Shown here: one piece after another, positions 1-64,000 of the stretch | How the letters are laid out: each line of letters opens with the position of its first letter | Numbering within the stretch: position 1 is the stretch's first letter | DNA from: an uncultured Planctomycetota bacterium | Lineage (GTDB): Bacteria; Planctomycetota; Phycisphaerae; UBA1845; UTPLA1 | Direction: 5' to 3' | Assembly: GCA_900696465.1 (NCBI GenBank) | Contig: CAADGE010000035.1 | Coordinates: forward strand, 1 to 64,000 | Length of the DNA: 64,000 nucleotides | The notes under the pieces: generated by a model | What the model saw: the letters and a program-made list of their open reading frames with translations, nothing else | Databases searched by the model: none | What the model was told of the DNA's origin: nothing | Translations under genes and position numbers: made by a program

Positions 1-231
1 GTCTTATCCGGATCTGCCGGGCAGTTGTCGTTGCAGTCCGGTGTCCCGTCGCCGTCGGTATCGACATCACTCACGCCGCAACCGCAAACACCGGGGTCCG
101 TCTTGTCCGGATCTGCCGGGCAGTTGTCGTTGCAGTCCGGTGTCCCGTCGCCGTCGGTATCGACATCACTCACGCCGCAACCGCAAACACCGGGGTCCGT
201 CTTGTCCGGATCTGCCGGGCAGTTGTCCTGA
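1..231 (-). repeat. Tandem 99-bp TSP3-like coding repeats
   Basis: Near-identical units start at positions 1, 100 and 199, so the period is 99 bp (33 residues). They lie inside the left-edge gene and encode the same 33-residue motif as the array at 9450-11627. The array probably continues beyond the window. Confidence 0.85.
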
Positions 232-767
232 TCATTATCCACGAATCCAGGACAATCGGCCGGGCAGCCGAAGCAATCCACAGTCGGATCACCGAAACCG
301 TCGCCGTCCAGATCCTCGTACCATGTTTGCGGTAGACCGATCGCCGGGTCTGTATCGTCGCAATCATCGTCGTTGTTCACCCAGTCGATCGTGGGGTCCA
401 TGGCCGTGCAATCGGCAACAATGCACCCTAGGCAGGTCGCGCCACCGGGATCGCCAAAGCCGTCCCCATCAAAATCCTCATAAAAGGTAAACTGGGTAAC
501 CCCAGGGTCGGAATCATCGCAGTCATCCGCGTTGTCGACCCAATTGATCGTGGGGTCCATGGCTTCACAATCGGCCACTTCACAGCCCAGGCAGGTCGCG
601 CCACCGGGATCGCCAAAGCCATCCCCGTCGAAATCCTCATAGAAGGTAATCTCCGGAGCACCACCAGGACACGGGACGCCGGCCCGGACCTCCGCTGCAG
701 ACCAAATCGCCCCCGCCAAGGCGATACATGCCCCCATCCAGCTCGTTAGTCGCATAGTTCTGGCCAT
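1..767 (-). CDS. Secreted MopE-like/TSP3-repeat protein, 3' end cut by window edge
   Basis: The reading frame is open from an ATG at 767 to the left edge (about 255 residues visible, no stop). GGAGG sits 7 nt before the ATG. Residues 1-29 form a signal peptide ending V-R-A. Three copies follow of a MopE-like motif: an aromatic-Y-E-D start, DGDGFGD, then DCDDxDP. These resemble the putative metal-binding repeats of MopE. From about residue 170 on, 33-residue TSP3-like units begin (DPDKTDPGVCGCG, DTDGDGTPDCNDNCP). Such Asp/Cys repeats bind calcium in TSP3 proteins. The protein is probably exported and is divergent from the other TSP3 genes to its right. Its C-terminal anchor or sorting module lies outside the window. 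Exact function is unknown. Confidence 0.85.
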   Translation of the reverse strand, partial: MARTMRLTSWMGACIALAGAIWSAAEVRAGVPCPGGAPEITFYEDFDGDGFGDPGGATCLGCEVADCEAMDPTINWVDNADDCDDSDPGVTQFTFYEDFDGDGFGDPGGATCLGCIVADCTAMDPTIDWVNNDDDCDDTDPAIGLPQTWYEDLDGDGFGDPTVDCFGCPADCPGFVDNDQDNCPADPDKTDPGVCGCGVSDVDTDGDGTPDCNDNCPADPDKTDPGVCGCGVSDVDTDGDGTPDCNDNCPADPDK

Positions 768-1634
768 TACATTGCCTCCGCGAGAAAAGTTAATGCGAGA
801 GCGACAATCGTACATGTAGATGGCGTTCCCATCATTCTGGTTCGATTGAAAAGTCGTTCCATTCCGGGGAACACCGGCGAAGCGTCGATACATTCCCCCA
901 TACAGGCCCTAACCACTCCAGCATATTGCATTAGTCTTGATCCGTCAAGCACTTTTGAGAAGCTGATGCTGGCCCCAGCGAGGAAATTGCGGTTCTGGAG
1001 ACCGTTCCGCTCGCCCCGCGCGTCGATCTGGCATCGGCTGATCCGAACTATCGACGATACGCTTCGCCACGCAAAGAAGGAGTTGTAGCAGCAATCGTCC
1101 ACTAATATCGAAGATTCCGATTTACAGCATCGTGAAGCTGTGAGAGATGCGAGGACTACCCGTCATTGTATTCAGTTCGATCAAGGAATTCCGCGGCGAC
1201 TTTGGGCGCCCGGTCAAAACTGAACCGATCTCACGCCTCAGCGGACACATCACTCCAACAATACGGGGTGCCCCCGATTGTAGGCACAATTCCACACTTG
1301 TCCTGCGATTATTAACCCGCCAGCCATTGATCGGACCTATAGCTTCTGGCATAATCATGATTTGGTGCAGTGCCAGGGAAGAGCCCTGCCGCGATTCTGA
1401 TTCTTGCCAGGGAGGCGGCAGGATGGATCGACCGTTCGGGGGAGAGCAGAAGCTTCAATATTCCTCGTCCGCCCGTTCCGGTGCATGACAAACGCAGTGT
1501 TTTCACCCTAGTGAAAGGGATGAATCATTCTGTCTGTAAGAAGTGACTTCGGGGGACCCTTCGATTCGAGGAGGCTCGCAGCGCCCGTACTGGGCGTTTC
1601 CGGCCGCGAAGAATTCTATTCGAGGAGAGTAAAG
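768..1634. other. Intergenic region, no gene recognised
   Basis: This 867-bp stretch separates two divergent secreted-protein genes, so it should hold both promoters. It is lower in GC than the flanking genes. The short open frames in it have no recognisable domains, no signal peptides and weak ribosome sites. The only structure noted is a small inverted repeat TTTCAC-N4-GTGAAA at 1502-1517, about 120 bp before the next start. That could be an operator, but nothing else supports it. Confidence 0.5.
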
Positions 1635-4600
1635 ATGATGCGTAACGCGAAACTGTCGATTCGTGGTTGTTCGATTCTGCTCGCGCTGGCAGCCATGCTG
1701 GCGCTCGCTCCGTCGGCCAACGCCCTTTCCAACACCGTGGTGATCAGCCAGGTTTACGGCGGCGGCGGCTCCGGCGCCGGATCACCCTTTACGCACGACT
1801 TCGTCGAGCTGCACAATCGCGGCGACACGCCCGTCAATCTCGCCGGGTGGTCTGTGCAGGGCACCACGGCCGGCGGTACGTCGTGGAGCAAGGTAGACCT
1901 TTCGGGCACCATCATGCCCGGCGGCTACTATCTTATTCAACTCAGTTCCGGCGGTGCGAACGGCGTGGCACTCCCGACGCCGAACGTTACCGGTGCTTTC
2001 GGCCTGAGCACGGCGGCAGGTAAAGTTGCCCTCCGAAACACGAATACCACGATCACGGTAGGCGTCGGCTGCCCGACCGGTGAAGCCGCCACAGTGGACT
2101 TCCTCGGTTATGGCGCGACGGCCACCTGTTTCGAGGGTGCCGGTTCGACCGCCAATCTGAGTGTTTCCACCGCGGCCGTACGGAACAGTCTGGGCTGCGC
2201 TGAGACCGACAACAACAATCTCGATTTTACCGTTGCCGCACCCACACCGCGAAACAGCAGTTCGCCACGCGTCTGCTGTTCCCCGCCGGGCATCGACAGC
2301 GACAGCGACGGCATTCCGGACGCTTGCGACAACTGCCCGCATGTTGCAAATCCCGGACAGGAAGACGCCGACAGTGATGGCGTAGGCGATGCCTGCGACA
2401 ATTGCCCGAACCACGCAAACGCCGATCAACTCGACAGCGACTCCGACGGAATCGGCGACGCCTGCGACAACTGTCCTGACGACGCAAATCCCGATCAGGA
2501 AGACTTCGACAGCGACGGTGTCGGCGACATCTGCGACAACTGTCCCGACGATGCCAATCCCGACCAGCTCGACAGTGACGGCGACGGTGTCGGCGACGTC
2601 TGTGACGGCTGCCCGAACGATCCGAACAAGACCGAGCCGGGCCTTTGCGGTTGCGGCCAGGACGATAATCTCGATAGCGACAGCGACGGCATCGTTGACT
2701 GTCTCGACAACTGTCCGTTCGTCTCAAACCCGGATCAGGCAGATGCTGACACCGACGGTGTCGGCGATGCCTGCGATAACTGCCCGAACGACGCGAATCC
2801 CAACCAGGAAGATGCGGACAGCGACGGCATAGGTGATGTCTGCGACAACTGCCCGAACGACGCCAACCATGATCAGGCAGACACCGATTCGGACGGCTTC
2901 GGCGATGCCTGCGACAACTGTCCCGATGTTAACAATCCTGACCAGGCCGACGCGGATAAGGACGGCGTAGGTGATGCCTGCGACAACTGTCCGAAGGACT
3001 ACAACCCTGACCAGGCCGATACCGACGGCGATGGCGCAGGCGATGCCTGCGACGGCTGTCCGGAAGACCCGAAGAAGACCGAACCGGGCATCTGCGGTTG
3101 CGGCGAGTTCGAGACCGGCGATACCGACAGCGACGGTATTCCGGACTGCATCGATAATTGTCCGTTCGTTTCGAACCCCGGCCAGGAAGATGCCGACAAG
3201 GACGGCGTCGGCGACGCCTGCGACAACTGTCCGGACGTCTACAACCCTGACCAGTCGGATGTGGATATGGACGGCGTCGGAGATGCATGCGACGGTTGCC
3301 CGACCGATCCGAAGAAGACCGCGCCAGGACTTTGCGGCTGTCATGTTCCGGATGATCTCGACAGCGACGGCGACGGCATTCCCGACTGTGTCGACAACTG
3401 CCCCGACAAGGACAACCCGGGCCAGGAAGACGCGGATACCGACGGTGTCGGCGATCCTTGCGACAACTGTCCGAACGCCTACAACCCCGAACAGGAAGAC
3501 AGCGACGGCGATGGCGTCGGCGACGCCTGCGACGGCTGTCCGGACGATCCTGACAAGGTTGAGCCCGGCCTCTGCGGCTGCGGCACGCCGGATGACCTCG
3601 ACAGCGACGGCGACGGCATTGTTGACTGTCTCGACAACTGCCCGTTCGATTTCAACCCTGGCCAGGAAGATGCCGACAATGACGGCGTCGGCGATGCCTG
3701 TGATCCGACGCCTCCGAACGCGATCCACCTCGAGATTCCCTCGTGCGTGGAAAATGTCGGCGGCAAGATTCAAGTCGAGGTCTGGATGCGGAATCTGCTG
3801 GATCCGGTAACCGGATTCTCAGCTTTCATCCAGTACGACTCATCGAAGCTGACCTTCCAGGGCACCCAGAGCTGCTACACGGAATGCGAGGAAGATGACG
3901 TCGATCCGCCGTGCGGCACCGGCCCCTTCACCATCCACGTCCCGGGCAACATCGGCCAGGCGCTGGGTTCGTGTACCGTGAATACGGCGCTTCTGGGCAT
4001 CAGCGGCGGCGTTGCGGTTCCGCCGAACCCGAACAATCCCTGCAGTCAGCCGTGGGGCCCGGGCCTCGCGCCACGCGAGGGCGATGCGCTCCTGGCGATC
4101 CTGGTCTTCACCGTCACCGCGCAGGATGACTGCGTAACCACCGAGGGGCTGACGCTCGTTCAGTGCGGCGTGCTACCCTCGACCCTCAGCTTCCAGGGCA
4201 GCCCGATCATGACCAACCTGGTCAATACGGGCTCCTTCACCATCGATTCCACGTTCCCGGAACTCACCTGCCCGCCGACGGCGTATGTCGAGTGCGACGG
4301 CTCGTCCGATCCGAAGTACACCGGCTTTGCCAATGCAACGGACAACTGCGGCGAGGTCGATGTGACCTACGTGGATGAAGTCGCTCAGGGCAAGTGCCCG
4401 GCCGAGCAGACCATCTACCGTACCTGGTACGCGACCGATGCCTGTGACAACACGAGCGAGTGTGTCCAGACGATCTACGTCATCGATTCGACGCCGCCGG
4501 TCATCACGTCCTGCGAGGCAGAAGGGGGTACGCTGGATTCAAGTTGCACCGGTGTGATCACCTTCTCGGCCACGGCGACGGACAACTGCTGCATCCACTC

Positions 4601-7600
4601 GGGCGGTATCCTCGTCGATGCCGAAGTCGTTTCTGGATACGCGAGCTTCGTCAGCATCGACTTCGGGAAGCCCAATCAGATCAGCCCGACGGAGGTCTCG
4701 ATCAGCGGCAGTCTGGTCTACAGCGTCCATCCGGGCTGCGAAGCAGAGATCGCCGTGATCTTCGAAGCCATCGATTGCTGTGGCAATCACAGCGGCGGCC
4801 AGGTTCCGCGCGGAGACATCAAGGGCGGCGGCAAGAAGGAAGGCGACGGCTACTGCGTTGCCTACGCCACACTCCGCGATGAGACTCCACCGGAGCTGTT
4901 CTGCCCGAAGGATGCGGTCGTCGAATGCAGCGGCGGGATTGTCCCGTCGAGCTTCGGATCGTGCTGCCTCGGCCCCAACGAGTGCATTGATACGACGGAT
5001 ATCGATTGCAGCAACCGCGGAGGCGCCTTCAACGCCGACATCTTATGCTCCAGCGGTATCTGCGATGCCCCCGAGTGCGCAGCCGCGACCTGTGCGACCT
5101 TTGTCCCCTGTGCACCGAACCCCGATTGCGTCTGTGCCAGTCTGGCAGGCGGCGGGGCCAGCGGCGTCTGCGTCGATGGCAGCACGCTATGTGCTACGCT
5201 GATCCCCTGTGATGGCGAATCCTGCCCGCCGGGCTCCGTGTGCGCGATCAATTCGTGTTGCTTGATTCCGGTCTGTGTACCGCAGGAAGTCTTCTGCGCC
5301 GCCTCGAACGGCAACAAGCAGAAGTCTCGACTGTTGCCGCCGCCGGGCACGTTGACCTTTGCTGGTGTCGTGCAGGACCACGGCCCTGGCATGCACATGG
5401 AATCGCTCGACCTGTCCGCTCAGCGGGCCGGTGCGCGAGGCAGGCAGTGCCAGAATGGTGACCCCACCTCGCCCGACAACACGGGCTACGCTTATGCCGA
5501 GGACAACTGCACCTCGCAGCCGGCGGTTGATTACGAGGATGTGATCACCCCTGGCAAGTGCCCGTCGGAATACACGATCACGCGAACCTGGACGGCGACC
5601 GACGATTGTGAGAACTCGTCCGAGTGCGTCCAGACCATTGAAGTCGTTGACACAACGCCTCCGTCCATCGGCGGCAAGGCCTACGGCAACATCGGCGAGG
5701 AGTGCACCGCGACGGTCTACTTCGAGGCCTATGTGTGCGACAATTGCTGCATCGATGGAAAGGACGGCATCAGCGTGGAGGTCAACGTCACCGGTGCTTC
5801 CGCCGGCGAGCCGGACTACAGCATCTCGGACGCCAAGGGATGTCTGCTCGTCTCCGGCTCGGTCGAAGTGTACGACCTCGAGGGCTGTTCGGCCGACGTG
5901 GTGGTGACGGTCCACGCAACCGACTGCTGCGACAACGCGAGCAGCGAGGATCTCGAGCTGTCGATCTTCGACAAGGACGGCCCGGCGATCGAGTGTCCTC
6001 CCGACAACCTGAAGCTGCCGTGCGGTTCCGACATCGATCCTTCGGTGACCGGCTACGCGACGGCGACAGACAACTGCAGCGAGGAAGGCGAGATCGACAT
6101 CGGCTACGAAGACGAAGTGCAGGAGAATCCGCCTTGCGTCTTCCGAACGTGGACAGCCACGGATGCCTGCAAGAACACGAGCAGCTGCGTCCAGACGCTC
6201 TGCTTTGTGGACAAGGTCCCGCCGATCATCTCCTGTCCGATTACGGACTTCTATGAGTGCATCGAAGAAGTGCCGCCTCCGGCCGAAAACCTCGAAGAAT
6301 TCGAGGAGATCGGCGGATCGGCCTCAGACGACTGCGGTTACGTGGAAGTCACGCTCAAGCAGGAGTTCGTCAGCCCCGGCGACGGCTGTGAGGCGCCGAA
6401 GATCATCGTGCGGATTTACGAAGCCCGCGATGCCTTCGACAACACCGCCGAGTGCAAGCACGTGATCATCGTGCAGAACACGATGGCCCCGTCGATCACC
6501 GGCGACGATCCCGAGCCGGCGGCTGTAAATAACAACTGCAAAGCGCCGGTGGAATTCAGCGCGACGATCCTGGATTGTTGCGTCGATGACAAGTCCATCA
6601 ATGTGCAGAAGATCGGTGGCACGGGCTGGATTGCCAATACGACAATCCTGGAAATCGAGGGCGGTTACGAAGTGGTCGGTACGGCCATGGTGGTCGTGCC
6701 TTTCGATGCCTGCGAATCCACGCTGCTGATCGAGATCACGGCGAGCGATTGCTGCGGTATCACCGGAGAGCCGCTCGTCCTGACGGCGACAGGTCGCGAC
6801 GAGACTCCGCCGGTCATCTACTGCCCGCCGGACGTCGAGCTCGGCTGCATGGAGACTCCGGACATGCTGGAAATCACCGGTATGCCCGAGGTCTATGACG
6901 CCTGCTCAAACGTTTCCAGCGTTTACTATGAAGACAGCGAAGAAATGCCTGATCCGCTGCACATCATCCGCACCTGGTACGCGGAAGACAGCTGCGGTAA
7001 CGTCAGCTCCTGCGAACAGATGATCACCCTGAGCGACACCGATCCTCCGGTATTCGTTTCCTGCGAGGCCTCGGACATGTCGATGGGCGAAGGATGCTGC
7101 ACGTACGTCTATTTCTCCGCGGAGATCTTCGACCAGTGCATCGATACCCGCTACTGCGATTACGATCTGGCCGCAGGTATCGAGAACGGTGGCTTCTACT
7201 CGTGCTGCTATGACAAGGGTGTTCCCCGTGGTAACGGTAAGTACGATGATTGCCCGGTATCTGTCTGTGCCAGCGGAGACCTGGGGTACATCGACCCCTG
7301 TGTGGTCTACAAGTTCTATTCCGGCAAGGAAGACGGGCAGTACTTCATCGAGGGATACGTCTGGGTCTGCGACCTGCTGACCTGTCCGGCGAACCTCGAC
7401 ATCACGATCACCGTGCGTGACTGCTGCGGCAACGAGTCGTCCTGCGTGGCATCGGCCACGATCACGGACGAATCCGAGCCGTACTTCGTCAACTGCCCCG
7501 AAGAGCCGATCGTCGTCAGCGCCGATCCGGGCCAGTGCGAGGCCTACGTTGAGCTGCCGAAGCTCATCGCCCTCGACAACTGCCCCCTGGAGAGCGACTA

Positions 7601-8525
7601 CCAGGGCGAGGATGACAAGGCTCGGAGCGGTTACTACAACATCCCGGTTCACTGCTCACACGAGAGCGGCGTCTTCCCGGTCGGCATCACCACGGTGACC
7701 TGCACCGCCGAAGATATCTGCGGCAATGTCGCAGAGTGCACGTACGACGTGGAAGTGACCTTCACCAACACCATCCGGGCACATGTCCAGCTCCGCGGCG
7801 TCAATGCCGGCGGCGGCTCACGGACCCGCTGCATCAAGTTCGTGCCCAAGTCGGGCGGCGTATGCAGTGACCCGGTCTTTGTAAACGTGACCTTCACCGG
7901 CGGTCTGCCGGGTGCGACGGGTACGGCGGTCTTCGAAGTGCCGTGCGGCGACTATGACGCCATCTGTGCGAAGGATGAGCAACATACGCAGTACGACTCG
8001 CAGGCCCTGATCATCAACGGGACCGAGTTCCAGACGGCGGCCACCCTGGTGCTCATCGGCGGCGACACGGACAACGACAGCGACGTTGACATCAACGACC
8101 TGACGTGGTTCCTGCTGCAATTCGGTCAGGCGGCGGTCAACCTGCCGTGCGGACCGTTCACGCCGACGCCGCTCACGCGCGATGCGGACTTCAGTCTCAA
8201 CAGCATCGTTGATGCCTTCGACCTGCAGTTCTTCAACTCGCCGGCCGGATTCCCGATTCAGCCCGTGCCCTGCACGTGCGATCCGGTGGGCCTCGCGCAG
8301 CCGGGCGGCAGGTTTGCCACGCCGCTCGAGTCGATGCGCGTCTCCGTACCGATCGGCGAGCTTGATCCGCAGGTTGGACCTGCTGTCGACTTCAACAACG
8401 ACGGCATTTTCGATTACCGCGACGTTGAGATCTTCGAGCGTCAGCACGGTCTGACGAACGAACTCTCCGCGAAGATGAAGTCCCTGACGCCGGCGACGCC
8501 GAAGAGGGCCCTCCGGCCGCAGTGA
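1635..8525 (+). CDS. Giant secreted multidomain protein: lamin-tail, TSP3, cohesin-like, HYR-like, dockerin-like
   Basis: A 2296-residue exported protein. GAGGAG precedes the ATG-ATG start. Residues 1-30 are a signal peptide ending A-N-A. Residues about 32-190 match a lamin-tail domain (ISQVYGGGG, FVELHNRGD, GWSVQ). Residues about 219-692 are TSP3 repeats of DNCPxxxNPDQxDxDxDGxGDAC type mixed with GLCGCG units. Residues about 696-870 look like a cohesin (GFSAFIQYDSSKLTF). Residues about 871-2045 alternate HYR-like modules ending RTWxATDxCxN-SxCxQTI with a second Cys-rich module ending DCCGN. A Cys-rich block is inserted inside one HYR-like module (about 1104-1276). The end has dockerin-like Asp loops (DTDNDSDVDINDL, DFNNDGIFDYRDV). 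No enzyme domain is visible. Likely a calcium-dependent surface or matrix scaffold. Confidence 0.9.
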   Translation: MMRNAKLSIRGCSILLALAAMLALAPSANALSNTVVISQVYGGGGSGAGSPFTHDFVELHNRGDTPVNLAGWSVQGTTAGGTSWSKVDLSGTIMPGGYYLIQLSSGGANGVALPTPNVTGAFGLSTAAGKVALRNTNTTITVGVGCPTGEAATVDFLGYGATATCFEGAGSTANLSVSTAAVRNSLGCAETDNNNLDFTVAAPTPRNSSSPRVCCSPPGIDSDSDGIPDACDNCPHVANPGQEDADSDGVGDACDNCPNHANADQLDSDSDGIGDACDNCPDDANPDQEDFDSDGVGDICDNCPDDANPDQLDSDGDGVGDVCDGCPNDPNKTEPGLCGCGQDDNLDSDSDGIVDCLDNCPFVSNPDQADADTDGVGDACDNCPNDANPNQEDADSDGIGDVCDNCPNDANHDQADTDSDGFGDACDNCPDVNNPDQADADKDGVGDACDNCPKDYNPDQADTDGDGAGDACDGCPEDPKKTEPGICGCGEFETGDTDSDGIPDCIDNCPFVSNPGQEDADKDGVGDACDNCPDVYNPDQSDVDMDGVGDACDGCPTDPKKTAPGLCGCHVPDDLDSDGDGIPDCVDNCPDKDNPGQEDADTDGVGDPCDNCPNAYNPEQEDSDGDGVGDACDGCPDDPDKVEPGLCGCGTPDDLDSDGDGIVDCLDNCPFDFNPGQEDADNDGVGDACDPTPPNAIHLEIPSCVENVGGKIQVEVWMRNLLDPVTGFSAFIQYDSSKLTFQGTQSCYTECEEDDVDPPCGTGPFTIHVPGNIGQALGSCTVNTALLGISGGVAVPPNPNNPCSQPWGPGLAPREGDALLAILVFTVTAQDDCVTTEGLTLVQCGVLPSTLSFQGSPIMTNLVNTGSFTIDSTFPELTCPPTAYVECDGSSDPKYTGFANATDNCGEVDVTYVDEVAQGKCPAEQTIYRTWYATDACDNTSECVQTIYVIDSTPPVITSCEAEGGTLDSSCTGVITFSATATDNCCIHSGGILVDAEVVSGYASFVSIDFGKPNQISPTEVSISGSLVYSVHPGCEAEIAVIFEAIDCCGNHSGGQVPRGDIKGGGKKEGDGYCVAYATLRDETPPELFCPKDAVVECSGGIVPSSFGSCCLGPNECIDTTDIDCSNRGGAFNADILCSSGICDAPECAAATCATFVPCAPNPDCVCASLAGGGASGVCVDGSTLCATLIPCDGESCPPGSVCAINSCCLIPVCVPQEVFCAASNGNKQKSRLLPPPGTLTFAGVVQDHGPGMHMESLDLSAQRAGARGRQCQNGDPTSPDNTGYAYAEDNCTSQPAVDYEDVITPGKCPSEYTITRTWTATDDCENSSECVQTIEVVDTTPPSIGGKAYGNIGEECTATVYFEAYVCDNCCIDGKDGISVEVNVTGASAGEPDYSISDAKGCLLVSGSVEVYDLEGCSADVVVTVHATDCCDNASSEDLELSIFDKDGPAIECPPDNLKLPCGSDIDPSVTGYATATDNCSEEGEIDIGYEDEVQENPPCVFRTWTATDACKNTSSCVQTLCFVDKVPPIISCPITDFYECIEEVPPPAENLEEFEEIGGSASDDCGYVEVTLKQEFVSPGDGCEAPKIIVRIYEARDAFDNTAECKHVIIVQNTMAPSITGDDPEPAAVNNNCKAPVEFSATILDCCVDDKSINVQKIGGTGWIANTTILEIEGGYEVVGTAMVVVPFDACESTLLIEITASDCCGITGEPLVLTATGRDETPPVIYCPPDVELGCMETPDMLEITGMPEVYDACSNVSSVYYEDSEEMPDPLHIIRTWYAEDSCGNVSSCEQMITLSDTDPPVFVSCEASDMSMGEGCCTYVYFSAEIFDQCIDTRYCDYDLAAGIENGGFYSCCYDKGVPRGNGKYDDCPVSVCASGDLGYIDPCVVYKFYSGKEDGQYFIEGYVWVCDLLTCPANLDITITVRDCCGNESSCVASATITDESEPYFVNCPEEPIVVSADPGQCEAYVELPKLIALDNCPLESDYQGEDDKARSGYYNIPVHCSHESGVFPVGITTVTCTAEDICGNVAECTYDVEVTFTNTIRAHVQLRGVNAGGGSRTRCIKFVPKSGGVCSDPVFVNVTFTGGLPGATGTAVFEVPCGDYDAICAKDEQHTQYDSQALIINGTEFQTAATLVLIGGDTDNDSDVDINDLTWFLLQFGQAAVNLPCGPFTPTPLTRDADFSLNSIVDAFDLQFFNSPAGFPIQPVPCTCDPVGLAQPGGRFATPLESMRVSVPIGELDPQVGPAVDFNNDGIFDYRDVEIFERQHGLTNELSAKMKSLTPATPKRALRPQ
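2290..3715 (+). repeat. TSP3 coding repeat array
   Basis: About twenty degenerate repeats encode DNCPxxxNPDQEDxDxDGVGDAC units (about 69 bp), with longer CGCG-containing units interspersed. Copies differ more at DNA level than those of the next gene, suggesting an older array. Confidence 0.8.
4945..5460 (+). other. Cys-rich module inserted in an HYR-like domain
   Basis: An HYR-like module starts before this block (ELFCPKDAVVEC) and resumes after it (TGYAYAEDNC, then ITRTWTATDDC). The inserted stretch of about 170 residues is unusually rich in Cys and starts with a GSCCLGPNECIDTTDIDC segment. That segment resembles the short GACCLPDGxC modules seen in other planctomycete secreted proteins. 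Frame is kept throughout, so it is a domain insertion and not a frameshift. Confidence 0.6.
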
Positions 8526-8580
8526 TGCACGAAATCGAGGCGCGGCCCAGCGCAGCGCCTCGTATCGAATAAGCTCTCCC

Positions 8581-8615
8581 GCGCTGCGGTCTTCTGATCC
8601 AGAAGGCCGCAGCGC
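8581..8615 (+). terminator. Strong hairpin after the 2296-aa gene
   Basis: A long hairpin: GCGCTGCGG at 8581-8589 pairs with CCGCAGCGC at 8607-8615. Inner CTTCTG/CAGAAG arms close an ATC loop. The 3' flank is only moderately T-rich (TTGTCCGTTAGTTGTT). It lies 56 bp after the stop and 84 bp before the next start. It probably terminates or attenuates read-through between the two TSP3 genes. Confidence 0.6.
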
Positions 8616-8699
8616 TTGTCCGTTAGTTGTTCTGGGGGGATGTCCATGTCTCGGGTACGCGCTTAAGAACCGCGGCTCGGGTCATCAGGGAGAAGAACA

Positions 8700-11600
8700 A
8701 TGTTCTCAAATCTGAGTGCTACCCCCCGTCTTACTCGTTTGCGCGCGCGGATCTGCGCGGCGGTGCTGTGCCTGGCTGCTTGTCTGCATCTTGCATGGAG
8801 CACCCCGCTCCGTGCGGCGGTGGACGTCTCGCTCAGTCCGCCGCTGACGGTCGTGCCGCTGACCTCGCTGAACCCGGCCCCGATCGTGCTGATCGACCTG
8901 CGGGTTCGCTCCACCAGCGGGTCCCCTGAGTGCTTCTCCTCGGTCGAAGCGATCATCAGCTACGACCCGACGAAGCTCCTCCTGCTCGGACGAACCAATG
9001 TCAATTCGGCCTTCAGTTGGTTCACCGATGGCTTCCTCTCCGACCCGGACGGCATCAACAACAACATCGGAGACGGCCTGGCCCTGTACTTCGGCTTCGG
9101 TTCCGGCAGCAGCAACTTCGCGACGCCGGCCGGCAACATCGCTACGACGCTGCGATTCCGCGTGCTGGCGCCGACAGATGGCACCACCGTCTCCCTGCTG
9201 GACAGCAGCGGCTCCAAGGCGGAGACCCGCGTCCTGGACTGCAACTTCGGTGACATCACCGGCGACATCTCCCAGTCCGCCGTCGTCAAGGTGGTGGACT
9301 GCCTCGCCGGCGGTGCGGACAGTGACGGCGACGGTTTTCCCGATACCTGCGACAACTGCCCGAACCATGCCAACCCTTTGCAGCAAGACAGCGATGGCGA
9401 TGGCGTCGGCGATGCCTGCGACGGCTGCCCGGATGATCCCGACAAGACCGAGCCGGGCGTCTGCGGTTGTGGCGAACCCGATAGCGATTCCGACAAGGAC
9501 GGCACACCCGACTGTGAAGATGGCTGTCCCGATGATCCTAACAAGACGGAACCCGGCGACTGCGGTTGCGGAGTGCCGGATACGGATTCCGACGGTGACG
9601 GTACGCCGGACTGCATCGACGGCTGTCCCAACGATCCGAACAAGACCGATCCCGGTGCCTGTGGTTGCGGCGTCAGCGATGACGACTCCGACAGCGATGG
9701 CACGCCGGACTGTGTCGACGGCTGTCCGGATGATCCCAACAAGACCGAGCCGGGCATCTGCGGCTGCGGCGTCAGCGATGCGGATTCTGACGGCGACGGC
9801 GTGCCGGATTGCCAGGACGGCTGCCCCGATGATCCCGACAAAACTGAACCGGGCATCTGCGGCTGCGGCGAGCCCGATACGGACTCGGATGGTGACGGCG
9901 TTCCCGATTGCGAAGACGGCTGTCCAGATGACCCCAAGAAATCCGAGCCGGGCTTCTGCGGCTGCGGTGAACCGGACACCGATTCCGACGGTGACGGTAC
10001 GCCGGACTGCGCCGATGGCTGCCCGGAAGATCCGGACAAGACCGAGCCGGGTTACTGCGGCTGCGGCGTCAGTGATGAGGATTCCGACAAGGACGGTACA
10101 CCGGATTGCGTCGACGGATGCCCCGATGATCCGAACAAGACCGAACCGGGTATCTGCGGTTGCGGCGAGTCCGATGACGACTCCGACAGCGACGGTACGC
10201 CCGACTGCCTCGACGGCTGTCCGGACGACCCGAACAAGACCGATCCGGGCATCTGTGGCTGCGGCAAGTCCGACGGTGATTCCGACAGCGACGGAGTGCC
10301 GGATTGCGAAGATGGTTGCCCCGACGATCCCAACAAGACCGAACCGGGCGCTTGCGGCTGCGGTGTGAGTGATGATGACTCCGACAGCGACGGCACACCC
10401 GACTGTCTCGATGGCTGCCCGGACGATCCGAACAAGACAGACCCCGGTGCATGTGGTTGCGGCAAACCGGATACAGATTCGGACGGCGATGGCACGCCGG
10501 ATTGCGCAGACGACTGCCCCGAGGATCCGAACAAGACGGAACCCGGTGCATGTGGTTGCGGCAAACCCGATACCGATTCTGACGGCGATGGTACGCCAGA
10601 TTGTGTTGACGGGTGTCCGGACGATCCCAACAAGACCGAGCCGGGCATCTGTGGCTGTGGAGAATCGGACGACGATTCCGACAGCGACGGCACACCGGAT
10701 TGCAACGACGGGTGTCCGGACGATCCCAACAAGACCGAGCCGGGCATCTGTGGCTGTGGAGAATCGGACGACGATTCCGACAGCGACGGCGTGCCGGATT
10801 GCGAAGATGGCTGCCCCGACGATCCCAACAAGACCGAGCCGGGCACCTGCGGCTGCGGTGTCAGTGATGATGACTCCGACAGTGACGGCACACCGGATTG
10901 CGAAGATGGCTGCCCCGACGATCCCAACAAGACCGAGCCGGGCGCCTGCGGCTGCGGTGTCAGTGACGATGACTCCGACAGCGACGGCACACCGGATTGC
11001 GAAGATGGCTGCCCCGACGATCCCAACAAGACCGAACCCGGCGTCTGTGGTTGCGGCGAACCGGATACGGATTCCGACGGTGACGGCACTCCGGACTGCA
11101 AGGACGGCTGCCCTGAGGACCCGGATAAGATCGAACCGGGCGCCTGCGGCTGCGGTGCGAGTGATGATGACTCCGACAGCGATGGCACGCCGGACTGCAT
11201 CGACGGCTGTCCGGACGATCCCAACAAGACCGAACCGGGCGCCTGCGGCTGCGGTGTCAGTGATGATGACTCCGACAGCGACGGCACACCGGACTGCAAT
11301 GACGGTTGTCCGGACGATCCGAATAAGACGGAGCCCGGCGTCTGTGGTTGCGGAAAGCCGGATACGGATTCCGACGGTGACGGCGTGCCCGATTGCGAAG
11401 ACGGTTGCCCCGATGATCCGAAGAAGACCGACCCCGGCGTGTGCGGGTGTGGCGAACCGGATACCGATTCGGACGGCGATGGCACGCCGGACTGCAAGGA
11501 TGGCTGCCCGGAAGACCCGGACAAGACCGAACCGGGCATCTGCGGCTGCGGCGTATCCGATGTCGACTCCGATAAAGACGGCGTACCGGATTGTCTCGAC

Positions 11601-11924
11601 GGCTGTCCGGATGATCCGAACAAGACGCAGCCCGGTATCTGCGGCTGCGGTGAGGACGACACGCTGGACAGCGACAAGGACGGCGTACCGGACTGCAACG
11701 ACGTCTGCCCGTTCAATGACTTCGGTATTCCGGTGCGTATCGACGGTCGTCCGAAGTTCGACATCAACGAAGACTGCGAAGTGAACCAATTGGATCTCGA
11801 CGTATGGATTGAGGAAGACGGCCTGCGTCCGCCGCCCTGCGGCGTCAGTACAGGCCTCGGCGCCGCGCTGACACTGGTCGGCTTCGCCGCGATGAAGGTG
11901 CGACTGCGCCGACGACGTCGGTAG
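8700..11924 (+). CDS. Secreted cohesin-like/TSP3-repeat protein with C-terminal membrane anchor
   Basis: A 1074-residue exported protein. An N-terminal signal peptide ends near residue 40 (T-P-L-R-A). Residues about 41-205 form a cohesin-like beta domain (SSVEAIISYDPTKLLLLG, then ATTLRFRVLA), clearly homologous to the start of the gene at 12029. Two classical TSP3 units follow. Then come 22 uninterrupted 33-residue units, with consensus EPGxCGCGxxDxDSDxDG and [15 protein letters not shown], plus a partial last unit. A dockerin-like loop (DINEDCEVNQLDLD) precedes a C-terminal GLGAALTLVGFAAM hydrophobic stretch and an Arg-rich tail. This tail resembles PEP-CTERM-type sorting signals but lacks a PEP motif. 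Likely a calcium-stiffened surface stalk. No catalytic residues were seen. Confidence 0.9.
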   Translation: MFSNLSATPRLTRLRARICAAVLCLAACLHLAWSTPLRAAVDVSLSPPLTVVPLTSLNPAPIVLIDLRVRSTSGSPECFSSVEAIISYDPTKLLLLGRTNVNSAFSWFTDGFLSDPDGINNNIGDGLALYFGFGSGSSNFATPAGNIATTLRFRVLAPTDGTTVSLLDSSGSKAETRVLDCNFGDITGDISQSAVVKVVDCLAGGADSDGDGFPDTCDNCPNHANPLQQDSDGDGVGDACDGCPDDPDKTEPGVCGCGEPDSDSDKDGTPDCEDGCPDDPNKTEPGDCGCGVPDTDSDGDGTPDCIDGCPNDPNKTDPGACGCGVSDDDSDSDGTPDCVDGCPDDPNKTEPGICGCGVSDADSDGDGVPDCQDGCPDDPDKTEPGICGCGEPDTDSDGDGVPDCEDGCPDDPKKSEPGFCGCGEPDTDSDGDGTPDCADGCPEDPDKTEPGYCGCGVSDEDSDKDGTPDCVDGCPDDPNKTEPGICGCGESDDDSDSDGTPDCLDGCPDDPNKTDPGICGCGKSDGDSDSDGVPDCEDGCPDDPNKTEPGACGCGVSDDDSDSDGTPDCLDGCPDDPNKTDPGACGCGKPDTDSDGDGTPDCADDCPEDPNKTEPGACGCGKPDTDSDGDGTPDCVDGCPDDPNKTEPGICGCGESDDDSDSDGTPDCNDGCPDDPNKTEPGICGCGESDDDSDSDGVPDCEDGCPDDPNKTEPGTCGCGVSDDDSDSDGTPDCEDGCPDDPNKTEPGACGCGVSDDDSDSDGTPDCEDGCPDDPNKTEPGVCGCGEPDTDSDGDGTPDCKDGCPEDPDKIEPGACGCGASDDDSDSDGTPDCIDGCPDDPNKTEPGACGCGVSDDDSDSDGTPDCNDGCPDDPNKTEPGVCGCGKPDTDSDGDGVPDCEDGCPDDPKKTDPGVCGCGEPDTDSDGDGTPDCKDGCPEDPDKTEPGICGCGVSDVDSDKDGVPDCLDGCPDDPNKTQPGICGCGEDDTLDSDKDGVPDCNDVCPFNDFGIPVRIDGRPKFDINEDCEVNQLDLDVWIEEDGLRPPPCGVSTGLGAALTLVGFAAMKVRLRRRRR
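9450..11627 (+). repeat. 22 in-phase 99-bp tandem repeats
   Basis: The unit beginning with the Glu/Asp-Pro-Gly codons recurs every 99 bp. It does so from 9450 to 11627 without any insertion or deletion, and a 23rd partial unit starts at 11628. Some neighbours are almost identical. The stretch at 10618-10689 reappears at 10717-10788. Such an array is prone to unequal recombination and is a likely site of copy-number variation and of assembly error. Confidence 0.9.
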
Positions 11925-11981
11925 GACGAATTCCGAGTCGTCCGTGCCCGAGATTCGATGACTAAAACGAAGAACCGATGC

Positions 11982-12012
11982 CCTGCCGGCGTCCAACTCG
12001 GGCGCCGGCAGG
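11982..12012 (+). terminator. Hairpin just before the next TSP3 gene (terminator-like or attenuator)
   Basis: CCTGCCGGCG (11982-11991) pairs with CGCCGGCAGG (12003-12012) around an 11-nt loop. No T-run follows. The ribosome site GGAG (12017-12020) starts only 4 nt later, so the structure could modulate translation of the gene at 12029 as well as transcription from upstream. Confidence 0.4.
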
Positions 12013-12028
12013 AAATGGAGACGTTTTC

Positions 12029-13819
12029 ATGTTCATCAATGCTCGGGGAACGATCCGTACTTGCGCGCCGAAACGGTCTGTCCGCTGCCTTTCGATGATC
12101 TTTTCCGCCCTCGCCCTCCTCGGGTTCGGCACGGCTTCCGCAACCGCGGACGTCGACATTCAGCTATCACCGCCGCTGATGGTCATTCCGCTGGAGACCG
12201 GCAGCGCCCCGGTAATTCTGGTTCAGCTTCGGTTGCAGTCCGACAGTGGCTCTCCCGAGTGCTTCTCCTCCATCGAAGCGATCATCCATTACGACCCCGC
12301 CGTGTTGAAGCTGCTCGGCCGTACCAACAGCGGATCGAGTTACTCCTGGTTGACGGACGGCTTTCTTCTCGATCCCGATGGCCTTAACAACAACATCGCT
12401 GACGGCGAGGCCCTCTACTATGGCTTCACCTTCGGCGGTTCAAACGCCAACCCGCCGCCCGGTAACCTCGCCACCACCTTGCGCTTCGAAGTGCTGGCCC
12501 CCTCGGCAGGCACCGTGATCAGTCTGGCGCCTTCGGCGGGTGCTTCCTCCTTCACGCGCGTACTGGATTGTGATTTCGGAGAGAGCACCGGCGATATCTC
12601 AGCGACAACCACCGTACGGATCATCAGCTGTCCGAACATGGGCGCCGATACCGACGGCGATGGCTTCCGCGATGCCTGTGACAACTGCCCGACAGTTTCG
12701 AATCCGCTCCAGCAGGACAGCGACGGCGACGGCGTAGGCGATGCCTGCGACAACTGTCCGGATGATCCCAATCCCGACCAGGAAGACGCCGATTCTGATG
12801 GCATCGGTGATGCTTGCGACAATTGTCCGCTCGCGCCCAATGTGAATCAGGCAGATGCGGATTCGGACGGCGTGGGCGACGCTTGCGATAACTGCCCGCT
12901 CGACGCGAACCCGGATCAGGAAGACACCGACGACGACGGTGTCGGCGATGTGTGTGATAACTGCCCGAACACCGCGAACCCAGATCAGGCCGACAGCGAT
13001 TCGGACGGCCTTGGCGATGCCTGTGACAACTGCCCGTTCGTGTCGAACGTCGACCAGGCCGATGGCGACTCCGATGGCGTCGGCGATGCCTGCGACAACT
13101 GCCCGAACCATCCCAACCCCGATCAGGAGGACGCGGATTCCGACGGAACCGGCGACGCCTGCGACGGCTGCCCGGATGATCCCAACAAGACCGAGCCGGG
13201 CATCTGCGGCTGCGGCGAAGACGACTCACTCGACAGCGACAGCGACGGCGTGGTGGATTGTCTCGACAACTGCCCGTTCGTGCCCAACGCGAAACAGGAG
13301 GATGCCGATTCAGACGGCGTGGGTGACGCCTGCGATAATTGTCCAGGTGACTACAACCCGGATCAGGAAGACGCCGATACGGACGGCGTAGGCGACGCCT
13401 GCGACAACTGTCCGAATGATCCCAACCCCGATCAGGAAGATGCAGATGCCGACGGTCTCGGCGACGCCTGCGACAACTGCCCGAATGATCCCAACCCCGA
13501 TCAGGAAGATGCAGATGCCGACGGTCTCGGCGACGCCTGTGACAACTGTCCGCTTGTGCCCAACCCCGACCAGAAGGATTCCGACGGTGACGGCATGGGC
13601 GACGAATGCGACGTGTGTGTAAACCGCCGTCCGGGCGACGTCAACGGCGACAAGATCACCGACCTCGACGACATCGAGTTGTTCGTCATCGTGGCGCTGA
13701 ATCCGGAACTCTTCATCGGGTCGGATGAGTACTGCGCCGCAGATGTAAACGAGGACACGCTCGTGGACGGTCTCGATGTCCAGCCGTTCCTGGAACTGCT
13801 CCTGCAGTCCGGACCGTAG
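12029..13819 (+). CDS. Secreted cohesin-like/TSP3/dockerin-like protein
   Basis: A 596-residue exported paralogue of the gene at 8700. The ATG at 12029 is chosen because GGAG lies 8 nt upstream and a signal peptide (ending A-T-A near residue 40) follows directly. An upstream ATG at 11978 would place 17 residues in front and fall inside the hairpin. Residues about 41-200 are the cohesin-like domain ([18 protein letters not shown]). Residues about 204-527 are TSP3 repeats, mostly 23 residues long. Residues about 528-596 form a dockerin-like pair ([18 protein letters not shown] and [17 protein letters not shown]). Carrying both a cohesin-like and a dockerin-like end, it could act as an adaptor in an extracellular assembly. 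Binding is not shown by the sequence. Confidence 0.88.
12650..13610 (+). repeat. TSP3 coding repeats with a recent 69-bp duplication
   Basis: Units encode [23 protein letters not shown], with a 69-bp period for most copies. Units 13412-13480 and 13481-13549 are identical except for two third-position changes near the end, which indicates a recent duplication. Confidence 0.8.
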
Positions 13820-14213
13820 GCGACGACCGCCACGCTGATCTTACAGACGCCGTTCCCGGGATCGTCGGCTAAAGCACTTTAACCTTTACCGTTGCGGTTG
13901 CTATTTGACCATGCCCATCGGGCTTGAATCGAGTAGGCAGGTGCAACGCACCTGTAATAAGGAATCCTGAAAAACTAATTCGACCCCAGCGGGGTCGAAT
14001 AACATGATGCCCATGCATTCCGGTGGCGACGCTGCGCTTGCCACCGGCTGCTGAGGTCCAGTCCTTTCGGACTAACAGTCGGCGACTGCTACCACTACAC
14101 TAAAATGCTGTATCAAAACTCCGGCAGTGCTGCATCTCTCGCGTAAGAAATGCCTTGCAGGCGTTCGCCGGCAATCGATCGGCTCGCATCGGTCGCTTAA
14201 GAAATGCATTCGG
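13820..14213. other. Intergenic region with palindromes, no gene
   Basis: No credible open frame is seen. The stretch lies between the 3' ends of a plus-strand gene and a minus-strand small lipoprotein. Its one notable content is the palindrome cluster at 13938-14088. No classical terminator with a T-run was found for the gene ending at 13819. Confidence 0.5.
13938..14088. repeat. Cluster of five short palindromes (REP-like)
   Basis: Within 151 bp there are five near-perfect hairpins. CAGGTGC-N3-GCACCTG is at 13938-13954 and CGACCCC-N3-GGGGTCG at 13981-13997. CCGGTGGC-N12-GCCACCGG is at 14020-14047, AGTCC-N4-GGACT at 14060-14073 and CAGTC-N3-GACTG at 14076-14088. The regular spacing recalls compound intergenic palindromic elements. 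Whether it recurs elsewhere in the genome cannot be seen here. Confidence 0.55.
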
Positions 14214-14330
14214 TCAGCGCTGCTCGGCGTCGTCTTCCGCGCGAAGCGCCTGCTCGTGTCGGTCGATGATATCCTGATCGTTGTGACAACCCGTCTGCAA
14301 ACACGCCGCACCGGCCAGAACCAGCAGCAT
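14214..14330 (-). CDS. Very small predicted lipoprotein (38 aa)
   Basis: A 38-residue frame starting MLLVLAGAACLQTGC has a good lipobox (LQTGC) with Cys at residue 15. A short hydrophilic, charged tail follows (HNDQDIIDRHEQ, then acidic). The start is uncertain: the ATG at 14330 has no clear ribosome site and no basic residue before the hydrophobic stretch, so an upstream non-ATG start is possible. It sits just downstream of a terminator on the same strand. The lipobox is the main support, and the call may be wrong. Confidence 0.4.
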   Translation of the reverse strand: MLLVLAGAACLQTGCHNDQDIIDRHEQALRAEDDAEQR

Positions 14331-14389
14331 CGCTATCGCACGGAATGTGTTTCCGACAACTCGCGATGGGTGGGACGCAGCGAAACGGC

Positions 14390-14424
14390 AAGAAGAAAAA
14401 GCCCGGGAAGCTCGCTCCCCGGGC
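14390..14424 (-). terminator. Rho-independent terminator
   Basis: On the minus strand GCCCGGG pairs with CCCGGGC around a 10-nt loop and is followed by TTTTTCTTCTT. It closes the LPP20/small-lipoprotein transcript 71 bp after the stop at 14496. Confidence 0.85.
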
Positions 14425-14495
14425 TTTCGAACAATTTGATGCGACAATCGTGCGTAGATCGCGTGCACTTGATTGCCTCACCCCGGGCGACCGAC

Positions 14496-14651
14496 TTACT
14501 CGACGATCATCGTCCCCGGTGACTGATCCTGCGGAGCGGACTCGCGCTGCTCCTGGGTTTCCTGTGTGGTCTTGTACTCATTCTCCGAACAGGCGGAGAA
14601 CGGCGCCGTCAGACAGACGACAAATGCAAGAATAAGGATTTTGCGAAACAT
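14496..14651 (-). CDS. Small predicted lipoprotein (51 aa)
   Basis: ATG at 14651, preceded by AAAGG at a spacing of 8 nt. The 51-residue product begins MFRKILILAFVVCLTAPFSA and has Cys at residue 21. That is a short type II-like signal with an imperfect lipobox (F-S-A-C). The mature part of about 30 residues is polar and rich in Gln and Glu. It starts 38 nt after the stop of the LPP20-repeat gene and ends before a strong terminator, so it is the last gene of that transcript. Function is unknown. Small lipoproteins in such positions can be accessory parts of envelope complexes, but this is inference. Confidence 0.65.
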   Translation of the reverse strand: MFRKILILAFVVCLTAPFSACSENEYKTTQETQEQRESAPQDQSPGTMIVE

Positions 14652-14689
14652 GGAATGAACCTTTCTCGATGTTGCTCAGGCGTCTGGCC

Positions 14690-16009
14690 TTATCGCATCT
14701 TCTGTACGCGGATGTAGGTGTGAACGACCTCCCAGATCTTCATGCCGGGCATTTCGACGACCACTGTCGCCGTGCCTTCGTCGTCATAGCGCGTGGACTT
14801 AACATACGCGCCCTGAAGATAGGCATTCAGTTGCGTATTGATCTGGTCGTGCTCGGCGACAAAGTCTCGAACCGTCGTCGACGAGTCGATCCGGAAACCC
14901 ATCACTTCCTCGCCCAGTCGGCGCTTGGCGTCCAGCTCCGCGGCCCGGGCAGCCATCAGCTTGCCCTGCGGTGTGCCCGCCTTGTCAGCCGGAGGAACGC
15001 CCATGCCCTCGGCACGAATCGGCTGAGCGGCCCAGTCGGGGATCGGGGTCGGCATGCTGCTCGCGACCGCCTGAATGGCCTGCGGTCGAGGTACGCCCAT
15101 GCCTACGGCGTCGAAGGTCTGGCTCTTGATGTGCTGCGTGACCTGCTCGATGTCTGAACCGGTCACCCGGTCTCCCTTGTAATGTCGCTTGTGCAGCGTC
15201 TTGATCGTGGTGATGACCGACTCGACCGGCACTTCGACGGTGACTTCGACAATCAGCTCGTCATGATGGAAATAGGGCTTGCCCACTTCGCGCGCGCCGA
15301 CCAGCATCCCCTGGGCCTCGGCATCAATCACGTCGGACTCGGCAACGAAGTCGCGCACGCGCGTCTCGCTTGTGACCCGAAGGCCCTTGATGCGCTCGAG
15401 CAGCTTTCGCTTGGCGTCCAGCGAGGCAGCCCGCTGGGCCATCAGCCGCTCCTGCGGCGGAATCGACTTCCAGATCGCCGGAATGGCCGGCTCCGGGGCC
15501 GTCACACCGCTGGGCATCGGCAGATCGCCGCCGGGTACATCGGGCGGAAGTTCGGGTCGGGGAACACCCATGCCGATGACCTGGACGACATCCTTCTGCA
15601 CGTAGCGCTTGATGCTCTCAAAATCCTCGGCCTTGAGGGTCTTGCCCTTGTAATGGCGTGAGTGAATCTGCTTGAGTTCTTCGATCACCCGGGCCACAGT
15701 GACTTCGGCCTCAATGCTGCAGGTGCCTTCGGAGTCCCACTTGGGCGTGCCGAACCGCACACCGCGAATGAACCCGTCAAAGTCCGTCCGGATCTGATCC
15801 GACTCGGCGACAAAATCGCGCACATACGTCTCCGAGGTGATCTGCAATCCCTGCACCGTCTCGCCGAGCTTCCGATAAGCGTCGGCCTCGGCCGCACGCT
15901 TGGCCAGCAGCTTGTTCTGCGCGTCACGCTGCGCGTCCTGCGCCAGGCAGATCGTCGGCAGCACCGCGAACGCCAGGAACATCGCCAGGGATGTAGCAGT
16001 TCGATTCAT
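14690..16009 (-). CDS. Exported protein with three LPP20-like repeats
   Basis: 439 residues, with GGGAG 8 nt before the ATG. A signal peptide covers residues 1-23 (ending C-L-A). Three homologous segments of about 120 residues follow. Each starts with a coiled A-x-R-A-A-x-x-D/A-A-x-R-K/R-L helix, then G-hydrophobic-x-I/V-x-S-x-T-x-V-R-D-F-V-A-E, and ends in a beta strand with E-V-T-V or V-V-E-M. The two linkers share GMGVPRP. This matches the LPP20 family (as in Helicobacter Lpp20 and Vibrio FlgP), usually single-copy outer-membrane lipoproteins. Here no lipobox is present, so it may be periplasmic. It lies 108 bp downstream of a CsgG-like lipoprotein gene and 38 bp upstream of a small lipoprotein, probably one transcript. 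Confidence 0.82.
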   Translation of the reverse strand: MNRTATSLAMFLAFAVLPTICLAQDAQRDAQNKLLAKRAAEADAYRKLGETVQGLQITSETYVRDFVAESDQIRTDFDGFIRGVRFGTPKWDSEGTCSIEAEVTVARVIEELKQIHSRHYKGKTLKAEDFESIKRYVQKDVVQVIGMGVPRPELPPDVPGGDLPMPSGVTAPEPAIPAIWKSIPPQERLMAQRAASLDAKRKLLERIKGLRVTSETRVRDFVAESDVIDAEAQGMLVGAREVGKPYFHHDELIVEVTVEVPVESVITTIKTLHKRHYKGDRVTGSDIEQVTQHIKSQTFDAVGMGVPRPQAIQAVASSMPTPIPDWAAQPIRAEGMGVPPADKAGTPQGKLMAARAAELDAKRRLGEEVMGFRIDSSTTVRDFVAEHDQINTQLNAYLQGAYVKSTRYDDEGTATVVVEMPGMKIWEVVHTYIRVQKMR

Positions 16010-16117
16010 GTTCGAGTCTCCCGTAAGTAAGAGGAACCGTGCTCGTTACGCTGATCTCATCTCGCCGGCGCAACCGTCGGCGCGAACGCATGCAGTGAAC
16101 GCTCGCCCTGCACGGCA

Positions 16118-17155
16118 TCAGCCGGCACGGGAGACACGCTGAATCGCCGCGTTGTAAGCGGCATTATCCGTCTTGAAGGACTGCGCCATCTTGTAGTACT
16201 TCCGGGCATCATCGTAGCGCTTGAGCTTCTCGCAGGCCACGCCCGCGCCGAAGAGCGATTTGTGATCGGTGCCGTCCGCGGCGATCGCCTGCTTGAAGCT
16301 GCCGAGGGCCGCCTCGTAGTCTTCCATGATCAGGGCGCGGACACCGGCGACGCTGTCTTCATTGCTCGAATGTTCGACGCGAATTTCCTCCGAAAACTCG
16401 ACCGGTATGAACTTGCAGAGAAACTCCTTCGCCTGCTGCTCGATGATCGCCCCGATGGCCCGGTCCCGCGGCGTCATGTCCGCTTCCGTCTTGCTCGAAC
16501 CAAAGAAGAAGCCCGACTTGGTGTTCTCGAAGTGCTGCGACGGCATGGCATTGTGCGATACAATTATGTCGTTCGTCGCCGGGTCCTTGAGCTGGAACTG
16601 GCACGTGACCGTGATATTTCGTGCCTCCTCATCCACCTCCGTCGAGTCCACGCCGCCGCCACCGTATCCGCCGCGCGACCAGCCGCCGCCGAAGACCGAC
16701 ATGGCATCGATCGTGCGCTTCTTGCCCACCTGCTTGTCGATCTTGATCGTCACCTTGCTCGTCAGGATCGCCTTGGCGCCCTGGAGCTGTGCGGCCCCCA
16801 TGGCATCGCCGCTGTCAGTTACGCCCGCTGAGGCCAGGTCCTTCTCGCCCATGGCAAACTTCAGATGCTCTCGATCCACCAGCTTAAAGGGCATGTGATA
16901 CTTCTCGCGTGCCTGCTCCAGATAATGCTGCAGCATATCCGCCGTCATGCTCGACCATTTCGCCTGATCAACCTGAGCATCCGACTCGTCCATCCGGGCA
17001 TTCAGCACGGCGACCTGCATGTACTGCTCGCTGAGAACCGTCTTCGGCTGGGTGCGCTCGTTGAACGACACCGTGGCAATCTGCGACTTCGGGGTGCAAC
17101 CTGCAAAAACGGCGAGAACCAGACACGATGCAACACCGGCGATGACTGACTTCAT
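16118..17155 (-). CDS. CsgG-like/TPR lipoprotein
   Basis: 345 residues. The ATG at 17155 is preceded by AAGGAG and begins a clear lipoprotein signal (MKSVIAGVASCLVLAVFAGC, lipid Cys at 20). The middle part resembles CsgG/FlgO-type proteins: a strand around VAVLNARMD, a helix, then GAKAILTSKVTI followed by a strand ending VTCQFQLKDPATNDII. A Gly-rich loop (VFGGGWSRGGYGGGG) interrupts it. The last 90 residues are TPR-like helices (Y-E-A-A-L-G-S-F-K-Q-A-I-A-A-D-G). CsgG family members form or assist outer-membrane export pores. Full pore-forming transmembrane strands are not obvious here, so an assembly factor is equally possible. Pairing with an LPP20 protein supports an envelope role. Confidence 0.68.
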   Translation of the reverse strand: MKSVIAGVASCLVLAVFAGCTPKSQIATVSFNERTQPKTVLSEQYMQVAVLNARMDESDAQVDQAKWSSMTADMLQHYLEQAREKYHMPFKLVDREHLKFAMGEKDLASAGVTDSGDAMGAAQLQGAKAILTSKVTIKIDKQVGKKRTIDAMSVFGGGWSRGGYGGGGVDSTEVDEEARNITVTCQFQLKDPATNDIIVSHNAMPSQHFENTKSGFFFGSSKTEADMTPRDRAIGAIIEQQAKEFLCKFIPVEFSEEIRVEHSSNEDSVAGVRALIMEDYEAALGSFKQAIAADGTDHKSLFGAGVACEKLKRYDDARKYYKMAQSFKTDNAAYNAAIQRVSRAG

Positions 17156-17328
17156 GAGTGATTTCTCCTTCGAAGGACAAGGTTTCGTGGCCAAAGGTTA
17201 GGGTGGTGTGTATTCTTCTGCCTGACCACCCATTCGCGAAAATCCGATTCAGGTTGCCGGGATGTCGGTCGGTCAGGAAGGCGGCAACCCTCACCCTCCT
17301 GGCTGCACGGGGCATTCCGCTTGTTTGT

Positions 17329-17357
17329 GTCATAAATCTTGACATCACTAATGTCAA
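17329..17357 (-). promoter_or_regulatory. Candidate promoter embedded in an inverted repeat
   Basis: On the minus strand TTGACA (17357-17352), a 17-nt spacer and TATGAC (17334-17329) form a sigma70-like promoter for the CsgG-like gene. The -35 lies in the perfect palindrome TTGACAT-N5-ATGTCAA (17339-17357), so a repressor bound there would cover it. The predicted leader is about 165 nt. Confidence 0.45.
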
Positions 17358-17408
17358 GCGAATCAGGCCGTTTTTAGGTACTTTCGACGTATCCCGGAGC
17401 AGACCAAT

Positions 17409-18710
17409 TCACGGCGTGTCCGGTTGTGTGGTACTGCCGACCGAGGGCTTCGGAACGATCGGAACAGGGGGCCGGACCGTCGGCCGGTCGGGCTTGTCCT
17501 CCGGAGGCACGTCCGGCGGTTTCGGACCGCCGACGATCAGCGGCTTGGGTGGCGGGGTATGACCGGTCCTGACCTTGAGCAGGTGCGCCCAGCCGGTCTT
17601 GAGTTCCATGGTACCGCTGCGCTCCGATTCGACCGAAGCGGTCAAGTGCAGCTCACGGTGCAGGTTCAGCGTGTAAAGCTCACCTCGCGCCAGGTCGAAC
17701 TCCACCGTTCCCTTGCAGGTCGAACGTTCAATCCGGAATTCGCGCTGCTGATTCGCGCGCGGCGACTGACCGGGCCGAGTCGTCGGCTGTGGAGCCGGCT
17801 CCAGCACCACATCTCCGAGCAGCTCGATCCTTGCGATTCGGCGGTCACCGAGTTTCTTGACCGATTGCAGCGTACAGTGGAGCGTCGTTGCGACCTTGCC
17901 GAAGTTCTTCATGTCATCGGTATATTCGCGCGTCCACGTCTCGCCGATCGCCACCGGTTCGACCGGCATCCAGTACGGGCCGAGGTCGTGAAGCAGGGCG
18001 GTCAGGTTCGATTCATTGAGCTGGCACTTGGTGGCGATCTTGCTCAGCGGGCGGCGCGTGGTCTCGCCGGCCGGTTTCGCCGGCGTGATGTTGAAGCTCT
18101 CCGTGCGGCTGTTGCGCGGATCGATAAAAAAAGAAACCTTCGCCCCGGCGACGGTACCGAGTTCCCACAGCGAGGGCGGCGGATAGATGTGCCGGACTGA
18201 ATCGTACGTCAGAGTATCCTTCATTCCCTGTTCAGTGACTTCGTAGCGCTCGACCTTCCAGAGAATGGTCATCAGCGGGTCGTCCTCGGCCTCCTGCGTC
18301 GTCGCCTGACGCAGCGTGTTCGGCATCACCCTCTGGCTGATTGTCTTGCGATCCTTGATCGTTGTTGAATACGACAGCAGCGGCGGAACCCCGCCGCTCT
18401 CTCGAAACTCGCTCTCGATGACGTAATACAGCATGTCGCCGGGTACCAGCCCGAGCGAAAACGAGACGAGATCACCCGCTGCGACATCGCGGACGGGCTT
18501 CTGCGGCGCTGCGGAAGCGGTCTCGACCAGATGATCCGGCTTTGTGGAAATCGGCTGCTCTGCAACCGGCGCGCGCGTCACGGTGCTCATCTCTGCCGCT
18601 TCATCTGAGTCACGAGTAATGCCCCGGTCGATGTTGGCGGGATTCGCGCAAGCCGGACCCAGCAGTGCCACTGTAAGAAAAAACAGGGGCGTCCATGCGA
18701 ACTTTGTCAT
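17409..18710 (-). CDS. Large lipoprotein of unknown function
   Basis: 433 residues. MTKFAWTPLFFLTVALLGPAC gives a type II signal with Cys at residue 21. After a linker rich in Thr, Ala and Glu there is one domain of about 300 residues with many beta strands (VPGDMLYYVIESEF, IKDRKTISQRV, IGETWTREYTDDM). It resembles planctomycete lipoproteins that measure or bind at the envelope, but no family could be named with confidence. The C-terminal 40 residues are Pro-rich. The gene lies 75 bp downstream of rplU on the same strand, while a separate promoter seems to serve the next lipoprotein gene. Confidence 0.7.
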   Translation of the reverse strand: MTKFAWTPLFFLTVALLGPACANPANIDRGITRDSDEAAEMSTVTRAPVAEQPISTKPDHLVETASAAPQKPVRDVAAGDLVSFSLGLVPGDMLYYVIESEFRESGGVPPLLSYSTTIKDRKTISQRVMPNTLRQATTQEAEDDPLMTILWKVERYEVTEQGMKDTLTYDSVRHIYPPPSLWELGTVAGAKVSFFIDPRNSRTESFNITPAKPAGETTRRPLSKIATKCQLNESNLTALLHDLGPYWMPVEPVAIGETWTREYTDDMKNFGKVATTLHCTLQSVKKLGDRRIARIELLGDVVLEPAPQPTTRPGQSPRANQQREFRIERSTCKGTVEFDLARGELYTLNLHRELHLTASVESERSGTMELKTGWAHLLKVRTGHTPPPKPLIVGGPKPPDVPPEDKPDRPTVRPPVPIVPKPSVGSTTQPDTP

Positions 18711-18785
18711 CCGTCTCTCTGGATGGATTCTTGCGATGAGGTGATTGCCGCGAACTTGTGCATCGTCCCCCCGCGAGGGCGGAGA

Positions 18786-19100
18786 TCAGCCGGTGATCGT
18801 ATCAATGGTCACTTTGAGCAGGTCCTGGCGATGGCCCTTCTTGAGTTTGTAACCCTTGCGCCGCCTGAACTTGACGATGTCGAGCTTGGGCCCGCGAACC
18901 GCGGCCTCCAGTTTGGCCGTCACTTTGGCGCCCTCCACCAGCGGCGTGCCGATCTTGCTCTTGGCGCCGTCACCCAGAAGCAGAACCCGGTCGAACTCGA
19001 TCTTTTTCGCGGAGTCCTTCAACTCGCGCTGCTCCACGTAGATCGTGTCGCCCTTCTGAACGCGGTACTGCTTGCCGCCGTCTTCGATAATCGCATACAT
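18786..19100 (-). CDS. rplU: 50S ribosomal protein L21
   Basis: 104 residues, the usual L21 length. The ATG at 19100 gives the family start MYAIIEDGGKQYRV, and AAGGAG lies 11 nt upstream. An in-frame start at 19217 would add 39 unrelated residues and is rejected. Conserved features include KGDTIYVE near residue 20 and the basic KFRRRKGYKLKKGHRQ block near the end, which contacts 23S rRNA. In most bacteria rpmA (L27) and obgE follow directly. Here a lipoprotein gene follows, so the usual rplU-rpmA pair is broken. A weak promoter-like TTGCAA-N19-TACTAT lies at 19149-19179. Confidence 0.95.
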   Translation of the reverse strand: MYAIIEDGGKQYRVQKGDTIYVEQRELKDSAKKIEFDRVLLLGDGAKSKIGTPLVEGAKVTAKLEAAVRGPKLDIVKFRRRKGYKLKKGHRQDLLKVTIDTITG

Positions 19101-19623
19101 CTTGGTAGCAACTCCTTCGAGGGTCGCGATTCCCCTGTATCGAGCCAAATAGTATCCTCCACATTCGACAGATTTGCAAGAACACCAAGGTGACCAGAAC
19201 GCCGATTGAACATGCATCAGATGGGCTTATCGTGTGGTTCAGATGACACGGCAATCCACCTAACACCTTAAAATAAAAGTAGTTATGGGCCGAACCGGTG
19301 CTTTACTTGCGGCGTCGGAATAGGTAAATTAGTAGCGGGTGATGCATGGGTGGGATGCCTTGTCGTTCCGCAGTTCGCGGGCCTGCTAAATCGGGCTGCA
19401 ACGCGTCCGGAACGGTCAGCCATCAATTCGCGGCGACCGTCCGTCGATTACCCAGATTGTCATCACGGCCGACCCTGTCATCGATCCGAGTAACTTCGCA
19501 CGGATCGAACCTGTCTACGCAATGCGAAGGAGTGGGTGAGCACAGCCAAGTCGGGCGGTCTGTCATGAGCAGGAAGCTCACCAGCGATCCGCCCTGGAAC
19601 CTCATCGTGCGTGGAGTATTACT
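19101..19623. other. Divergent intergenic region, no gene recognised
   Basis: 523 bp between rplU (minus) and a plus-strand lipoprotein gene. It holds the rplU leader and presumably both promoters. An AT-rich patch around 19265-19330 is the likeliest promoter area. No open frame with a plausible product was found, and no recognisable riboswitch or L21 leader structure could be assigned by eye. Confidence 0.45.
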
Positions 19624-21999
19624 GTGAACCGCTTTGTTCGAAATACCATCTTTTGTTTCTTCTCTTTGATGATTCTTAACTCGGGTTGCGTTTCCGACGC
19701 TCCGCGAACGGAATCCGTCTCGCGCGTCGCACAGGCGGACGCTGCATCGGCTGCGCAGCGATCACCCCTGATCCGCCTGCCTGACGGCGCGGAGCTTTCC
19801 ATGCTCGACGGTTCGGTTCACGAAGCAGAACCGGTCGTCATGAGCCCCGAGGAGATGGCTGCCTGGGAAGCCCTGAACAACAACCCCGATGCCAGCATTC
19901 CCGGCATCGTCTGGGTCGGCGAGATGGGCGTAACGGAATCGGTCGAGCAGATCATGGCCCGCGCCGCACTCGAAGATGCCGCCGCTGCACCCCGACAACC
20001 GGAATCGCTCACGATCAAATCGGAGATTGAACTGCCTTGGCGCAAGCACCGCCCACAGAACCCTTCATCTCCGCAGGTCTCGCGATGGTCTGACATTGAA
20101 CCCCTGGAGGAGCAGCACGAGGACCAGATCACACCCAACCGAGAAGGCACCGAGCCGCGCCTTCCGCAGACGCTCAGCACGGCCTTTGACGTGCAGGACT
20201 TGGGCACATCCGGCGGCTTCATTCCGCCGGATACCGTCGGCGATGTCGGACCCACGCAGTACCTGAGCTGCAGCAACGGCCGACTCCGCGTGCATAGCAA
20301 AGCCGGTGTGCTCGGCCTGAATACGACGCTCAACGGCTTTTTCCAGTCCGTGCGAAACGGTTTTGGAACCTCCGATCCTCGCGTACGATTCGACCGGACC
20401 ACCAATCGATGGTTTGTTTCCTGCATCAATCTGTCATTACCTAATCGCGTGCTGCTCGCCGTCAGCAGCGGCCCGACCGTCAACAGCACGGCCAACTTCA
20501 CGTTCTACTTCTTCCAGCATGACCTGGTCGGCACCACGCCGAACTCGGATACCGGTGGCCTGCTGGACTTCCCCTCGCTTGGTGTGGACAACAACGCCGT
20601 CTACATCGGCGGCAACGTCTTCAACTCCTCGCTGACCACCTACATCGGCTCAACCGGCTTCGTTGTGCGAAAGAGTTCAGTCACCTCGGGCGGCCCGATC
20701 GTGGTCACTGCGTTCCGGCAGATCGTCGCCGGCACCGGCGCCGGTCCCTTCGCCCCGATGGGCGTCTCCAACGACGACACCGTGACCAACGAGGGCTACT
20801 TCATCGGCGCTGACAACGCTGCCTTCGGTCGGCTCGCCATGCGACGCGTCAGCACTCCAGGCGGCACGCCGACCATCTCCGGCAACATTTTGATCACCGT
20901 GCCGGCCACGCAGTTCCCGACCGCCGTGCCGGTGCTGGGCAGCACGCGTCCGCTCGACGCCATCGACGACCGGCTTTTTCTCGCCACGATCCATCTGAAT
21001 CAACTGACCGGATTACGCACCCTCTGGACCGCACACAACTTCCGTGTCACGACGGCCGGCATCGCCTCGAGCACCGGCAACCGCATCGGCTGCCGCTGGT
21101 ACGAGCTGCAGAACCTCACTGCCACCCCGACCGTGCGGCAATCCGGCACGGTCTTTGACAGCGCCACGACGAACTTCAACCGGTATTGGATGCCCACGGT
21201 GGCCATGACGCTCCAGGGACATGCCGTCTTCGGCTCCAGTGTCGGTGGTGATGCCCGTCGCGCCGAGATCGCTGTCACCGGTCGACTCGCCAGCCAGACG
21301 CTCGGTCAGATGGACACCCCTCCGGTGATCGCCCAAGGCACCTCCTTCAACTACAACGTGGAAACGTCCGGTACGCAGCGCTGGGGCGACTACTCCATGA
21401 CCAGCGTCGATCCCACGGACGGCATGACCATCTGGACCAACCAGCAATACTGCAACGCCACCAACTCCTGGGCCATGCGGGTCTTCAAGGTGCTGGCCCC
21501 ACCGCCGGCCATGCCATCATCGGCCAATCCGCCGAGCGTTCCCACCGGTGCGACCAACGTCAATGTGCAGATCATCGGTACTTCGTCCGCCGGCTCCGGT
21601 TTCTTTGATCCGGATCCCAGCTACCCCAATCACATCGCTGCAACCGTCAACGGCGGCGGCGTGACCGTCAACAGCATCACTTTCACCAACCCGACCGACA
21701 TCACCCTCAACCTGACGGTCTCGAACGCCGCGGCGACCGGCCTCCGTACAATCAGCGTCACCAACCCCGATGGCCAAAGCGTCATCTCCGCGCCGATCCT
21801 GAACATCATTCCGTCCTGCATCCTGATGGGTGATCTGAATGAAGATACGCTGGTCGACGGAATCGACATCGATCCCTTCGTGCAGTGCCTCGTGAACGGC
21901 ACTTCGCCGGGCAACAACTGCGCCTGCGGCGACTTCAACGGCAGCACGGCGGTCGATGCCGGCGACATCCCCGGTTTCCTGACCGCACTGGGCATCTAA
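19624..21999 (+). CDS. Dockerin-bearing lipoprotein
   Basis: 791 residues. Translation starts at GTG 19624 with GGAG 7 nt upstream. The signal ends at a lipobox I-L-N-S-G-C with Cys at residue 22. Residues about 190-620 form one large domain beginning FDVQDLGTSGGFIPPDTVGD, with many repeated strands and the look of a beta-propeller (RVRFDRTTNRWFVSCI, WGDYSMTSVDPTDG). An IPT/TIG-like beta domain (about 630-725) follows. The C-terminal 65 residues are a dockerin-like pair ([18 protein letters not shown] and GDFNGSTAVDAGDIPGFL). Being lipid-anchored with a dockerin, it could tether cohesin-like partners such as those encoded at 8700 and 12029. That pairing is inference. Confidence 0.8.
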   Translation: MNRFVRNTIFCFFSLMILNSGCVSDAPRTESVSRVAQADAASAAQRSPLIRLPDGAELSMLDGSVHEAEPVVMSPEEMAAWEALNNNPDASIPGIVWVGEMGVTESVEQIMARAALEDAAAAPRQPESLTIKSEIELPWRKHRPQNPSSPQVSRWSDIEPLEEQHEDQITPNREGTEPRLPQTLSTAFDVQDLGTSGGFIPPDTVGDVGPTQYLSCSNGRLRVHSKAGVLGLNTTLNGFFQSVRNGFGTSDPRVRFDRTTNRWFVSCINLSLPNRVLLAVSSGPTVNSTANFTFYFFQHDLVGTTPNSDTGGLLDFPSLGVDNNAVYIGGNVFNSSLTTYIGSTGFVVRKSSVTSGGPIVVTAFRQIVAGTGAGPFAPMGVSNDDTVTNEGYFIGADNAAFGRLAMRRVSTPGGTPTISGNILITVPATQFPTAVPVLGSTRPLDAIDDRLFLATIHLNQLTGLRTLWTAHNFRVTTAGIASSTGNRIGCRWYELQNLTATPTVRQSGTVFDSATTNFNRYWMPTVAMTLQGHAVFGSSVGGDARRAEIAVTGRLASQTLGQMDTPPVIAQGTSFNYNVETSGTQRWGDYSMTSVDPTDGMTIWTNQQYCNATNSWAMRVFKVLAPPPAMPSSANPPSVPTGATNVNVQIIGTSSAGSGFFDPDPSYPNHIAATVNGGGVTVNSITFTNPTDITLNLTVSNAAATGLRTISVTNPDGQSVISAPILNIIPSCILMGDLNEDTLVDGIDIDPFVQCLVNGTSPGNNCACGDFNGSTAVDAGDIPGFLTALGI

Positions 22000-22035
22000 A
22001 GCCCAACCGGCATTACAGGAATCGCGCTCACATAA

Positions 22036-22066
22036 AAGGCCCGGGGCTTACAGCGTCCCGGGCCTT
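22036..22066. terminator. Bidirectional terminator
   Basis: AAGGCCCGGG (22036-22045) pairs with CCCGGGCCTT (22057-22066) around 11 nt. It is flanked by A-rich sequence on the left, giving TTTTATG on the minus strand. It lies between the convergent ends of the dockerin lipoprotein gene and apt. Confidence 0.7.
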
Positions 22067-22125
22067 GCTGTTGACCGTCTCGATCCGGCAGTTGCAGACG
22101 GCTGCGGTGTGTCAGTAATGTTGAA

Positions 22126-22707
22126 TTAAAAATCAGACGTGATCGGCACCTGGCCGTCGCCGATCTTGATGACCGAGTGAACCGGAAGCCCGTTGAACTT
22201 CTCCCGGCCGTTGAGAAAACACAGTTCAATAAGAAACGCCACGCCGACGATCTGCCCGCCAAGTGAATTGACCAGGTGGCAGCAGGCGGCCATGGTCCCG
22301 CCCGTGGCCAGCAGATCGTCGATCATCAGCACCTTGTCGCCGTCGCCGATGGCGTCCTCGTGGATTTCCATCGCGTCTGTGCCGTACTCGAGCTGATACT
22401 CCACCTTCCGCGTCTTGTAGGGAAGCTTGCCCGGCTTGCGAATCGGCACGAAACCGGCTGAGAGATTCCGCGCCACTGCGGTGCCGAAGATGAAACCTCG
22501 GCTCTCCGCACCGACCACCAGATCGACGTGCTGGTCGCGGAACGGCTGCGTGAGAAACTCGACCGCCAGCGACAGCGCCGCGGGGTCTGCCAGCAGCGGC
22601 GTAATATCCTTGAAGACGATTCCCTGCTTGGGGAAGTCCTGCACATCGCGCAGGATCTTTGCCAGCCCGTTGACACTGGGAATCGACAGTTTCGCATGAT
22701 TGGACAT
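22126..22707 (-). CDS. apt: Adenine phosphoribosyltransferase
   Basis: 193 residues. Converts adenine and PRPP to AMP in purine salvage, in the cytoplasm. The PRPP-binding motif VLMIDDLLATGGT is intact near residue 120. The family hallmarks FPKQGIVFKDITPLL and AESRGFIFG are present. The ATG at 22707 is preferred to 22734: it has GAGG upstream and gives a normal N-terminus. It is probably the last gene of the minus-strand run starting with the GspE-like gene at 28039, although a gap of 208 bp separates it from the HtrA gene. Confidence 0.94.
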   Translation of the reverse strand: MSNHAKLSIPSVNGLAKILRDVQDFPKQGIVFKDITPLLADPAALSLAVEFLTQPFRDQHVDLVVGAESRGFIFGTAVARNLSAGFVPIRKPGKLPYKTRKVEYQLEYGTDAMEIHEDAIGDGDKVLMIDDLLATGGTMAACCHLVNSLGGQIVGVAFLIELCFLNGREKFNGLPVHSVIKIGDGQVPITSDF

Positions 22708-22915
22708 GGCGTCCTCGTCTGCTGTGAACCGCACCGGACAGTCGGCAAGCTCGCGCCCGAACTCACAACGACATCATCGGTGAAGGAGTCCCTCGCGGCG
22801 GATGCGAAAAAGATGGTCCTCGCGAGCGGAGCGAATCGGCCTCGCGGCGGCTGGCCGCTGATCCCGATCACCACGGCCATTGTACGCCCGATCAAAGCAC
22901 CGCGGCAACGTCCGA

Positions 22916-24361
22916 TCATCGGACCGGAATCAGAATGGAACCGCCGCTGGCCAGTCCCAGGAGACATTCATCCGTCCGCTGCGTGAGCTGATATCCGGCA
23001 TCCGCCGAGAGCGGCTGGCCGTCGATCTGCACAATGATATCGCCCGGCGAAAGACCGGCTCGACCCGCCGGCGTGTCGTCACCGACCATCAACACGACCA
23101 GCGCCGCATCCGGCAGATTGGCATGGCTCAGTACCGAGCGATCCACCGTGCCGAGCATCGCCCCACGAAACGAGATCGAGGCCGCCGTCGGCGCTCCTGC
23201 GGATGCGCTCGGTCGTCGCCCCACGTCGACGCGCACCATGCGACGATCACCGCTGCGAAACACTTCCATCTCCACGGAAATACCGGGCTCCAGCGCGCCG
23301 ACGACTTGAATGAACTCATCCGCCGTGTGCACGGGCTGCTCTCCCACGCGCACAATCAGATCGCCTTCGCGAAGGCCCGAACGCTGCGCGGGACTGCCCG
23401 GTGACACCGTCGCTACGCGAACACCCGGTTCCGACCAATCGTGTGCAGTCGGGGGAACCGACCGACTCTGCGAGGCCACTTCCACCCCGATGTAGCCATA
23501 CTCCACGCTGCGGCCGGTCAGCAGGCGCTCGATCACCTGCCGTGTTCGCGCCGCGATGGGAACGGCAAAAGCGATTCCTTCGCCTCCGCTTTGCGGCGCG
23601 CTGACTGCCGTCAGAATACCCACCACGCGGCCGTCGATGTCATACAGCGGACCACCGGAATGACCCGGCTGAATCGCCGCGGATGTCTGAATCATGTCGC
23701 CGTAATACCGATCCTCCTCCTGACCGAATGCACCCGGCAGCGGACGGGCGATCGCGCTGACGATGCCCATCCCCACGGCCGCCTGGCCGTCGCCGGCAAG
23801 CCCGAGCGGATTTCCCATCGCAAGCACCACGTGCCCGCGGCGTAAGTTGCGTGCATCGCCCAGGTCTGCAGTTTGCAGGCCGTCAACGGCAATCTGAATG
23901 ACGGCCAGATCGGCCCGCGGGTCAGAGGCCACCTGCCGCGCACGGATTCGGCGGCCGTCATGAAGCGTCACATGAATCGCCAGCGCATCGGCGAGGACAT
24001 GCTGGCTGGTGAGGATCATTCCATCCGGTCGGATCACCACGCCGCTGCCGGTGCTCGTCCATGAACGCGGATCGTGCGGCGGACCGTCGTGCATGGCCGT
24101 GGGGCTGCGGTCCGTCTCGATGGCCACGACGGTCGGCGCGACGCGCTCCACCAGTTCGGCGAGTGCGTCCTGAAAACAACTCAGCAGTGATGGCGCCTCC
24201 TCTGCCGGTGCATCACGGGTGGATTTTTCCGGGAAGAGCAATTGTCGAGGATCGGGAGTCGGAGCGGCGGGTCCACGCAGGTCCATCGGCTCAAGGGCCG
24301 CGACGTGCGCCGTCATCAGACTGATGACGAAGCCCACCGCTATTTCTCGGATCGCGCGCAT
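22916..24361 (-). CDS. HtrA/DegP-like serine protease with two PDZ domains
   Basis: 481 residues from the ATG at 24361, which begins a signal peptide (MRAIREIAVGFVISLMTAHV). A GTG at 24379 would add six residues. The trypsin-like domain covers about 70-270: His in LTSQHVLAD, Asp in RADLAVIQI, Ser in QPGHSGGPLYD. In most HtrA proteins the Ser motif reads GNSGGP, so Asn to His is a small oddity. PDZ1 (about 285-385) contains GYIGVEV and SGLREGDLIV. PDZ2 (about 395-480) contains AGLSPGDIIV. Expected role: periplasmic quality control of exported proteins, fitting a genome with giant secreted proteins. It follows the CvpA-like gene by 59 bp. Confidence 0.9.
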   Translation of the reverse strand: MRAIREIAVGFVISLMTAHVAALEPMDLRGPAAPTPDPRQLLFPEKSTRDAPAEEAPSLLSCFQDALAELVERVAPTVVAIETDRSPTAMHDGPPHDPRSWTSTGSGVVIRPDGMILTSQHVLADALAIHVTLHDGRRIRARQVASDPRADLAVIQIAVDGLQTADLGDARNLRRGHVVLAMGNPLGLAGDGQAAVGMGIVSAIARPLPGAFGQEEDRYYGDMIQTSAAIQPGHSGGPLYDIDGRVVGILTAVSAPQSGGEGIAFAVPIAARTRQVIERLLTGRSVEYGYIGVEVASQSRSVPPTAHDWSEPGVRVATVSPGSPAQRSGLREGDLIVRVGEQPVHTADEFIQVVGALEPGISVEMEVFRSGDRRMVRVDVGRRPSASAGAPTAASISFRGAMLGTVDRSVLSHANLPDAALVVLMVGDDTPAGRAGLSPGDIIVQIDGQPLSADAGYQLTQRTDECLLGLASGGSILIPVR

Positions 24362-24420
24362 CGTGACGGTTCCATCCACTCACGGCAGCGCGGGGTGCCA
24401 ATCTGACGGCATCCGCCCCG

Positions 24421-26283
24421 CTAGGGTACATCGATGATCAATTCCTGGCTCGCGCCCTGCCGGGCTCCCGCATTGAACTTGACGATCTTCACTCCAGGAT
24501 CGACCAGGAAGAGATAACCGAATCGTCGCTGGTCGGGCGGTGTATCGCGCAGCATGTTCGCGGTGATCTTCTTGGCCCGGGCCAGGCAGCGCTCCGGCAC
24601 GTCGGCATCCGGGTGGTATTGCACCTCCAGCACCATCTTGCCGTTGACCGGAGCCGCTGAATAAACGCCGATGGCGTAGTAGTCATTTCCGTTTTCATCG
24701 GTGAGACGAATCTGCGCTGCGACGTTCGTCGCATAGTTCAGCGCACGCCCGTAAAGCGAAAGGGCATCCTTCTTCTCCGCGCCCACCTGAACCATCCGCT
24801 TGCCGCCGGGCACGTTGAACTCGGTAACGTCCCAGTCGGTCGGCGGCGGATCGGGAATCTCAACGAAGAAATGGCACTCGCCGAGTCGCTGGCTCACCAG
24901 CGCCCCGCGCACCACCGGGTCGTTCGCATCCAGCGGGAAGGGCAACTCTGAAAAAACGCCGGTCCGCGCCGCAATGGCGTCGGCCACATGGACCGCGCCG
25001 CCCGGTGCGTCGCCGACTTTGACCTTCGGCTTGTCATCGTCACCGGAAGCCGAATCAGATTTCTTTCGCTCTCCTTCCGCGCCGCGGCCTTTCGGCAGAT
25101 CTCGACCGCCGGAGACAGATGCATCGGCCGGCGGCTCCTCCTTGAACATCTGCTTCGTAATTTCCACGCGGGCTCCCCGCTTGAATTCCATGAACCACGG
25201 CTGGAAGTCCTCCGGCACCTCGAAGGCCACATCGAAGCGATAGCCGGCCACGAAATCGCCGGAGTCACCACCCTGCGAGATACCAACAGATCGTGTCACC
25301 TCCGGACCCAGGATCAGATTTGTCTGAGGGCCGAACTTCACCAGCCGTGTTGCCTGTTGTGCACTGACTTTGCGAAGGCCGTGGCCCTTGTGGGTATAGA
25401 GATCCGTCATGCCACAGGCGAAGTAAACGGAGGCATCGCGCGAAGCCATGCCCTCGATCGACGGCGGAGGACCGACCAGACGGAACTGTAGCGGACGAAA
25501 TCGAATCTCCGCGCCGGACTTCGCCGCCGTGCTGTTGACCCGCACACGGAACACCAGGAACTTGCTGCCCGGCGCGGCCGGCTCAACGGCCTGAAATTCC
25601 CTTGCGAGGGCATCGCCGTCGGCGCGCTGCGTGACCTCGTCAATCTGTCGCGCCTCCCAATAACCGAGCACCTGCAGGGAATCCTGCGGGAGAAACAACC
25701 GCTCCTCCGGCTGCGGATTGGCCCGGGCCGAATAGAGTTCAAGCAGCAGATCGGGCTTGGCCCGCGAGAGCGGATTGTCACCGCCAAATCGACCGTTGGA
25801 GAGCATGGTCGCCAGGCCGACAGTGAAATTGTCCGGTTTGAACCAGAAGTTGCTCAGTTCGGTCCTGCCGTCGGCCGTGGCCTTGACGCGCTCGAAGCCG
25901 AAGACGGTCGATCCCAGCGGGAGCATCTGGATCGCCGTGAGCGATATGCCCACCAGGATCAGCCCGACAAAGAAACCGAACACGCCGCCGCCGGCGCGAT
26001 CCGCATAGACCGGGAGCCGAACATTGTCGGGGATCAGCTTGTCGGTCAGCACACGGAGCAGGGCGAGGCAGATCAGAAAGATCAGCATCAGCGCGAGCGG
26101 CAGCCCCACGCTGGGATCAATCGTCCCTTCCCAGAGTGCATGCACCTGCTCGTAGAACTCAAACGCCAGCATGCAGGATACGACGGACAGGAAGAACATC
26201 AGCAGGGCGCTGAAAAGTCCCTGGTACACCCAGAAGACGGTGACCAAGATGACCATGAGTGCGACAACCAGTGAAAAGAGCAT
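24421..26283 (-). CDS. CvpA-like membrane protein with large C-terminal extension
   Basis: 620 residues. The ATG at 26283 has GAGGAG 8 nt upstream, better than a GTG at 26292. The first 140 residues carry four hydrophobic helices in the CvpA (colicin V production) arrangement, including AGGGVFGFFVGLILVGISL. CvpA proteins are inner-membrane proteins of about 160-180 residues, so some 450 residues are extra. The extension is probably extracytoplasmic, with beta-rich stretches and an acidic, Lys/Ser-rich low-complexity linker (GERKKSDSASGDDDKPKVK) near residue 410. It has no enzyme motif that I recognise. It lies between the GspE-like and HtrA genes with gaps of 55 and 59 bp, so co-transcription is likely. 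Confidence 0.75.
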   Translation of the reverse strand: MLFSLVVALMVILVTVFWVYQGLFSALLMFFLSVVSCMLAFEFYEQVHALWEGTIDPSVGLPLALMLIFLICLALLRVLTDKLIPDNVRLPVYADRAGGGVFGFFVGLILVGISLTAIQMLPLGSTVFGFERVKATADGRTELSNFWFKPDNFTVGLATMLSNGRFGGDNPLSRAKPDLLLELYSARANPQPEERLFLPQDSLQVLGYWEARQIDEVTQRADGDALAREFQAVEPAAPGSKFLVFRVRVNSTAAKSGAEIRFRPLQFRLVGPPPSIEGMASRDASVYFACGMTDLYTHKGHGLRKVSAQQATRLVKFGPQTNLILGPEVTRSVGISQGGDSGDFVAGYRFDVAFEVPEDFQPWFMEFKRGARVEITKQMFKEEPPADASVSGGRDLPKGRGAEGERKKSDSASGDDDKPKVKVGDAPGGAVHVADAIAARTGVFSELPFPLDANDPVVRGALVSQRLGECHFFVEIPDPPPTDWDVTEFNVPGGKRMVQVGAEKKDALSLYGRALNYATNVAAQIRLTDENGNDYYAIGVYSAAPVNGKMVLEVQYHPDADVPERCLARAKKITANMLRDTPPDQRRFGYLFLVDPGVKIVKFNAGARQGASQELIIDVP

Positions 26284-26338
26284 GTGGATCACTCCTCGAA
26301 GGACCGTCCCGGCCCGATTGAGGCGCTGCGGCGGCCTG

Positions 26339-28039
26339 TTAAGCCCGAACCGCCGGCGCCGCTGTGGCTTCCTTCGTCACGCGCAGCACCTCGTTGATGC
26401 TGGTAAGCCCGTCGTAAACCTTGTGCAGTGCGATTTCCTGCAGATACAGCATGCCGCGCTTGCGGGCTTCCGCCTTGATGGTAGCCAGCGGCGTTCCCTT
26501 GCTGAGCTTGGCCCGGAAGTCGTCATCGATGACCAGCAGCTCAAAAACGCCGGTGCGACCGAGATAGCCGGAACCCTGACAGACCGAGCAGATGATCGGA
26601 TTGCCCTGCTTGTCGACTTCCAGCTCGTTGGGGTTCGGTGGTCGGTAAAACGGCCGATTCTCTCCCAACGGCAGATTGGCCTTCTTCAGAATCGCCGGGT
26701 CGGGCTTGTAACCCTTGCGACACTCGGCACAGAGAATCCGCACCAGACGCTGAGAAAGTATGCCTTGTAAGCCCGCGCTGGCCAGAGCCGGATCGCCCAC
26801 CGCCTGCATGTATTTCTGCAGGGCGCTGAACGCGTCGCGCGCCGGCAGGCCCAGATACAGCTTTTTACCCTGCTTGGCATACGTCGCGACGACCTGCGCC
26901 GTCTCGGCATCCGCGAGGTCCGACACCATGCAGACATCCGGCTCCATGCGCAGGATCGAACGCAGCCGCTTTCCATATGTCACTTCGCCGCCCTGGCTGT
27001 CGAAGACATGCTGCGTGATGTTCTCAACTTCCTGATCCTTGCTGACCTCAAGGGTATGAACGTTCTGCAGGAAGGCATCGTGTTCTCGAAGCAGGGCGTA
27101 GAGCGTGCTCGTGATCCCGTTGCTCTTGGGGCCGCTCACGATAACCAGCCCGCGCGGCTGCTTCACCAGCTCCTGAACCACCGGCAGTTGCTTGTCCGTC
27201 AGGCCGATGTCCGGCAACCGGAACTTGCTCTCCTCAGAGACGATCTTGAAGATGAAACGCTCACCGGCCGTGCTGCCCGAGGTCTTCGCCTCGATATCCA
27301 CGGTCTTGTCGCCCTTGCCGCCCGCTCCGATCGCCGCCTTGAACCGGCCGGACTGCGGTCGCCGATGTTCCTCGGCGTTCATGCCGCCGATGCGCTTGAG
27401 GTGGGCGAAAATCCGCGGACCCAGCGCCGCGTCCAGCGGCTCCCGCAGGCGATCCACGCCATCCACCCGATAGATGACCTTCACCGGCTGATCAGCGGCG
27501 AGATCCATCCGCACGTCGCTGGCTCGTCGCCAGATTGCATCGAAGAGCAGGTCCTGAACGGCTGCGAATGCGGCGTTCTCATCCGGATCGGTCGGCCAGG
27601 TCGGCGTCTTGCCGTCGGGCATCTTGATCCGCACACGATCCTTCGAGAAGCCGACATCCGGATCGGCGCCGCGATTACCCTTGGCGAGCCGCTGTATGTG
27701 GGCCAGCGTCAGGACCGTCTGCCCAGGCGCGACTCGTCCGTTTCGATACACGACATAGACGATGGAAGCCGTCCCGAAAAGGACGACGTACAGTACAAGA
27801 CCGAGCCAGAACATCGGAACCAGCAGCCAGAGAATCAGTGCCGCTGCGCCCGACGCAAAAACCATCGCCACCCACATCCCTGCGGGCACCTTGACACGTA
27901 CCGTGTCCTTCTGCACCCACGCCGATGCATGCGCCCAGAGCAGCACACAGACCAGATAAACCGCGATCGCCACCGGGCTGAAGTAGCCGCCCGTCTGCGG
28001 GAGCGCGGCAAGGAGGAAATGGTCGGAAGGTACGGTCAT
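26339..28039 (-). CDS. Membrane-anchored GspE/PilB-like protein with degenerate nucleotide-binding motifs
   Basis: 566 residues from ATG 28039. The first 105 residues hold two or three transmembrane helices, unlike soluble GspE/PilB. The rest follows the type II secretion/type IV pilus ATPase plan: YRVDGVDRLREPL, a region ending RRPQSGRFKAAI, then a P-loop position reading SGPKSNGITSTLY at about residue 300 where GPTGSGKTTTLY is usual. The invariant Lys is Ile. The Walker B region reads EPDVCMVSDLADAETA, with Asp in place of the usual catalytic Glu. The C-terminal four-Cys zinc motif (CAEC, then CSVC with GYLGRTGVFELL) is intact. It is probably a non-hydrolysing scaffold. No other pilus or secretion gene is nearby. 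Confidence 0.82.
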   Translation of the reverse strand: MTVPSDHFLLAALPQTGGYFSPVAIAVYLVCVLLWAHASAWVQKDTVRVKVPAGMWVAMVFASGAAALILWLLVPMFWLGLVLYVVLFGTASIVYVVYRNGRVAPGQTVLTLAHIQRLAKGNRGADPDVGFSKDRVRIKMPDGKTPTWPTDPDENAAFAAVQDLLFDAIWRRASDVRMDLAADQPVKVIYRVDGVDRLREPLDAALGPRIFAHLKRIGGMNAEEHRRPQSGRFKAAIGAGGKGDKTVDIEAKTSGSTAGERFIFKIVSEESKFRLPDIGLTDKQLPVVQELVKQPRGLVIVSGPKSNGITSTLYALLREHDAFLQNVHTLEVSKDQEVENITQHVFDSQGGEVTYGKRLRSILRMEPDVCMVSDLADAETAQVVATYAKQGKKLYLGLPARDAFSALQKYMQAVGDPALASAGLQGILSQRLVRILCAECRKGYKPDPAILKKANLPLGENRPFYRPPNPNELEVDKQGNPIICSVCQGSGYLGRTGVFELLVIDDDFRAKLSKGTPLATIKAEARKRGMLYLQEIALHKVYDGLTSINEVLRVTKEATAAPAVRA

Positions 28040-28211
28040 CTGCACGCCTGGCTTGAAATTGTGGGGAGCATGGTCTCCACCCGAACGCGAGTAGCCCAAT
28101 CCACATTTTAGGCGGCGGGACCTCGGTACGATAGCATCAGGAGATATTCTACAGAATCAGTCCGATCGGTCCATACGGCCGGCCTCCTCGCCGGTAGGTC
28201 GCAGTCGCGGC

Positions 28212-28240
28212 TTGCGCGAACCGAGCGAACCTGCTAGAAT
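28212..28240 (+). promoter_or_regulatory. Sigma70-like promoter for the dUTPase-like gene
   Basis: TTGCGC (28212-28217), a 17-nt spacer and TAGAAT (28235-28240). The predicted transcript start near 28247 leaves a short leader containing the ribosome site GGGAG (28252-28256). Confidence 0.5.
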
Positions 28241-28266
28241 GGGCCTTTCGCGGGAGTCCGGTGCCC

Positions 28267-28677
28267 ATGCTAGAAGAACTATTCCGCCACCAGGCCGAGT
28301 TGAACAAGCGGATCGGCTTCGACCCCGAAGCACTTCGCCAGCGGTACGACCCCCGCGTGGCCGGTGAGTGGCTCAACAACTACATCGCTGCCGCCTCGAA
28401 CGAGCTGGAGGAGCTGCGCGACTGCACCTATTGGAAACACTGGTGCCAGGAAGCAAAAGACGGCCGTCGCTTCGAGCTCTTTGACTTGCAGAATGCCCGG
28501 GTCGAAGTCATCGACCTGCTGTTCTTCTGGATCTCCATGGCCCAGTGCCTCGGGCTCAGCGCCGCCGACGTCATCAACCTCTACCAGCAGAAGCTCAAGG
28601 TCAACCAGGCCCGCCAGGACAACGGGTACTCCATGTCCGCCAAGTCCGAGGACGACAACAAGGGCATTGTGCTCTGA
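28267..28677 (+). CDS. dUTPase_2-type (MazG-superfamily) nucleotide pyrophosphohydrolase
   Basis: 136 residues from ATG 28267. The GTG at 28261 is possible, but the family typically starts M-L-x-x-L-F-x-x-Q-x-x-L-N, which this ATG reproduces. All-alpha protein: NELEELRD gives the E-x-x-E metal-binding pair. EVIDLLFFWISMAQCLGL gives the second acidic helix (E-x-x-D). NQARQDNGYS matches the C-terminal N-x-x-R-Q-x-x-G-Y signature of dimeric dUTPases. Predicted reaction: dUTP (or dUDP) to dUMP and pyrophosphate, keeping uracil out of DNA. The second helix has Leu-Phe where many members have His, so substrate choice is not certain. It stands alone behind its own promoter. Confidence 0.75.
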   Translation: MLEELFRHQAELNKRIGFDPEALRQRYDPRVAGEWLNNYIAAASNELEELRDCTYWKHWCQEAKDGRRFELFDLQNARVEVIDLLFFWISMAQCLGLSAADVINLYQQKLKVNQARQDNGYSMSAKSEDDNKGIVL

Positions 28678-28735
28678 GGTCCGTCGTCGCACCCTTTACG
28701 TCGGCCCGGTCGACTTTGCGTGTACGGATCAACCG

Positions 28736-31513
28736 ATGTCCGAAAGCCAATCCGATCGGCCGACCAACTGCCACCCGGAAACAGGTGAAGCCGCCACTTC
28801 CACTCACCTGAGGGACGCCTCGCTGCCCACGGTGGCAGCGCCGCTCATTGACATCTCCGCGGAATTGGTTCCGGAGCGAATCGGCAATTATCGTATTCTT
28901 CGCAAGATCGGCGAAGGCGGCATGGGCAGCGTCTATGAGGCCGAGCAGGAGAACCCGCGCCGTCGCGTCGCTCTGAAGGTGATTCGTGCCGGCTTCATTT
29001 CAATACAGATGCTCCGCCGCTTCGAGTTGGAGGCCCAGGTCCTCGGCCGCCTCCAGCATCCCGGAATCGCACAGGTCTACGAAGCCGGCACAGCCGACGC
29101 AGGTCAGGGACCTCAACCGTTCTTCGCGATGGAGTACATCGATGGGCTGACCCTGATGGAATACGTGTCGGCACGGAAGCTCGGCACGCGCGAGCGGCTG
29201 GAACTGGTCGCGAGAATCTGTGATGCGGTACAACATGCTCACCAGAAGGGAGTCATTCATCGCGACCTCAAACCCGGCAACATTCTGGTCGTGGATGAGG
29301 AATCGACCGCGACCATGACCCGCGGCGGTGCGACTCGTACCAGGAGTGGCCTGGCCGGCTCGACACTGTCGGCACAACCGAAGATCCTGGATTTTGGTAT
29401 TGCCCGGGCAACCGATTCGGACATCCAGGTCACGACGATGCACACCGACATCGGCCAGTTGATCGGGACGATCCCTTACATGTCACCTGAACAGGTCTCT
29501 GGCGACCCGCAGTCGCTGGACACGCGGAGCGATGTCTATGCCCTCGGCGTGATCGCCTACGAAGTTCTCGCCGGACAACTGCCCTACGAGGTTCGTCAGA
29601 AAATCATCCCGGAAGCCGTGCGGATCATCCGCGAGGATGATCCGTCTCCACTCAGTTCCATCAATCGCACCTTCCGCGGCGACGTAGAAACCATCGTCGC
29701 CAAGTCGCTGGAAAAAGATAAGTTGCGACGCTATCAGTCTGCGGCGGAGCTGGCGGCCGACATCCGCCGCTACCTGCGCGATGAACCGATCGTAGCCCGC
29801 CCGCCGTCCACGCTCTATCAGATTCGCAAGTTCGCTCGACGAAACAAGTCGCTCGTCGGCGGCGTCTTAGCCGTGTTCATCGTGCTCGTCGCCGGCATGG
29901 TGATCAGCACCGGGCAGTATCTCAAGGCCGCTGCCGCGCGCGATGAAGCCCGCCGCGAACGAGATCGCGCCGTCGAAGCGGAGAAACTCGCCGAGGAAAA
30001 CTTCCGCATGGCCGGCGAGGCGGTCACGAAGTACTTCACCTCGGTCGGCGACAGTCCGGACCTCAAGGCACGCGGCCTGGAACCGCTTCGCCGCCAACTG
30101 CTGGAAACCGCCCGGGAGTTCTACGAACGCTTCGTGCAACAGCGGGCGAACGACCCCGCGCTGAGGCGGGAACTGGCGGACGCCCTGATTAATCTTGGAA
30201 ACATTGATCGTTCGATCGGCGAAATGGACAAGGCGGAGGCGGCGCACCTGCGTGCCCGCGAGATCGGCGAGGCGCTGGCAGCACAAGCGCCGACGGAACC
30301 CGCTTTCGTTCGACTGCTGGCCGTCGTTCACGCGAATCTCGGACTGCTCTATGCAGATATCAGCCGCTCAGCCGAGGCAGAAGCCGCGTACCGCCGCGCC
30401 ATCGAGTTGGAGTCGCAACTTGCTGACATCGATCCGCGCAACGCTGCGGATCAGGCCCGATGGGCCAACGCGTATGACAACTTCGGCATCCTGCTGTTCT
30501 CGATCGGCAGGATCGCGGAGTCCGAAGATGCCTATCGCAAAGGCATGGAGATACGTGAGCAGCTCACTCAAGACAACCCCGGGAACAGCTCCTATCAACA
30601 ACTGCTGGCCCACAGTTACATCAACCTCGCGCAGCTGCTGGCGATGACAGGCCGCGCCCCGGATGCAGAACCCGTACTCATCAAAGCTGTACCCATCGTG
30701 CGGCGACTGGTGCACGAGAATCCCGATGTGCCCGATTATCAACGCGCTTTTGGCGCCGCCTACAGCAATCTCGCGGGCGTCTACATCCTGACGGGCAAGC
30801 TGGAGCAGGCGGGCGAAACCTATCGTCGTTCCCTATCGACGCGAGAGAGACTGGCCCGTGAACATCCACTCGTTCTCGAGTACACGCTTGAAGTGGGAAG
30901 CGTTTACTGCAATCTGGGCGAGCTGGATACGCGGCTGGGTCGGGCGGATGCCTCACTCGCTTCTTTCGCCGTGGCAATCGAGAACATGGAAGAGGTGCTG
31001 AACCGAGAGCCCCGCCACGCCACCGGTCGCTACTACCTGAGCTACACGCACTCCTGGCGAGCCAGGGCCCTGGCGGACCTTTCACGCTGGCAGGACGCGC
31101 TTGCCGACTGGAATCGTGCCGTCGAACTGGATGACCGAAACACCCCCATCCTGCGCGCCGGCCGGGCCTTTGCACTCGCACAAACGGGCGATCTGAAAGC
31201 AGCCGCTGCGGTCGCCGATACAGTACTCGATAACAAACAACTCGACGAGGAAGGCAGTTTTTTTCTTGCCGCGGTTTATGCGATGGACGCCACACGACGA
31301 AACGGCGAATTGCGCGCCGGTGTACGCGCCATGGAACTGTTAAAACGCGCCAGCGACGCCGGCTTCTTTCGAGAACCGGAAAACCTGCGCCGGCTCAGGC
31401 AATACGCCGCTTTCGACGGCCTGCGCACAACAGAACCCTTCATCGGACTGATGCGTCAGCTCGACACGGAATCAGGTGCGCAAGCCGTATCGCCGGAGAA
31501 TCATTCGCCCTGA
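28736..31513 (+). CDS. Transmembrane Ser/Thr protein kinase with TPR-rich C-terminal half
   Basis: 925 residues. The ATG at 28736 is the first start after the preceding gene; the open frame upstream lies inside that gene. The kinase domain spans about 51-345: Gly loop IGEGGMGSVYEA, Lys in VALKVI, HRDLKPGN, DFG in ILDFGIA and SPEQ. About 30 extra residues rich in Thr, Arg and Gly lie between the catalytic and DFG loops. One transmembrane helix follows at about 375-395 (GGVLAVFIVLVAGMVIS), then a charged coiled coil and at least eight TPR-like pairs (about 455-855). The architecture is typical of planctomycete Hanks-type kinases. The TPR half should lie outside the membrane and bind proteins. 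The kinase residues are complete, so it is probably active. Confidence 0.93.
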   Translation: MSESQSDRPTNCHPETGEAATSTHLRDASLPTVAAPLIDISAELVPERIGNYRILRKIGEGGMGSVYEAEQENPRRRVALKVIRAGFISIQMLRRFELEAQVLGRLQHPGIAQVYEAGTADAGQGPQPFFAMEYIDGLTLMEYVSARKLGTRERLELVARICDAVQHAHQKGVIHRDLKPGNILVVDEESTATMTRGGATRTRSGLAGSTLSAQPKILDFGIARATDSDIQVTTMHTDIGQLIGTIPYMSPEQVSGDPQSLDTRSDVYALGVIAYEVLAGQLPYEVRQKIIPEAVRIIREDDPSPLSSINRTFRGDVETIVAKSLEKDKLRRYQSAAELAADIRRYLRDEPIVARPPSTLYQIRKFARRNKSLVGGVLAVFIVLVAGMVISTGQYLKAAAARDEARRERDRAVEAEKLAEENFRMAGEAVTKYFTSVGDSPDLKARGLEPLRRQLLETAREFYERFVQQRANDPALRRELADALINLGNIDRSIGEMDKAEAAHLRAREIGEALAAQAPTEPAFVRLLAVVHANLGLLYADISRSAEAEAAYRRAIELESQLADIDPRNAADQARWANAYDNFGILLFSIGRIAESEDAYRKGMEIREQLTQDNPGNSSYQQLLAHSYINLAQLLAMTGRAPDAEPVLIKAVPIVRRLVHENPDVPDYQRAFGAAYSNLAGVYILTGKLEQAGETYRRSLSTRERLAREHPLVLEYTLEVGSVYCNLGELDTRLGRADASLASFAVAIENMEEVLNREPRHATGRYYLSYTHSWRARALADLSRWQDALADWNRAVELDDRNTPILRAGRAFALAQTGDLKAAAAVADTVLDNKQLDEEGSFFLAAVYAMDATRRNGELRAGVRAMELLKRASDAGFFREPENLRRLRQYAAFDGLRTTEPFIGLMRQLDTESGAQAVSPENHSP

Positions 31514-31517
31514 GCGA

Positions 31518-32852
31518 TTAATATCGTTGGCGGGTCGCCTCGGCGAGGCGCTCCAGGGCAACAATGTAAGCCGCCGTGCGCATCGGTAGCTTCTGCTCCG
31601 TGGCGATTCGTGACGTGGCCTGCCAGGCCGACATCATCTTCTTTTCCAGCTCCGTATTGACGTAGGTCTCGTCCCAGCGAACCTGCTGAAGATTCTGCAC
31701 CCACTCGAAGTAGGAGACCGTCACACCGCCGGCATTCACCAGAATATCCGGCACGACCTGCACGCCCGCTCGGTGGAGGATTTCATCCGCCTGCGGGGTG
31801 ACCGGTGAGTTCGCCGCCTCGATCACCAGCTTCGCCTTCACCTGGTCGGCGTTTCGATGATCGATCGCTGCGCCGAGCGCGGCCGGGATCAGCACGTCCA
31901 CCTTGAGCGTCAGCAGTTCAGCGTTTGAAATGGCCTTCGTTCCGGCCATGTCGCAGACGCTGCCCGTCGCTCGGTAGTGCGCCAGAAGCGCGGGAAGGTC
32001 AATTCCCCGCTCACAGTAAATGCCGCCTCGGACATCGGAGACGGCCACAATTTTCGCGCCCTGTTCGGCGAGCAAGCGAGCCGTCCAAGATCCGACGTTG
32101 CCGAATCCCTGGATAGCCACCGTTGCCTGGCGAAGATCGATCTTCATCGTCTTGCAGGCCTCACGGGTGATGATCATCGTCCCGCGGCCCGTCGCCGCCT
32201 CGCGACCGAGACTGCCGCCGAGATTCACCGGCTTGCCGGTCACGATCGCCGGGGTGTAGCCGTGCTTCTTGCCGTATTCATCCATGATCCACGCCATGAC
32301 CTGTGCGTTGGTGTTCACGTCCGGCGCCGGGATGTCGCGATAGACGCCGAGGCACATGTCGATCTTCTGCGTGAGGCCGCGCGTCAGGGCCTGCAACTCG
32401 CGCCGCGACATGGTCGTCGGATCGCAGGTCACGCCGCCCTTGGCGCCGCCGAACGGAATGTCCACCAGCGCCGTCTTCCAGCTCATCAGCGCTGCCAGCG
32501 AGCGAACCTCGTTCAGGTCCACTTCCGGATGAAATCGCAGGCCGCCCTTGTAGGGTCCGCGCACCGCGTTGTGCTGCACGCGATAGCCGTGAAACAGCTC
32601 CAGGTGGCCGTCGTCCATCCGAACCGGAATCTGCACGATCATCTCCCGGTACGGCGTTCGCAGCAGCATCTGAATGTCCGGCTCGAGCTTCATGTGGTCC
32701 GCCGCGATCTGAAACTGCGCGTCGGTGATCTGATTGAAGTCGCGATGCTGTGTCGGCGGCTTGGTCTCGTGCGCCTGGTGAGATCGATCTCGAACGTCAA
32801 CGTGGCCCTTCGAAGGCGTCGTCGGCTTGGGAGGTAGCGTCGCGATGGACAT
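31518..32852 (-). CDS. gdhA: Glu/Leu/Phe/Val-type dehydrogenase, probably glutamate dehydrogenase
   Basis: 444 residues. Interconverts glutamate and 2-oxoglutarate plus ammonium with NAD(P), linking nitrogen and carbon metabolism. Substrate region: RGPYKGGLRFHP and PFGGAKGGVTCDP with the catalytic Lys. The Rossmann region has IQGFGNVGSW at about 235-245, and a downstream acidic residue may favour NAD. The first 35 residues are a polar extension compared with the usual start. The length fits the hexameric bacterial class. The stop lies 4 bp from the stop of the kinase-TPR gene on the other strand, so the two transcripts must overlap at their ends. Symbol given by family; leucine or phenylalanine specificity is not excluded. 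Confidence 0.9.
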   Translation of the reverse strand: MSIATLPPKPTTPSKGHVDVRDRSHQAHETKPPTQHRDFNQITDAQFQIAADHMKLEPDIQMLLRTPYREMIVQIPVRMDDGHLELFHGYRVQHNAVRGPYKGGLRFHPEVDLNEVRSLAALMSWKTALVDIPFGGAKGGVTCDPTTMSRRELQALTRGLTQKIDMCLGVYRDIPAPDVNTNAQVMAWIMDEYGKKHGYTPAIVTGKPVNLGGSLGREAATGRGTMIITREACKTMKIDLRQATVAIQGFGNVGSWTARLLAEQGAKIVAVSDVRGGIYCERGIDLPALLAHYRATGSVCDMAGTKAISNAELLTLKVDVLIPAALGAAIDHRNADQVKAKLVIEAANSPVTPQADEILHRAGVQVVPDILVNAGGVTVSYFEWVQNLQQVRWDETYVNTELEKKMMSAWQATSRIATEQKLPMRTAAYIVALERLAEATRQRY

Positions 32853-33065
32853 GATGGCATCCCCGGATGAGGTTTCGCGCGCACCCGAAGTCCTCGACTA
32901 TCGATCTGCGACGCGCTGGATCGTACATCGCACGTCCCGCGGGGCGACTTGACCTAACAGACTGCGGTCGTCTGATAAGCGTCATACGCGAACGGATTCA
33001 ATTGAATGAAGTGCGGACCAGCTCGGATCGGCCGTGCGTTATCAGGCCGTCACACGCAATCATCG

Positions 33066-34214
33066 TCACCGGCGAGCGGAAATGCTACGGTACATCTCGC
33101 GATAACCCGGCACGACAACCGACCAGTCATACTTTTCGCGGGCCAGCGCGCGGGCTGCTTCGCCCATCCGCCGGAAGGCCTCATCCGGCAGCGACAGGAG
33201 TTCACGCAGTGCCGAAGCGATGTCCCTCTGATTGGGTGCTACGACGCGCCCTGCCCCGCGTGCCTCCACCTCCGGCATGTTGCAGGCCGTGGAGATCAGC
33301 ACCGGCAGCCCCGACGCGAGGGCCTCAAGGATCGACATCGACAAACCCTCGCTTCGGCTCGGCTGCAACAGGAGACTGGCCCGCGAAAGAATCGCCCGGA
33401 CCTCGTCGCGCTGCAGCATCCCCGTGAAAGTCACACGGTCCGCCGCGCCCTTGCGCCCCACGGCGGCCTCGATCGCCGGACGCATTCCCATCGGGTCCGG
33501 CCCGGCGATCACCAGATGCCAGTCCTTCGCCGCGACGAATAAGTCAAAACACGCCTTCATCCCGGCGAAAATGCCCTTCTGCGGACTGATGCGGCCGAGC
33601 ACGAGGAGCAGCCGCTTGCCGCTCCAGCGCGGATAGCGCGATTCCAGCTCCGCCGAAGACGGCGGATGCTCAAACTCGGCAAGCTCCAGCCCGTTGGGAA
33701 GCGTCACGATCCGGTCATTAAAGCCCAGCGCCCGGATGGCCTGCGCCTCGCCTTCCGCCAGCGCATGCAGGCAGGCCGCGCCGCGCAGGTTGCGATGTTC
33801 AAACACCCAGCCGGCCAGCAGTTTCTTCCACCGCCGGAAATGCCACGCCCATGGCATCATCATGCTGTGCGGCGTCATGACGTAAGGTCGCCCAAGCTTC
33901 CTAGCCGTCCGGCCGGCCGACCAGTTCTGACCGGTCCAGAGCCCGTGCAGATGCACAACGTCTGCGTCACGCACCAATTCGTTGGCCCTTGCATCGAACC
34001 CCGGTGACCGTCCCAACCGCGAAGCATCCGGTGCCTCGAAGGCCAGCACTTCCACACCCGGTACCGCAGGCGCAGAGCCGTAGCGCCCGCCGGCCAGCGT
34101 CGCGATTCGGCAGTCGTCGCCTGCACCCGCCAGTCGCGACGCCAGCATCGGCACCACCCGGGCGATGCCGCCCCAGGCCGGATCGAGCGATTGCACAATG
34201 TGGAGAATCTTCAT
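33066..34214 (-). CDS. Group 1 (GT4-like) glycosyltransferase
   Basis: 382 residues. The ATG at 34214 gives the classical start MKILHIVQSLDPAWGGIARV with a Gly-rich donor-side loop. An open frame extending to 34529 would overlap the divergent asparagine synthase gene and is rejected. The C-terminal Rossmann half contains LLVLGRISPQKGI near residue 200 and the E-x7-E-type motif in PSRSEGLSMSILEALASG. Predicted to transfer a sugar from a nucleotide donor during surface polysaccharide synthesis, on the cytoplasmic side. It is divergent from an AsnB-type gene, a pairing frequent in exopolysaccharide loci. Confidence 0.9.
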   Translation of the reverse strand: MKILHIVQSLDPAWGGIARVVPMLASRLAGAGDDCRIATLAGGRYGSAPAVPGVEVLAFEAPDASRLGRSPGFDARANELVRDADVVHLHGLWTGQNWSAGRTARKLGRPYVMTPHSMMMPWAWHFRRWKKLLAGWVFEHRNLRGAACLHALAEGEAQAIRALGFNDRIVTLPNGLELAEFEHPPSSAELESRYPRWSGKRLLLVLGRISPQKGIFAGMKACFDLFVAAKDWHLVIAGPDPMGMRPAIEAAVGRKGAADRVTFTGMLQRDEVRAILSRASLLLQPSRSEGLSMSILEALASGLPVLISTACNMPEVEARGAGRVVAPNQRDIASALRELLSLPDEAFRRMGEAARALAREKYDWSVVVPGYREMYRSISARR

Positions 34215-34334
34215 CGGGCCGGTAGCGTAGCCAAGATCAGGAGGCGCCGCGAGGGGAGGGAGCGATGCGTCGCGCGGCAACGCAGTCGGCACAACGCTTT
34301 GACATTTGATCGACTTGACGTTTCTCTCCCCTTC

Positions 34335-36317
34335 ATGTGCGGCATCGCGGGATACATCCGACCAGACGGCCTTCTCAGTGAAGCTGTTCTCCGAGAGATG
34401 GTCGCCCGCCTCGGCCATCGCGGCCCCGACGGTGACGGGAGCTGGACCAGCCCTGCCGACGGATTGGCCCTGGGGCACACGCGGCTGAAAGTGCAGGACC
34501 TCACGCCGGCCGCCGCCCAGCCGATGCACAGTGCCGACGGCAGGGTCACGCTGATTTACAACGGTGAGATCTACAACTTCCGCGAACTTCGCGAAGAACT
34601 GTACGCCGATGGCACCACGTTCAGGTCCTCCGGCGATACGGAGGTGCTGCTCGAACTCTGCCGGCGCGATCCCGACCTGTCCTTTCTACCGCGTCTCAAC
34701 GGTATGTTCGCCTTCGCCGTCTGGCATGCCGCGCGTCGCACACTCACGCTCGTCCGCGATCGCACCGGCGTCAAACCGCTGCTCTACTCCGACGCGCCGT
34801 TCGGAAGCTCCGGCGCTCGTTACCTCGCCTTTGCCTCCGAAATGCACGCATTGCGGCCCGCCCTCTCCAACCTGGCCATCGACGCGGACGCCGTCGTCCA
34901 GTTGCTGACGCTCGGCTTCACCGTCGCCCCGCGCACCATCTTCCGCGGCGTCCACAAGCTCCGCCCCGGTCACCTGCTGCGCTACCACGAAGGATCTATC
35001 GACGTGCGGCGATGGTCACCGCCTATTCGCACGACAATCGACAACACGCCAATCCTCGGCTCGCCGATGCGCGATGAACGTGCGAAGATTTCTGATGCCT
35101 GTGCTCATATCCGCGATTGCTTCGCCGATGCCGTCCGGCGGCGGCTCCTCGCGGATGTACCGGTCGGTGTCTTTCTCTCAGGCGGCATCGACTCCGCCGT
35201 CGTCACCGCTGTAGCCGCACAGGTGGCAAACTCGCGCGTCAAAACCTTCAGCGTCAGCTTCCCCGACGACCCCTTCTACGATGAAAGCAGATACGCCGAA
35301 GCGGTGGCGAAGATGCACGATACCGATCACACTATCCTGCCGCTGTCAATCCGCGATGTGCAGGAAATCATCCCCACGGTGCAACGACACGTCGGTGAAC
35401 CGTTTGCCGACAGCTCCGTGCTGCCGACCTATCTACTCTCGCGGTTGACGCGGCAGCATGTCACGGTCGCCCTGTCCGGCGACGGGGCCGACGAACTCTT
35501 CGCCGGATACAATCGCTACGCCGCCGCGACGCTCAACGACCGTTTCGGATGGCTGGCATGTACGCCGCTTTACCGACCGCTGCGCAGAATCATCGAAGGA
35601 CTGCCTGCACGACGTGAAACGCGGATCGGCGGGCTCTTCTCCCAGGCCAAGCGGGCCATCCGTTCGATGGATCCTCGCCTGCCGCATCGCCACGCCAACT
35701 GGATGCGCACCAGCGACGACCGCACCCTGGGGCGATTGCTCCACGACCCGACGACGTGCGATACATACGTCGAAGAAATCGCCCAGCTCCTCTGGCGCTA
35801 CCGCACGAGTGCAACGACGTCACCGCATGCCGCAGACTCAAACGATCTCAACCTTCACCTCGCCGTCGAGTGGCAGCTCTCGCTCCCCGACGACATGCTG
35901 ACGAAAGTCGACCTCGCCTCGATGGCCCACGGTCTTGAGGTTCGCTCGCCCTTTCTCGACTATCTCCTTGCGGAACTCGTCTTTCCGATGCCGTGGACAT
36001 GGAAATTGTACGGCTGGAGAAAGAAGCATCTTCTGATCGAGGCCTACAGGAGCCAGTTGCCTGCCCTGCTTCACGACCGGCCGAAGAAAGGATTTGAAGT
36101 CCCAGTCGGCGCCTGGCTGCGCGGACCGCTCTACGGCTGGGCCCGCGACCTGATCGCGGCGGACCGCTGCTTCTTTGGCGCGCTGCTGTCGCGTGATGGC
36201 GCAGTGGCCACCCTCGACGATCACGCCGCCGGCCGCGCGGATCACAACTTCTGCCTGTGGGCGATGGTCTCGCTTCTGGCCTGGCAACAACAACACGCGC
36301 CGGATGCCGCCATCTGA
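34335..36317 (+). CDS. asnB: Glutamine-dependent asparagine synthase (AsnB type)
   Basis: 660 residues. The ATG at 34335 makes Cys the second residue (MCGIAGYI), the glutaminase nucleophile, which fixes the start. Residues 2-210 are the class II amidotransferase domain (HRGPDGDG, IYNGEIYNFRELR). Residues about 230-640 are the ATP-pyrophosphatase synthase domain with FLSGGIDSAVV as PP-loop, and LSGDGADELFAGY. Makes asparagine from aspartate, glutamine and ATP. The slightly long form and the divergent glycosyltransferase suit the subgroup linked to polysaccharide clusters, where the true acceptor may differ from aspartate. Confidence 0.93.
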   Translation: MCGIAGYIRPDGLLSEAVLREMVARLGHRGPDGDGSWTSPADGLALGHTRLKVQDLTPAAAQPMHSADGRVTLIYNGEIYNFRELREELYADGTTFRSSGDTEVLLELCRRDPDLSFLPRLNGMFAFAVWHAARRTLTLVRDRTGVKPLLYSDAPFGSSGARYLAFASEMHALRPALSNLAIDADAVVQLLTLGFTVAPRTIFRGVHKLRPGHLLRYHEGSIDVRRWSPPIRTTIDNTPILGSPMRDERAKISDACAHIRDCFADAVRRRLLADVPVGVFLSGGIDSAVVTAVAAQVANSRVKTFSVSFPDDPFYDESRYAEAVAKMHDTDHTILPLSIRDVQEIIPTVQRHVGEPFADSSVLPTYLLSRLTRQHVTVALSGDGADELFAGYNRYAAATLNDRFGWLACTPLYRPLRRIIEGLPARRETRIGGLFSQAKRAIRSMDPRLPHRHANWMRTSDDRTLGRLLHDPTTCDTYVEEIAQLLWRYRTSATTSPHAADSNDLNLHLAVEWQLSLPDDMLTKVDLASMAHGLEVRSPFLDYLLAELVFPMPWTWKLYGWRKKHLLIEAYRSQLPALLHDRPKKGFEVPVGAWLRGPLYGWARDLIAADRCFFGALLSRDGAVATLDDHAAGRADHNFCLWAMVSLLAWQQQHAPDAAI

Positions 36318-36329
36318 GGAGCGATGCAC

Positions 36330-36587
36330 TCAGTTCACGCCGGTCAGTTCCAGTTGCCGCAATGCAAACCGCAGGATAAAGAGCAGCGCGAAGGCGTCGT
36401 ACACCAGAATACCGACCCGCCCCGTTGTGCCGGAAAAGAACGCACTGGTGCGTTCGACGAGCCGCTCCAGCACATCAGGAAAAAAGCGCTTCACGCTCAC
36501 AAGAACTGGTAGGAAGAGATGCACGAACGCCGCCGGGAACAGAATCAGCAGGAAATAAAGCAGGATGCCCGGCGCCAGTTCGTCCAT
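36330..36587 (-). CDS. Small integral membrane protein, unknown
   Basis: 85 residues from ATG 36587. Two hydrophobic stretches are seen: GILLYFLLILFPAAFVHLFL near the N-terminus and GILVYDAFALLFILRFAL near the C-terminus, joined by an amphipathic segment. The ribosome site is weak. A longer frame upstream would overlap yidD in another frame and is not used. It follows yidD by 64 bp on the same strand, suggesting an envelope function. No family recognised. Confidence 0.6.
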   Translation of the reverse strand: MDELAPGILLYFLLILFPAAFVHLFLPVLVSVKRFFPDVLERLVERTSAFFSGTTGRVGILVYDAFALLFILRFALRQLELTGVN

Positions 36588-36651
36588 TAACCGCCCGCTA
36601 TTCCAGTCTGTGATGTCACGACCTAAGCCGTTCGGCAGCTTGGTGACGGCA

Positions 36652-36876
36652 TTACGGCACGGGATCGATCCCGCCGCGCGAAAACGGATGGCAGCGGAGC
36701 AATCGGCGGATCGCCATCCGCGCGCCGCGCCACGGTCCATGTCGCTCAATCGCGCTTGCTGCGTACTCACTGCACGAGGGATAAAACCGGCAGGCATTTC
36801 CCGGCAGCAGCGGTCGCAGCACAAGCTGATACGACCGGATGCTCAGAAGCAGCAGCCACGAAACCACGCGCCGCAT
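36652..36876 (-). CDS. yidD: Membrane protein insertion efficiency factor YidD
   Basis: 74 residues. The signature [19 protein letters not shown] with conserved Cys, and the C-terminal [18 protein letters not shown], identify YidD. It is a small amphipathic inner-membrane protein thought to help YidC. The ATG at 36876 lies 2 nt after the trmB stop, so translation is probably coupled; a TTG at 36882 would overlap trmB. In most bacteria yidD sits between rnpA and yidC. Here its partners are trmB and a small membrane protein. Confidence 0.94.
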
Positions 36877-36878
36877 GA

Positions 36879-37487
36879 TCAAACCCGCCTGACCGCGAGG
36901 CGATAGATCGGTCGGCCCTCGCGCTGATACTTGATCTCGTAATTCGTCTGAAGCTGCTCCTGATCCGCGCCAAAGTCAGGGTCGACGAAGTTCACGCACA
37001 CCAGTTCCGGTCGCGACAGCACCACGGCCTGGATCTGGCAGAAATACTCCGCATGATCGCTCTGCACCGCCAGCCGTCCGCCGCGCGCCGTCGCCCGCAC
37101 GGCCGCCGCCGCGAAATCCGGCGAAAACAGCCGCCGCTTGTGATGCCGGCGCTTGGGCCAGGGATCAGGATGATACACGTGCAGGGCCAGCAGGCAGGCA
37201 GGCGGCAGCCGTCGCAGGACAAACTCCTTCGCGTCGCACCGCATCAGCCGAACATTTCGCACGCCCCAGCGCGCCATTCGATCAGCGGCAAATCGATAGA
37301 AAGCATTCGCCCATTCGATGCCAAGATAGTTTCGCTCGGGGTGCGCCTGGGCCTGTCGCAACAGAAAGCCCCCTTTGCCGCAACCGATCTCCAGCTCGAT
37401 CGGCCGGTCATTGCCGAACAGTGCGGTCAGATCGGCCGTCGCGCCAAGCGCCTGCGGATCGACCGTGATGTCGTCCATCGTGAGCAT
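36879..37487 (-). CDS. trmB: tRNA (guanine-N7)-methyltransferase
   Basis: 202 residues from ATG 37487, with an alternative ATG at 37478. Transfers a methyl group from SAM to G46 of tRNA. SAM-binding [13 protein letters not shown] near residue 33 and the family motif [15 protein letters not shown] are intact, as is the C-terminal [17 protein letters not shown]. No ribosome site is visible. A perfect TATAAT lies 7 nt before the start, which suggests a leaderless mRNA. It heads a trmB-yidD-small membrane protein set. Confidence 0.93.
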
Positions 37488-37494
37488 GGAGAAG

Positions 37495-37500
37495 ATTATA
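37495..37500 (-). promoter_or_regulatory. TATAAT -10 element directly before trmB
   Basis: A consensus TATAAT on the minus strand ends 7 nt before the trmB ATG at 37487. Transcription would then start at or next to the AUG. The -35 position has no good match. Confidence 0.4.
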
Positions 37501-37546
37501 ACATCGAAACAGCCCGGCCAGACACGCAGCGAAAGCGGCCCCTCGC

Positions 37547-39229
37547 TCACTCGACCGGTGAGCGAGCACCGTCGCTCGATGCCCGTCGCCGCCCCAGCAG
37601 CAAGTACGGCTCTTCAGATCGCAGCAGGATCGTCAGGCCCAGGTACGCAATCGCAGCCGCCACTATCGGCACGAAGACTTGCACGGACCGTGCTCCTGTC
37701 TGGCCGAGTGCATCAAGCGGCCACTCGCGGGACCACGCCAGCATGCTCGCGGCCACCAGCCAGACCGCGGCACCGCCGAGCAGCACGCGCACCGCGGACG
37801 CAGCAATCCGCCGTGCGCCGATCCTCCCCTGGAGTCGTCTTCGAAGCAGCCACACGGAAATCGCCACATGCAGGGCCGACGTGATGGCCGTGCTGATACC
37901 GAACGCTGCCTCCCGTATCGACGGCTGCCACACCAGCGTCATGCTGATAGCGATGTTCACCACCACGAGCCCGGCGCCGATCCACATCGGCGTCAGCGTA
38001 TCCTTGAGACTGTAGAACCCGCGCAGCAGGATGTGCTGGCAACAGAACGCCGGTACGCCGACGGCATACCACTGGAGCACCCAGGCCGCGCGCGCCGTGG
38101 CCTCCGGTCCGAATCGCCCGTGCTCGAAGAGCAGAGCCACGATCGGCTCGGCCAGCACGACGAGAACCACGGCGGCGGGCACGCCTTCAAAGATCGCCAC
38201 GCGCATCGACTGCCCCAGCGTCTCGCGCAGACCGGCCAGGTCCTGCCGCGCGGCATAAAGCGAGAAGAGCGGGAACACGGCGGTCGCCAGCGAGATCGCC
38301 AGCACACCGAGGGGAAACTGATAGAGCCGCTGGGCGTTGTTGACTGCCGAGAGCGCCCCTTCGACCAGCGGGTACTCGATCGCCCGGCCAAGCAGGTGGA
38401 ATGCCGGCTCCGCACCCGGCGCGCGGGTCAGCATGGTGCAGATCTGTGCGTCGAAGAAGACGGAAAACAGCAGCACGCCCTGCCCGATCAGCACCGGGAG
38501 AAACATCCGCGCGATCCGCCGCACGTCGGGGTCGTCCGTCCGCAACGACAGGCGGAATTCGACGCCGTGCCGCTTGAGAATCGGGATGATGATGAGCAAC
38601 TGCACCACTCCCGCCGCCAGCACCGACAGAGCGACGCCATAGATCTGCTCTTCGAGAAGGTCGCCCAGCATCGGCCCGACGACCAGAACGCCGGTGATGT
38701 TCAGCAGGTTCAACACGATGGGCATAAGTGCCGGAACGGTGAAATGGTTCAGACAGTTGAGAATCGCCGAGAACAGCGCCAGCACACAGATGCCGATCAT
38801 GAACGGCAGCATCACGCCGGTCAGGGCCAGTTGCAGCGTCCGCATCGGCGTCATCGGCTGAAAGTACCAAAGTGCCAGCACCACGCCCTCAAGCAGAATC
38901 GTCAGCACGACGAGAATCACCACCATCAGCCCGGTCACTCGCCCCAGAAGCGTCCAGGCAGCGTCACGCCCGCGCCGGTCGAGGGTCTCGGTAAAGACCG
39001 GGATGAAGACAGCCGACAGAGCACCTTCGCCGAACAATCGGCGGAGTAGATTGGGAATGAGAAAGCCGTAGTTGAAGGCGTCCTGCACCCAGCGCTGGCC
39101 GTACACGTGGTTCAGGACGATGTCCCGCGCCAGACCGGTCACGCGGGAAAGCAGCGTGCACAGCGCGATGAGCTTGGCGGATCGCAGACTCGCCGCGCCG
39201 AGGTCTTTGTCATGGCCGTCCTTGCCCAT
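37547..39229 (-). CDS. murJ: Lipid II flippase MurJ
   Basis: 560 residues with 14 predicted transmembrane helices. Family marks include TLLSRVTGLARDIVLNHVYG at the start, AFNYGFLIPNLLRRLFGEGALSAVF and QFPLGVLAISLATAVFPL. MurJ flips the peptidoglycan precursor lipid II across the inner membrane. Its presence supports a peptidoglycan wall, now accepted for planctomycetes. The C-terminal 40 residues are polar. The stop lies 59 bp before the trmB start on the same strand. Confidence 0.94.
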   Translation of the reverse strand: MGKDGHDKDLGAASLRSAKLIALCTLLSRVTGLARDIVLNHVYGQRWVQDAFNYGFLIPNLLRRLFGEGALSAVFIPVFTETLDRRGRDAAWTLLGRVTGLMVVILVVLTILLEGVVLALWYFQPMTPMRTLQLALTGVMLPFMIGICVLALFSAILNCLNHFTVPALMPIVLNLLNITGVLVVGPMLGDLLEEQIYGVALSVLAAGVVQLLIIIPILKRHGVEFRLSLRTDDPDVRRIARMFLPVLIGQGVLLFSVFFDAQICTMLTRAPGAEPAFHLLGRAIEYPLVEGALSAVNNAQRLYQFPLGVLAISLATAVFPLFSLYAARQDLAGLRETLGQSMRVAIFEGVPAAVVLVVLAEPIVALLFEHGRFGPEATARAAWVLQWYAVGVPAFCCQHILLRGFYSLKDTLTPMWIGAGLVVVNIAISMTLVWQPSIREAAFGISTAITSALHVAISVWLLRRRLQGRIGARRIAASAVRVLLGGAAVWLVAASMLAWSREWPLDALGQTGARSVQVFVPIVAAAIAYLGLTILLRSEEPYLLLGRRRASSDGARSPVE

Positions 39230-39440
39230 CAGCCGCTATTGAAACGCCAAGGCGGCGAATTGCAAAAACGGAAAGAATGTCCGGCCAACGCCTGCTACCG
39301 AACCATCTTCGCGCGTAATCCACGAAACCGAAACAACGGTCGGGCTGGAGGGAGTCGCATCACAGCAGCCAGCCCGGTCTGGCCCGTTTTGACGACATTA
39401 CGACGACAGCGGACAATGGCATACGGAAAGGAAACACGCC

Positions 39441-40787
39441 ATGCCCAAGTCGATCCCGCTTCCGGTCTGCAACCATCAGCCGCGGCCATACGCCGGTCCC
39501 TCGCGAGCCGAAGTGCTCGCCCTTCGACAGCAATACCTTACGCCCGCCCTGATCACCTACTACAAAGACCCCATCATGATCGTCGAGGGGCACATGCAGT
39601 ACCTCTGGGATGAAAAAGGCACGCGCTATCTCGACGCCTTCGCGGGCATCGTCACTGTCAGCGTGGGCCACTGTCATCCGAAGATCGTCGAACGCGTTCG
39701 CGAGCAGGTCGGCGTCCTGCAACACACTACGACGATCTACATTCACCCGACGGTCGGGCAATACGCGAAGAAGCTCGCCGACCACATGCCCGGCGATCTG
39801 AAGGTCACCTACTTCACCAACAGCGGCAGCGAGACGAACGACCTGGCCATCCTCACGGCCCGTATGTACACGGGGATGTTCGACGTGATTGCCCTGCGAA
39901 ACGCCTATCACGGCGGCTCGCAGACGACGATGGGCCTGACCGCCCACAGCACATGGAAATACACAACACCGCACTCCTTCGGCGTGCATCACGGCATGCC
40001 GGGATACTGCTATCGATGCCCGCTGGGGCTGACGTATCCGAGCTGCGACGTGAAATGCGCCCGCGACATCGGTGAACTCATCCGCTACACCACGCCGGGC
40101 AAGGTCGCCGCCTTCATCGCCGAGCCGATCATGGGTGTCGGCGGCGCAGTCACTCCGCCGAAGGAGTATTTCCAGATCGCCTACGAAGAAGTCCGCAAGG
40201 CCGGCGGCCTGTGCATCGCCGACGAGGTGCAGACCGGCTTCGGCCGCACGGGCACAAAGTTCTGGGGCTTCCAGAATTACGACGTCATGCCGGACATGGT
40301 CTGCATGGCCAAGGGCATCGGCAATGGAACGGCCCTCGGCGCGGTGACCACGACGCCGCAAATCGCCAAGGCCCTGACCGGCAAACTGCACTTCAACACC
40401 TTCGGCGGCAACCCGGTGCAGGCGACCTACGGCATGGCGACGCTCGACGTGATTGACGAGGAAGGCATACAGGCAAACGCCCTGAAGGTCGGTACGCGAC
40501 TCAAGAACGGGCTGGCCGCGCTGATGGACAAGCACAGAATCATCGGCGAGGTCCGCGGAATGGGGCTGATGCTCGGCGTCGAGCTGGTCAAGGATCGGCA
40601 GACGAAAGAGCCGGCCAGCGCCGAGGCGTCGCAGATTCTGGAACTTGCCCGCGAGCGCGGCTTGCTGCTCGGCAAAGGCGGACTGTTCGGGAATACCCTC
40701 CGCATCAAGCCGCCGATGTGCCTCACCGAGGCGGACGCGGACTTCATGGTGGCGTGTCTGGATGAAGCGCTGGGGCTAGTCATCTGA
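39441..40787 (+). CDS. Class III aminotransferase, AGXT2-like
   Basis: 448 residues, AAGGA before the ATG. PLP fold type I: TNSGSETNDLAI binds the cofactor phosphate, CIADEVQTGFGRTG holds the Asp that pairs with the pyridine N, and MAKGIGNGTALGAV holds the Schiff-base Lys. Overall sequence and start (YLTPALITYYKDPIMIVEGH) fit alanine-glyoxylate aminotransferase 2 relatives, which also use beta-alanine or beta-aminoisobutyrate as amino donor. The exact substrate cannot be set. A Cys pair region (GYCYRCPLGLTYPSC) near residue 190 is typical of this subgroup. It stands alone, divergent from murJ. Confidence 0.9.
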   Translation: MPKSIPLPVCNHQPRPYAGPSRAEVLALRQQYLTPALITYYKDPIMIVEGHMQYLWDEKGTRYLDAFAGIVTVSVGHCHPKIVERVREQVGVLQHTTTIYIHPTVGQYAKKLADHMPGDLKVTYFTNSGSETNDLAILTARMYTGMFDVIALRNAYHGGSQTTMGLTAHSTWKYTTPHSFGVHHGMPGYCYRCPLGLTYPSCDVKCARDIGELIRYTTPGKVAAFIAEPIMGVGGAVTPPKEYFQIAYEEVRKAGGLCIADEVQTGFGRTGTKFWGFQNYDVMPDMVCMAKGIGNGTALGAVTTTPQIAKALTGKLHFNTFGGNPVQATYGMATLDVIDEEGIQANALKVGTRLKNGLAALMDKHRIIGEVRGMGLMLGVELVKDRQTKEPASAEASQILELARERGLLLGKGGLFGNTLRIKPPMCLTEADADFMVACLDEALGLVI

Positions 40788-40809
40788 GTTGCGGGTGCAT
40801 CTCCAGTTG

Positions 40810-41655
40810 TCACATCGGCGCGGTCGTCGTTGACATCTCCTTGAGCAGATCACCAAAGTTTTCCTGCACCCAGGGGATCAGCGTCAGGCCGATGGTGTTG
40901 AAGATGCCGTGAGCCAGGATGGCCGGCCAGATGGAGCGGCAACGGACGGCGACGACGGCGAGCACGAGTCCGACCGTGCCGGTCTGCACGACGCCGATCA
41001 TGCCCTGATAGGCGTGAAGGATGCCGAAGATGAGGGTGGAGATCAGCACGGCAGCGATCGTCGATCCGCACAAAGCGCGGAGCCGGCTGAGAATGAACCC
41101 GCGAAAGAGGGCCTCTTCGTGAAGGCCGACGAAGACGGCAAAGAGCGGGACGAGCCAACGCGGCATCTGTGGGACCATATCGAAGAACTCACCGCGCTCG
41201 CGCATCATGTCTTCCATGGACATTCCGATGAGCGACATGAAGAGCGGCACCGCGATCAGCACGGCGGCGTAACACAGCGGCACGGCGATCAACGTGCCGG
41301 CCAGCAAGCGGATGCCGCTTGTCCGGCCCATGCCGATGGCCGACCAGGACTGTCCGCGATAGGCTAGGAAGCCGTAGATCGTGAGAAGAAACGCGGCGCC
41401 GAGGAGAATGTTGACGCTGAAGATGCCAAGCTCGGGGAATCGTTCGTGAAAGAAGCGCGTCAGCCCGCTGAATGCCAGCAGGTCTTGCAAGAGCAGGAAT
41501 GCCCCGATGATGAGGAGCAGATCAATCGCGGCCAGCAGCCGCGGCATGACGGTCTCCGGATAGGATCGCGCGGGCAGCGTGCGGGCCACCGGCGGCGCGA
41601 TCGAGACCGGTGTGACCGGTCGGGCCTCGGGGAAATCATCCATGTTGATTGTCAT
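40810..41655 (-). CDS. CPBP-family intramembrane metalloprotease
   Basis: 281 residues with about seven transmembrane helices after a Pro-rich N-terminal tail of 35 residues. The three active-site motifs are present: E-E-x3-R in HEEALFRGFI, the F-G-x2-H helix in FGILHAYQG and the final His in AILAHGIFN. Such Abi/CAAX proteases cut membrane-bound or prenylated substrates in eukaryotes. In bacteria they often have unknown regulatory targets. It starts 6 bp after the stop of the ribbon-helix-helix/zinc protein gene, whose stop codon overlaps its ribosome site, so the two are probably translationally linked. Confidence 0.9.
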   Translation of the reverse strand: MTINMDDFPEARPVTPVSIAPPVARTLPARSYPETVMPRLLAAIDLLLIIGAFLLLQDLLAFSGLTRFFHERFPELGIFSVNILLGAAFLLTIYGFLAYRGQSWSAIGMGRTSGIRLLAGTLIAVPLCYAAVLIAVPLFMSLIGMSMEDMMRERGEFFDMVPQMPRWLVPLFAVFVGLHEEALFRGFILSRLRALCGSTIAAVLISTLIFGILHAYQGMIGVVQTGTVGLVLAVVAVRCRSIWPAILAHGIFNTIGLTLIPWVQENFGDLLKEMSTTTAPM

Positions 41656-41661
41656 GGGCCC

Positions 41662-41988
41662 TCAATGCGCATGTTCATGCTGTCGGCAATGAAGACAGAC
41701 GTAGCGCTTGCGGCCACGCGTCGGCGGGCGGCGCGTTCGTCGCGTGGACTCGGGATATCCGTAGAGGCAGCAGGTGCACTCGACGGCCTTTGCGGACTTG
41801 AGCTGCCGCGTCGCCCATCGCGACAGCTCCGCCGGCAGGACGCCTCGTCCGCGACAAACAGGGCAGGTTTCGTAGAAGCTGCGGAGGATAACGTCGCGGA
41901 TGAAAGAGGACTTGTCCGGCACCTTGCGTAGCACGTCGGCCAGATGACGGTCCACGCGAAACGATACGATGACGCCTTTGTCTTTCAT
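41662..41988 (-). CDS. Ribbon-helix-helix protein with zinc-binding C-terminal part
   Basis: 108 residues. The first 40 (GVIVSFRVDRHLADVLRKVP, then SSFIRDVILRSF) match a ribbon-helix-helix DNA-binding fold: one strand and two helices. A CPVCRGRGVLP motif follows, as in DnaJ-type zinc knuckles (C-x2-C-x-G-x-G). Then come C-T-C-C and a final CLHCRQHEHAH, enough Cys and His for one or two zinc ions. Likely a small metal-bound regulator, perhaps of its own two-gene unit with the CPBP protease. I know of no named family with this exact order. Confidence 0.7.
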   Translation of the reverse strand: MKDKGVIVSFRVDRHLADVLRKVPDKSSFIRDVILRSFYETCPVCRGRGVLPAELSRWATRQLKSAKAVECTCCLYGYPESTRRTRRPPTRGRKRYVCLHCRQHEHAH

Positions 41989-42351
41989 GCGAATAGGTTA
42001 ACAGATCGGGAAGGGGTGCCAACGTCGCACTTGATGGTTGCTTTGGCGATGTTTGTGACGAATGCGACCGTTGCATGGCCGCACAGAACCGCGGCCATTC
42101 CACCCAATCTCGCCATGCCACCCGGGCACGGCCATGTCACCCCAATAACCAGACTCTGGTCATGCCACGCGTGCGCCAAAGTACGCCGGCCCGGCGCTCA
42201 GCAAAAAGGAGGTTGAAGCCGGTTGAAAAACTTGAAATTTGCCACTTTCAAATCATGCTGAAGTGTTCATTGTCGCCACAGGATATTGCTTGCTCAGCGC
42301 TCGCGCCGGGAATGCGGTCTAGATCGGAGGGCTGGTACGGCGGAGCAGGAA
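41989..42351. other. Intergenic region, no gene recognised
   Basis: 363 bp between two minus-strand genes, so it is the tail of the radical SAM transcript and the promoter area of the RHH/zinc gene. It contains one clear hairpin, ATGGCCGC (42075-42082) with GCGGCCAT (42091-42098), without a T-run. Open frames here lack credible starts or domains. A short A/T-rich patch occurs around 42230-42260. Confidence 0.45.
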
Positions 42352-44232
42352 TCAGCCGGCGAGGATGGGAAGCGCGACGCCGCGACGATCGGCCGAGGAC
42401 TCGCGATCGCGCCAGACATCAACGGAATCCGGCGGGATTGCCGTCGGGCGCTTGGTCTCGATCTCGTCGGGGCGGGCCTTGACGATCGGCAGCTTTGAAC
42501 CGGGGACTGCGTCGCAGCGGACAATCGGTCCGCGCCAGAGCTTCCACGACCAGATGGCCGAATCGAGAGCGGTCTTGGCCAGCGCGGCCATGCCGATGAA
42601 CTGCATACCGATGTCGGCGCCGGCGAGGCGGCGCTTGGGCATGAAGATCGCGCCGAGCAGACTCAACGGGTTGTAGAAGGCCGCATAGCCAGCGATGAGG
42701 TTCCACTGCTTGCGCCAGGGGCTTGGCTCTGTCGTTGCGACCACGTGGTTGCCGTCGAAGCGGGCCTCGTCGACACGCTGACCGGCGACAGTCTTGAAGA
42801 CGGCGCCGTCCTGATAGGGCTTGTCGAAGAAGTTCGTGCCGACAGCGGGGGTCAGCACGGTGATCTGCATGCTGATGGCGCCGTGCTTGCGCAGGTAACG
42901 GACCTGATTGACGAGACCGTAGAGACTGCCGCGGGAATAGAGCGGCTGGCCGTCATGGTGCATCATCATGGGCATGGGGCAGAGGCCGTTGTCGTTCATG
43001 GCGGCGAAGACTTCGGCGGTTTTGCTGCCGGCCTGTCCCTTCTTAACCATGGTGCCAGTGAGGTCCTCGACGCCGAACCAGAGGGCGCGCATTCCTGCAC
43101 GGCGCATCTGCGGCATGAGGTCGATGCACTTGTAGGCGTCGTGAATCGTCGCTTCGGTGCCCCAGCGGACGGCCTTGTGGAAGCGCTGGCCGTTGAAGCG
43201 GCGCTGGGCGAGGTGATCGATCATTTCCTCGACGGTATCGCGGCGATTGAGGAAGTTGTCATCGGTGCCGAAAAAGTTTTTGAAGCCGAAGCGCTCGTGG
43301 AGGGCGAGCATCTCGTCGCCGAGCCGCTCACCGCTCTTGAAGCGAAACGAATTTTGGTTGTACGCTGGAATGGGGCAGTAGCTGCAACGGAACTTGCAGC
43401 CCTGGGTCATGATGAGCGAGATGATCCGCGCGCGGCGACCGACCTCCCGGGCCGACATCGGCTTGGCGCTGAGCGTTTCCCGCTTGTGCGGCGGCTCCAT
43501 CCTTTCGAACGCAGCGATCGGTACCGGCAACTCGTCGAGGTATTGCACGAGACGCTGGATACCGGTGTCGACCAGATGGGCTTCACGGCCGCCGGGCGGA
43601 TCGATGCGATAGACGAGGCCGGGGACGTCTTCCAGCGCGCCGGTGTCACGGGCACGGAGGAAGGCCTGGCGAATCGTTTCGCCGGGGCCCATGCATTCGA
43701 GTAGCCGCTCGATCAGCTCAAGCATGACGTAGGATTCGCCGGTGACGGCACAGTCGGCATTGATTTCGCCGTTGGCGCCGAGGCCGAAGTAGTCCCACGG
43801 TTCGTAGATCGACTTGGGACCTCCGCAGAGGATCAGCGGCCGCTTGTTCTCGGGGATCGTGCACGCATCGGCGACGAGCTTGTAGGCCTCCTGAGCGTGG
43901 ATCTGCATGCTGCTGACCAGCAGGATATCGGGCGGACGGCCATCGAGCAGGGCGCGGGAGGGCTTCACGTTCGGCGACCAGAGCTGGAAGGTAATGCGGG
44001 AATTCTTCAGGCCGGCGGCGTCCAAGGCGTCGCCGACAGCCCGTACGCCGGCAGGGATGATGCGGGTATCGGCAAAAAGGAAGGGCAGCAGCCGGGTCCG
44101 CCGGTCAAAGGCGTACATGATCAGGGCGGAAAGCTCGCGCATCTTCGGCTTCGCCGAGAGGCGACGGCAGATTTCGCGAAATTCGCCCGGGCGGATGTAT
44201 TCGTCACCCAGAGGTCTCTTGGGTAGTTCCAT
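42352..44232 (-). CDS. B12-binding-type radical SAM protein
   Basis: 626 residues from ATG 44232; a start at 44343 would add 37 residues of unclear character. The N-terminal 250 residues look like a cobalamin-binding Rossmann domain (PPDILLVSSMQIHAQEAYKL, LILCGGPKSIYEPWDYF). The radical SAM barrel begins near residue 280, with the 4Fe-4S motif C-x3-C-x2-C in TQGCKFRCSYCPIPAYNQ. Members of this class methylate or rearrange unactivated carbons. The C-terminal 130 residues contain hydrophobic helices and an NPLSLLGAIF stretch seen in hopanoid- and lipid-linked members. The substrate cannot be named from sequence alone. No partner gene lies next to it. Confidence 0.86.
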   Translation of the reverse strand: MELPKRPLGDEYIRPGEFREICRRLSAKPKMRELSALIMYAFDRRTRLLPFLFADTRIIPAGVRAVGDALDAAGLKNSRITFQLWSPNVKPSRALLDGRPPDILLVSSMQIHAQEAYKLVADACTIPENKRPLILCGGPKSIYEPWDYFGLGANGEINADCAVTGESYVMLELIERLLECMGPGETIRQAFLRARDTGALEDVPGLVYRIDPPGGREAHLVDTGIQRLVQYLDELPVPIAAFERMEPPHKRETLSAKPMSAREVGRRARIISLIMTQGCKFRCSYCPIPAYNQNSFRFKSGERLGDEMLALHERFGFKNFFGTDDNFLNRRDTVEEMIDHLAQRRFNGQRFHKAVRWGTEATIHDAYKCIDLMPQMRRAGMRALWFGVEDLTGTMVKKGQAGSKTAEVFAAMNDNGLCPMPMMMHHDGQPLYSRGSLYGLVNQVRYLRKHGAISMQITVLTPAVGTNFFDKPYQDGAVFKTVAGQRVDEARFDGNHVVATTEPSPWRKQWNLIAGYAAFYNPLSLLGAIFMPKRRLAGADIGMQFIGMAALAKTALDSAIWSWKLWRGPIVRCDAVPGSKLPIVKARPDEIETKRPTAIPPDSVDVWRDRESSADRRGVALPILAG

Positions 44233-44482
44233 AATTGCGAGAAAGATAGCCGGATTCGAGGTGAAATGCAACTTAAGCTCCCTCGGAATCGAGGGATGAG
44301 GCCCGTCCGAATACACCGTGGTGATGCGGTTTGGAGGCCGCACTAGTCGGGTAGCGGATTGTGCCGACGATTCTTGCGGTTACACTTTCGCTTCGCCACA
44401 GGACGCAGCAGGATGCGGGCCGGCGCGTTTCGAAACTGCGGCAGCGGTACGGTTACCGCAAAGGCCCGGCGAGGTTGGCACG

Positions 44483-45004
44483 ATGGCTCCGACGGCCGGC
44501 AAGGGCGCGCTTCCCAACGATACGGATTCGATGGATCTCGTGTCGCAGACACGAAGTCTTCGACGCAAGGTCACTTTCTGGCGCCGCGCCGCCTGGATGA
44601 TTCTCGGGGCTGCGGCGGTTTTTCTGATCGTTTTCTGGAATCGCGGGGAGACGCGGCGGCGCGAATGCCGCGCGTCGCTGCAGCATTACTTGGAGCTGGC
44701 CCAGTCCGCCAAACTCGCGACGCAGCGCGCCGATCTGATCGAGCTTCATTGGAACCAGTTTGAGCCGCCCACGGTCGGGCTCTCGCCGATGCACTTCGAC
44801 CTCATCGTTCGCAACTGGGGTACGCTGCCGAAGGCCGGAGAGCGGATTCCGCTCGCCATCTGCCGCGATCGACACATCACGACGCTTTCCATCGGGCGTC
44901 ACCTGCTTTATGCGACGGAAAAGGGCCTGGCGATAACCTGGCTCGATGAGGAGGCCGCTCAGGAGTATGTCGAAGACGCTCGAAAGGACAATCGCACGCA
45001 TTGA
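44483..45004 (+). CDS. Single-pass membrane protein, unknown
   Basis: 173 residues from ATG 44483, where GAGG lies 8 nt upstream. A basic segment (RSLRRKVTFWRRA) is followed by one transmembrane helix (WMILGAAAVFLIVFW) near residues 40-55. The remaining 115 residues would face outward, with an amphipathic helix and strands (HFDLIVRNWGTLPKAGERIPLAIC). No family recognised. It is divergent from the radical SAM gene. Confidence 0.68.
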   Translation: MAPTAGKGALPNDTDSMDLVSQTRSLRRKVTFWRRAAWMILGAAAVFLIVFWNRGETRRRECRASLQHYLELAQSAKLATQRADLIELHWNQFEPPTVGLSPMHFDLIVRNWGTLPKAGERIPLAICRDRHITTLSIGRHLLYATEKGLAITWLDEEAAQEYVEDARKDNRTH

Positions 45005-45105
45005 AATTCATCTCGTGGCATGGCGGCAGGTGTCGGCCGCGTGGAAAGCAAAGTCCGAATCGGATATACTCATCGAGAGCCACCAACGGGAGCGAGGGGA
45101 AGTTC

Positions 45106-46098
45106 ATGTCTGAGTCGCGGCGTCGCCCGACGCATCTGCTGCTGATATATCTGCTGATCGCGATGGGTGGGCCGGCCTGCGATACCGCATCCATTTTGCC
45201 TCCCGGATCTAACAGCGGAGGATCGACCGGAGGAAACATCGCCGGGCAGGGAGGGAACCCGACCACCACGACAACTTCCTCGCCGAGTGCCACGGTACTC
45301 GAGCAGCTCTCACTGGAGCGACTGAACCGGGCGCGGCTGCGGCCGGGACAGGAAGCGTCGAACAACGGCATTGCGCTGGATGAGGGCATTCCCGGTCAAC
45401 TCGTTGACGGACCGCGGCAGCCGGTAACGCTCAACAACCTGCTCTCGGCTGCCGCTCGGCAGCACAGTCAGGACATGCTTTCCCGAAACTATTTCGCGCA
45501 CAACACGCCCGAGGGGATCACACCTTTCATGCGGATGACCAACGCCGGTTACCTCTTCAACGGGGCGGGCGAGAACCTGGCCTGGCGCGGCACAACGGGA
45601 ACGCTGAACGAGATCAGCACAGTGGAGACGCAGCACTCGGACCTCTTCGTCGATGATGATATTCCGGATCGCGGACACCGGGTCACGATGCTCAACGGCG
45701 TCTTCCGCGAGGTGGGGATCGGGGTCGTTCGGGGCTTCTACACGAACAACGGCGTGCGCTACGATTCGATCATGCAGACACAGGACTTTGGCACGCCGCC
45801 CAACCCGCCGACTTTCGTCCTCGGAGTCGTCTACAACGACACGAACAACAATGGGCGATATGACGCGGGCGAGGGTGTCGCCAGCGCAGCCGTTTCGCTG
45901 GGCGATGTCGTGAGGACAGCCAACGCCGGCGGCGGCTACTCCTTCGCCGTGACCCAGAGCGGGCAATATACGCTTCAATTCTCCGGCAACCGGTCTCAGA
46001 CCCTGAACATCACGCGGGGCCAGCCGAACATCAAGGTGGACCTGGTGAACGGGACGACGATCGTCATCAACCTGGGCGTGGGCATCCTGGGGAACTAG
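45106..46098 (+). CDS. CAP/SCP-domain lipoprotein with SdrD-type repeat domain
   Basis: 330 residues from ATG 45106 with GAGGGG upstream. The signal ends G-P-A-C (lipid Cys near residue 25). A Gly/Ser/Thr-rich linker precedes a CAP domain (about 64-230): LERLNRARLRP, HSQDMLSRNYFAHNTPEG, NGAGENLAW and HRVTMLNGVFREVGIGV. The last 90 residues start VLGVVYNDTNNNGRYDAGEG, an SdrD B-like or carboxypeptidase-regulatory beta domain with a likely calcium loop. CAP proteins of bacteria are secreted, with unclear biochemical roles. The next gene starts 92 bp later on the same strand. Confidence 0.88.
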   Translation: MSESRRRPTHLLLIYLLIAMGGPACDTASILPPGSNSGGSTGGNIAGQGGNPTTTTTSSPSATVLEQLSLERLNRARLRPGQEASNNGIALDEGIPGQLVDGPRQPVTLNNLLSAAARQHSQDMLSRNYFAHNTPEGITPFMRMTNAGYLFNGAGENLAWRGTTGTLNEISTVETQHSDLFVDDDIPDRGHRVTMLNGVFREVGIGVVRGFYTNNGVRYDSIMQTQDFGTPPNPPTFVLGVVYNDTNNNGRYDAGEGVASAAVSLGDVVRTANAGGGYSFAVTQSGQYTLQFSGNRSQTLNITRGQPNIKVDLVNGTTIVINLGVGILGN

Positions 46099-46190
46099 GC
46101 GACCACCCCTCAAATTCACAAAATATATCGGGTCGGTGTCCGAATACCGGTCGTGGAGTCATCGTTTTTAACCGTGGTAGGAGATCTGTG

Positions 46191-46841
46191 ATGGTGCGCA
46201 GAATGAGTTACATGCTGGCGGCGCTGACGATCGGAACGCTGGGTTGCCAGCCGATGACCGGCATTTGCGGAAGCGGAATCGAGAAGACGGAGGTTCGCCA
46301 GGTCGAATCCTTCGACGCGGTGGCGCTGTCCGGATCGGGCCGGATGGAGGTGACGCTGGGCGATGCCTCGCCGCTCTCCATTACGGCAGATGATAACCTG
46401 CTGGAATTGATCGAGTCGAAGGTGGTCGACGGGCGGTTGACGATCCGACCGACGCAAAACATCAATCCTTCTTCAGAGATCGTGCTGAAGGTCAGCACGC
46501 CTGCGCTGCGGCAGGTGAAGTGTTCCGGTGCGACGAAACTGGTGGTTCACGGTGCTAAGGGCGAGGAACTCAAGATCGCCGTAAGCGGCGCCAGCACGGT
46601 CCACGCAGACGGCCAGGTGGGACGGTTTGAAGTCGCGGTGAGCGGCGCCGGGGATATCTTTGCCTCGGAACTCAAGTCCGACGAGGTACAGGTGACCATC
46701 AGCGGGGCCGGCAGCGCGCAGCTGCACGCGGAGAAGAAACTCAAGGCGACCATCAGCGGCGCGGGCTCGATCACCTACAGCGGGACGCCGGAGGTTGATC
46801 AGCAGGTTTCCGGTGCGGGGACGATCAAGCGCAAGAGCTGA
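46191..46841 (+). CDS. DUF2807 (GIN-domain) lipoprotein
   Basis: 216 residues. The ATG at 46191 is used rather than the GTG just before it, since GGAG lies 7 nt upstream. The signal ends G-T-L-G-C with lipid Cys at residue 18. The rest is a right-handed beta-helix of the DUF2807 type (head GIN domain of putative autotransporter adhesins). It has the motif V-S-G-A-G or I-S-G-A-G repeated at about 20-residue intervals. Probably faces the periplasm or the surface. The 3' end overlaps the desaturase gene on the other strand by 43 bp. Confidence 0.88.
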   Translation: MVRRMSYMLAALTIGTLGCQPMTGICGSGIEKTEVRQVESFDAVALSGSGRMEVTLGDASPLSITADDNLLELIESKVVDGRLTIRPTQNINPSSEIVLKVSTPALRQVKCSGATKLVVHGAKGEELKIAVSGASTVHADGQVGRFEVAVSGAGDIFASELKSDEVQVTISGAGSAQLHAEKKLKATISGAGSITYSGTPEVDQQVSGAGTIKRKS

Positions 46842-47887
46842 CTGTCACTCCGCCCATCCTGAAGTCTGGCCGCAGCATCCGAATCCGTATTGCAGTCATT
46901 TTCGGCGCTCGTTACACCTGGCGCGTCTGTCGCCTGGACCGTGCTTCTGGCCGCCATGGCTTCCGCAGCGGGAAGGCGCAAGTTCCACGCCAGGCCGAAT
47001 ACGTTCAACGTGCGAATGACCAGATAGCTGATGTCGATCTGCCACCAGCGCAGGCCGTGTCGGGCAGAGGTCGGGAAGGCGTGATGGTTGTTGTGCCACC
47101 CTTCACCCCAGGCAAGGATGCCGAAAATGGGGTTGTTTCGACTGTGATCGCCGGTGCGGAATGGGCGACTGCCCCAGATGTGACAGACGGAGTTGATGCT
47201 CCAGGTCACATGGTGAACAACGAAGACGCGAACGAGTCCGCCCCAGATGAAGCCGGTCAGTACGCCGAACCACGATTGCGTAACGAGACCGCCGATGATC
47301 GCCGGGAGAAACAGGCCGAGGGCCACCCAGAGCGGGAACAACCTGCTGACCGTTGCGACCACGGAGTCACGTCGCAGGTCGCGCACGTAGCCGGCCAGTT
47401 CGGGGGAATCTTTCTGAAAGAGCCAGCCGATGTGTGAATGCCAGAGACCGCGAAGGACACCGATGACGCCGGAGCCATAGGCATGCGGTGAATGAGGATC
47501 TTCTTCCTCGTCGCTGTGCTGGTGATGCCGGCGATGGGTTGCTACCCAGTGGAGGACGGAGCCCTGGACGGCCATGGAGCCGGCCACGGAGAGGAGAAAT
47601 TTGACGGGGCGGGTGGTTTCAAAGGCGCGATGGGTCAGCAGGCGGTGGTAGCCGATGGTGATGCCCATGGCGGTGATAGCGTACAAAGCGAAGAAGAGGG
47701 CCAGGTCCACGGTACTGACACCGCGACCCCAGAGGAGCCAGACAGCGACGACGAGACCTGCCAGCGGCAGGATGATGGCGAAGAAAGTGGCGATTCGAGC
47801 ATTGGATGTTACGTCTGCGGGATGCGCATCGTCGATCTCGTGAGTTGCTGAGACAATCCCTTCCGGGGGGGCGATGATGGACTGCAC
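46799..47887 (-). CDS. Acyl-CoA/fatty acid desaturase (delta-9 type)
   Basis: 362 residues starting at GTG 47887, with GGAGG 8 nt upstream. Three His boxes of membrane di-iron desaturases are present: HRLLTHR at about residue 80, HRRHH at about 115 and HNNHHAFP at about 255. Four transmembrane helices surround them. Introduces a double bond into saturated acyl chains using oxygen and an electron donor, which adjusts membrane fluidity and implies an at least partly aerobic life. The last 50 residues are polar and their coding region runs 43 bp into the convergent DUF2807 gene. Confidence 0.92.
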   Translation of the reverse strand: MQSIIAPPEGIVSATHEIDDAHPADVTSNARIATFFAIILPLAGLVVAVWLLWGRGVSTVDLALFFALYAITAMGITIGYHRLLTHRAFETTRPVKFLLSVAGSMAVQGSVLHWVATHRRHHQHSDEEEDPHSPHAYGSGVIGVLRGLWHSHIGWLFQKDSPELAGYVRDLRRDSVVATVSRLFPLWVALGLFLPAIIGGLVTQSWFGVLTGFIWGGLVRVFVVHHVTWSINSVCHIWGSRPFRTGDHSRNNPIFGILAWGEGWHNNHHAFPTSARHGLRWWQIDISYLVIRTLNVFGLAWNLRLPAAEAMAARSTVQATDAPGVTSAENDCNTDSDAAARLQDGRSDSQLLRLIVPAPETC

Positions 47888-47976
47888 GCGAAGTACCTCC
47901 GTGTCGATGATTTATCGTCAGAAGAATCGCCCGGCCCGCAATCATGTGCGGACCGGGCGCGAGTTGGCATGTTAAA

Positions 47977-48013
47977 GGGTCCGCGCCGCCGTGTCGAAAC
48001 GGGGCGCGGACCC
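47977..48013 (-). terminator. Hairpin terminator after the RRM gene
   Basis: GGGTCCGCGCC (47977-47987) pairs with GGCGCGGACCC (48003-48013); the minus-strand exit reads TTTAAC. The T-run is short, but the 11-bp GC stem is strong. Confidence 0.55.
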
Positions 48014-48035
48014 GAAGCAATCATCGAAAGATAAG

Positions 48036-48347
48036 TTAGTAGCGACCGCCGCGGCGACCGCCGCCGCCTCCGCCGCCGCCGTAACCGCCGGAGCGGTTTT
48101 CCTTCGGTCGGGCTTCGTTGACCTTGAGGGCGCGGCCATCGTGTTCCTTGCCGTCGAGCGCGGCGATGGCGGCCTCGGCCTCCCCGCTGCTGCTCATTTC
48201 GACAAAGCCGAAGCCCTTGCTGCGGCCGGTGTCGCGGTCGGTGATGACCTGTGCGCTGTCAACGCCGCCGAAGGGGCCGAAGAGGTCCCGCAGCTCGTTG
48301 TCAGAGACGTTAAAACTCAGATTGCCCACATACAGTTTCTTGCCCAT
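48036..48347 (-). CDS. RRM-domain RNA-binding protein
   Basis: 103 residues, GGAG before ATG. One RNA-recognition motif (residues 4-80) with RNP2 LYVGNL and RNP1 KGFGFVEM, followed by a Gly/Arg-rich tail (GGYGGGGGGGGRRGGRY). This is the small RRM-Gly form found in cyanobacteria and planctomycetes. There it binds single-stranded RNA and is often cold-induced. The leader upstream (48348-48604, 257 bp to the next gene) is long enough for a structured 5' UTR, which cannot be judged by eye. It stands as a single gene with its own terminator. Confidence 0.93.
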   Translation of the reverse strand: MGKKLYVGNLSFNVSDNELRDLFGPFGGVDSAQVITDRDTGRSKGFGFVEMSSSGEAEAAIAALDGKEHDGRALKVNEARPKENRSGGYGGGGGGGGRRGGRY

Positions 48348-48604
48348 GTTTTTTCTCCAAATGGAATGGGCCGATCAACCCGTTCTTTCGCTTTCAGGGT
48401 CGAGATGAAAGTGTCCGACGGTTCGGACCGGAAGGAATGAAGATCGCGAGAGAAAACAGGTGCGGGCAGTCACAAGACATGTCACGAAACCTGACCAGCT
48501 CGGTCGTCGAACCAACCACGGGCAAGTATAGGGGCGGTGCCGGTAAGGGTCAAGCCGGACTCCACGCATCTCGAAAACCGCTTCCAGGCGCTGCAAAGGC
48601 CGAT

Positions 48605-49570
48605 TCAATGGCTGTTTCGCGTCGATTCCTGTCCCTGCTCCATGCGGCGGAGGCGGTAGGAGACGTCTTCGACGACGCCGCGGGTGGAGTTGATCAGGTC
48701 AGCGACGATGCCGGTGAGGATCATCTGAAAGCCGGCGAGCAGGAGGATGGCTGCGAGGATAAGCGACTGGACATGCTGATCGTGCTCTTCGGTGAAGAAG
48801 AAGAAGTACAAAAAGCGCAGGCCGATGAGGAAACCGGCGGCGAAGGCGACGAGCCCGCAGGCGGCGAACATCTTCATTGCCTGATAGGACGAATAGACGC
48901 GGACCATGATGCCCATGGACCGGCTGATGAAGACGCCGATGTTTGAAAAGAGCCGGGACTCGCGCAGTTTTTCATTCGTGCGGATGGGCAGACTGATCGT
49001 GATCAGCCGCTTGCGACCCGCCTGAATGGCGTGATCGACGGTGTGATCGAAGTCCGTCGAGCAGACGAGCCGCATCGCCGCCTCGCGGCTGTAGGCGCGA
49101 AAGCCGCTGGCCACGTCGGGCACTTCGATGCCGGCCAGGAAGCTGACCACCTTGCTGCCGAGGGTCTGCATCTTCTTCTTGATGAAGGAAAAGTGAGCGA
49201 CTTTTTCCGGCTCGCGGTCACCGATGACCAGATGGGCGCGGCCCTCGAGGATCGGCCGGACCAGCCGGGGGATGTCACCGCCATAGTACTGGTTGTCGCC
49301 GTCGGTGTTGACGATGATGTCGGCGCCGCATCGAAGGCAGTAGTCGATGCCGGCGGCGAAGGCATGGCCCAGACCGCGGTTTCCGGGGAACTTGAGGATG
49401 TGCTCGACACCCATTTCCCGTGCGACCTCGACGGTGCGGTCGGTGCAGCCGTCGTCGATAATGAGGATTTCGACCTTATCGATGCCGGGAATCTGCCGGG
49501 GGATGTCGCGGAGGGTCGCTGGCAGGGTTTCCTCTTCGTTGAGGCAGGGGATTTGAACAATGAGCTTCAT
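48605..49570 (-). CDS. GT2 glycosyltransferase with C-terminal membrane helices
   Basis: 321 residues from ATG 49570 (a start at 49609 adds 13 Arg-rich residues). GT-A fold of the polyprenyl-phosphate sugar transferase group: VQIPCLNEEETLP, IIDDGCTDRTVEVA and the D-x-D equivalent VNTDGDNQYYGGDI. Two or three transmembrane helices lie near the C-terminus (FAACGLVAFAAGFLIGL, LILAAILLLAGFQMI). Such enzymes charge undecaprenyl phosphate with a sugar for transfer across the membrane. The GT39-like gene at 59390 could use such a donor, but there is no direct link. Confidence 0.9.
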   Translation of the reverse strand: MKLIVQIPCLNEEETLPATLRDIPRQIPGIDKVEILIIDDGCTDRTVEVAREMGVEHILKFPGNRGLGHAFAAGIDYCLRCGADIIVNTDGDNQYYGGDIPRLVRPILEGRAHLVIGDREPEKVAHFSFIKKKMQTLGSKVVSFLAGIEVPDVASGFRAYSREAAMRLVCSTDFDHTVDHAIQAGRKRLITISLPIRTNEKLRESRLFSNIGVFISRSMGIMVRVYSSYQAMKMFAACGLVAFAAGFLIGLRFLYFFFFTEEHDQHVQSLILAAILLLAGFQMILTGIVADLINSTRGVVEDVSYRLRRMEQGQESTRNSH

Positions 49571-49762
49571 GCTGCGGAACCCGGAGCCACGATGCCGACG
49601 TCGCAGCATCGCCTTGCGACCTGCGATGCTATAAACGTTTCCCCGCGGCCTGTCCAGCGGGCAGCTCTCAGCCGATCACAAACTACAAACAGCCGCACCT
49701 TATGCATCGTGCCGTGCTTGGGAATCGTGGCCAGTTCTTCGTCATCTGCAACACGTCATTCG

Positions 49763-51760
49763 TCAATTGTCTTGCGCCGCCAGCGCGTTGATCTCTTTCA
49801 TGATGTATTCCGCCACTTCGCGGTAGGCCTCCTTGTCTTTCTCGCGGCCGCGCCAGGGGGACAGGTCGATCGGCGGGCCGTAGCGCACCTTCGCCCGGTG
49901 ACGACGGAGGAGTGGCGCGATGACGCTGATGAAGTCTGCGAGCTTTGACGCGTTTGAGAAGCGCGGCTGGGTGACACCGGAGATGTAAGCCGGGACGACC
50001 GTCGCGCCACTGCGAAGTGCCAATAGGCCGACACCTTCGCGGACTTCGATCGGCTCCTCCGGAAACTGGATGCGACCCTGGGGGAAGATGCCCAGGCATC
50101 GGCCCTGCTCGAGGTGTCGCAGCGCCGCCTTGATGGAAGCGATGTCGATGCCGGTGCGATTAACAGGCACGCACTCGATCATCTCCACGAGGCGGCCGAA
50201 GATCGGCCACCGGGCGAATTCCCGGGCGATCATGAAGCTGACGAAGCGATTCGGGCTGGTGGCCGTCAGCAGGAAGGGATCGAGCGTGCTGGCGTGGTTG
50301 GCCGCGACGATGACCGGCCCTTCGGCCGGAACGGTGCAGATGCCGTCGCGCTGCACCCGTGCCCAAAAGCGGCAGTAGAACTCGTTCAGATTCTTCCAGA
50401 AGGTGATGGCCAGTCCGAAGCGGCCGCGGCGCAACCGGGTCCGGCTCGCCCAGATGCCGCTGGAGACGAGGACCAGACCTACGGCGGTCAGCAGCAAGAC
50501 GACGTAGTCGTCGATGTTTTCCCATCGGGGAATGCCAAGCATGCCGAGAAAGATGAGCAGGCCGAGCATGGTGGTCACGTCTTTGACGCCGAAGACACGG
50601 CCGCGGAAGAAATCGGGCACGACCTTCTGGATGAGCGCATTCGTGCCGACAAGCACGCCTGAGCCGAACATGCCGGTGAAGAAGAGCCCCGCACCTCCGG
50701 AGATCTTTCCGATCTGAAAGCCGGCGACGATCGCCAGCCAGAGGACGGCGAGGCCGGCGCCCTTGAGCGACCAGCAGACGGCGATTTCGCTGCGAACAGC
50801 ATCCCCGAGCCAGGCGAGCAGCAGGGCGCCGCTGAGCATTCCAATGCCGAGGCAGGCGTTGTAGTAACCGATGTCGGTGACGGTACCACCGAAGACATGC
50901 CCGACCAGCGCGGGAATCACACTGCGCACGACACCGGCGGCGGCCCAGAAGAGGACGGCGAAGACGATGATCTCGATGACCCGTCGATGACGGCGGCAAT
51001 AGCCGACACCCTCGAGGAGTCCGCGCCGCCGAGGTGTGCCGGCGAGATGGATCGAAGACCGCTGCGGCGGCTGGATGGCCACGATGAACAGAGCGCTGAC
51101 CAGGAAGGTCAGTCCGTTGATGCGAAAGTTCAGCGCCGGCCCGTAGCGCACGACCAGGTAGCCACCGATGATGAAAGACACGATCGAAGCAATCGGTCCC
51201 ATCGCGTTCATCAGTCCGTTGCCGCGGACGATCTGCTCCGATCGAATGAGGGTCGGCAGCATGGCCGCCCGGGCGGGGGAGAACATGGCCGCGAAGAGGC
51301 CGACGAAGAAGAGCGGCGCCGCGTAGAGCCAGGGGCTGTAGAGGGCAGGTTTGCCGTCGGCTTCGGGCCGCAGTTCGAGCGAGGTGCCCTCAAAGGCGTC
51401 GAAGAGCCAAAGAAAACAGGCGTAGAGCGAAAAAAGGACCATGGCGCGAACAACGTCCGCGGTGATCATGACCCATTTTCGCGGGAGGCGGTCTGCGAGG
51501 TAGCCCATGACCGGCCCGAAGAGAGCAAAGGGCATCATGAAGACGAAGAGCATGATCGCGGTGATGCGCGTGGAGTTGGGCCGGTTGGTTGCTTCCTGCA
51601 TTTCGAGCAGGGCCATTTCGGACAGATGGTCGCCCATGGCACTGGTCGTGTAGGCGCACCAGAGCAGAATGAAGTTTCGATTGCGAAAGATCGAAGCCGG
51701 CGGCTGTTGCGGCGCTGCATCGGTCGTCGGCGCAGGTGATTGGTGTTCATGACTCGACAT
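49763..51760 (-). CDS. MFS transporter fused to a PlsC-type acyltransferase
   Basis: 665 residues. Residues 1-430 form a 12-helix major facilitator domain (MGYLADRLPRKWVMI between helices 2 and 3). Residues about 450-660 form a 1-acyl-glycerol-3-phosphate acyltransferase-like domain: ANHASTLDP gives the N-H-x4-D motif, and GIFPQGRIQFPEEP the glycerol-phosphate region, where FPEGTRS is usual. This order matches LplT-Aas fusions that flip and re-acylate lysophospholipids, but the acyl-ACP ligase part of Aas is missing. It starts 78 bp after the histidine kinase gene on the same strand. Confidence 0.88.
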   Translation of the reverse strand: MSSHEHQSPAPTTDAAPQQPPASIFRNRNFILLWCAYTTSAMGDHLSEMALLEMQEATNRPNSTRITAIMLFVFMMPFALFGPVMGYLADRLPRKWVMITADVVRAMVLFSLYACFLWLFDAFEGTSLELRPEADGKPALYSPWLYAAPLFFVGLFAAMFSPARAAMLPTLIRSEQIVRGNGLMNAMGPIASIVSFIIGGYLVVRYGPALNFRINGLTFLVSALFIVAIQPPQRSSIHLAGTPRRRGLLEGVGYCRRHRRVIEIIVFAVLFWAAAGVVRSVIPALVGHVFGGTVTDIGYYNACLGIGMLSGALLLAWLGDAVRSEIAVCWSLKGAGLAVLWLAIVAGFQIGKISGGAGLFFTGMFGSGVLVGTNALIQKVVPDFFRGRVFGVKDVTTMLGLLIFLGMLGIPRWENIDDYVVLLLTAVGLVLVSSGIWASRTRLRRGRFGLAITFWKNLNEFYCRFWARVQRDGICTVPAEGPVIVAANHASTLDPFLLTATSPNRFVSFMIAREFARWPIFGRLVEMIECVPVNRTGIDIASIKAALRHLEQGRCLGIFPQGRIQFPEEPIEVREGVGLLALRSGATVVPAYISGVTQPRFSNASKLADFISVIAPLLRRHRAKVRYGPPIDLSPWRGREKDKEAYREVAEYIMKEINALAAQDN

Positions 51761-51838
51761 GGCGGCGTAGCATAGCGAGAAATGAGGTTTGCGGAATGTG
51801 CGACGAACGTTTCGAGATCTTCGGAGATTGCACGGCGA

Positions 51839-52627
51839 TCATGGGACGTCGGGATCGTGCATCGGCAGGCGGATGGTGAACGTTGCGCCGCCGGCGGGTT
51901 CGTTTTGCACGCTGATCGTGCCGCCGTGTTCGCGGATGATCCTCCGCGCAGTGGCCAGCCCAAGTCCTGTACCGCCTTTTTTTGTCGAGTAGTAGGCCTG
52001 GAAGATTCGCTCGTGCGACTCGGCGGGAATGCCGGAGCCGGAGTCGGTGACATCGATCCGCGCGAAACCGGCGTCATCCTTCGACAGCGCCAGTCGCAAG
52101 TGGCCGCCGTGCTGCATGGCCTGCTGTGCGTTGATGAGCAGGTTGAGCAGCGCCTGCTTGAGGAGGTTCACGTCGACATCGCAGAGAAGCGGGCGGTCGT
52201 GGACTCGTACGGTCAGCTCGATTCCGCCGATGTGTGCCTGCGGGCGATAGAAGTCCGCCAACTCGCTGACGAGGTGATTGAGATCAGTTCGGGTGCACTT
52301 AAGATCGCGCCGGCCGATATACTGGAGGAAGTCATGGAGAATCTGCTCCAGCCGGTCGGCCTCCTTCAGCAGGGTGGCGACGCGCGTGCGGCTGCGACGT
52401 GCGATGTCCTGGGCGTCGCGCTGGCTCGCAGAATCGGACGCTTCAACCTGACGCCAGTCTTCATCCAGCAACTGCAGATTGACCTTGAGAGTTGACAGCG
52501 GATTTCGAATCTCGTGGGCAAGGCCGCCGGTGAGTGCTGACAATTCGCGCAGCTGTTCGGCCAGCGGAGCATCCTTGGTGGATGAATCGCCGCACGGCGG
52601 ACCGGAATCCTGATGCTGCGGGTTCAT
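51839..52627 (-). CDS. Soluble sensor histidine kinase
   Basis: 262 residues with no transmembrane segment and no sensor domain. The dimerisation helix carries the phosphorylated His in GGLAHEIRNPLSTL (near residue 38). The ATPase domain has N box LLNLLINAQQAM, G1 DSGSGIP and G2 TGLGLATARRI. Such short cytoplasmic kinases of the NtrB-like class take their signal from a partner protein. The nearest response regulator is the single-domain receiver at 55619, across the pnp-rpsO pair. The gene lies just below the pnp terminator, so it should have its own promoter. Confidence 0.93.
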   Translation of the reverse strand: MNPQHQDSGPPCGDSSTKDAPLAEQLRELSALTGGLAHEIRNPLSTLKVNLQLLDEDWRQVEASDSASQRDAQDIARRSRTRVATLLKEADRLEQILHDFLQYIGRRDLKCTRTDLNHLVSELADFYRPQAHIGGIELTVRVHDRPLLCDVDVNLLKQALLNLLINAQQAMQHGGHLRLALSKDDAGFARIDVTDSGSGIPAESHERIFQAYYSTKKGGTGLGLATARRIIREHGGTISVQNEPAGGATFTIRLPMHDPDVP

Positions 52628-52696
52628 GTTGCAGGATGCTCCCGGGGCGGTCTGCCCTGACGGGAACCATTTTACCCGCTCGGGCGGTGTTCGGCC

Positions 52697-52731
52697 TAAA
52701 AAAAGAAGCCGGCGGGTTATGGTCCGCCGGC
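52697..52731 (-). terminator. Rho-independent terminator of pnp
   Basis: On the minus strand GCCGGCGG pairs with CCGCCGGC around 8 nt, followed by TTCTTTTTTTTAG. It lies 41 bp after the pnp stop. Confidence 0.9.
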
Positions 52732-52771
52732 CTCGCAGGTTTTAGCTTGATCGTGGGTGCGGGTACCGTGG

Positions 52772-54871
52772 TTACTGCTTCTCTTCGAGCAGGGCCTGCT
52801 TGCGCGAGAGCTTGATGCGGCCGGTGTCGTCGATCAGGATGACCTTGACGCGCATCATGTCGCCGACGTTGCACACGTCGGTCACCCGCTGGACATACTC
52901 GTCGGACAGCTCGCTGATGTGGCAGAGGCCGTCCTGGCCAGGGGTAACTTCGACGAAGGCGCCGAAGTCCTTGATGGAGGTGACGCGGCCGTTGTAGATC
53001 TTGCCGACGCGGACACCCTCGGAAATCTGCTCGACGGCCTCGTAGGCGGCCTGGGCACCGGCCGCGTCGAGACTGGAGATATAGACCGTGCCGTCGTCCT
53101 CGATGTCGATCTTGGCGCCGGTGGCGGCCTCGATCGATTTGATGCCCTTGCCGCCGGGGCCGATGATCTTTCCGATCTTGTCGGCGGCGACCTTGATGGT
53201 GAGCAACCGCGGAGCGTACCGGCTGATGTCGGCGCGCGGCTTGGGGATGGCAGTCAGCATTTCCTTGAGAATCTTCATTCGGGCCACGCGGGCCTTTTCA
53301 AGCGTCTCGACGATCTGCTTCTGGGAGATGCTGCGGGCCTTGAGGTCGAGTTGGACAGCGGTGATGCCGACCTGAGTGCCGGAGACCTTGAAGTCCATGT
53401 CGCCGAAGTGGTCTTCCTCGCCAAGGATGTCAGTCAGAAGCATGTAGCGATCGCCATCGTGAACCATTCCGATGCTGATGCCTGCGACGGGGTGCTTGAT
53501 GGGCACACCGGCGTCCATGAGACTGAGCGTGCCGCCGCAGACGGACGCCATCGAGCTGGAGCCGTTGGACTCCATGATTTCGCTCACCACACGGATGGTG
53601 TAAGGAAACTTCTCCGGTGTGGGCAGGACGGCCTGGAGCGATCGCTCGGCCAGGTTGCCGTGGCCGATCTCGCGCCGACTGACGGCACCGATGCGCTTGA
53701 CTTCGCCGGTGCAGAAGGGGGGGAAGTTGTAATGCAGCATGAACTTCTTGCTGTATTCCTCGATGAGATCGTCGACCATCTGTTCGTCGCGGGAAGTGCC
53801 GAGGGTGGTGACGACGAGTGACTGTGTCTCGCCGCGGGTGAACAGGGCCGAACCGTGTGCTCGAGGCAGCACGCCGACCTCGCAGATGATCTCGCGGATA
53901 TCGTCCGGGCCGCGACCATCGGGTCGCTTGCCCTCATCGAGCACCATCTTGTGATAGAGCCGCTCTTCGACTTTCTGAATCTCATTCTTGACGTCGTTCC
54001 TGGTGTAGGGGAGGTCTTCGGCGTCTTCAGGGCAGAGTTCCGTGAGGATCTTCTCATAGACGGCGTCGACGGCGGCGTAGCGTTCCTGCTTGCCGGCTGT
54101 CCGCTTGGCGCCTTTGAGATCGTAACGATCGCACAGGGCTTTGACTTTTTCAGGCATGGCCTTGTCACGCTCGGGCGGGGTCCACGTCTTCGGCGTGTTG
54201 ACCATCTCGGCCAGTTCCCGGATCAGGGCGCAGATCTTCCTGCTTTCGTTGAAGCCGAACTCGATCGCGTCGGCGACGACCTTTTCCGGCAACTCGTTCG
54301 CAGCGACTTCGATCATGTTCACCGCTTCGGGATGCGCGGCGAGAATCACCTCCAGATCACTCTGGGCGCGCTGACTGATGGTCGGGTTAATGACCAGTTC
54401 GCCATCGATGCGACCGACGCGGACACCGGCGGATGGACCTTCGAAGGGGATCGGGCTGACCATTAGCGCCGCCGCGGCGCCGCACATGGTCAGTACGTCG
54501 GCGTCGTTTTCCTGATCGGACGAAAGCACCATGCACTGAATCTGGACTTCATCCCGGAAATCTTCGGGAAAGAGGGGGCGAAGCGGGCGATCCGTCAGTC
54601 GCATGGTGAGAATTTCTTTCTGAGTGGGTCTGGCTTCACGCTTGAAGAACCCGCCGGGAAACTTCCCCGCCGCATACATCTTCTCGCGATAATCCACCGT
54701 GAGCGGGAAGAAATCGATGCCTTCCCGGGGTGCTCCAGTCACGACTGTGCAGAGGACAATGGTCTCGCCGTAGGTGACGAGCACCGAACCCGCGGCCTGC
54801 TTGGCCAACTTGCCTGTTTCAAACTTGAGAATGCGTCCGCCGATTTCACCTTCAACACTGTACGTCTTCAT
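52772..54871 (-). CDS. pnp: Polyribonucleotide nucleotidyltransferase (PNPase)
   Basis: 699 residues, full length for the family. Degrades RNA 3' to 5' with phosphate, releasing nucleoside diphosphates. It has two RNase PH-like domains (about 10-230 and 310-545) with FFPLTVDYREKMYAAGKFPGG near the start and GDRYMLLTDILGEEDHFGDMD in the second core. A KH domain follows (about 555-615, IGKIIGPGGKGIKSIE) and an S1 domain (about 620-690, VYNGRVTSIKDFGAFVEV type). It follows rpsO, the usual gene order in bacteria. The 243-bp gap between them contains a CAGGCC/GGCCTG hairpin at 54941-54955, a possible processing site. Confidence 0.97.
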   Translation of the reverse strand: MKTYSVEGEIGGRILKFETGKLAKQAAGSVLVTYGETIVLCTVVTGAPREGIDFFPLTVDYREKMYAAGKFPGGFFKREARPTQKEILTMRLTDRPLRPLFPEDFRDEVQIQCMVLSSDQENDADVLTMCGAAAALMVSPIPFEGPSAGVRVGRIDGELVINPTISQRAQSDLEVILAAHPEAVNMIEVAANELPEKVVADAIEFGFNESRKICALIRELAEMVNTPKTWTPPERDKAMPEKVKALCDRYDLKGAKRTAGKQERYAAVDAVYEKILTELCPEDAEDLPYTRNDVKNEIQKVEERLYHKMVLDEGKRPDGRGPDDIREIICEVGVLPRAHGSALFTRGETQSLVVTTLGTSRDEQMVDDLIEEYSKKFMLHYNFPPFCTGEVKRIGAVSRREIGHGNLAERSLQAVLPTPEKFPYTIRVVSEIMESNGSSSMASVCGGTLSLMDAGVPIKHPVAGISIGMVHDGDRYMLLTDILGEEDHFGDMDFKVSGTQVGITAVQLDLKARSISQKQIVETLEKARVARMKILKEMLTAIPKPRADISRYAPRLLTIKVAADKIGKIIGPGGKGIKSIEAATGAKIDIEDDGTVYISSLDAAGAQAAYEAVEQISEGVRVGKIYNGRVTSIKDFGAFVEVTPGQDGLCHISELSDEYVQRVTDVCNVGDMMRVKVILIDDTGRIKLSRKQALLEEKQ

Positions 54872-55114
54872 TTTCCAACCTGTTTGTTACCGCCTTGACT
54901 CATTTTCCAACAACGACCATACGACTTCTGCACACCAGAACAGGCCGGAGGCCTGAGCGGTGCGATGCCCGAGACTTCAGAGAGGCACGCCGAGCGAGCA
55001 GTGATTGTGCCGCGCAGCGTCCAGCTTATGCACAATTGCCGATAAGCGAGATTCGCAAGGACGCGAACCGATCCGACCGAAGTGCTTGCAGCGGGGCCCG
55101 TGGCCCGGGGACGA

Positions 55115-55384
55115 CTACTTTCGCAGACCGAGACTGTCAATGATCTTCTGATACTTCTCACGGTCCATGCGGGTCAGGTACTTCAGGAGACTGGACCGTG
55201 CTCCGACCATCTTGAGCAAGCCGCGACGGGAGGCATGATCTTTCTTATGCGTCTTGAGGTGTTCCGTCAGTTCGGTGATGCGTTCGGTCAACAGCGCGAT
55301 CTGGACTTCGGGGGAGCCCGTGTCCTTCTCATGACGCCGATAGGTGCCGACCACTCGTTGCTTGCTCTCTGAAGTAAGCGCCAT
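55115..55384 (-). CDS. rpsO: 30S ribosomal protein S15
   Basis: 89 residues, the standard length. The ATG at 55384 begins [12 protein letters not shown]; a longer frame to 55453 is rejected. Family marks [16 protein letters not shown] and [18 protein letters not shown] contact 16S rRNA helices, and the end [20 protein letters not shown] is typical. Upstream of pnp as in most bacteria. Confidence 0.97.
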
Positions 55385-55618
55385 CGCTCTTATCAACTCC
55401 TCTATCCTGTCAAACCCGACCGGCGTTCTGTTCGTAAACCGACGTCGGGCCACATTTCGCGGCGGTGTTTAATCCCGCTACGGTAACCGAAAACCGGGGG
55501 AGCGGCAAGCGGATTGTGATAACTGCCTGATTCGATGAATGTTAGGCCCTGCGGGGTCGAGGATGAACCCGCCAAGAGGCCGAAATCGGTGTTCCAGACC
55601 GCAGCGCGACCGACTGGC

Positions 55619-56032
55619 TCAGGCCGGCTTTTCCGGGTCGATGAACTCGCCGCCAAGCAGCTCGCAGGCCCGCTCGAGGAGGCGATCCATGCTGAAGGGC
55701 TTGTTGAGGTAGTCGTCCACACCGAGATGTCGGGCGTAGAGTTCGTGGCGCTTGCCTTCGTTCGCCGTAATCATGATGACATAGGGACGGGTACCAGCGG
55801 CCTTGTTGGGCTTGAGGGTCTCCATGACCAGAAAGCCGCTGCGCCGGGGCATCATCATGTCGAGAACGATCAGGTCGGGATCGACCTTGCGGGCCATCTC
55901 GAGGGCCTTATTGCCGTCGTTGGCCGTCGACACCTTGGCTCCGGCGGCATCGAAGGCCATTCGTACGGTGTTGAGGACATCCGGGTCATCGTCGACGACG
56001 AGCACCGATCGGCCATCGAGCCTGGCGGGCAT
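55619..56032 (-). CDS. Single-domain response regulator (CheY-like)
   Basis: 137 residues from ATG 56032, with CAGGAG 8 nt upstream. Receiver domain only: acidic pocket VVDDDPD, phosphoacceptor Asp in LIVLDMMMP, Thr in MITANEG and Lys in LNKPFSMDR. No output domain is present, so it must act by protein contact or phosphotransfer. The last 15 residues extend past the fold. It is divergent from the esterase lipoprotein and lies 234 bp from rpsO. Could pair with the soluble kinase at 51839. Confidence 0.93.
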   Translation of the reverse strand: MPARLDGRSVLVVDDDPDVLNTVRMAFDAAGAKVSTANDGNKALEMARKVDPDLIVLDMMMPRRSGFLVMETLKPNKAAGTRPYVIMITANEGKRHELYARHLGVDDYLNKPFSMDRLLERACELLGGEFIDPEKPA

Positions 56033-56163
56033 GGGTGTTACTCCTGGGGTCGGGTTCGATCTCAAGCGGCGACCATGAGGCGGACAGCCCCTCGCACGCA
56101 TTCCTTCGACATCGGGTATCCAAAAGTATAGGAACCAGCTCGGCCGGGGGCAAGTCGGGCGGA

Positions 56164-56193
56164 TTGGCCGAAGCGCATCGGTCCGCATATATA
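56164..56193 (+). promoter_or_regulatory. Candidate promoter giving a leaderless mRNA
   Basis: TTGGCC (56164-56169), 18-nt spacer and TATATA (56188-56193); the ATG at 56201 lies 7 nt further, and no ribosome site is visible. Confidence 0.4.
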
Positions 56194-56200
56194 TACGATC

Positions 56201-57208
56201 ATGTCGCTCTCGAACCTCGCACACCGGTCGATTCCGGTACTGTTGTTGACCATGCTGCCGTGGACCGCGGGCTGCCCGTCGCTGGAGACGCTTCCCACAC
56301 AAGCACCGATCGTCGAGCTCAAGTCACCGGAATCAAAACGGCCTTACCTCCTTTATGTCCCGAGTGTTTACAACGAGTCGCGGAGCTGGCCGCTGGTAGT
56401 GCTGTGCCACGGGACCTGGCCGTATGACACGGCGGAGCTGCAGATGCGCGAATGGGCCTCGTTCGCCGAGTCGCGTGGCATTCTGCTGGTAGCGCCGACG
56501 CTGGAAGCGGCACGGGGCGACCTTCCGCCGCCACCGGATCAGCAGATTGCCCTGCAGCGCAAGGATGAGCGAGTCGTGCTGGCGATCGTTTCGGAGCTCA
56601 AACGGCGCTACCAGATCGCAGAACACCTGGTCTTCATGACCGGGTGGTCGGCTGGGGCGTACGACATCCTGCACATCGGGCTACGCCATCCGGATGTCTT
56701 CCGGGCGTTGTTCATCCGACAGGGAACGTTTGATCCGCGGTTCATGGACCTTCCGGAAGGGTGTATCGATCCATGGCAGTCGATCAAGGTGATTTACGGG
56801 GAAGGTGACGTCCTGCTGCGCGATCAGAGCAAGGCAATGATCGCCTGGCTGCGCGAGCAGGGCGCACACGTCGAGGAGGAGGGCATCACCGGCACGCATC
56901 AGCGGATCAATCCGGGCCTCGCATGGAAGTACTTCAAGCTGGTGGCAGAGAAGCGGCTCTGGGCGCGCATACGGGCGACGATGCCGGACCCGGATGCGCC
57001 ACTGACTTATCGCTTCGAACTCGACGCCGTGCCACCGGCGGTGAAGCGAAAGTGGCACTTCGGCGACGGCGAGGAATCGAATGATGAGCGTCCCATGCAC
57101 ACCTATGCCCGACCGGGCCGGTACGAGCTGACGGTCAGTCTGGCGCTGAGCAATGGGAAGAAGTTCGTGCGGAAGCGCGTCATCAACGTGGGAGTGACGG
57201 CGCCGTGA
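56201..57208 (+). CDS. Alpha/beta-hydrolase lipoprotein with PKD domain
   Basis: 335 residues. The signal ends W-T-A-G-C, lipid Cys at residue 25. The hydrolase domain (about 45-255) resembles PHB-depolymerase or feruloyl esterase-type enzymes: oxyanion region VVLCHGTWP, nucleophile elbow TGWSAGAY, a likely acid in GEGDVLLRD and His in GTHQRINPG. The last 70 residues are a PKD domain (KRKWHFGDGEESN, PGRYELTVSL), a common carbohydrate- or surface-binding accessory. Probably an outer-membrane-anchored esterase acting on polymers. The gene overlaps the convergent MFS gene by 26 bp. Confidence 0.85.
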   Translation: MSLSNLAHRSIPVLLLTMLPWTAGCPSLETLPTQAPIVELKSPESKRPYLLYVPSVYNESRSWPLVVLCHGTWPYDTAELQMREWASFAESRGILLVAPTLEAARGDLPPPPDQQIALQRKDERVVLAIVSELKRRYQIAEHLVFMTGWSAGAYDILHIGLRHPDVFRALFIRQGTFDPRFMDLPEGCIDPWQSIKVIYGEGDVLLRDQSKAMIAWLREQGAHVEEEGITGTHQRINPGLAWKYFKLVAEKRLWARIRATMPDPDAPLTYRFELDAVPPAVKRKWHFGDGEESNDERPMHTYARPGRYELTVSLALSNGKKFVRKRVINVGVTAP

Positions 57209-58421
57209 TGCGGCGGCGAAGCATCCAGTACATGACCGCACTGATGACGCCCAGCCCCATCGCCGCCATCCAGACGCCGGCGCCATAGCGCGCCAGCACC
57301 TGCCCGCCCAGAGGAGCGCCGATCATCATGGCGGTGCCGAAGGACAGCGAGAAGACACCCATGTAGCGTGCCCGCAGAGCCGGCGGGGCCAGGTCGGAGA
57401 CGATGGCCTGCATGTAAGGTGCGTGCATCATTTCTCCGACGGTCCAGACGACGACGGTGGCCGCGAAATGCCACGGTCGGACAGCCAGCGCGGTCAATCC
57501 AAAACCACCACCCATGACAAGCGCCGCGAGCGTGATGACCCTCGAGCGGTCGAAACGATTGAGAACGTGTGTAAAGGGCAGTTGCAGGCAGGTAATAAGA
57601 GCGCCGTTGATGGCGATGATCCACCCGTAGGTGCGTGGGGAGAAGCCGCGTTCACTCAGATGGAGCGGCAGGGTGGAGATGGACTGCATGAAGACGACTG
57701 CCATGAAGAGCGTGGCGACGCAGAAGATGAGAAAGATGCGGTCACTCAGGATGGAGCGGACGGCCTGCTTCAATGAGACCGTCTCCTGTCGGCCCTGTTC
57801 CGCGGTCGTAGAGCCGGCCTGCTGCGACAGATGGGTCATCGCTGCGGCGCGGACGTTCAGCGTTTCGCGGATGAAGAAGAGCAGGATCAGGCCGTAGGCA
57901 GTACAGGTTGCGGCATCGCCGACGAAGAGCAGAAGAAACGAGTACTCGGACAGGATTCCACCGATGACCGGCGCGACGGCAAAGCCGAGATTGATTGCAA
58001 CGTACATCAGACCGAAGGCCAGCGAGCGCTGATGCGGCGCGACGAGATCCGCGACCATCGCCGATGCCGCCGGGCGATACGAGTCGCTCACCATGGCCAG
58101 TGTGAAGGCCGCCACCATGATGGCTAATGGTGTGGTCAATCGGCTGAAGAGAAGGATGATCACTGCGGCACCGAAGAGACTGGCCAGCATGACAATTCGA
58201 CGTCCGAACTGATCGGCCAGTTGCCCGCCGACGAGCACCCCGAGGATGGAGCCCAATCCGTAGGCACCGATGACCGCCGTGGCCACCGTCGCATCCAGGC
58301 CGAGTCGTCGCGTGAGGTAGATCGTCAGAAACGGGATGAGAAAAGAGCCGGCTCGATTGATGAACATCCCGAGGCAGAGGATGTGCACCGCGCGGGGCAG
58401 ATCAAGGTATTGTCTCAGCAT
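57183..58421 (-). CDS. MFS transporter
   Basis: 412 residues with 12 predicted helices. The signature loop after helix 2 reads GGQLADQFGRRIVML. AMVADLVAPHQRSLAFGLMY in the middle is typical of the drug/metabolite proton antiporter group. The ATG at 58421 is preferred; an ATG at 58457 would add 12 residues and has a better-placed purine stretch. A much longer frame to 59240 runs antisense through the transaldolase gene and is rejected. Substrate unknown. Its 3' end overlaps the esterase gene by 26 bp. Confidence 0.9.
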   Translation of the reverse strand: MLRQYLDLPRAVHILCLGMFINRAGSFLIPFLTIYLTRRLGLDATVATAVIGAYGLGSILGVLVGGQLADQFGRRIVMLASLFGAAVIILLFSRLTTPLAIMVAAFTLAMVSDSYRPAASAMVADLVAPHQRSLAFGLMYVAINLGFAVAPVIGGILSEYSFLLLFVGDAATCTAYGLILLFFIRETLNVRAAAMTHLSQQAGSTTAEQGRQETVSLKQAVRSILSDRIFLIFCVATLFMAVVFMQSISTLPLHLSERGFSPRTYGWIIAINGALITCLQLPFTHVLNRFDRSRVITLAALVMGGGFGLTALAVRPWHFAATVVVWTVGEMMHAPYMQAIVSDLAPPALRARYMGVFSLSFGTAMMIGAPLGGQVLARYGAGVWMAAMGLGVISAVMYWMLRRRITAPSLPR

Positions 58422-58655
58422 GGTGCAAGCGGTCCTCTCTCTACGAGCAGGGATCATGCAGCGGGGCGGCGCGCACCGCAAAGGCGGTTTCTGCACTGCG
58501 GCGTATTGGCCACGTCCGGCTGCGGACGTTAGAATGGGAATTGCACGAATATCTGCGACGCAGCCGTGGCTGGGGTAGACTGGAACAAACCGCAGCGGCA
58601 ACGTCGCCGCTGTGACGCCGATGGCGTCTCGGACCCGATGAGGAGCGATAGAGCG

Positions 58656-59300
58656 ATGAAGTTCTTCCTGGATACGGCGAATCTGGATGAGATCAGAGCC
58701 GGCGCGGCGCTGGGCATCGTGGACGGCATCACCACCAACCCGAGTCTGGTCGCGAAGGAGGGCAAGGACTTCAAGACCCTGGTGGCGCAGATCTGCGAGA
58801 TCATCCCCGGTCCGGTGTCGGCCGAGGTCGTTTCGACGGAATGCGACTCGATGGTGAAGGAGGCGCGCGAGCTGGCAGAGATCGCGCCGAACATCATCGT
58901 GAAGCTGCCGACGATTCCCGAGGGCGTGAAGGCGTTGAAGATCTGCGCGTCCGAGGGCATCAAGACGAATCTGACGCTGATTTTCCAGCCGCTTCAGGCG
59001 CTGATCGTCGCGAAGGTGGGGGCGACGTTCTGTTCGCCGTTTCTCGGCCGGCTCGACGACATCGGCCACGACGGCATGCTGCTGATCGAGGAGATTCGAA
59101 CGATCTACGACAACTACGGATTCCAGACGGAGATTCTGGCGGCGAGTCTGCGACATCCGCTGCACGTTGTGCAGGCCGCCAAGGCAGGAGCGGACATCGG
59201 CACGATGCCGTATGACGTCTTCAAGAAGATGCTCAATCACCCGCTGACGGACATCGGTCTTGAAAGGTTCCTTGCCGACTGGAACAAGGCGAAGAAGTAG
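58656..59300 (+). CDS. tal: Transaldolase (small TalC/FSA type)
   Basis: 214 residues, the usual size of the short class. The ATG at 58656 begins MKFFLDTANLDEIR, with GAGGAG 10 nt upstream. The Schiff-base Lys lies in NIIVKLPTIPEG. Conserved GITTNPSLVAKEG, TLIFQPLQALIVAK (where S-x-x-Q-A is more usual) and SLRHPLHVVQAAKAGADIGTMP complete the barrel. Transfers a dihydroxyacetone unit in the pentose phosphate pathway, or acts as fructose-6-phosphate aldolase; sequence alone does not separate the two. Confidence 0.92.
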   Translation: MKFFLDTANLDEIRAGAALGIVDGITTNPSLVAKEGKDFKTLVAQICEIIPGPVSAEVVSTECDSMVKEARELAEIAPNIIVKLPTIPEGVKALKICASEGIKTNLTLIFQPLQALIVAKVGATFCSPFLGRLDDIGHDGMLLIEEIRTIYDNYGFQTEILAASLRHPLHVVQAAKAGADIGTMPYDVFKKMLNHPLTDIGLERFLADWNKAKK

Positions 59301-59389
59301 GCAAGCCGAACAGAGTCCACAATTCTGAAGAATCTACCGAGGTGTGCACCGTTGCGGCGGCGCCACGTTGATGCGAGACCCCGAAAAAA

Positions 59390-61105
59390 TCACGTCGGCG
59401 GCCGGTAGATTCGCACTTCGTGCGGCAGGTTGCCGCTGCACCACTTCAACTCCCAACCTTCAGGAGCGCCGAGCAGCTCCGGACGTGAGTTCGTCGGGCG
59501 ATCGAGTCCCGATCGACTCACCGGCGCATCGATATAGTAATCCGGTCGGTATTCCAAGACGAGGCGGCGGACGAGTTCCTGATCCGCGTCGATGTCGAAG
59601 CGCACCCAGGTCGTGGCCGGCCAGGTGCGACCGGCGTAAAACATGATTCGCTCGGCATCTTCATGCGCGAGGATGCGTTCCTTCGGGTCGGTGTTGCTTC
59701 GCAGCCACCAGCCGGCAAGTTTGTACGATGCCTTGTCCGCGCCGATCTGCTGCGAGGCGTAGTAGACCAGCGGAGCGAAGACGAGAATCGATGCGGAAAG
59801 CCACAGACTTCGCAGCCGACGATCCTCCTGAGCAGCGAACGATGGTTCAGTTATGAGCAGGTCATGCTTGCCACGCAGACGGGCTTCTTCGTCGCGGCGG
59901 CGCATCGACATGCGAAGCGCAAGAAGCCGCACGACGGTTGCCATGCCGGCGGTGGCCCAGGGAATGCACAGGGCAGCGGGAATCACCATGTAACGAGAAC
60001 TGATCTCGCCGTAGCTCTTTACGCGGAGCTGCACGGCAAGCACCTGCAACGCCACGGCGAGCAAGACGAGCCGTGCGCAGGATCGCTCGGCCTTTGGCGC
60101 GGATCGCAGAAAGAGCGCGAAGAGTACCAGCGTGGAAAAGATGTACCGCCCGCTCTTGCTCCATTCCTCGACCATTCGTGCCGGCGCCTGATACCAGGGC
60201 ACGAGGTGCGCCACGGCCGGCTCGCGCATGGCGATGTCGCGTGACGGCGTCGGTACGTCAATGCCGCTGTCGTGGCACTCCTCGAATGCATGAAAATCGT
60301 GATGCGCCGGACGGGTCATCGAACTCGACGGCAGCGGCGATCCCCAGAGAAGTTCGCCGATGGTCTTGTTGGGCATGATGCGGCCCGCGGCAACGGAATA
60401 CGGAGAAACCGGCACGACGAAGCAGATCACCAGGACCACGAGACCAGCGAGTCGTCGCGAGGTGGTCGTGGCAGGGCGCGGCCAGAGCCATCCGATCAAC
60501 ACGGCTGCCAGGATTCCCAGCGCCTCCTGACGAATGAGGTAGGCCAGCGCTGCGAGCAAACCGCACAGCGCGAGCCGTCGCAGGCAGTTGCGCTCGATGG
60601 CTGCATGGCCGACCAGCAGGGCCGACAGGTAGAGCGCCAGATGCGGCATGTCTGACAGCACGTCGCCGGAAAGCTGCGCCCCTTGCGGCCACACACAGGC
60701 GAACAGACCGGCGAGCAGTGCCAGCCATTCGTCACGAAAGAGCCGCCGCGCCAGCAACAGGATGAGCAGGCAGACGGCAACGCCCCCGGCGGCGGACAGC
60801 AACTGGCCGCAGGCCTGCCAGATCAGCGGATGTTCCTGATAGACCGGGTTGATGGCGATTCGATTGACGGCCAGCATGAGAACCGACATGCCGGGCTGCC
60901 GGGTCGTCTCGCGAATCACGGTGATCGGTTCGACGGCCAGGCGCTTGGCGAAGGTGACGAATTGCACGCCATCGCGGCTGATACAGGCGAGATTGACCGC
61001 CGCCTGGAGCCGGATCAGCCCCGCGAGTATCAGCACCAGAAGCAGGCCGTGGCGGATAGCAAATCCGACAGGCCGACTGGCCGAAACATGTGGGGGCAGA
61101 TTCAT
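59390..61105 (-). CDS. GT39/ArnT-like membrane glycosyltransferase
   Basis: 571 residues with about 10-12 membrane helices in the first 400. The first outer loop carries the acidic SRDGVQFVTFAKRL, as in GT-C enzymes of the PMT/ArnT type, and RQEALGILAAVLIGW follows later. The last 150 residues form a soluble outer domain (YKLAGWWLRSNTDPKERILA, ERIMFYAGRTWPATTW). Such enzymes use a polyprenyl-phosphate sugar to modify proteins or lipids on the outer face of the membrane. Acceptor unknown. Confidence 0.85.
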   Translation of the reverse strand: MNLPPHVSASRPVGFAIRHGLLLVLILAGLIRLQAAVNLACISRDGVQFVTFAKRLAVEPITVIRETTRQPGMSVLMLAVNRIAINPVYQEHPLIWQACGQLLSAAGGVAVCLLILLLARRLFRDEWLALLAGLFACVWPQGAQLSGDVLSDMPHLALYLSALLVGHAAIERNCLRRLALCGLLAALAYLIRQEALGILAAVLIGWLWPRPATTTSRRLAGLVVLVICFVVPVSPYSVAAGRIMPNKTIGELLWGSPLPSSSMTRPAHHDFHAFEECHDSGIDVPTPSRDIAMREPAVAHLVPWYQAPARMVEEWSKSGRYIFSTLVLFALFLRSAPKAERSCARLVLLAVALQVLAVQLRVKSYGEISSRYMVIPAALCIPWATAGMATVVRLLALRMSMRRRDEEARLRGKHDLLITEPSFAAQEDRRLRSLWLSASILVFAPLVYYASQQIGADKASYKLAGWWLRSNTDPKERILAHEDAERIMFYAGRTWPATTWVRFDIDADQELVRRLVLEYRPDYYIDAPVSRSGLDRPTNSRPELLGAPEGWELKWCSGNLPHEVRIYRPPT

Positions 61106-61238
61106 GGCGGCGATTAAACCGCCCGGGCCGTTAATTGTCGAAAAACGCCCTTGCGGCGCGGTGTTGCCGGCGTGTCACACCCGCATTTTCACACTACAAT
61201 GAGGGCGTACAGATCAAGTCGAAAGGAAGGACCGACGC

Positions 61239-61721
61239 ATGACCGAAGCGAACCGACAGGACGTGGCACGGGCGCTGGGACGTCTGCCCAGCGGCTGCGC
61301 GATCCTGACCGCCCGGGCCGAAGGCCGTCGGACGGGCATACTTGCATCGTGGGTGCAGCAGGCGGCTTTTGAGCCGCCGATGTTGAGCGTCGCGCTGAAG
61401 AAGGATCGGCCGATCGGTGATCTGATCCGTCGATCGGGGGAGTTCGTGGTCAACGTACTCGGCGAGAATCCGACGGCGATGTTCAAGCACTTCGGCAAGG
61501 GCTTTTCGCCGGAGGAGGACGCGTTTGCGGGTTTGTCGGCGCGCGAGGTGGCCTGCGGAATCGAGATCGCCGACCAGATCGCGCGACTGTCCGTGAAGCT
61601 GCGCGGATCGCTCGATGCGGGCGATCATGAAGTATTCGTTGGCGAGGTGGTCGAGGCGTCGGCCGGCACGGAATTAATGCCGCCGTACGTCCATGTTCGG
61701 AAGAACGGTTTGTCTTATTGA
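61239..61721 (+). CDS. Flavin reductase-like protein
   Basis: 160 residues. Flavin reductase-like FMN-binding split barrel: ALGRLPSGCAILTARAEG, GILASWVQQAAFEPPMLSVAL and GEFVVNVLGE are the typical FMN-contacting strands. The closest subgroup is the one fused to diflavin flavodoxins in cyanobacteria. Predicted cytoplasmic NAD(P)H:FMN reductase, perhaps giving reduced flavin to another oxidoreductase. A longer purine stretch (GAAAGGAAGGA) precedes the ATG. The permease gene begins 38 bp after the stop. Confidence 0.85.
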   Translation: MTEANRQDVARALGRLPSGCAILTARAEGRRTGILASWVQQAAFEPPMLSVALKKDRPIGDLIRRSGEFVVNVLGENPTAMFKHFGKGFSPEEDAFAGLSAREVACGIEIADQIARLSVKLRGSLDAGDHEVFVGEVVEASAGTELMPPYVHVRKNGLSY

Positions 61722-61759
61722 GCAACGGCGGCACGTCGAACAGCCGCCGCAGGTCGTCC

Positions 61760-62977
<1,218 letters not shown>

Positions 62978-63064
62978 GCGGCGGTCGGCGACCGCGGAGG
63001 CCGATGCGCGAACTGGTGCGGACCTGCGACACCTCGGTCAGGATCGACCGAATCCGGAACAAAG

Positions 63065-63715
63065 TTATTGCAGAAAGGGGTTGCAACGGCGCTCGTTGCC
63101 GATCGTGGTGACGGGACCGTGACCGGAATAAACCCTTGTTTCATCCGGCAGGGCAAGCAGTTTCTCGCGGATGTTTCGGATCAGCCGGTTGTGGTTGGAA
63201 TGATGGAAATCCGTCCGGCCGATGGACCCCTCAAACAGGGCGTCTCCGACGATCACCACGCCCGCGACGGCGCAGTAGAGTGCCCGGCCGCCGGGCGAAT
63301 GACCCGAGACATCCAGCACATGCCAGGTTGAGCCGTCCAGGGTCAGCTCTGAACCGGGGACCAGGTCGCGCGTTTCAGTGATGCCCGGCGCGAAGGGGGC
63401 GCCGAGGCCAGTGGAGAGGTTTTCGCGGGCGTCGGTCAATGCGGCGGCTTCCTCTCGTGCGATGAAGATGGGCAGCTCGCAATATGCCTGGCGGATCTCG
63501 GGCACGCCGGCGATGTGATCGGCGTGTCCGTGTGTCAGAACGATGGCGTCGGGCTGAAGTCGCCGCTCACCGATGCGACGAAGCATCTGCGCGGCCGAGG
63601 GTGGCAGGCCGGGATCGATGATCCAGCAGGGGCCGCCGTCTCGCCGCCAGACAAGGTATGCATTCTCGCCGAAACTCGGATCGACGAAGGCCTCAATCTG
63701 AATCGTGTCGTTCAT
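63065..63715 (-). CDS. MBL-fold metallohydrolase (glyoxalase II-like)
   Basis: 216 residues from ATG 63715. The metal motif T-H-G-H-A-D-H-I lies at about residue 60. Further metal ligands are His in DVSGHSPGG, Asp in VIVGDALFEGSIGR and His in YSGHGPVTTIG, so two zinc sites are complete. The short form without the C-terminal helical domain of true glyoxalase II suits persulfide dioxygenase or general thioesterase relatives. Starts with a clear soluble N-terminus (MNDTIQIEAFVDPSFGENAY). Confidence 0.9.
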   Translation of the reverse strand: MNDTIQIEAFVDPSFGENAYLVWRRDGGPCWIIDPGLPPSAAQMLRRIGERRLQPDAIVLTHGHADHIAGVPEIRQAYCELPIFIAREEAAALTDARENLSTGLGAPFAPGITETRDLVPGSELTLDGSTWHVLDVSGHSPGGRALYCAVAGVVIVGDALFEGSIGRTDFHHSNHNRLIRNIREKLLALPDETRVYSGHGPVTTIGNERRCNPFLQ

Positions 63716-63817
63716 GTTCGAAATTACCTGCCGCCTCCTGTACGGATGGATGATAGTGGCGGACGGCGGCAATGAGGAGCGGGCAGGACGGGATAATGAG
63801 TCTGCTGAGAAATGGCG

Positions 63818-64000
63818 TCAGCGCGCGTCGTCGGGACGCGAAGCGGTCAGACCGATCAGCCGATTGCCGTCCATCAGCAGCAGAGAATGATCGCGAAGTA
63901 TCATCCCCCCGAAGGAATCGATTGGTTCCGTGAGCAGCTCGCCGGAATCGGTCATCGGCAGTTCCGTACCGGAGGCAAGGTCGTAGCGGCGAATGCGATA
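63818..64000 (-). CDS. C-terminal fragment of a beta-propeller-like protein (5' end beyond window)
   Basis: The minus-strand frame enters from the right edge and stops at 63818-63820, giving the last 60 residues. They read as propeller-type strands (RRYDLASGTELPMTD, MILRDHSLLLMDGNRLIGL), as in PQQ-like or WD40-like repeats. The rest of the protein is outside the window, so no function can be given. Confidence 0.6.
   Translation of the reverse strand, partial: YRIRRYDLASGTELPMTDSGELLTEPIDSFGGMILRDHSLLLMDGNRLIGLTASRPDDAR

Follow-up and report, generated by a model that had tools for sequence, protein, structure and literature searches.

A conserved planctomycete gene module around a triple-LPP20 protein as a candidate ring or disc scaffold that is not obligately flagellar

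Genes and domains at the locus

The window, that is, the whole 64,000-nt stretch of DNA analysed, comes from a planctomycete with named relatives that belong mostly to the Phycisphaerae and carries on its minus strand all pieces that the earlier note had placed there. A gene for a 345-aa CsgG-fold lipoprotein with C-terminal TPRs (16118–17155) precedes that of a predicted periplasmic 439-aa protein with three LPP20/FlgP-type domains (14690–16009; hereafter triple-LPP20), followed by those of micro-lipoprotein 1 (51 aa, 14496–14651) and micro-lipoprotein 2 (38 aa from the ATG, start uncertain; 14214–14330). The latter two are separated by a terminator-like stem-loop with a T tail (14397–14428).

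The claim of three LPP20-like repeats in one chain was confirmed. Pfam LPP20 (PF02169) matched the window protein at E 1.9e-9, with two stretches passing (38.3 bits against a cut-off of 25.9), and all 26 aligned family members (alignment A2; best 1.2e-17), while the repeats D1 (~15563–15934), D2 (~15089–15463) and D3 (~14720–15034) are 41–42% identical to one another. In a tree of the 26 proteins, the domain positions grouped as 26, 25 and 26 of 26, with supports of 0.71, 0.82 and 1.00. Searches of the PDB with the family profile retrieved 9hmf_C for D3 (5e-14), the FlgP chain 8z5n_2 for D2 (1.6e-8), and lipoprotein/FlgP chains of 9yfg, 9yec and 9yds for D1 (6.8e-8 to 3.4e-7). The titles of these structures refer to the C. 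jejuni flagellar periplasmic scaffold (9hmf) and the LPHT ring (8z5n), and we infer that 9hmf_C, annotated as 'Lipoprotein, putative', is FlgP. The comparison with FlgP, FlgO and CsgG proposed earlier was a good lead: each of the three LPP20 domains finds FlgP-type chains among solved structures.

D3 aligned with 9hmf_C by phmmer gap-free over 80 residues, including a stretch between the SHS2 helix and the second strand that we equate with the FlgP insert. This stretch is conserved in D1–D3 and appears partly helical, devoid of hairpins, in the monomer model. According to the text available from PMC12222027, the FlgP insert is linked to ring formation, and the innermost C. jejuni ring was modelled as 51 FlgP copies in 17 trimers. 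In the model, D3 also superposed on H. pylori Lpp20 (Z 9.8, rmsd 2.9 over 94 residues), although Foldseek with the triple-LPP20 model yielded no match at E <= 0.001, Lpp20 being the best at 0.023; the VIA matches for this protein covered mainly D3, which makes absences there uninformative. Both predicted structures, of triple-LPP20 and the CsgG-like protein, are monomers (mean pLDDT 77.5 and 74.3, respectively).

Inspection by eye revealed a type I signal peptide and no lipobox in triple-LPP20, either in the window protein or in the family alignment, so the chain is probably not lipidated. It thus shares the Pfam domain and FlgP-type repeats with FlgP of the Campylobacter basal disk and of the LPHT ring and with H. 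pylori Lpp20, but differs from them in having three domains per chain and in seemingly not being lipidated. FlgP and Lpp20 are lipoproteins, and this difference counts against a ring or disc scaffold built on the planctomycete protein. Multi-domain chains with FlgP/Lpp20-type domains are also found in the accessible descriptions of Campylobacter FlgQ, which resembles a two-FlgP repeat, and of HP1454, with three distinct domains of which the first is Lpp20-like (PMC12222027, PMC11756786); triple-LPP20 instead consists of three homologous repeats.

The CsgG-like/TPR lipoprotein of the earlier note held in part. Its TPRs (helices at ~16124–16360) were recognised by Pfam and its lipobox by eye, whereas the CsgG label is a putative assignment that relies on the predicted fold and on matches of PF03783 (CsgG) to 4 of 19 family members (alignment A1; best 1.8e-5). 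PF03783 matched neither the window protein nor anything in a search of its own genome, and comparison with E. coli CsgG gave no significant sequence match. The monomer model hit CsgG 4uv2 in Foldseek at E 6.9e-6 and prob 1.00 with a TM-score of only 0.24–0.31, and HpaA, CsgG, PelC and FlgT chains were among its fold matches, all at low TM-scores and rmsd of ~7–17 Å. VIA matches for this model were filled by TPR proteins, so that absences there are uninformative; profile A5 found no relevant match in the PDB, and hhalign detected no significant similarity between it and the FlgT-like profile. The protein would resemble the CsgG/HpaA/PelC/FlgT group in predicted fold, and differ by its added TPRs and the lack of clear pore hairpins. 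Indeed, in a crude and not decisive amphipathicity scan, hairpin 2 was less amphipathic than that of E. coli CsgG and hairpin 1 was comparable, so the hairpins of a CsgG-type pore are not evident. FlgO identity was rejected, since PF17680 was absent from the Pfam matches of the window protein and from its own genome; this domain matched in 19 of 101 genomes and in none of the control genomes. MafA, which has been likened to CsgG, has a homologue in Phycisphaerales according to PMC7738311.

The 51-residue lipoprotein was borne out by conservation: its family (49–86 aa) shares a C-terminal PGxM-VE-type motif of its own, SPGxM-VE-type in the window, and gave no convincing match to any family; it is apparently unnamed. 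By gene position alone it can be likened to Helicobacter FapH, the gene of which follows that of an LPP20-type ring protein without a gap in gene order (PMC11756786); the size range and the C-terminal motif are its own. The idea that the TPRs clamp the micro-lipoprotein tail in the EEVD manner was discarded, since their residues display no clamp. The 38-residue lipoprotein also looks real: G006, G009 and G010 each have, downstream of the same gene, a lipobox ORF showing a C...(D/E)RHE pattern, the G006 relative matching at 56% over 34 aa (E 1.2e-7) and that of G010 giving no tblastn match at 1e-4. Two further pattern matches, in G003 and G014, look unrelated, and translation from the ATG at 14330 yields a signal peptide without a basic residue. 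As for the terminator claimed between both genes, the 14-pair stem and T tail are present, but the six such sites found in 6 kb are close to the shuffled expectation (4.5 ± 2.1), which renders it suggestive only. The same scan found no promoter-like site.

Conservation and gene linkage

Triple-LPP20 was complete or largely complete in 65 of 101 genomes, that of the window included. It matched 71 genomes, of which six (G023, G038, G051, G061, G068 and G077) gave weak or partial matches and were counted as negative; in three of the 65 retained, the sequence is incomplete or split (G060, G082 and G084). Some module-negative genomes, for example G038, have other LPP20-type relatives. In a sample of the phylum, the protein occurred in 19 of 392 genomes, again counting the window's own (G000). 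Crateriform pits, an attractive counterpart described in Planctopirus and Gemmata (PMC5394234), were discarded given this narrow occurrence.

Loci were chosen by triple-LPP20, which is hence present at each of them by construction. A CsgG-like gene, a second LPP20-type paralogue or a FlgT-like gene adjoins it at 62 of the 65, the other three lying at contig ends; this strongly positive linkage supports the module genes as one conserved envelope set. Micro-lipoprotein 1 recurs at 53 of 62 module loci and in five of the six families having the module. The CsgG-like gene (44 of 53 matches kept at E <= 1e-30) is adjacent at 38 of 65 loci, with only 1 of 20 in family f4, where some loci are cut upstream. 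Since the micro-lipoprotein 1 motif persists in f4, in which a CsgG-like neighbour is missing at 19 of 20 loci, its candidate partners are triple-LPP20 and the FlgT-like protein. In the congeners G001 and G002, rplU and the gene after it (homologue of 17409–18710) are retained with no module beside them; G002 has it elsewhere and G001 not at all. Within the PMC subset searched we found no description of such a planctomycete module, its absence in print being unproven.

The earlier note took the set as a device for export or anchoring of the neighbouring giant proteins and proposed conserved linkage with TSP3 genes as the test. That linkage was not found. TSP3 genes, called by repeat pattern within fetched flanks of varying length (some of few kb), lie near 1 of 65 loci, the window itself, which leaves export of these neighbours unsupported. 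Curlin repeats (PF07012) were likewise missing from all 101 genomes, while the E. coli control matched, and a curli system was rejected accordingly. A CsgG-like channel with LPP20 as periplasmic adaptor for the neighbouring giants or other surface proteins would fit the predicted fold, the lipoprotein signal seen by eye and PF03783 in relatives; the poorly amphipathic hairpin 2, the lack of a significant match to E. coli CsgG and the patchy adjacency of the CsgG-like gene add to the TSP3 and curlin results in making such a pore very improbable.

We also consider it improbable that the module belongs to an envelope transporter or polysaccharide export system, with the CsgG-fold lipoprotein acting like PelC. 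PelC is among the fold matches, TolC-type and HlyD-type genes adjoin the module in L072 and, as judged by gene cluster, in L070 and L088, and tandem CsgG-like paralogues in G000 and G002 lie beside clusters read as ABC-transporter genes. However, the loci compared share no transporter or polysaccharide gene next to the module from one family to another, and efflux genes are common.

Relation to flagella and to a FlgT-like protein

Among 63 high-quality genomes, the FlgT-like protein accompanied triple-LPP20 in all 43 module-positive ones and occurred in only 1 of the 20 negative ones (both 43, triple-LPP20 alone 0, FlgT-like alone 1, neither 19; Fisher p 3e-15, a value that, like the other co-occurrence p-values, ignores shared ancestry). 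The FlgT-like set (67 of 69 matches, E <= 1e-40) excludes weak matches of the profile to triple-LPP20 itself. The gene is often distant from the module, as in the window's own genome, where FlgT-like genes lie at G000:C29 and G000:C20; in f4 it is mostly a neighbour, and co-occurrence there is partly linkage. FlgT_N matched six of seven members (best 5e-6), two of them scoring 21.3 and 18.3 bits, below the Pfam cut-off of 28.8, so the FlgT label is a weak one. What lies next to these genes (RRF, H+-PPase and others) offered no clue to function.

This FlgT_N-like partner, the flagellar-structure chains among the closest solved relatives of the LPP20 domains, and rod/hook matches in 98 of the 101 genomes all suit an equivalent of the H-ring or basal disk in planctomycetes, which would stabilise the motor or the surrounding outer membrane in some lineages. 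So do the ~30 kb that separate FlgI from triple-LPP20 on the same contig in G006 (distances were compared in some genomes) and, in the text available from PMC11756786, the Helicobacter lipoprotein gene directly downstream of flgP, whose product is needed for an outer membrane-proximal ring. Against such an accessory ring, all three genomes without rod matches have triple-LPP20, and it is lacking from 20 high-quality genomes in which rod proteins and FlhA were matched; triple-LPP20 was associated with neither rod genes nor FlhA in the 63 high-quality genomes (p 1 each). In the single-contig genomes G003, G014 and G047, at least ~1.4 Mb separates triple-LPP20 from the FlgI, rod and FlhA matches listed. 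In most of the genomes compared its gene was not seen close to flagellar genes, unlike that of FlgP. We regard a flagellar accessory ring as rather unlikely.

The most telling case is G075, which is 98% complete and in which FlhA and rod/hook proteins were not matched, only a longer FlgI-like protein being found. It keeps triple-LPP20, the CsgG-like protein, the micro-lipoprotein and two FlgT-like genes. The dN/dS of triple-LPP20 between G075 and its flagellated congener G097 was ~0.13, and the distances of both to G099 were similar (0.241 and 0.227, respectively), so the module in G075 is under purifying selection. Independence from flagella rests mainly on this genome, as the other two rod-less ones are 72% (with FlhA) and 87% complete. 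Overall, the module seems to be inherited independently of flagella.

A possible envelope scaffold and its significance

The domain content, the linked and co-occurring genes, their conservation and the absence of coupling to flagellar genes are best explained if the module encodes those parts of a periplasmic scaffold, shaped as a ring or disc, that lie at the outer membrane. This scaffold would consist of H-ring/basal-disk-type parts without being obligately flagellar, a reading to which we give roughly an even chance. Triple-LPP20 would join three FlgP-type domains covalently into a trimer, and their insert regions, packed side by side, would form a ring. The CsgG-fold/TPR lipoprotein may form or cap a ring at the outer membrane, its TPRs binding partners, and micro-lipoprotein 1 could anchor the apparently non-lipidated triple-LPP20 to the membrane through its C-terminal motif. 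The FlgT-like protein would be a further part of the scaffold. More tentatively, and with the balance somewhat against it, these proteins may constitute an outer-membrane machine, ring- or disc-shaped and independent of flagella, that occurs mainly within a single planctomycete order and combines FlgP-, FlgT- and CsgG-type parts with a new micro-lipoprotein tether.

At less than 90 aa, the micro-lipoprotein 1 family is readily overlooked in annotation. The triple chain would covalently fix three ring subunits, as a counterpart to the trimeric repeat of the C. jejuni basal disk. If a flagellum-independent machine of this kind is real, the H-ring/basal-disk kit of flagella exists outside them, either reused in this lineage or surviving as a relative of the parts that flagella recruited. 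The joint inheritance of FlgP-, FlgT- and CsgG-type parts, uncoupled from flagella, makes the origin of the outer-membrane rings of complex motors a testable question.

Composition of the module and its LPP20 protein

The arrangement that the earlier note had read on one strand (14214-17155) was recovered in full, on the minus strand. The gene transcribed first encodes a lipoprotein of 345 aa that ends in TPRs (16118-17155), and the next a protein of 439 aa containing LPP20 domains (14690-16009); then come a lipoprotein of 51 aa (micro-lipoprotein 1; 14496-14651), a hairpin resembling a terminator (14397-14428) and, last, a lipoprotein of 38 aa (micro-lipoprotein 2; 14214-14330). Terminator-like sites over 6 kb were about as numerous as expected from shuffling.

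The claim of three LPP20-like repeats in one chain held: in the window protein they share 41-42% identity, and PF02169 was matched by all 26 aligned members. In a tree of the 78 domains, clustering follows position in the chain, with 26, 25 and 26 of 26 together for the first, second and third (D1 to D3; support 0.71, 0.82 and 1.00), so the triplication probably predates the families sampled. FlgO, FlgP and FlgT are H-ring parts of the Vibrio set. Searched against the PDB, the family profile linked D3 to 9hmf_C (5e-14), D2 to 8z5n_2, FlgP (1.6e-8), and D1 to chains of 9yfg, 9yec and 9yds whose names are lipoprotein or FlgP; by their titles, 9hmf shows a flagellar periplasmic scaffold from C. 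jejuni and 8z5n shows the LPHT ring. D3 of the predicted structure resembles H. pylori Lpp20 (Z 9.8), while Foldseek alone gave no match to the triple-LPP20 model at E <= 0.001 (best 0.023). PMC12222027 describes the innermost ring of the C. jejuni disk as 51 FlgP in 17 trimers, reports a ring-forming insert for FlgP and likens FlgQ to two FlgP. A covalent trimer of FlgP-type domains could be a natural ring unit.

The accompanying lipoproteins

Sequence evidence for the CsgG identity is thin. Pfam detected nothing but TPRs in the window protein, PF03783 found no match in its own genome and matched 4 of 19 family members, and the domain profile had no hit in the PDB; hhalign to E. coli CsgG scored 21.7 (E 0.025), while 40 shuffled decoys reached at most 19.3. 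The predicted fold speaks more clearly for the CsgG group, with matches to HpaA (4e-6), CsgG (7e-6), PelC (2e-4), FlgT 3w1e (1.6e-3) and a 352-residue LPHT-ring chain (1.8e-4) that we take to be FlgT, at mostly low TM-scores. The proposed likeness stands as a predicted fold (HpaA, CsgG, PelC, FlgT). The second would-be membrane hairpin looks weak in a crude scan, and we read the protein as a putative CsgG fold-group member without evidence of a pore. Tandem double CsgG-like stretches occur in other proteins (G000:C46:202653-203681, locus L081; L083-L086), and in the window's genome (G000) and its congener G002 these genes adjoin repeated clusters resembling, by eye, ABC-transporter genes.

A small lipoprotein ORF lies 3' of the triple-LPP20 gene in 50 of the 62 loci whose downstream sequence reaches 300 bp or more, as scored by script, versus 149/2600 random windows. 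A looser pattern added three, giving the 51-aa lipoprotein a counterpart in 53/62; a PGx(M/V/I/E)-type motif is present in 44 of these 53, and in 45 the last residue is E or D. Pfam and NCBIfam yielded no convincing family for 18 aligned members (best E 0.0024 and 0.0013). Some relatives (L088 8309-8542, L206, L212) carry the C-terminal motif two to four times over, as if its copy number varied. The possible 38-aa lipoprotein also gained substance: a second micro-lipoprotein comes next in G000, G006, G009 and G010, all four from the window's family.

Neighbourhood and co-inheritance

Among the 65 genomes kept, triple-LPP20 has a CsgG-like gene as same-strand neighbour in 38, another paralogue of LPP20 type in 23 and, no more than 2.3 kb away, a FlgT-like gene in 22. 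At least one of them is present in 62/65 loci; G060, G062 and G084, the exceptions, have it on contigs that end within 200 bp downstream. Three successive ORFs on the plus strand (1635-13819), rich in repeats of the TSP3 type, are the giant neighbours that the earlier note proposed the module may serve. They have counterparts by repeat pattern in none of the other stretches fetched (1/65, the window only), and such service therefore lacks comparative support. In two congeners (L244 in G001, L245 in G002) rplU and the following gene are kept and the module is missing at that place; the module has no constant position across the genus. In three f5 loci (L072 9194-12976; clusters c14/c15 in L070 and L088) it adjoins TolC-type (OEP) and HlyD-type genes, f1 to f8 being kinship labels for unnamed families.

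The FlgT-like family, 6/7 of whose members match FlgT_N, was first met beside the module, mainly in f4, where it mostly adjoins it; it is unlinked in f1, and the window's genome carries such genes elsewhere (G000:C29:136042-137178, G000:C20:22048-23151). Uncorrected for kinship, the 101 genomes divide into 61 with triple-LPP20 and FlgT-like, 4 with triple-LPP20 alone, 6 with FlgT-like alone and 30 with neither; the 63 high-quality ones into 43, 0, 1 (G055) and 19, and, with CsgG-like in place of FlgT-like and likewise uncorrected, into 30, 13, 1 and 19. Within f1, G001 (97% complete) lacks all three kinds of gene (triple-LPP20, CsgG-like, FlgT-like), which its congeners G000 and G002 possess.

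Distribution and relation to flagella

Triple-LPP20 was matched (E <= 0.001) in 71/101 genomes from the window's own genome to its order versus 19/392 of a phylum-wide sample, G000 included, and therefore belongs mainly to one order, in which its occurrence is still patchy. Of the 66 loci that a named-genome scan returned, 52 bear planctomycete titles (often Phycisphaerae or Phycisphaerales, in one case just 'bacterium') and 14 are from Selenomonadales; the LPP20-type proteins of the latter (L153-L166) match the profile over short LPP20 stretches.

Rod/hook proteins occur in 98/101 genomes, FlhA in 94 and FlgI matches in 99. Many genomes also encode a second, longer protein (about 520-740 aa; G000:C5:30290-30976 and equivalents) that aligns with the first two thirds of FlgI, which makes a FlgI match by itself insufficient as proof. 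The presence of triple-LPP20 was not associated with that of rod genes or of FlhA. A flagellar accessory, with somewhat less than one chance in three, is the less likely reading: 20 high-quality genomes with rod and FlhA matches lack triple-LPP20 (42 have it), and rod-less G075 keeps it. All three genomes without rod matches carry it, namely G048 (72% complete, FlhA present), G074 (87%) and G075 (98%; no FlhA, FlgI match only to the longer protein), the last being the strong case. Its congener G097 has both flagellar genes and module; between them triple-LPP20 evolves at dN/dS ~0.13. Because dN to G099 is similar for G075 and G097 (triple-LPP20, 0.241 and 0.227; CsgG-like domain, 0.274 and 0.255), no clear relaxation of selection is visible in G075.

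Collectively, these data argue against export of the TSP3 neighbours and against an obligate flagellar role, and support the reality of an envelope system that is inherited together and made of parts of the flagellar-ring type. Its ring, tether and purpose are what we infer; tentatively, and at close to an even chance, it would be a periplasmic ring or disc scaffold that is not obligately flagellar.
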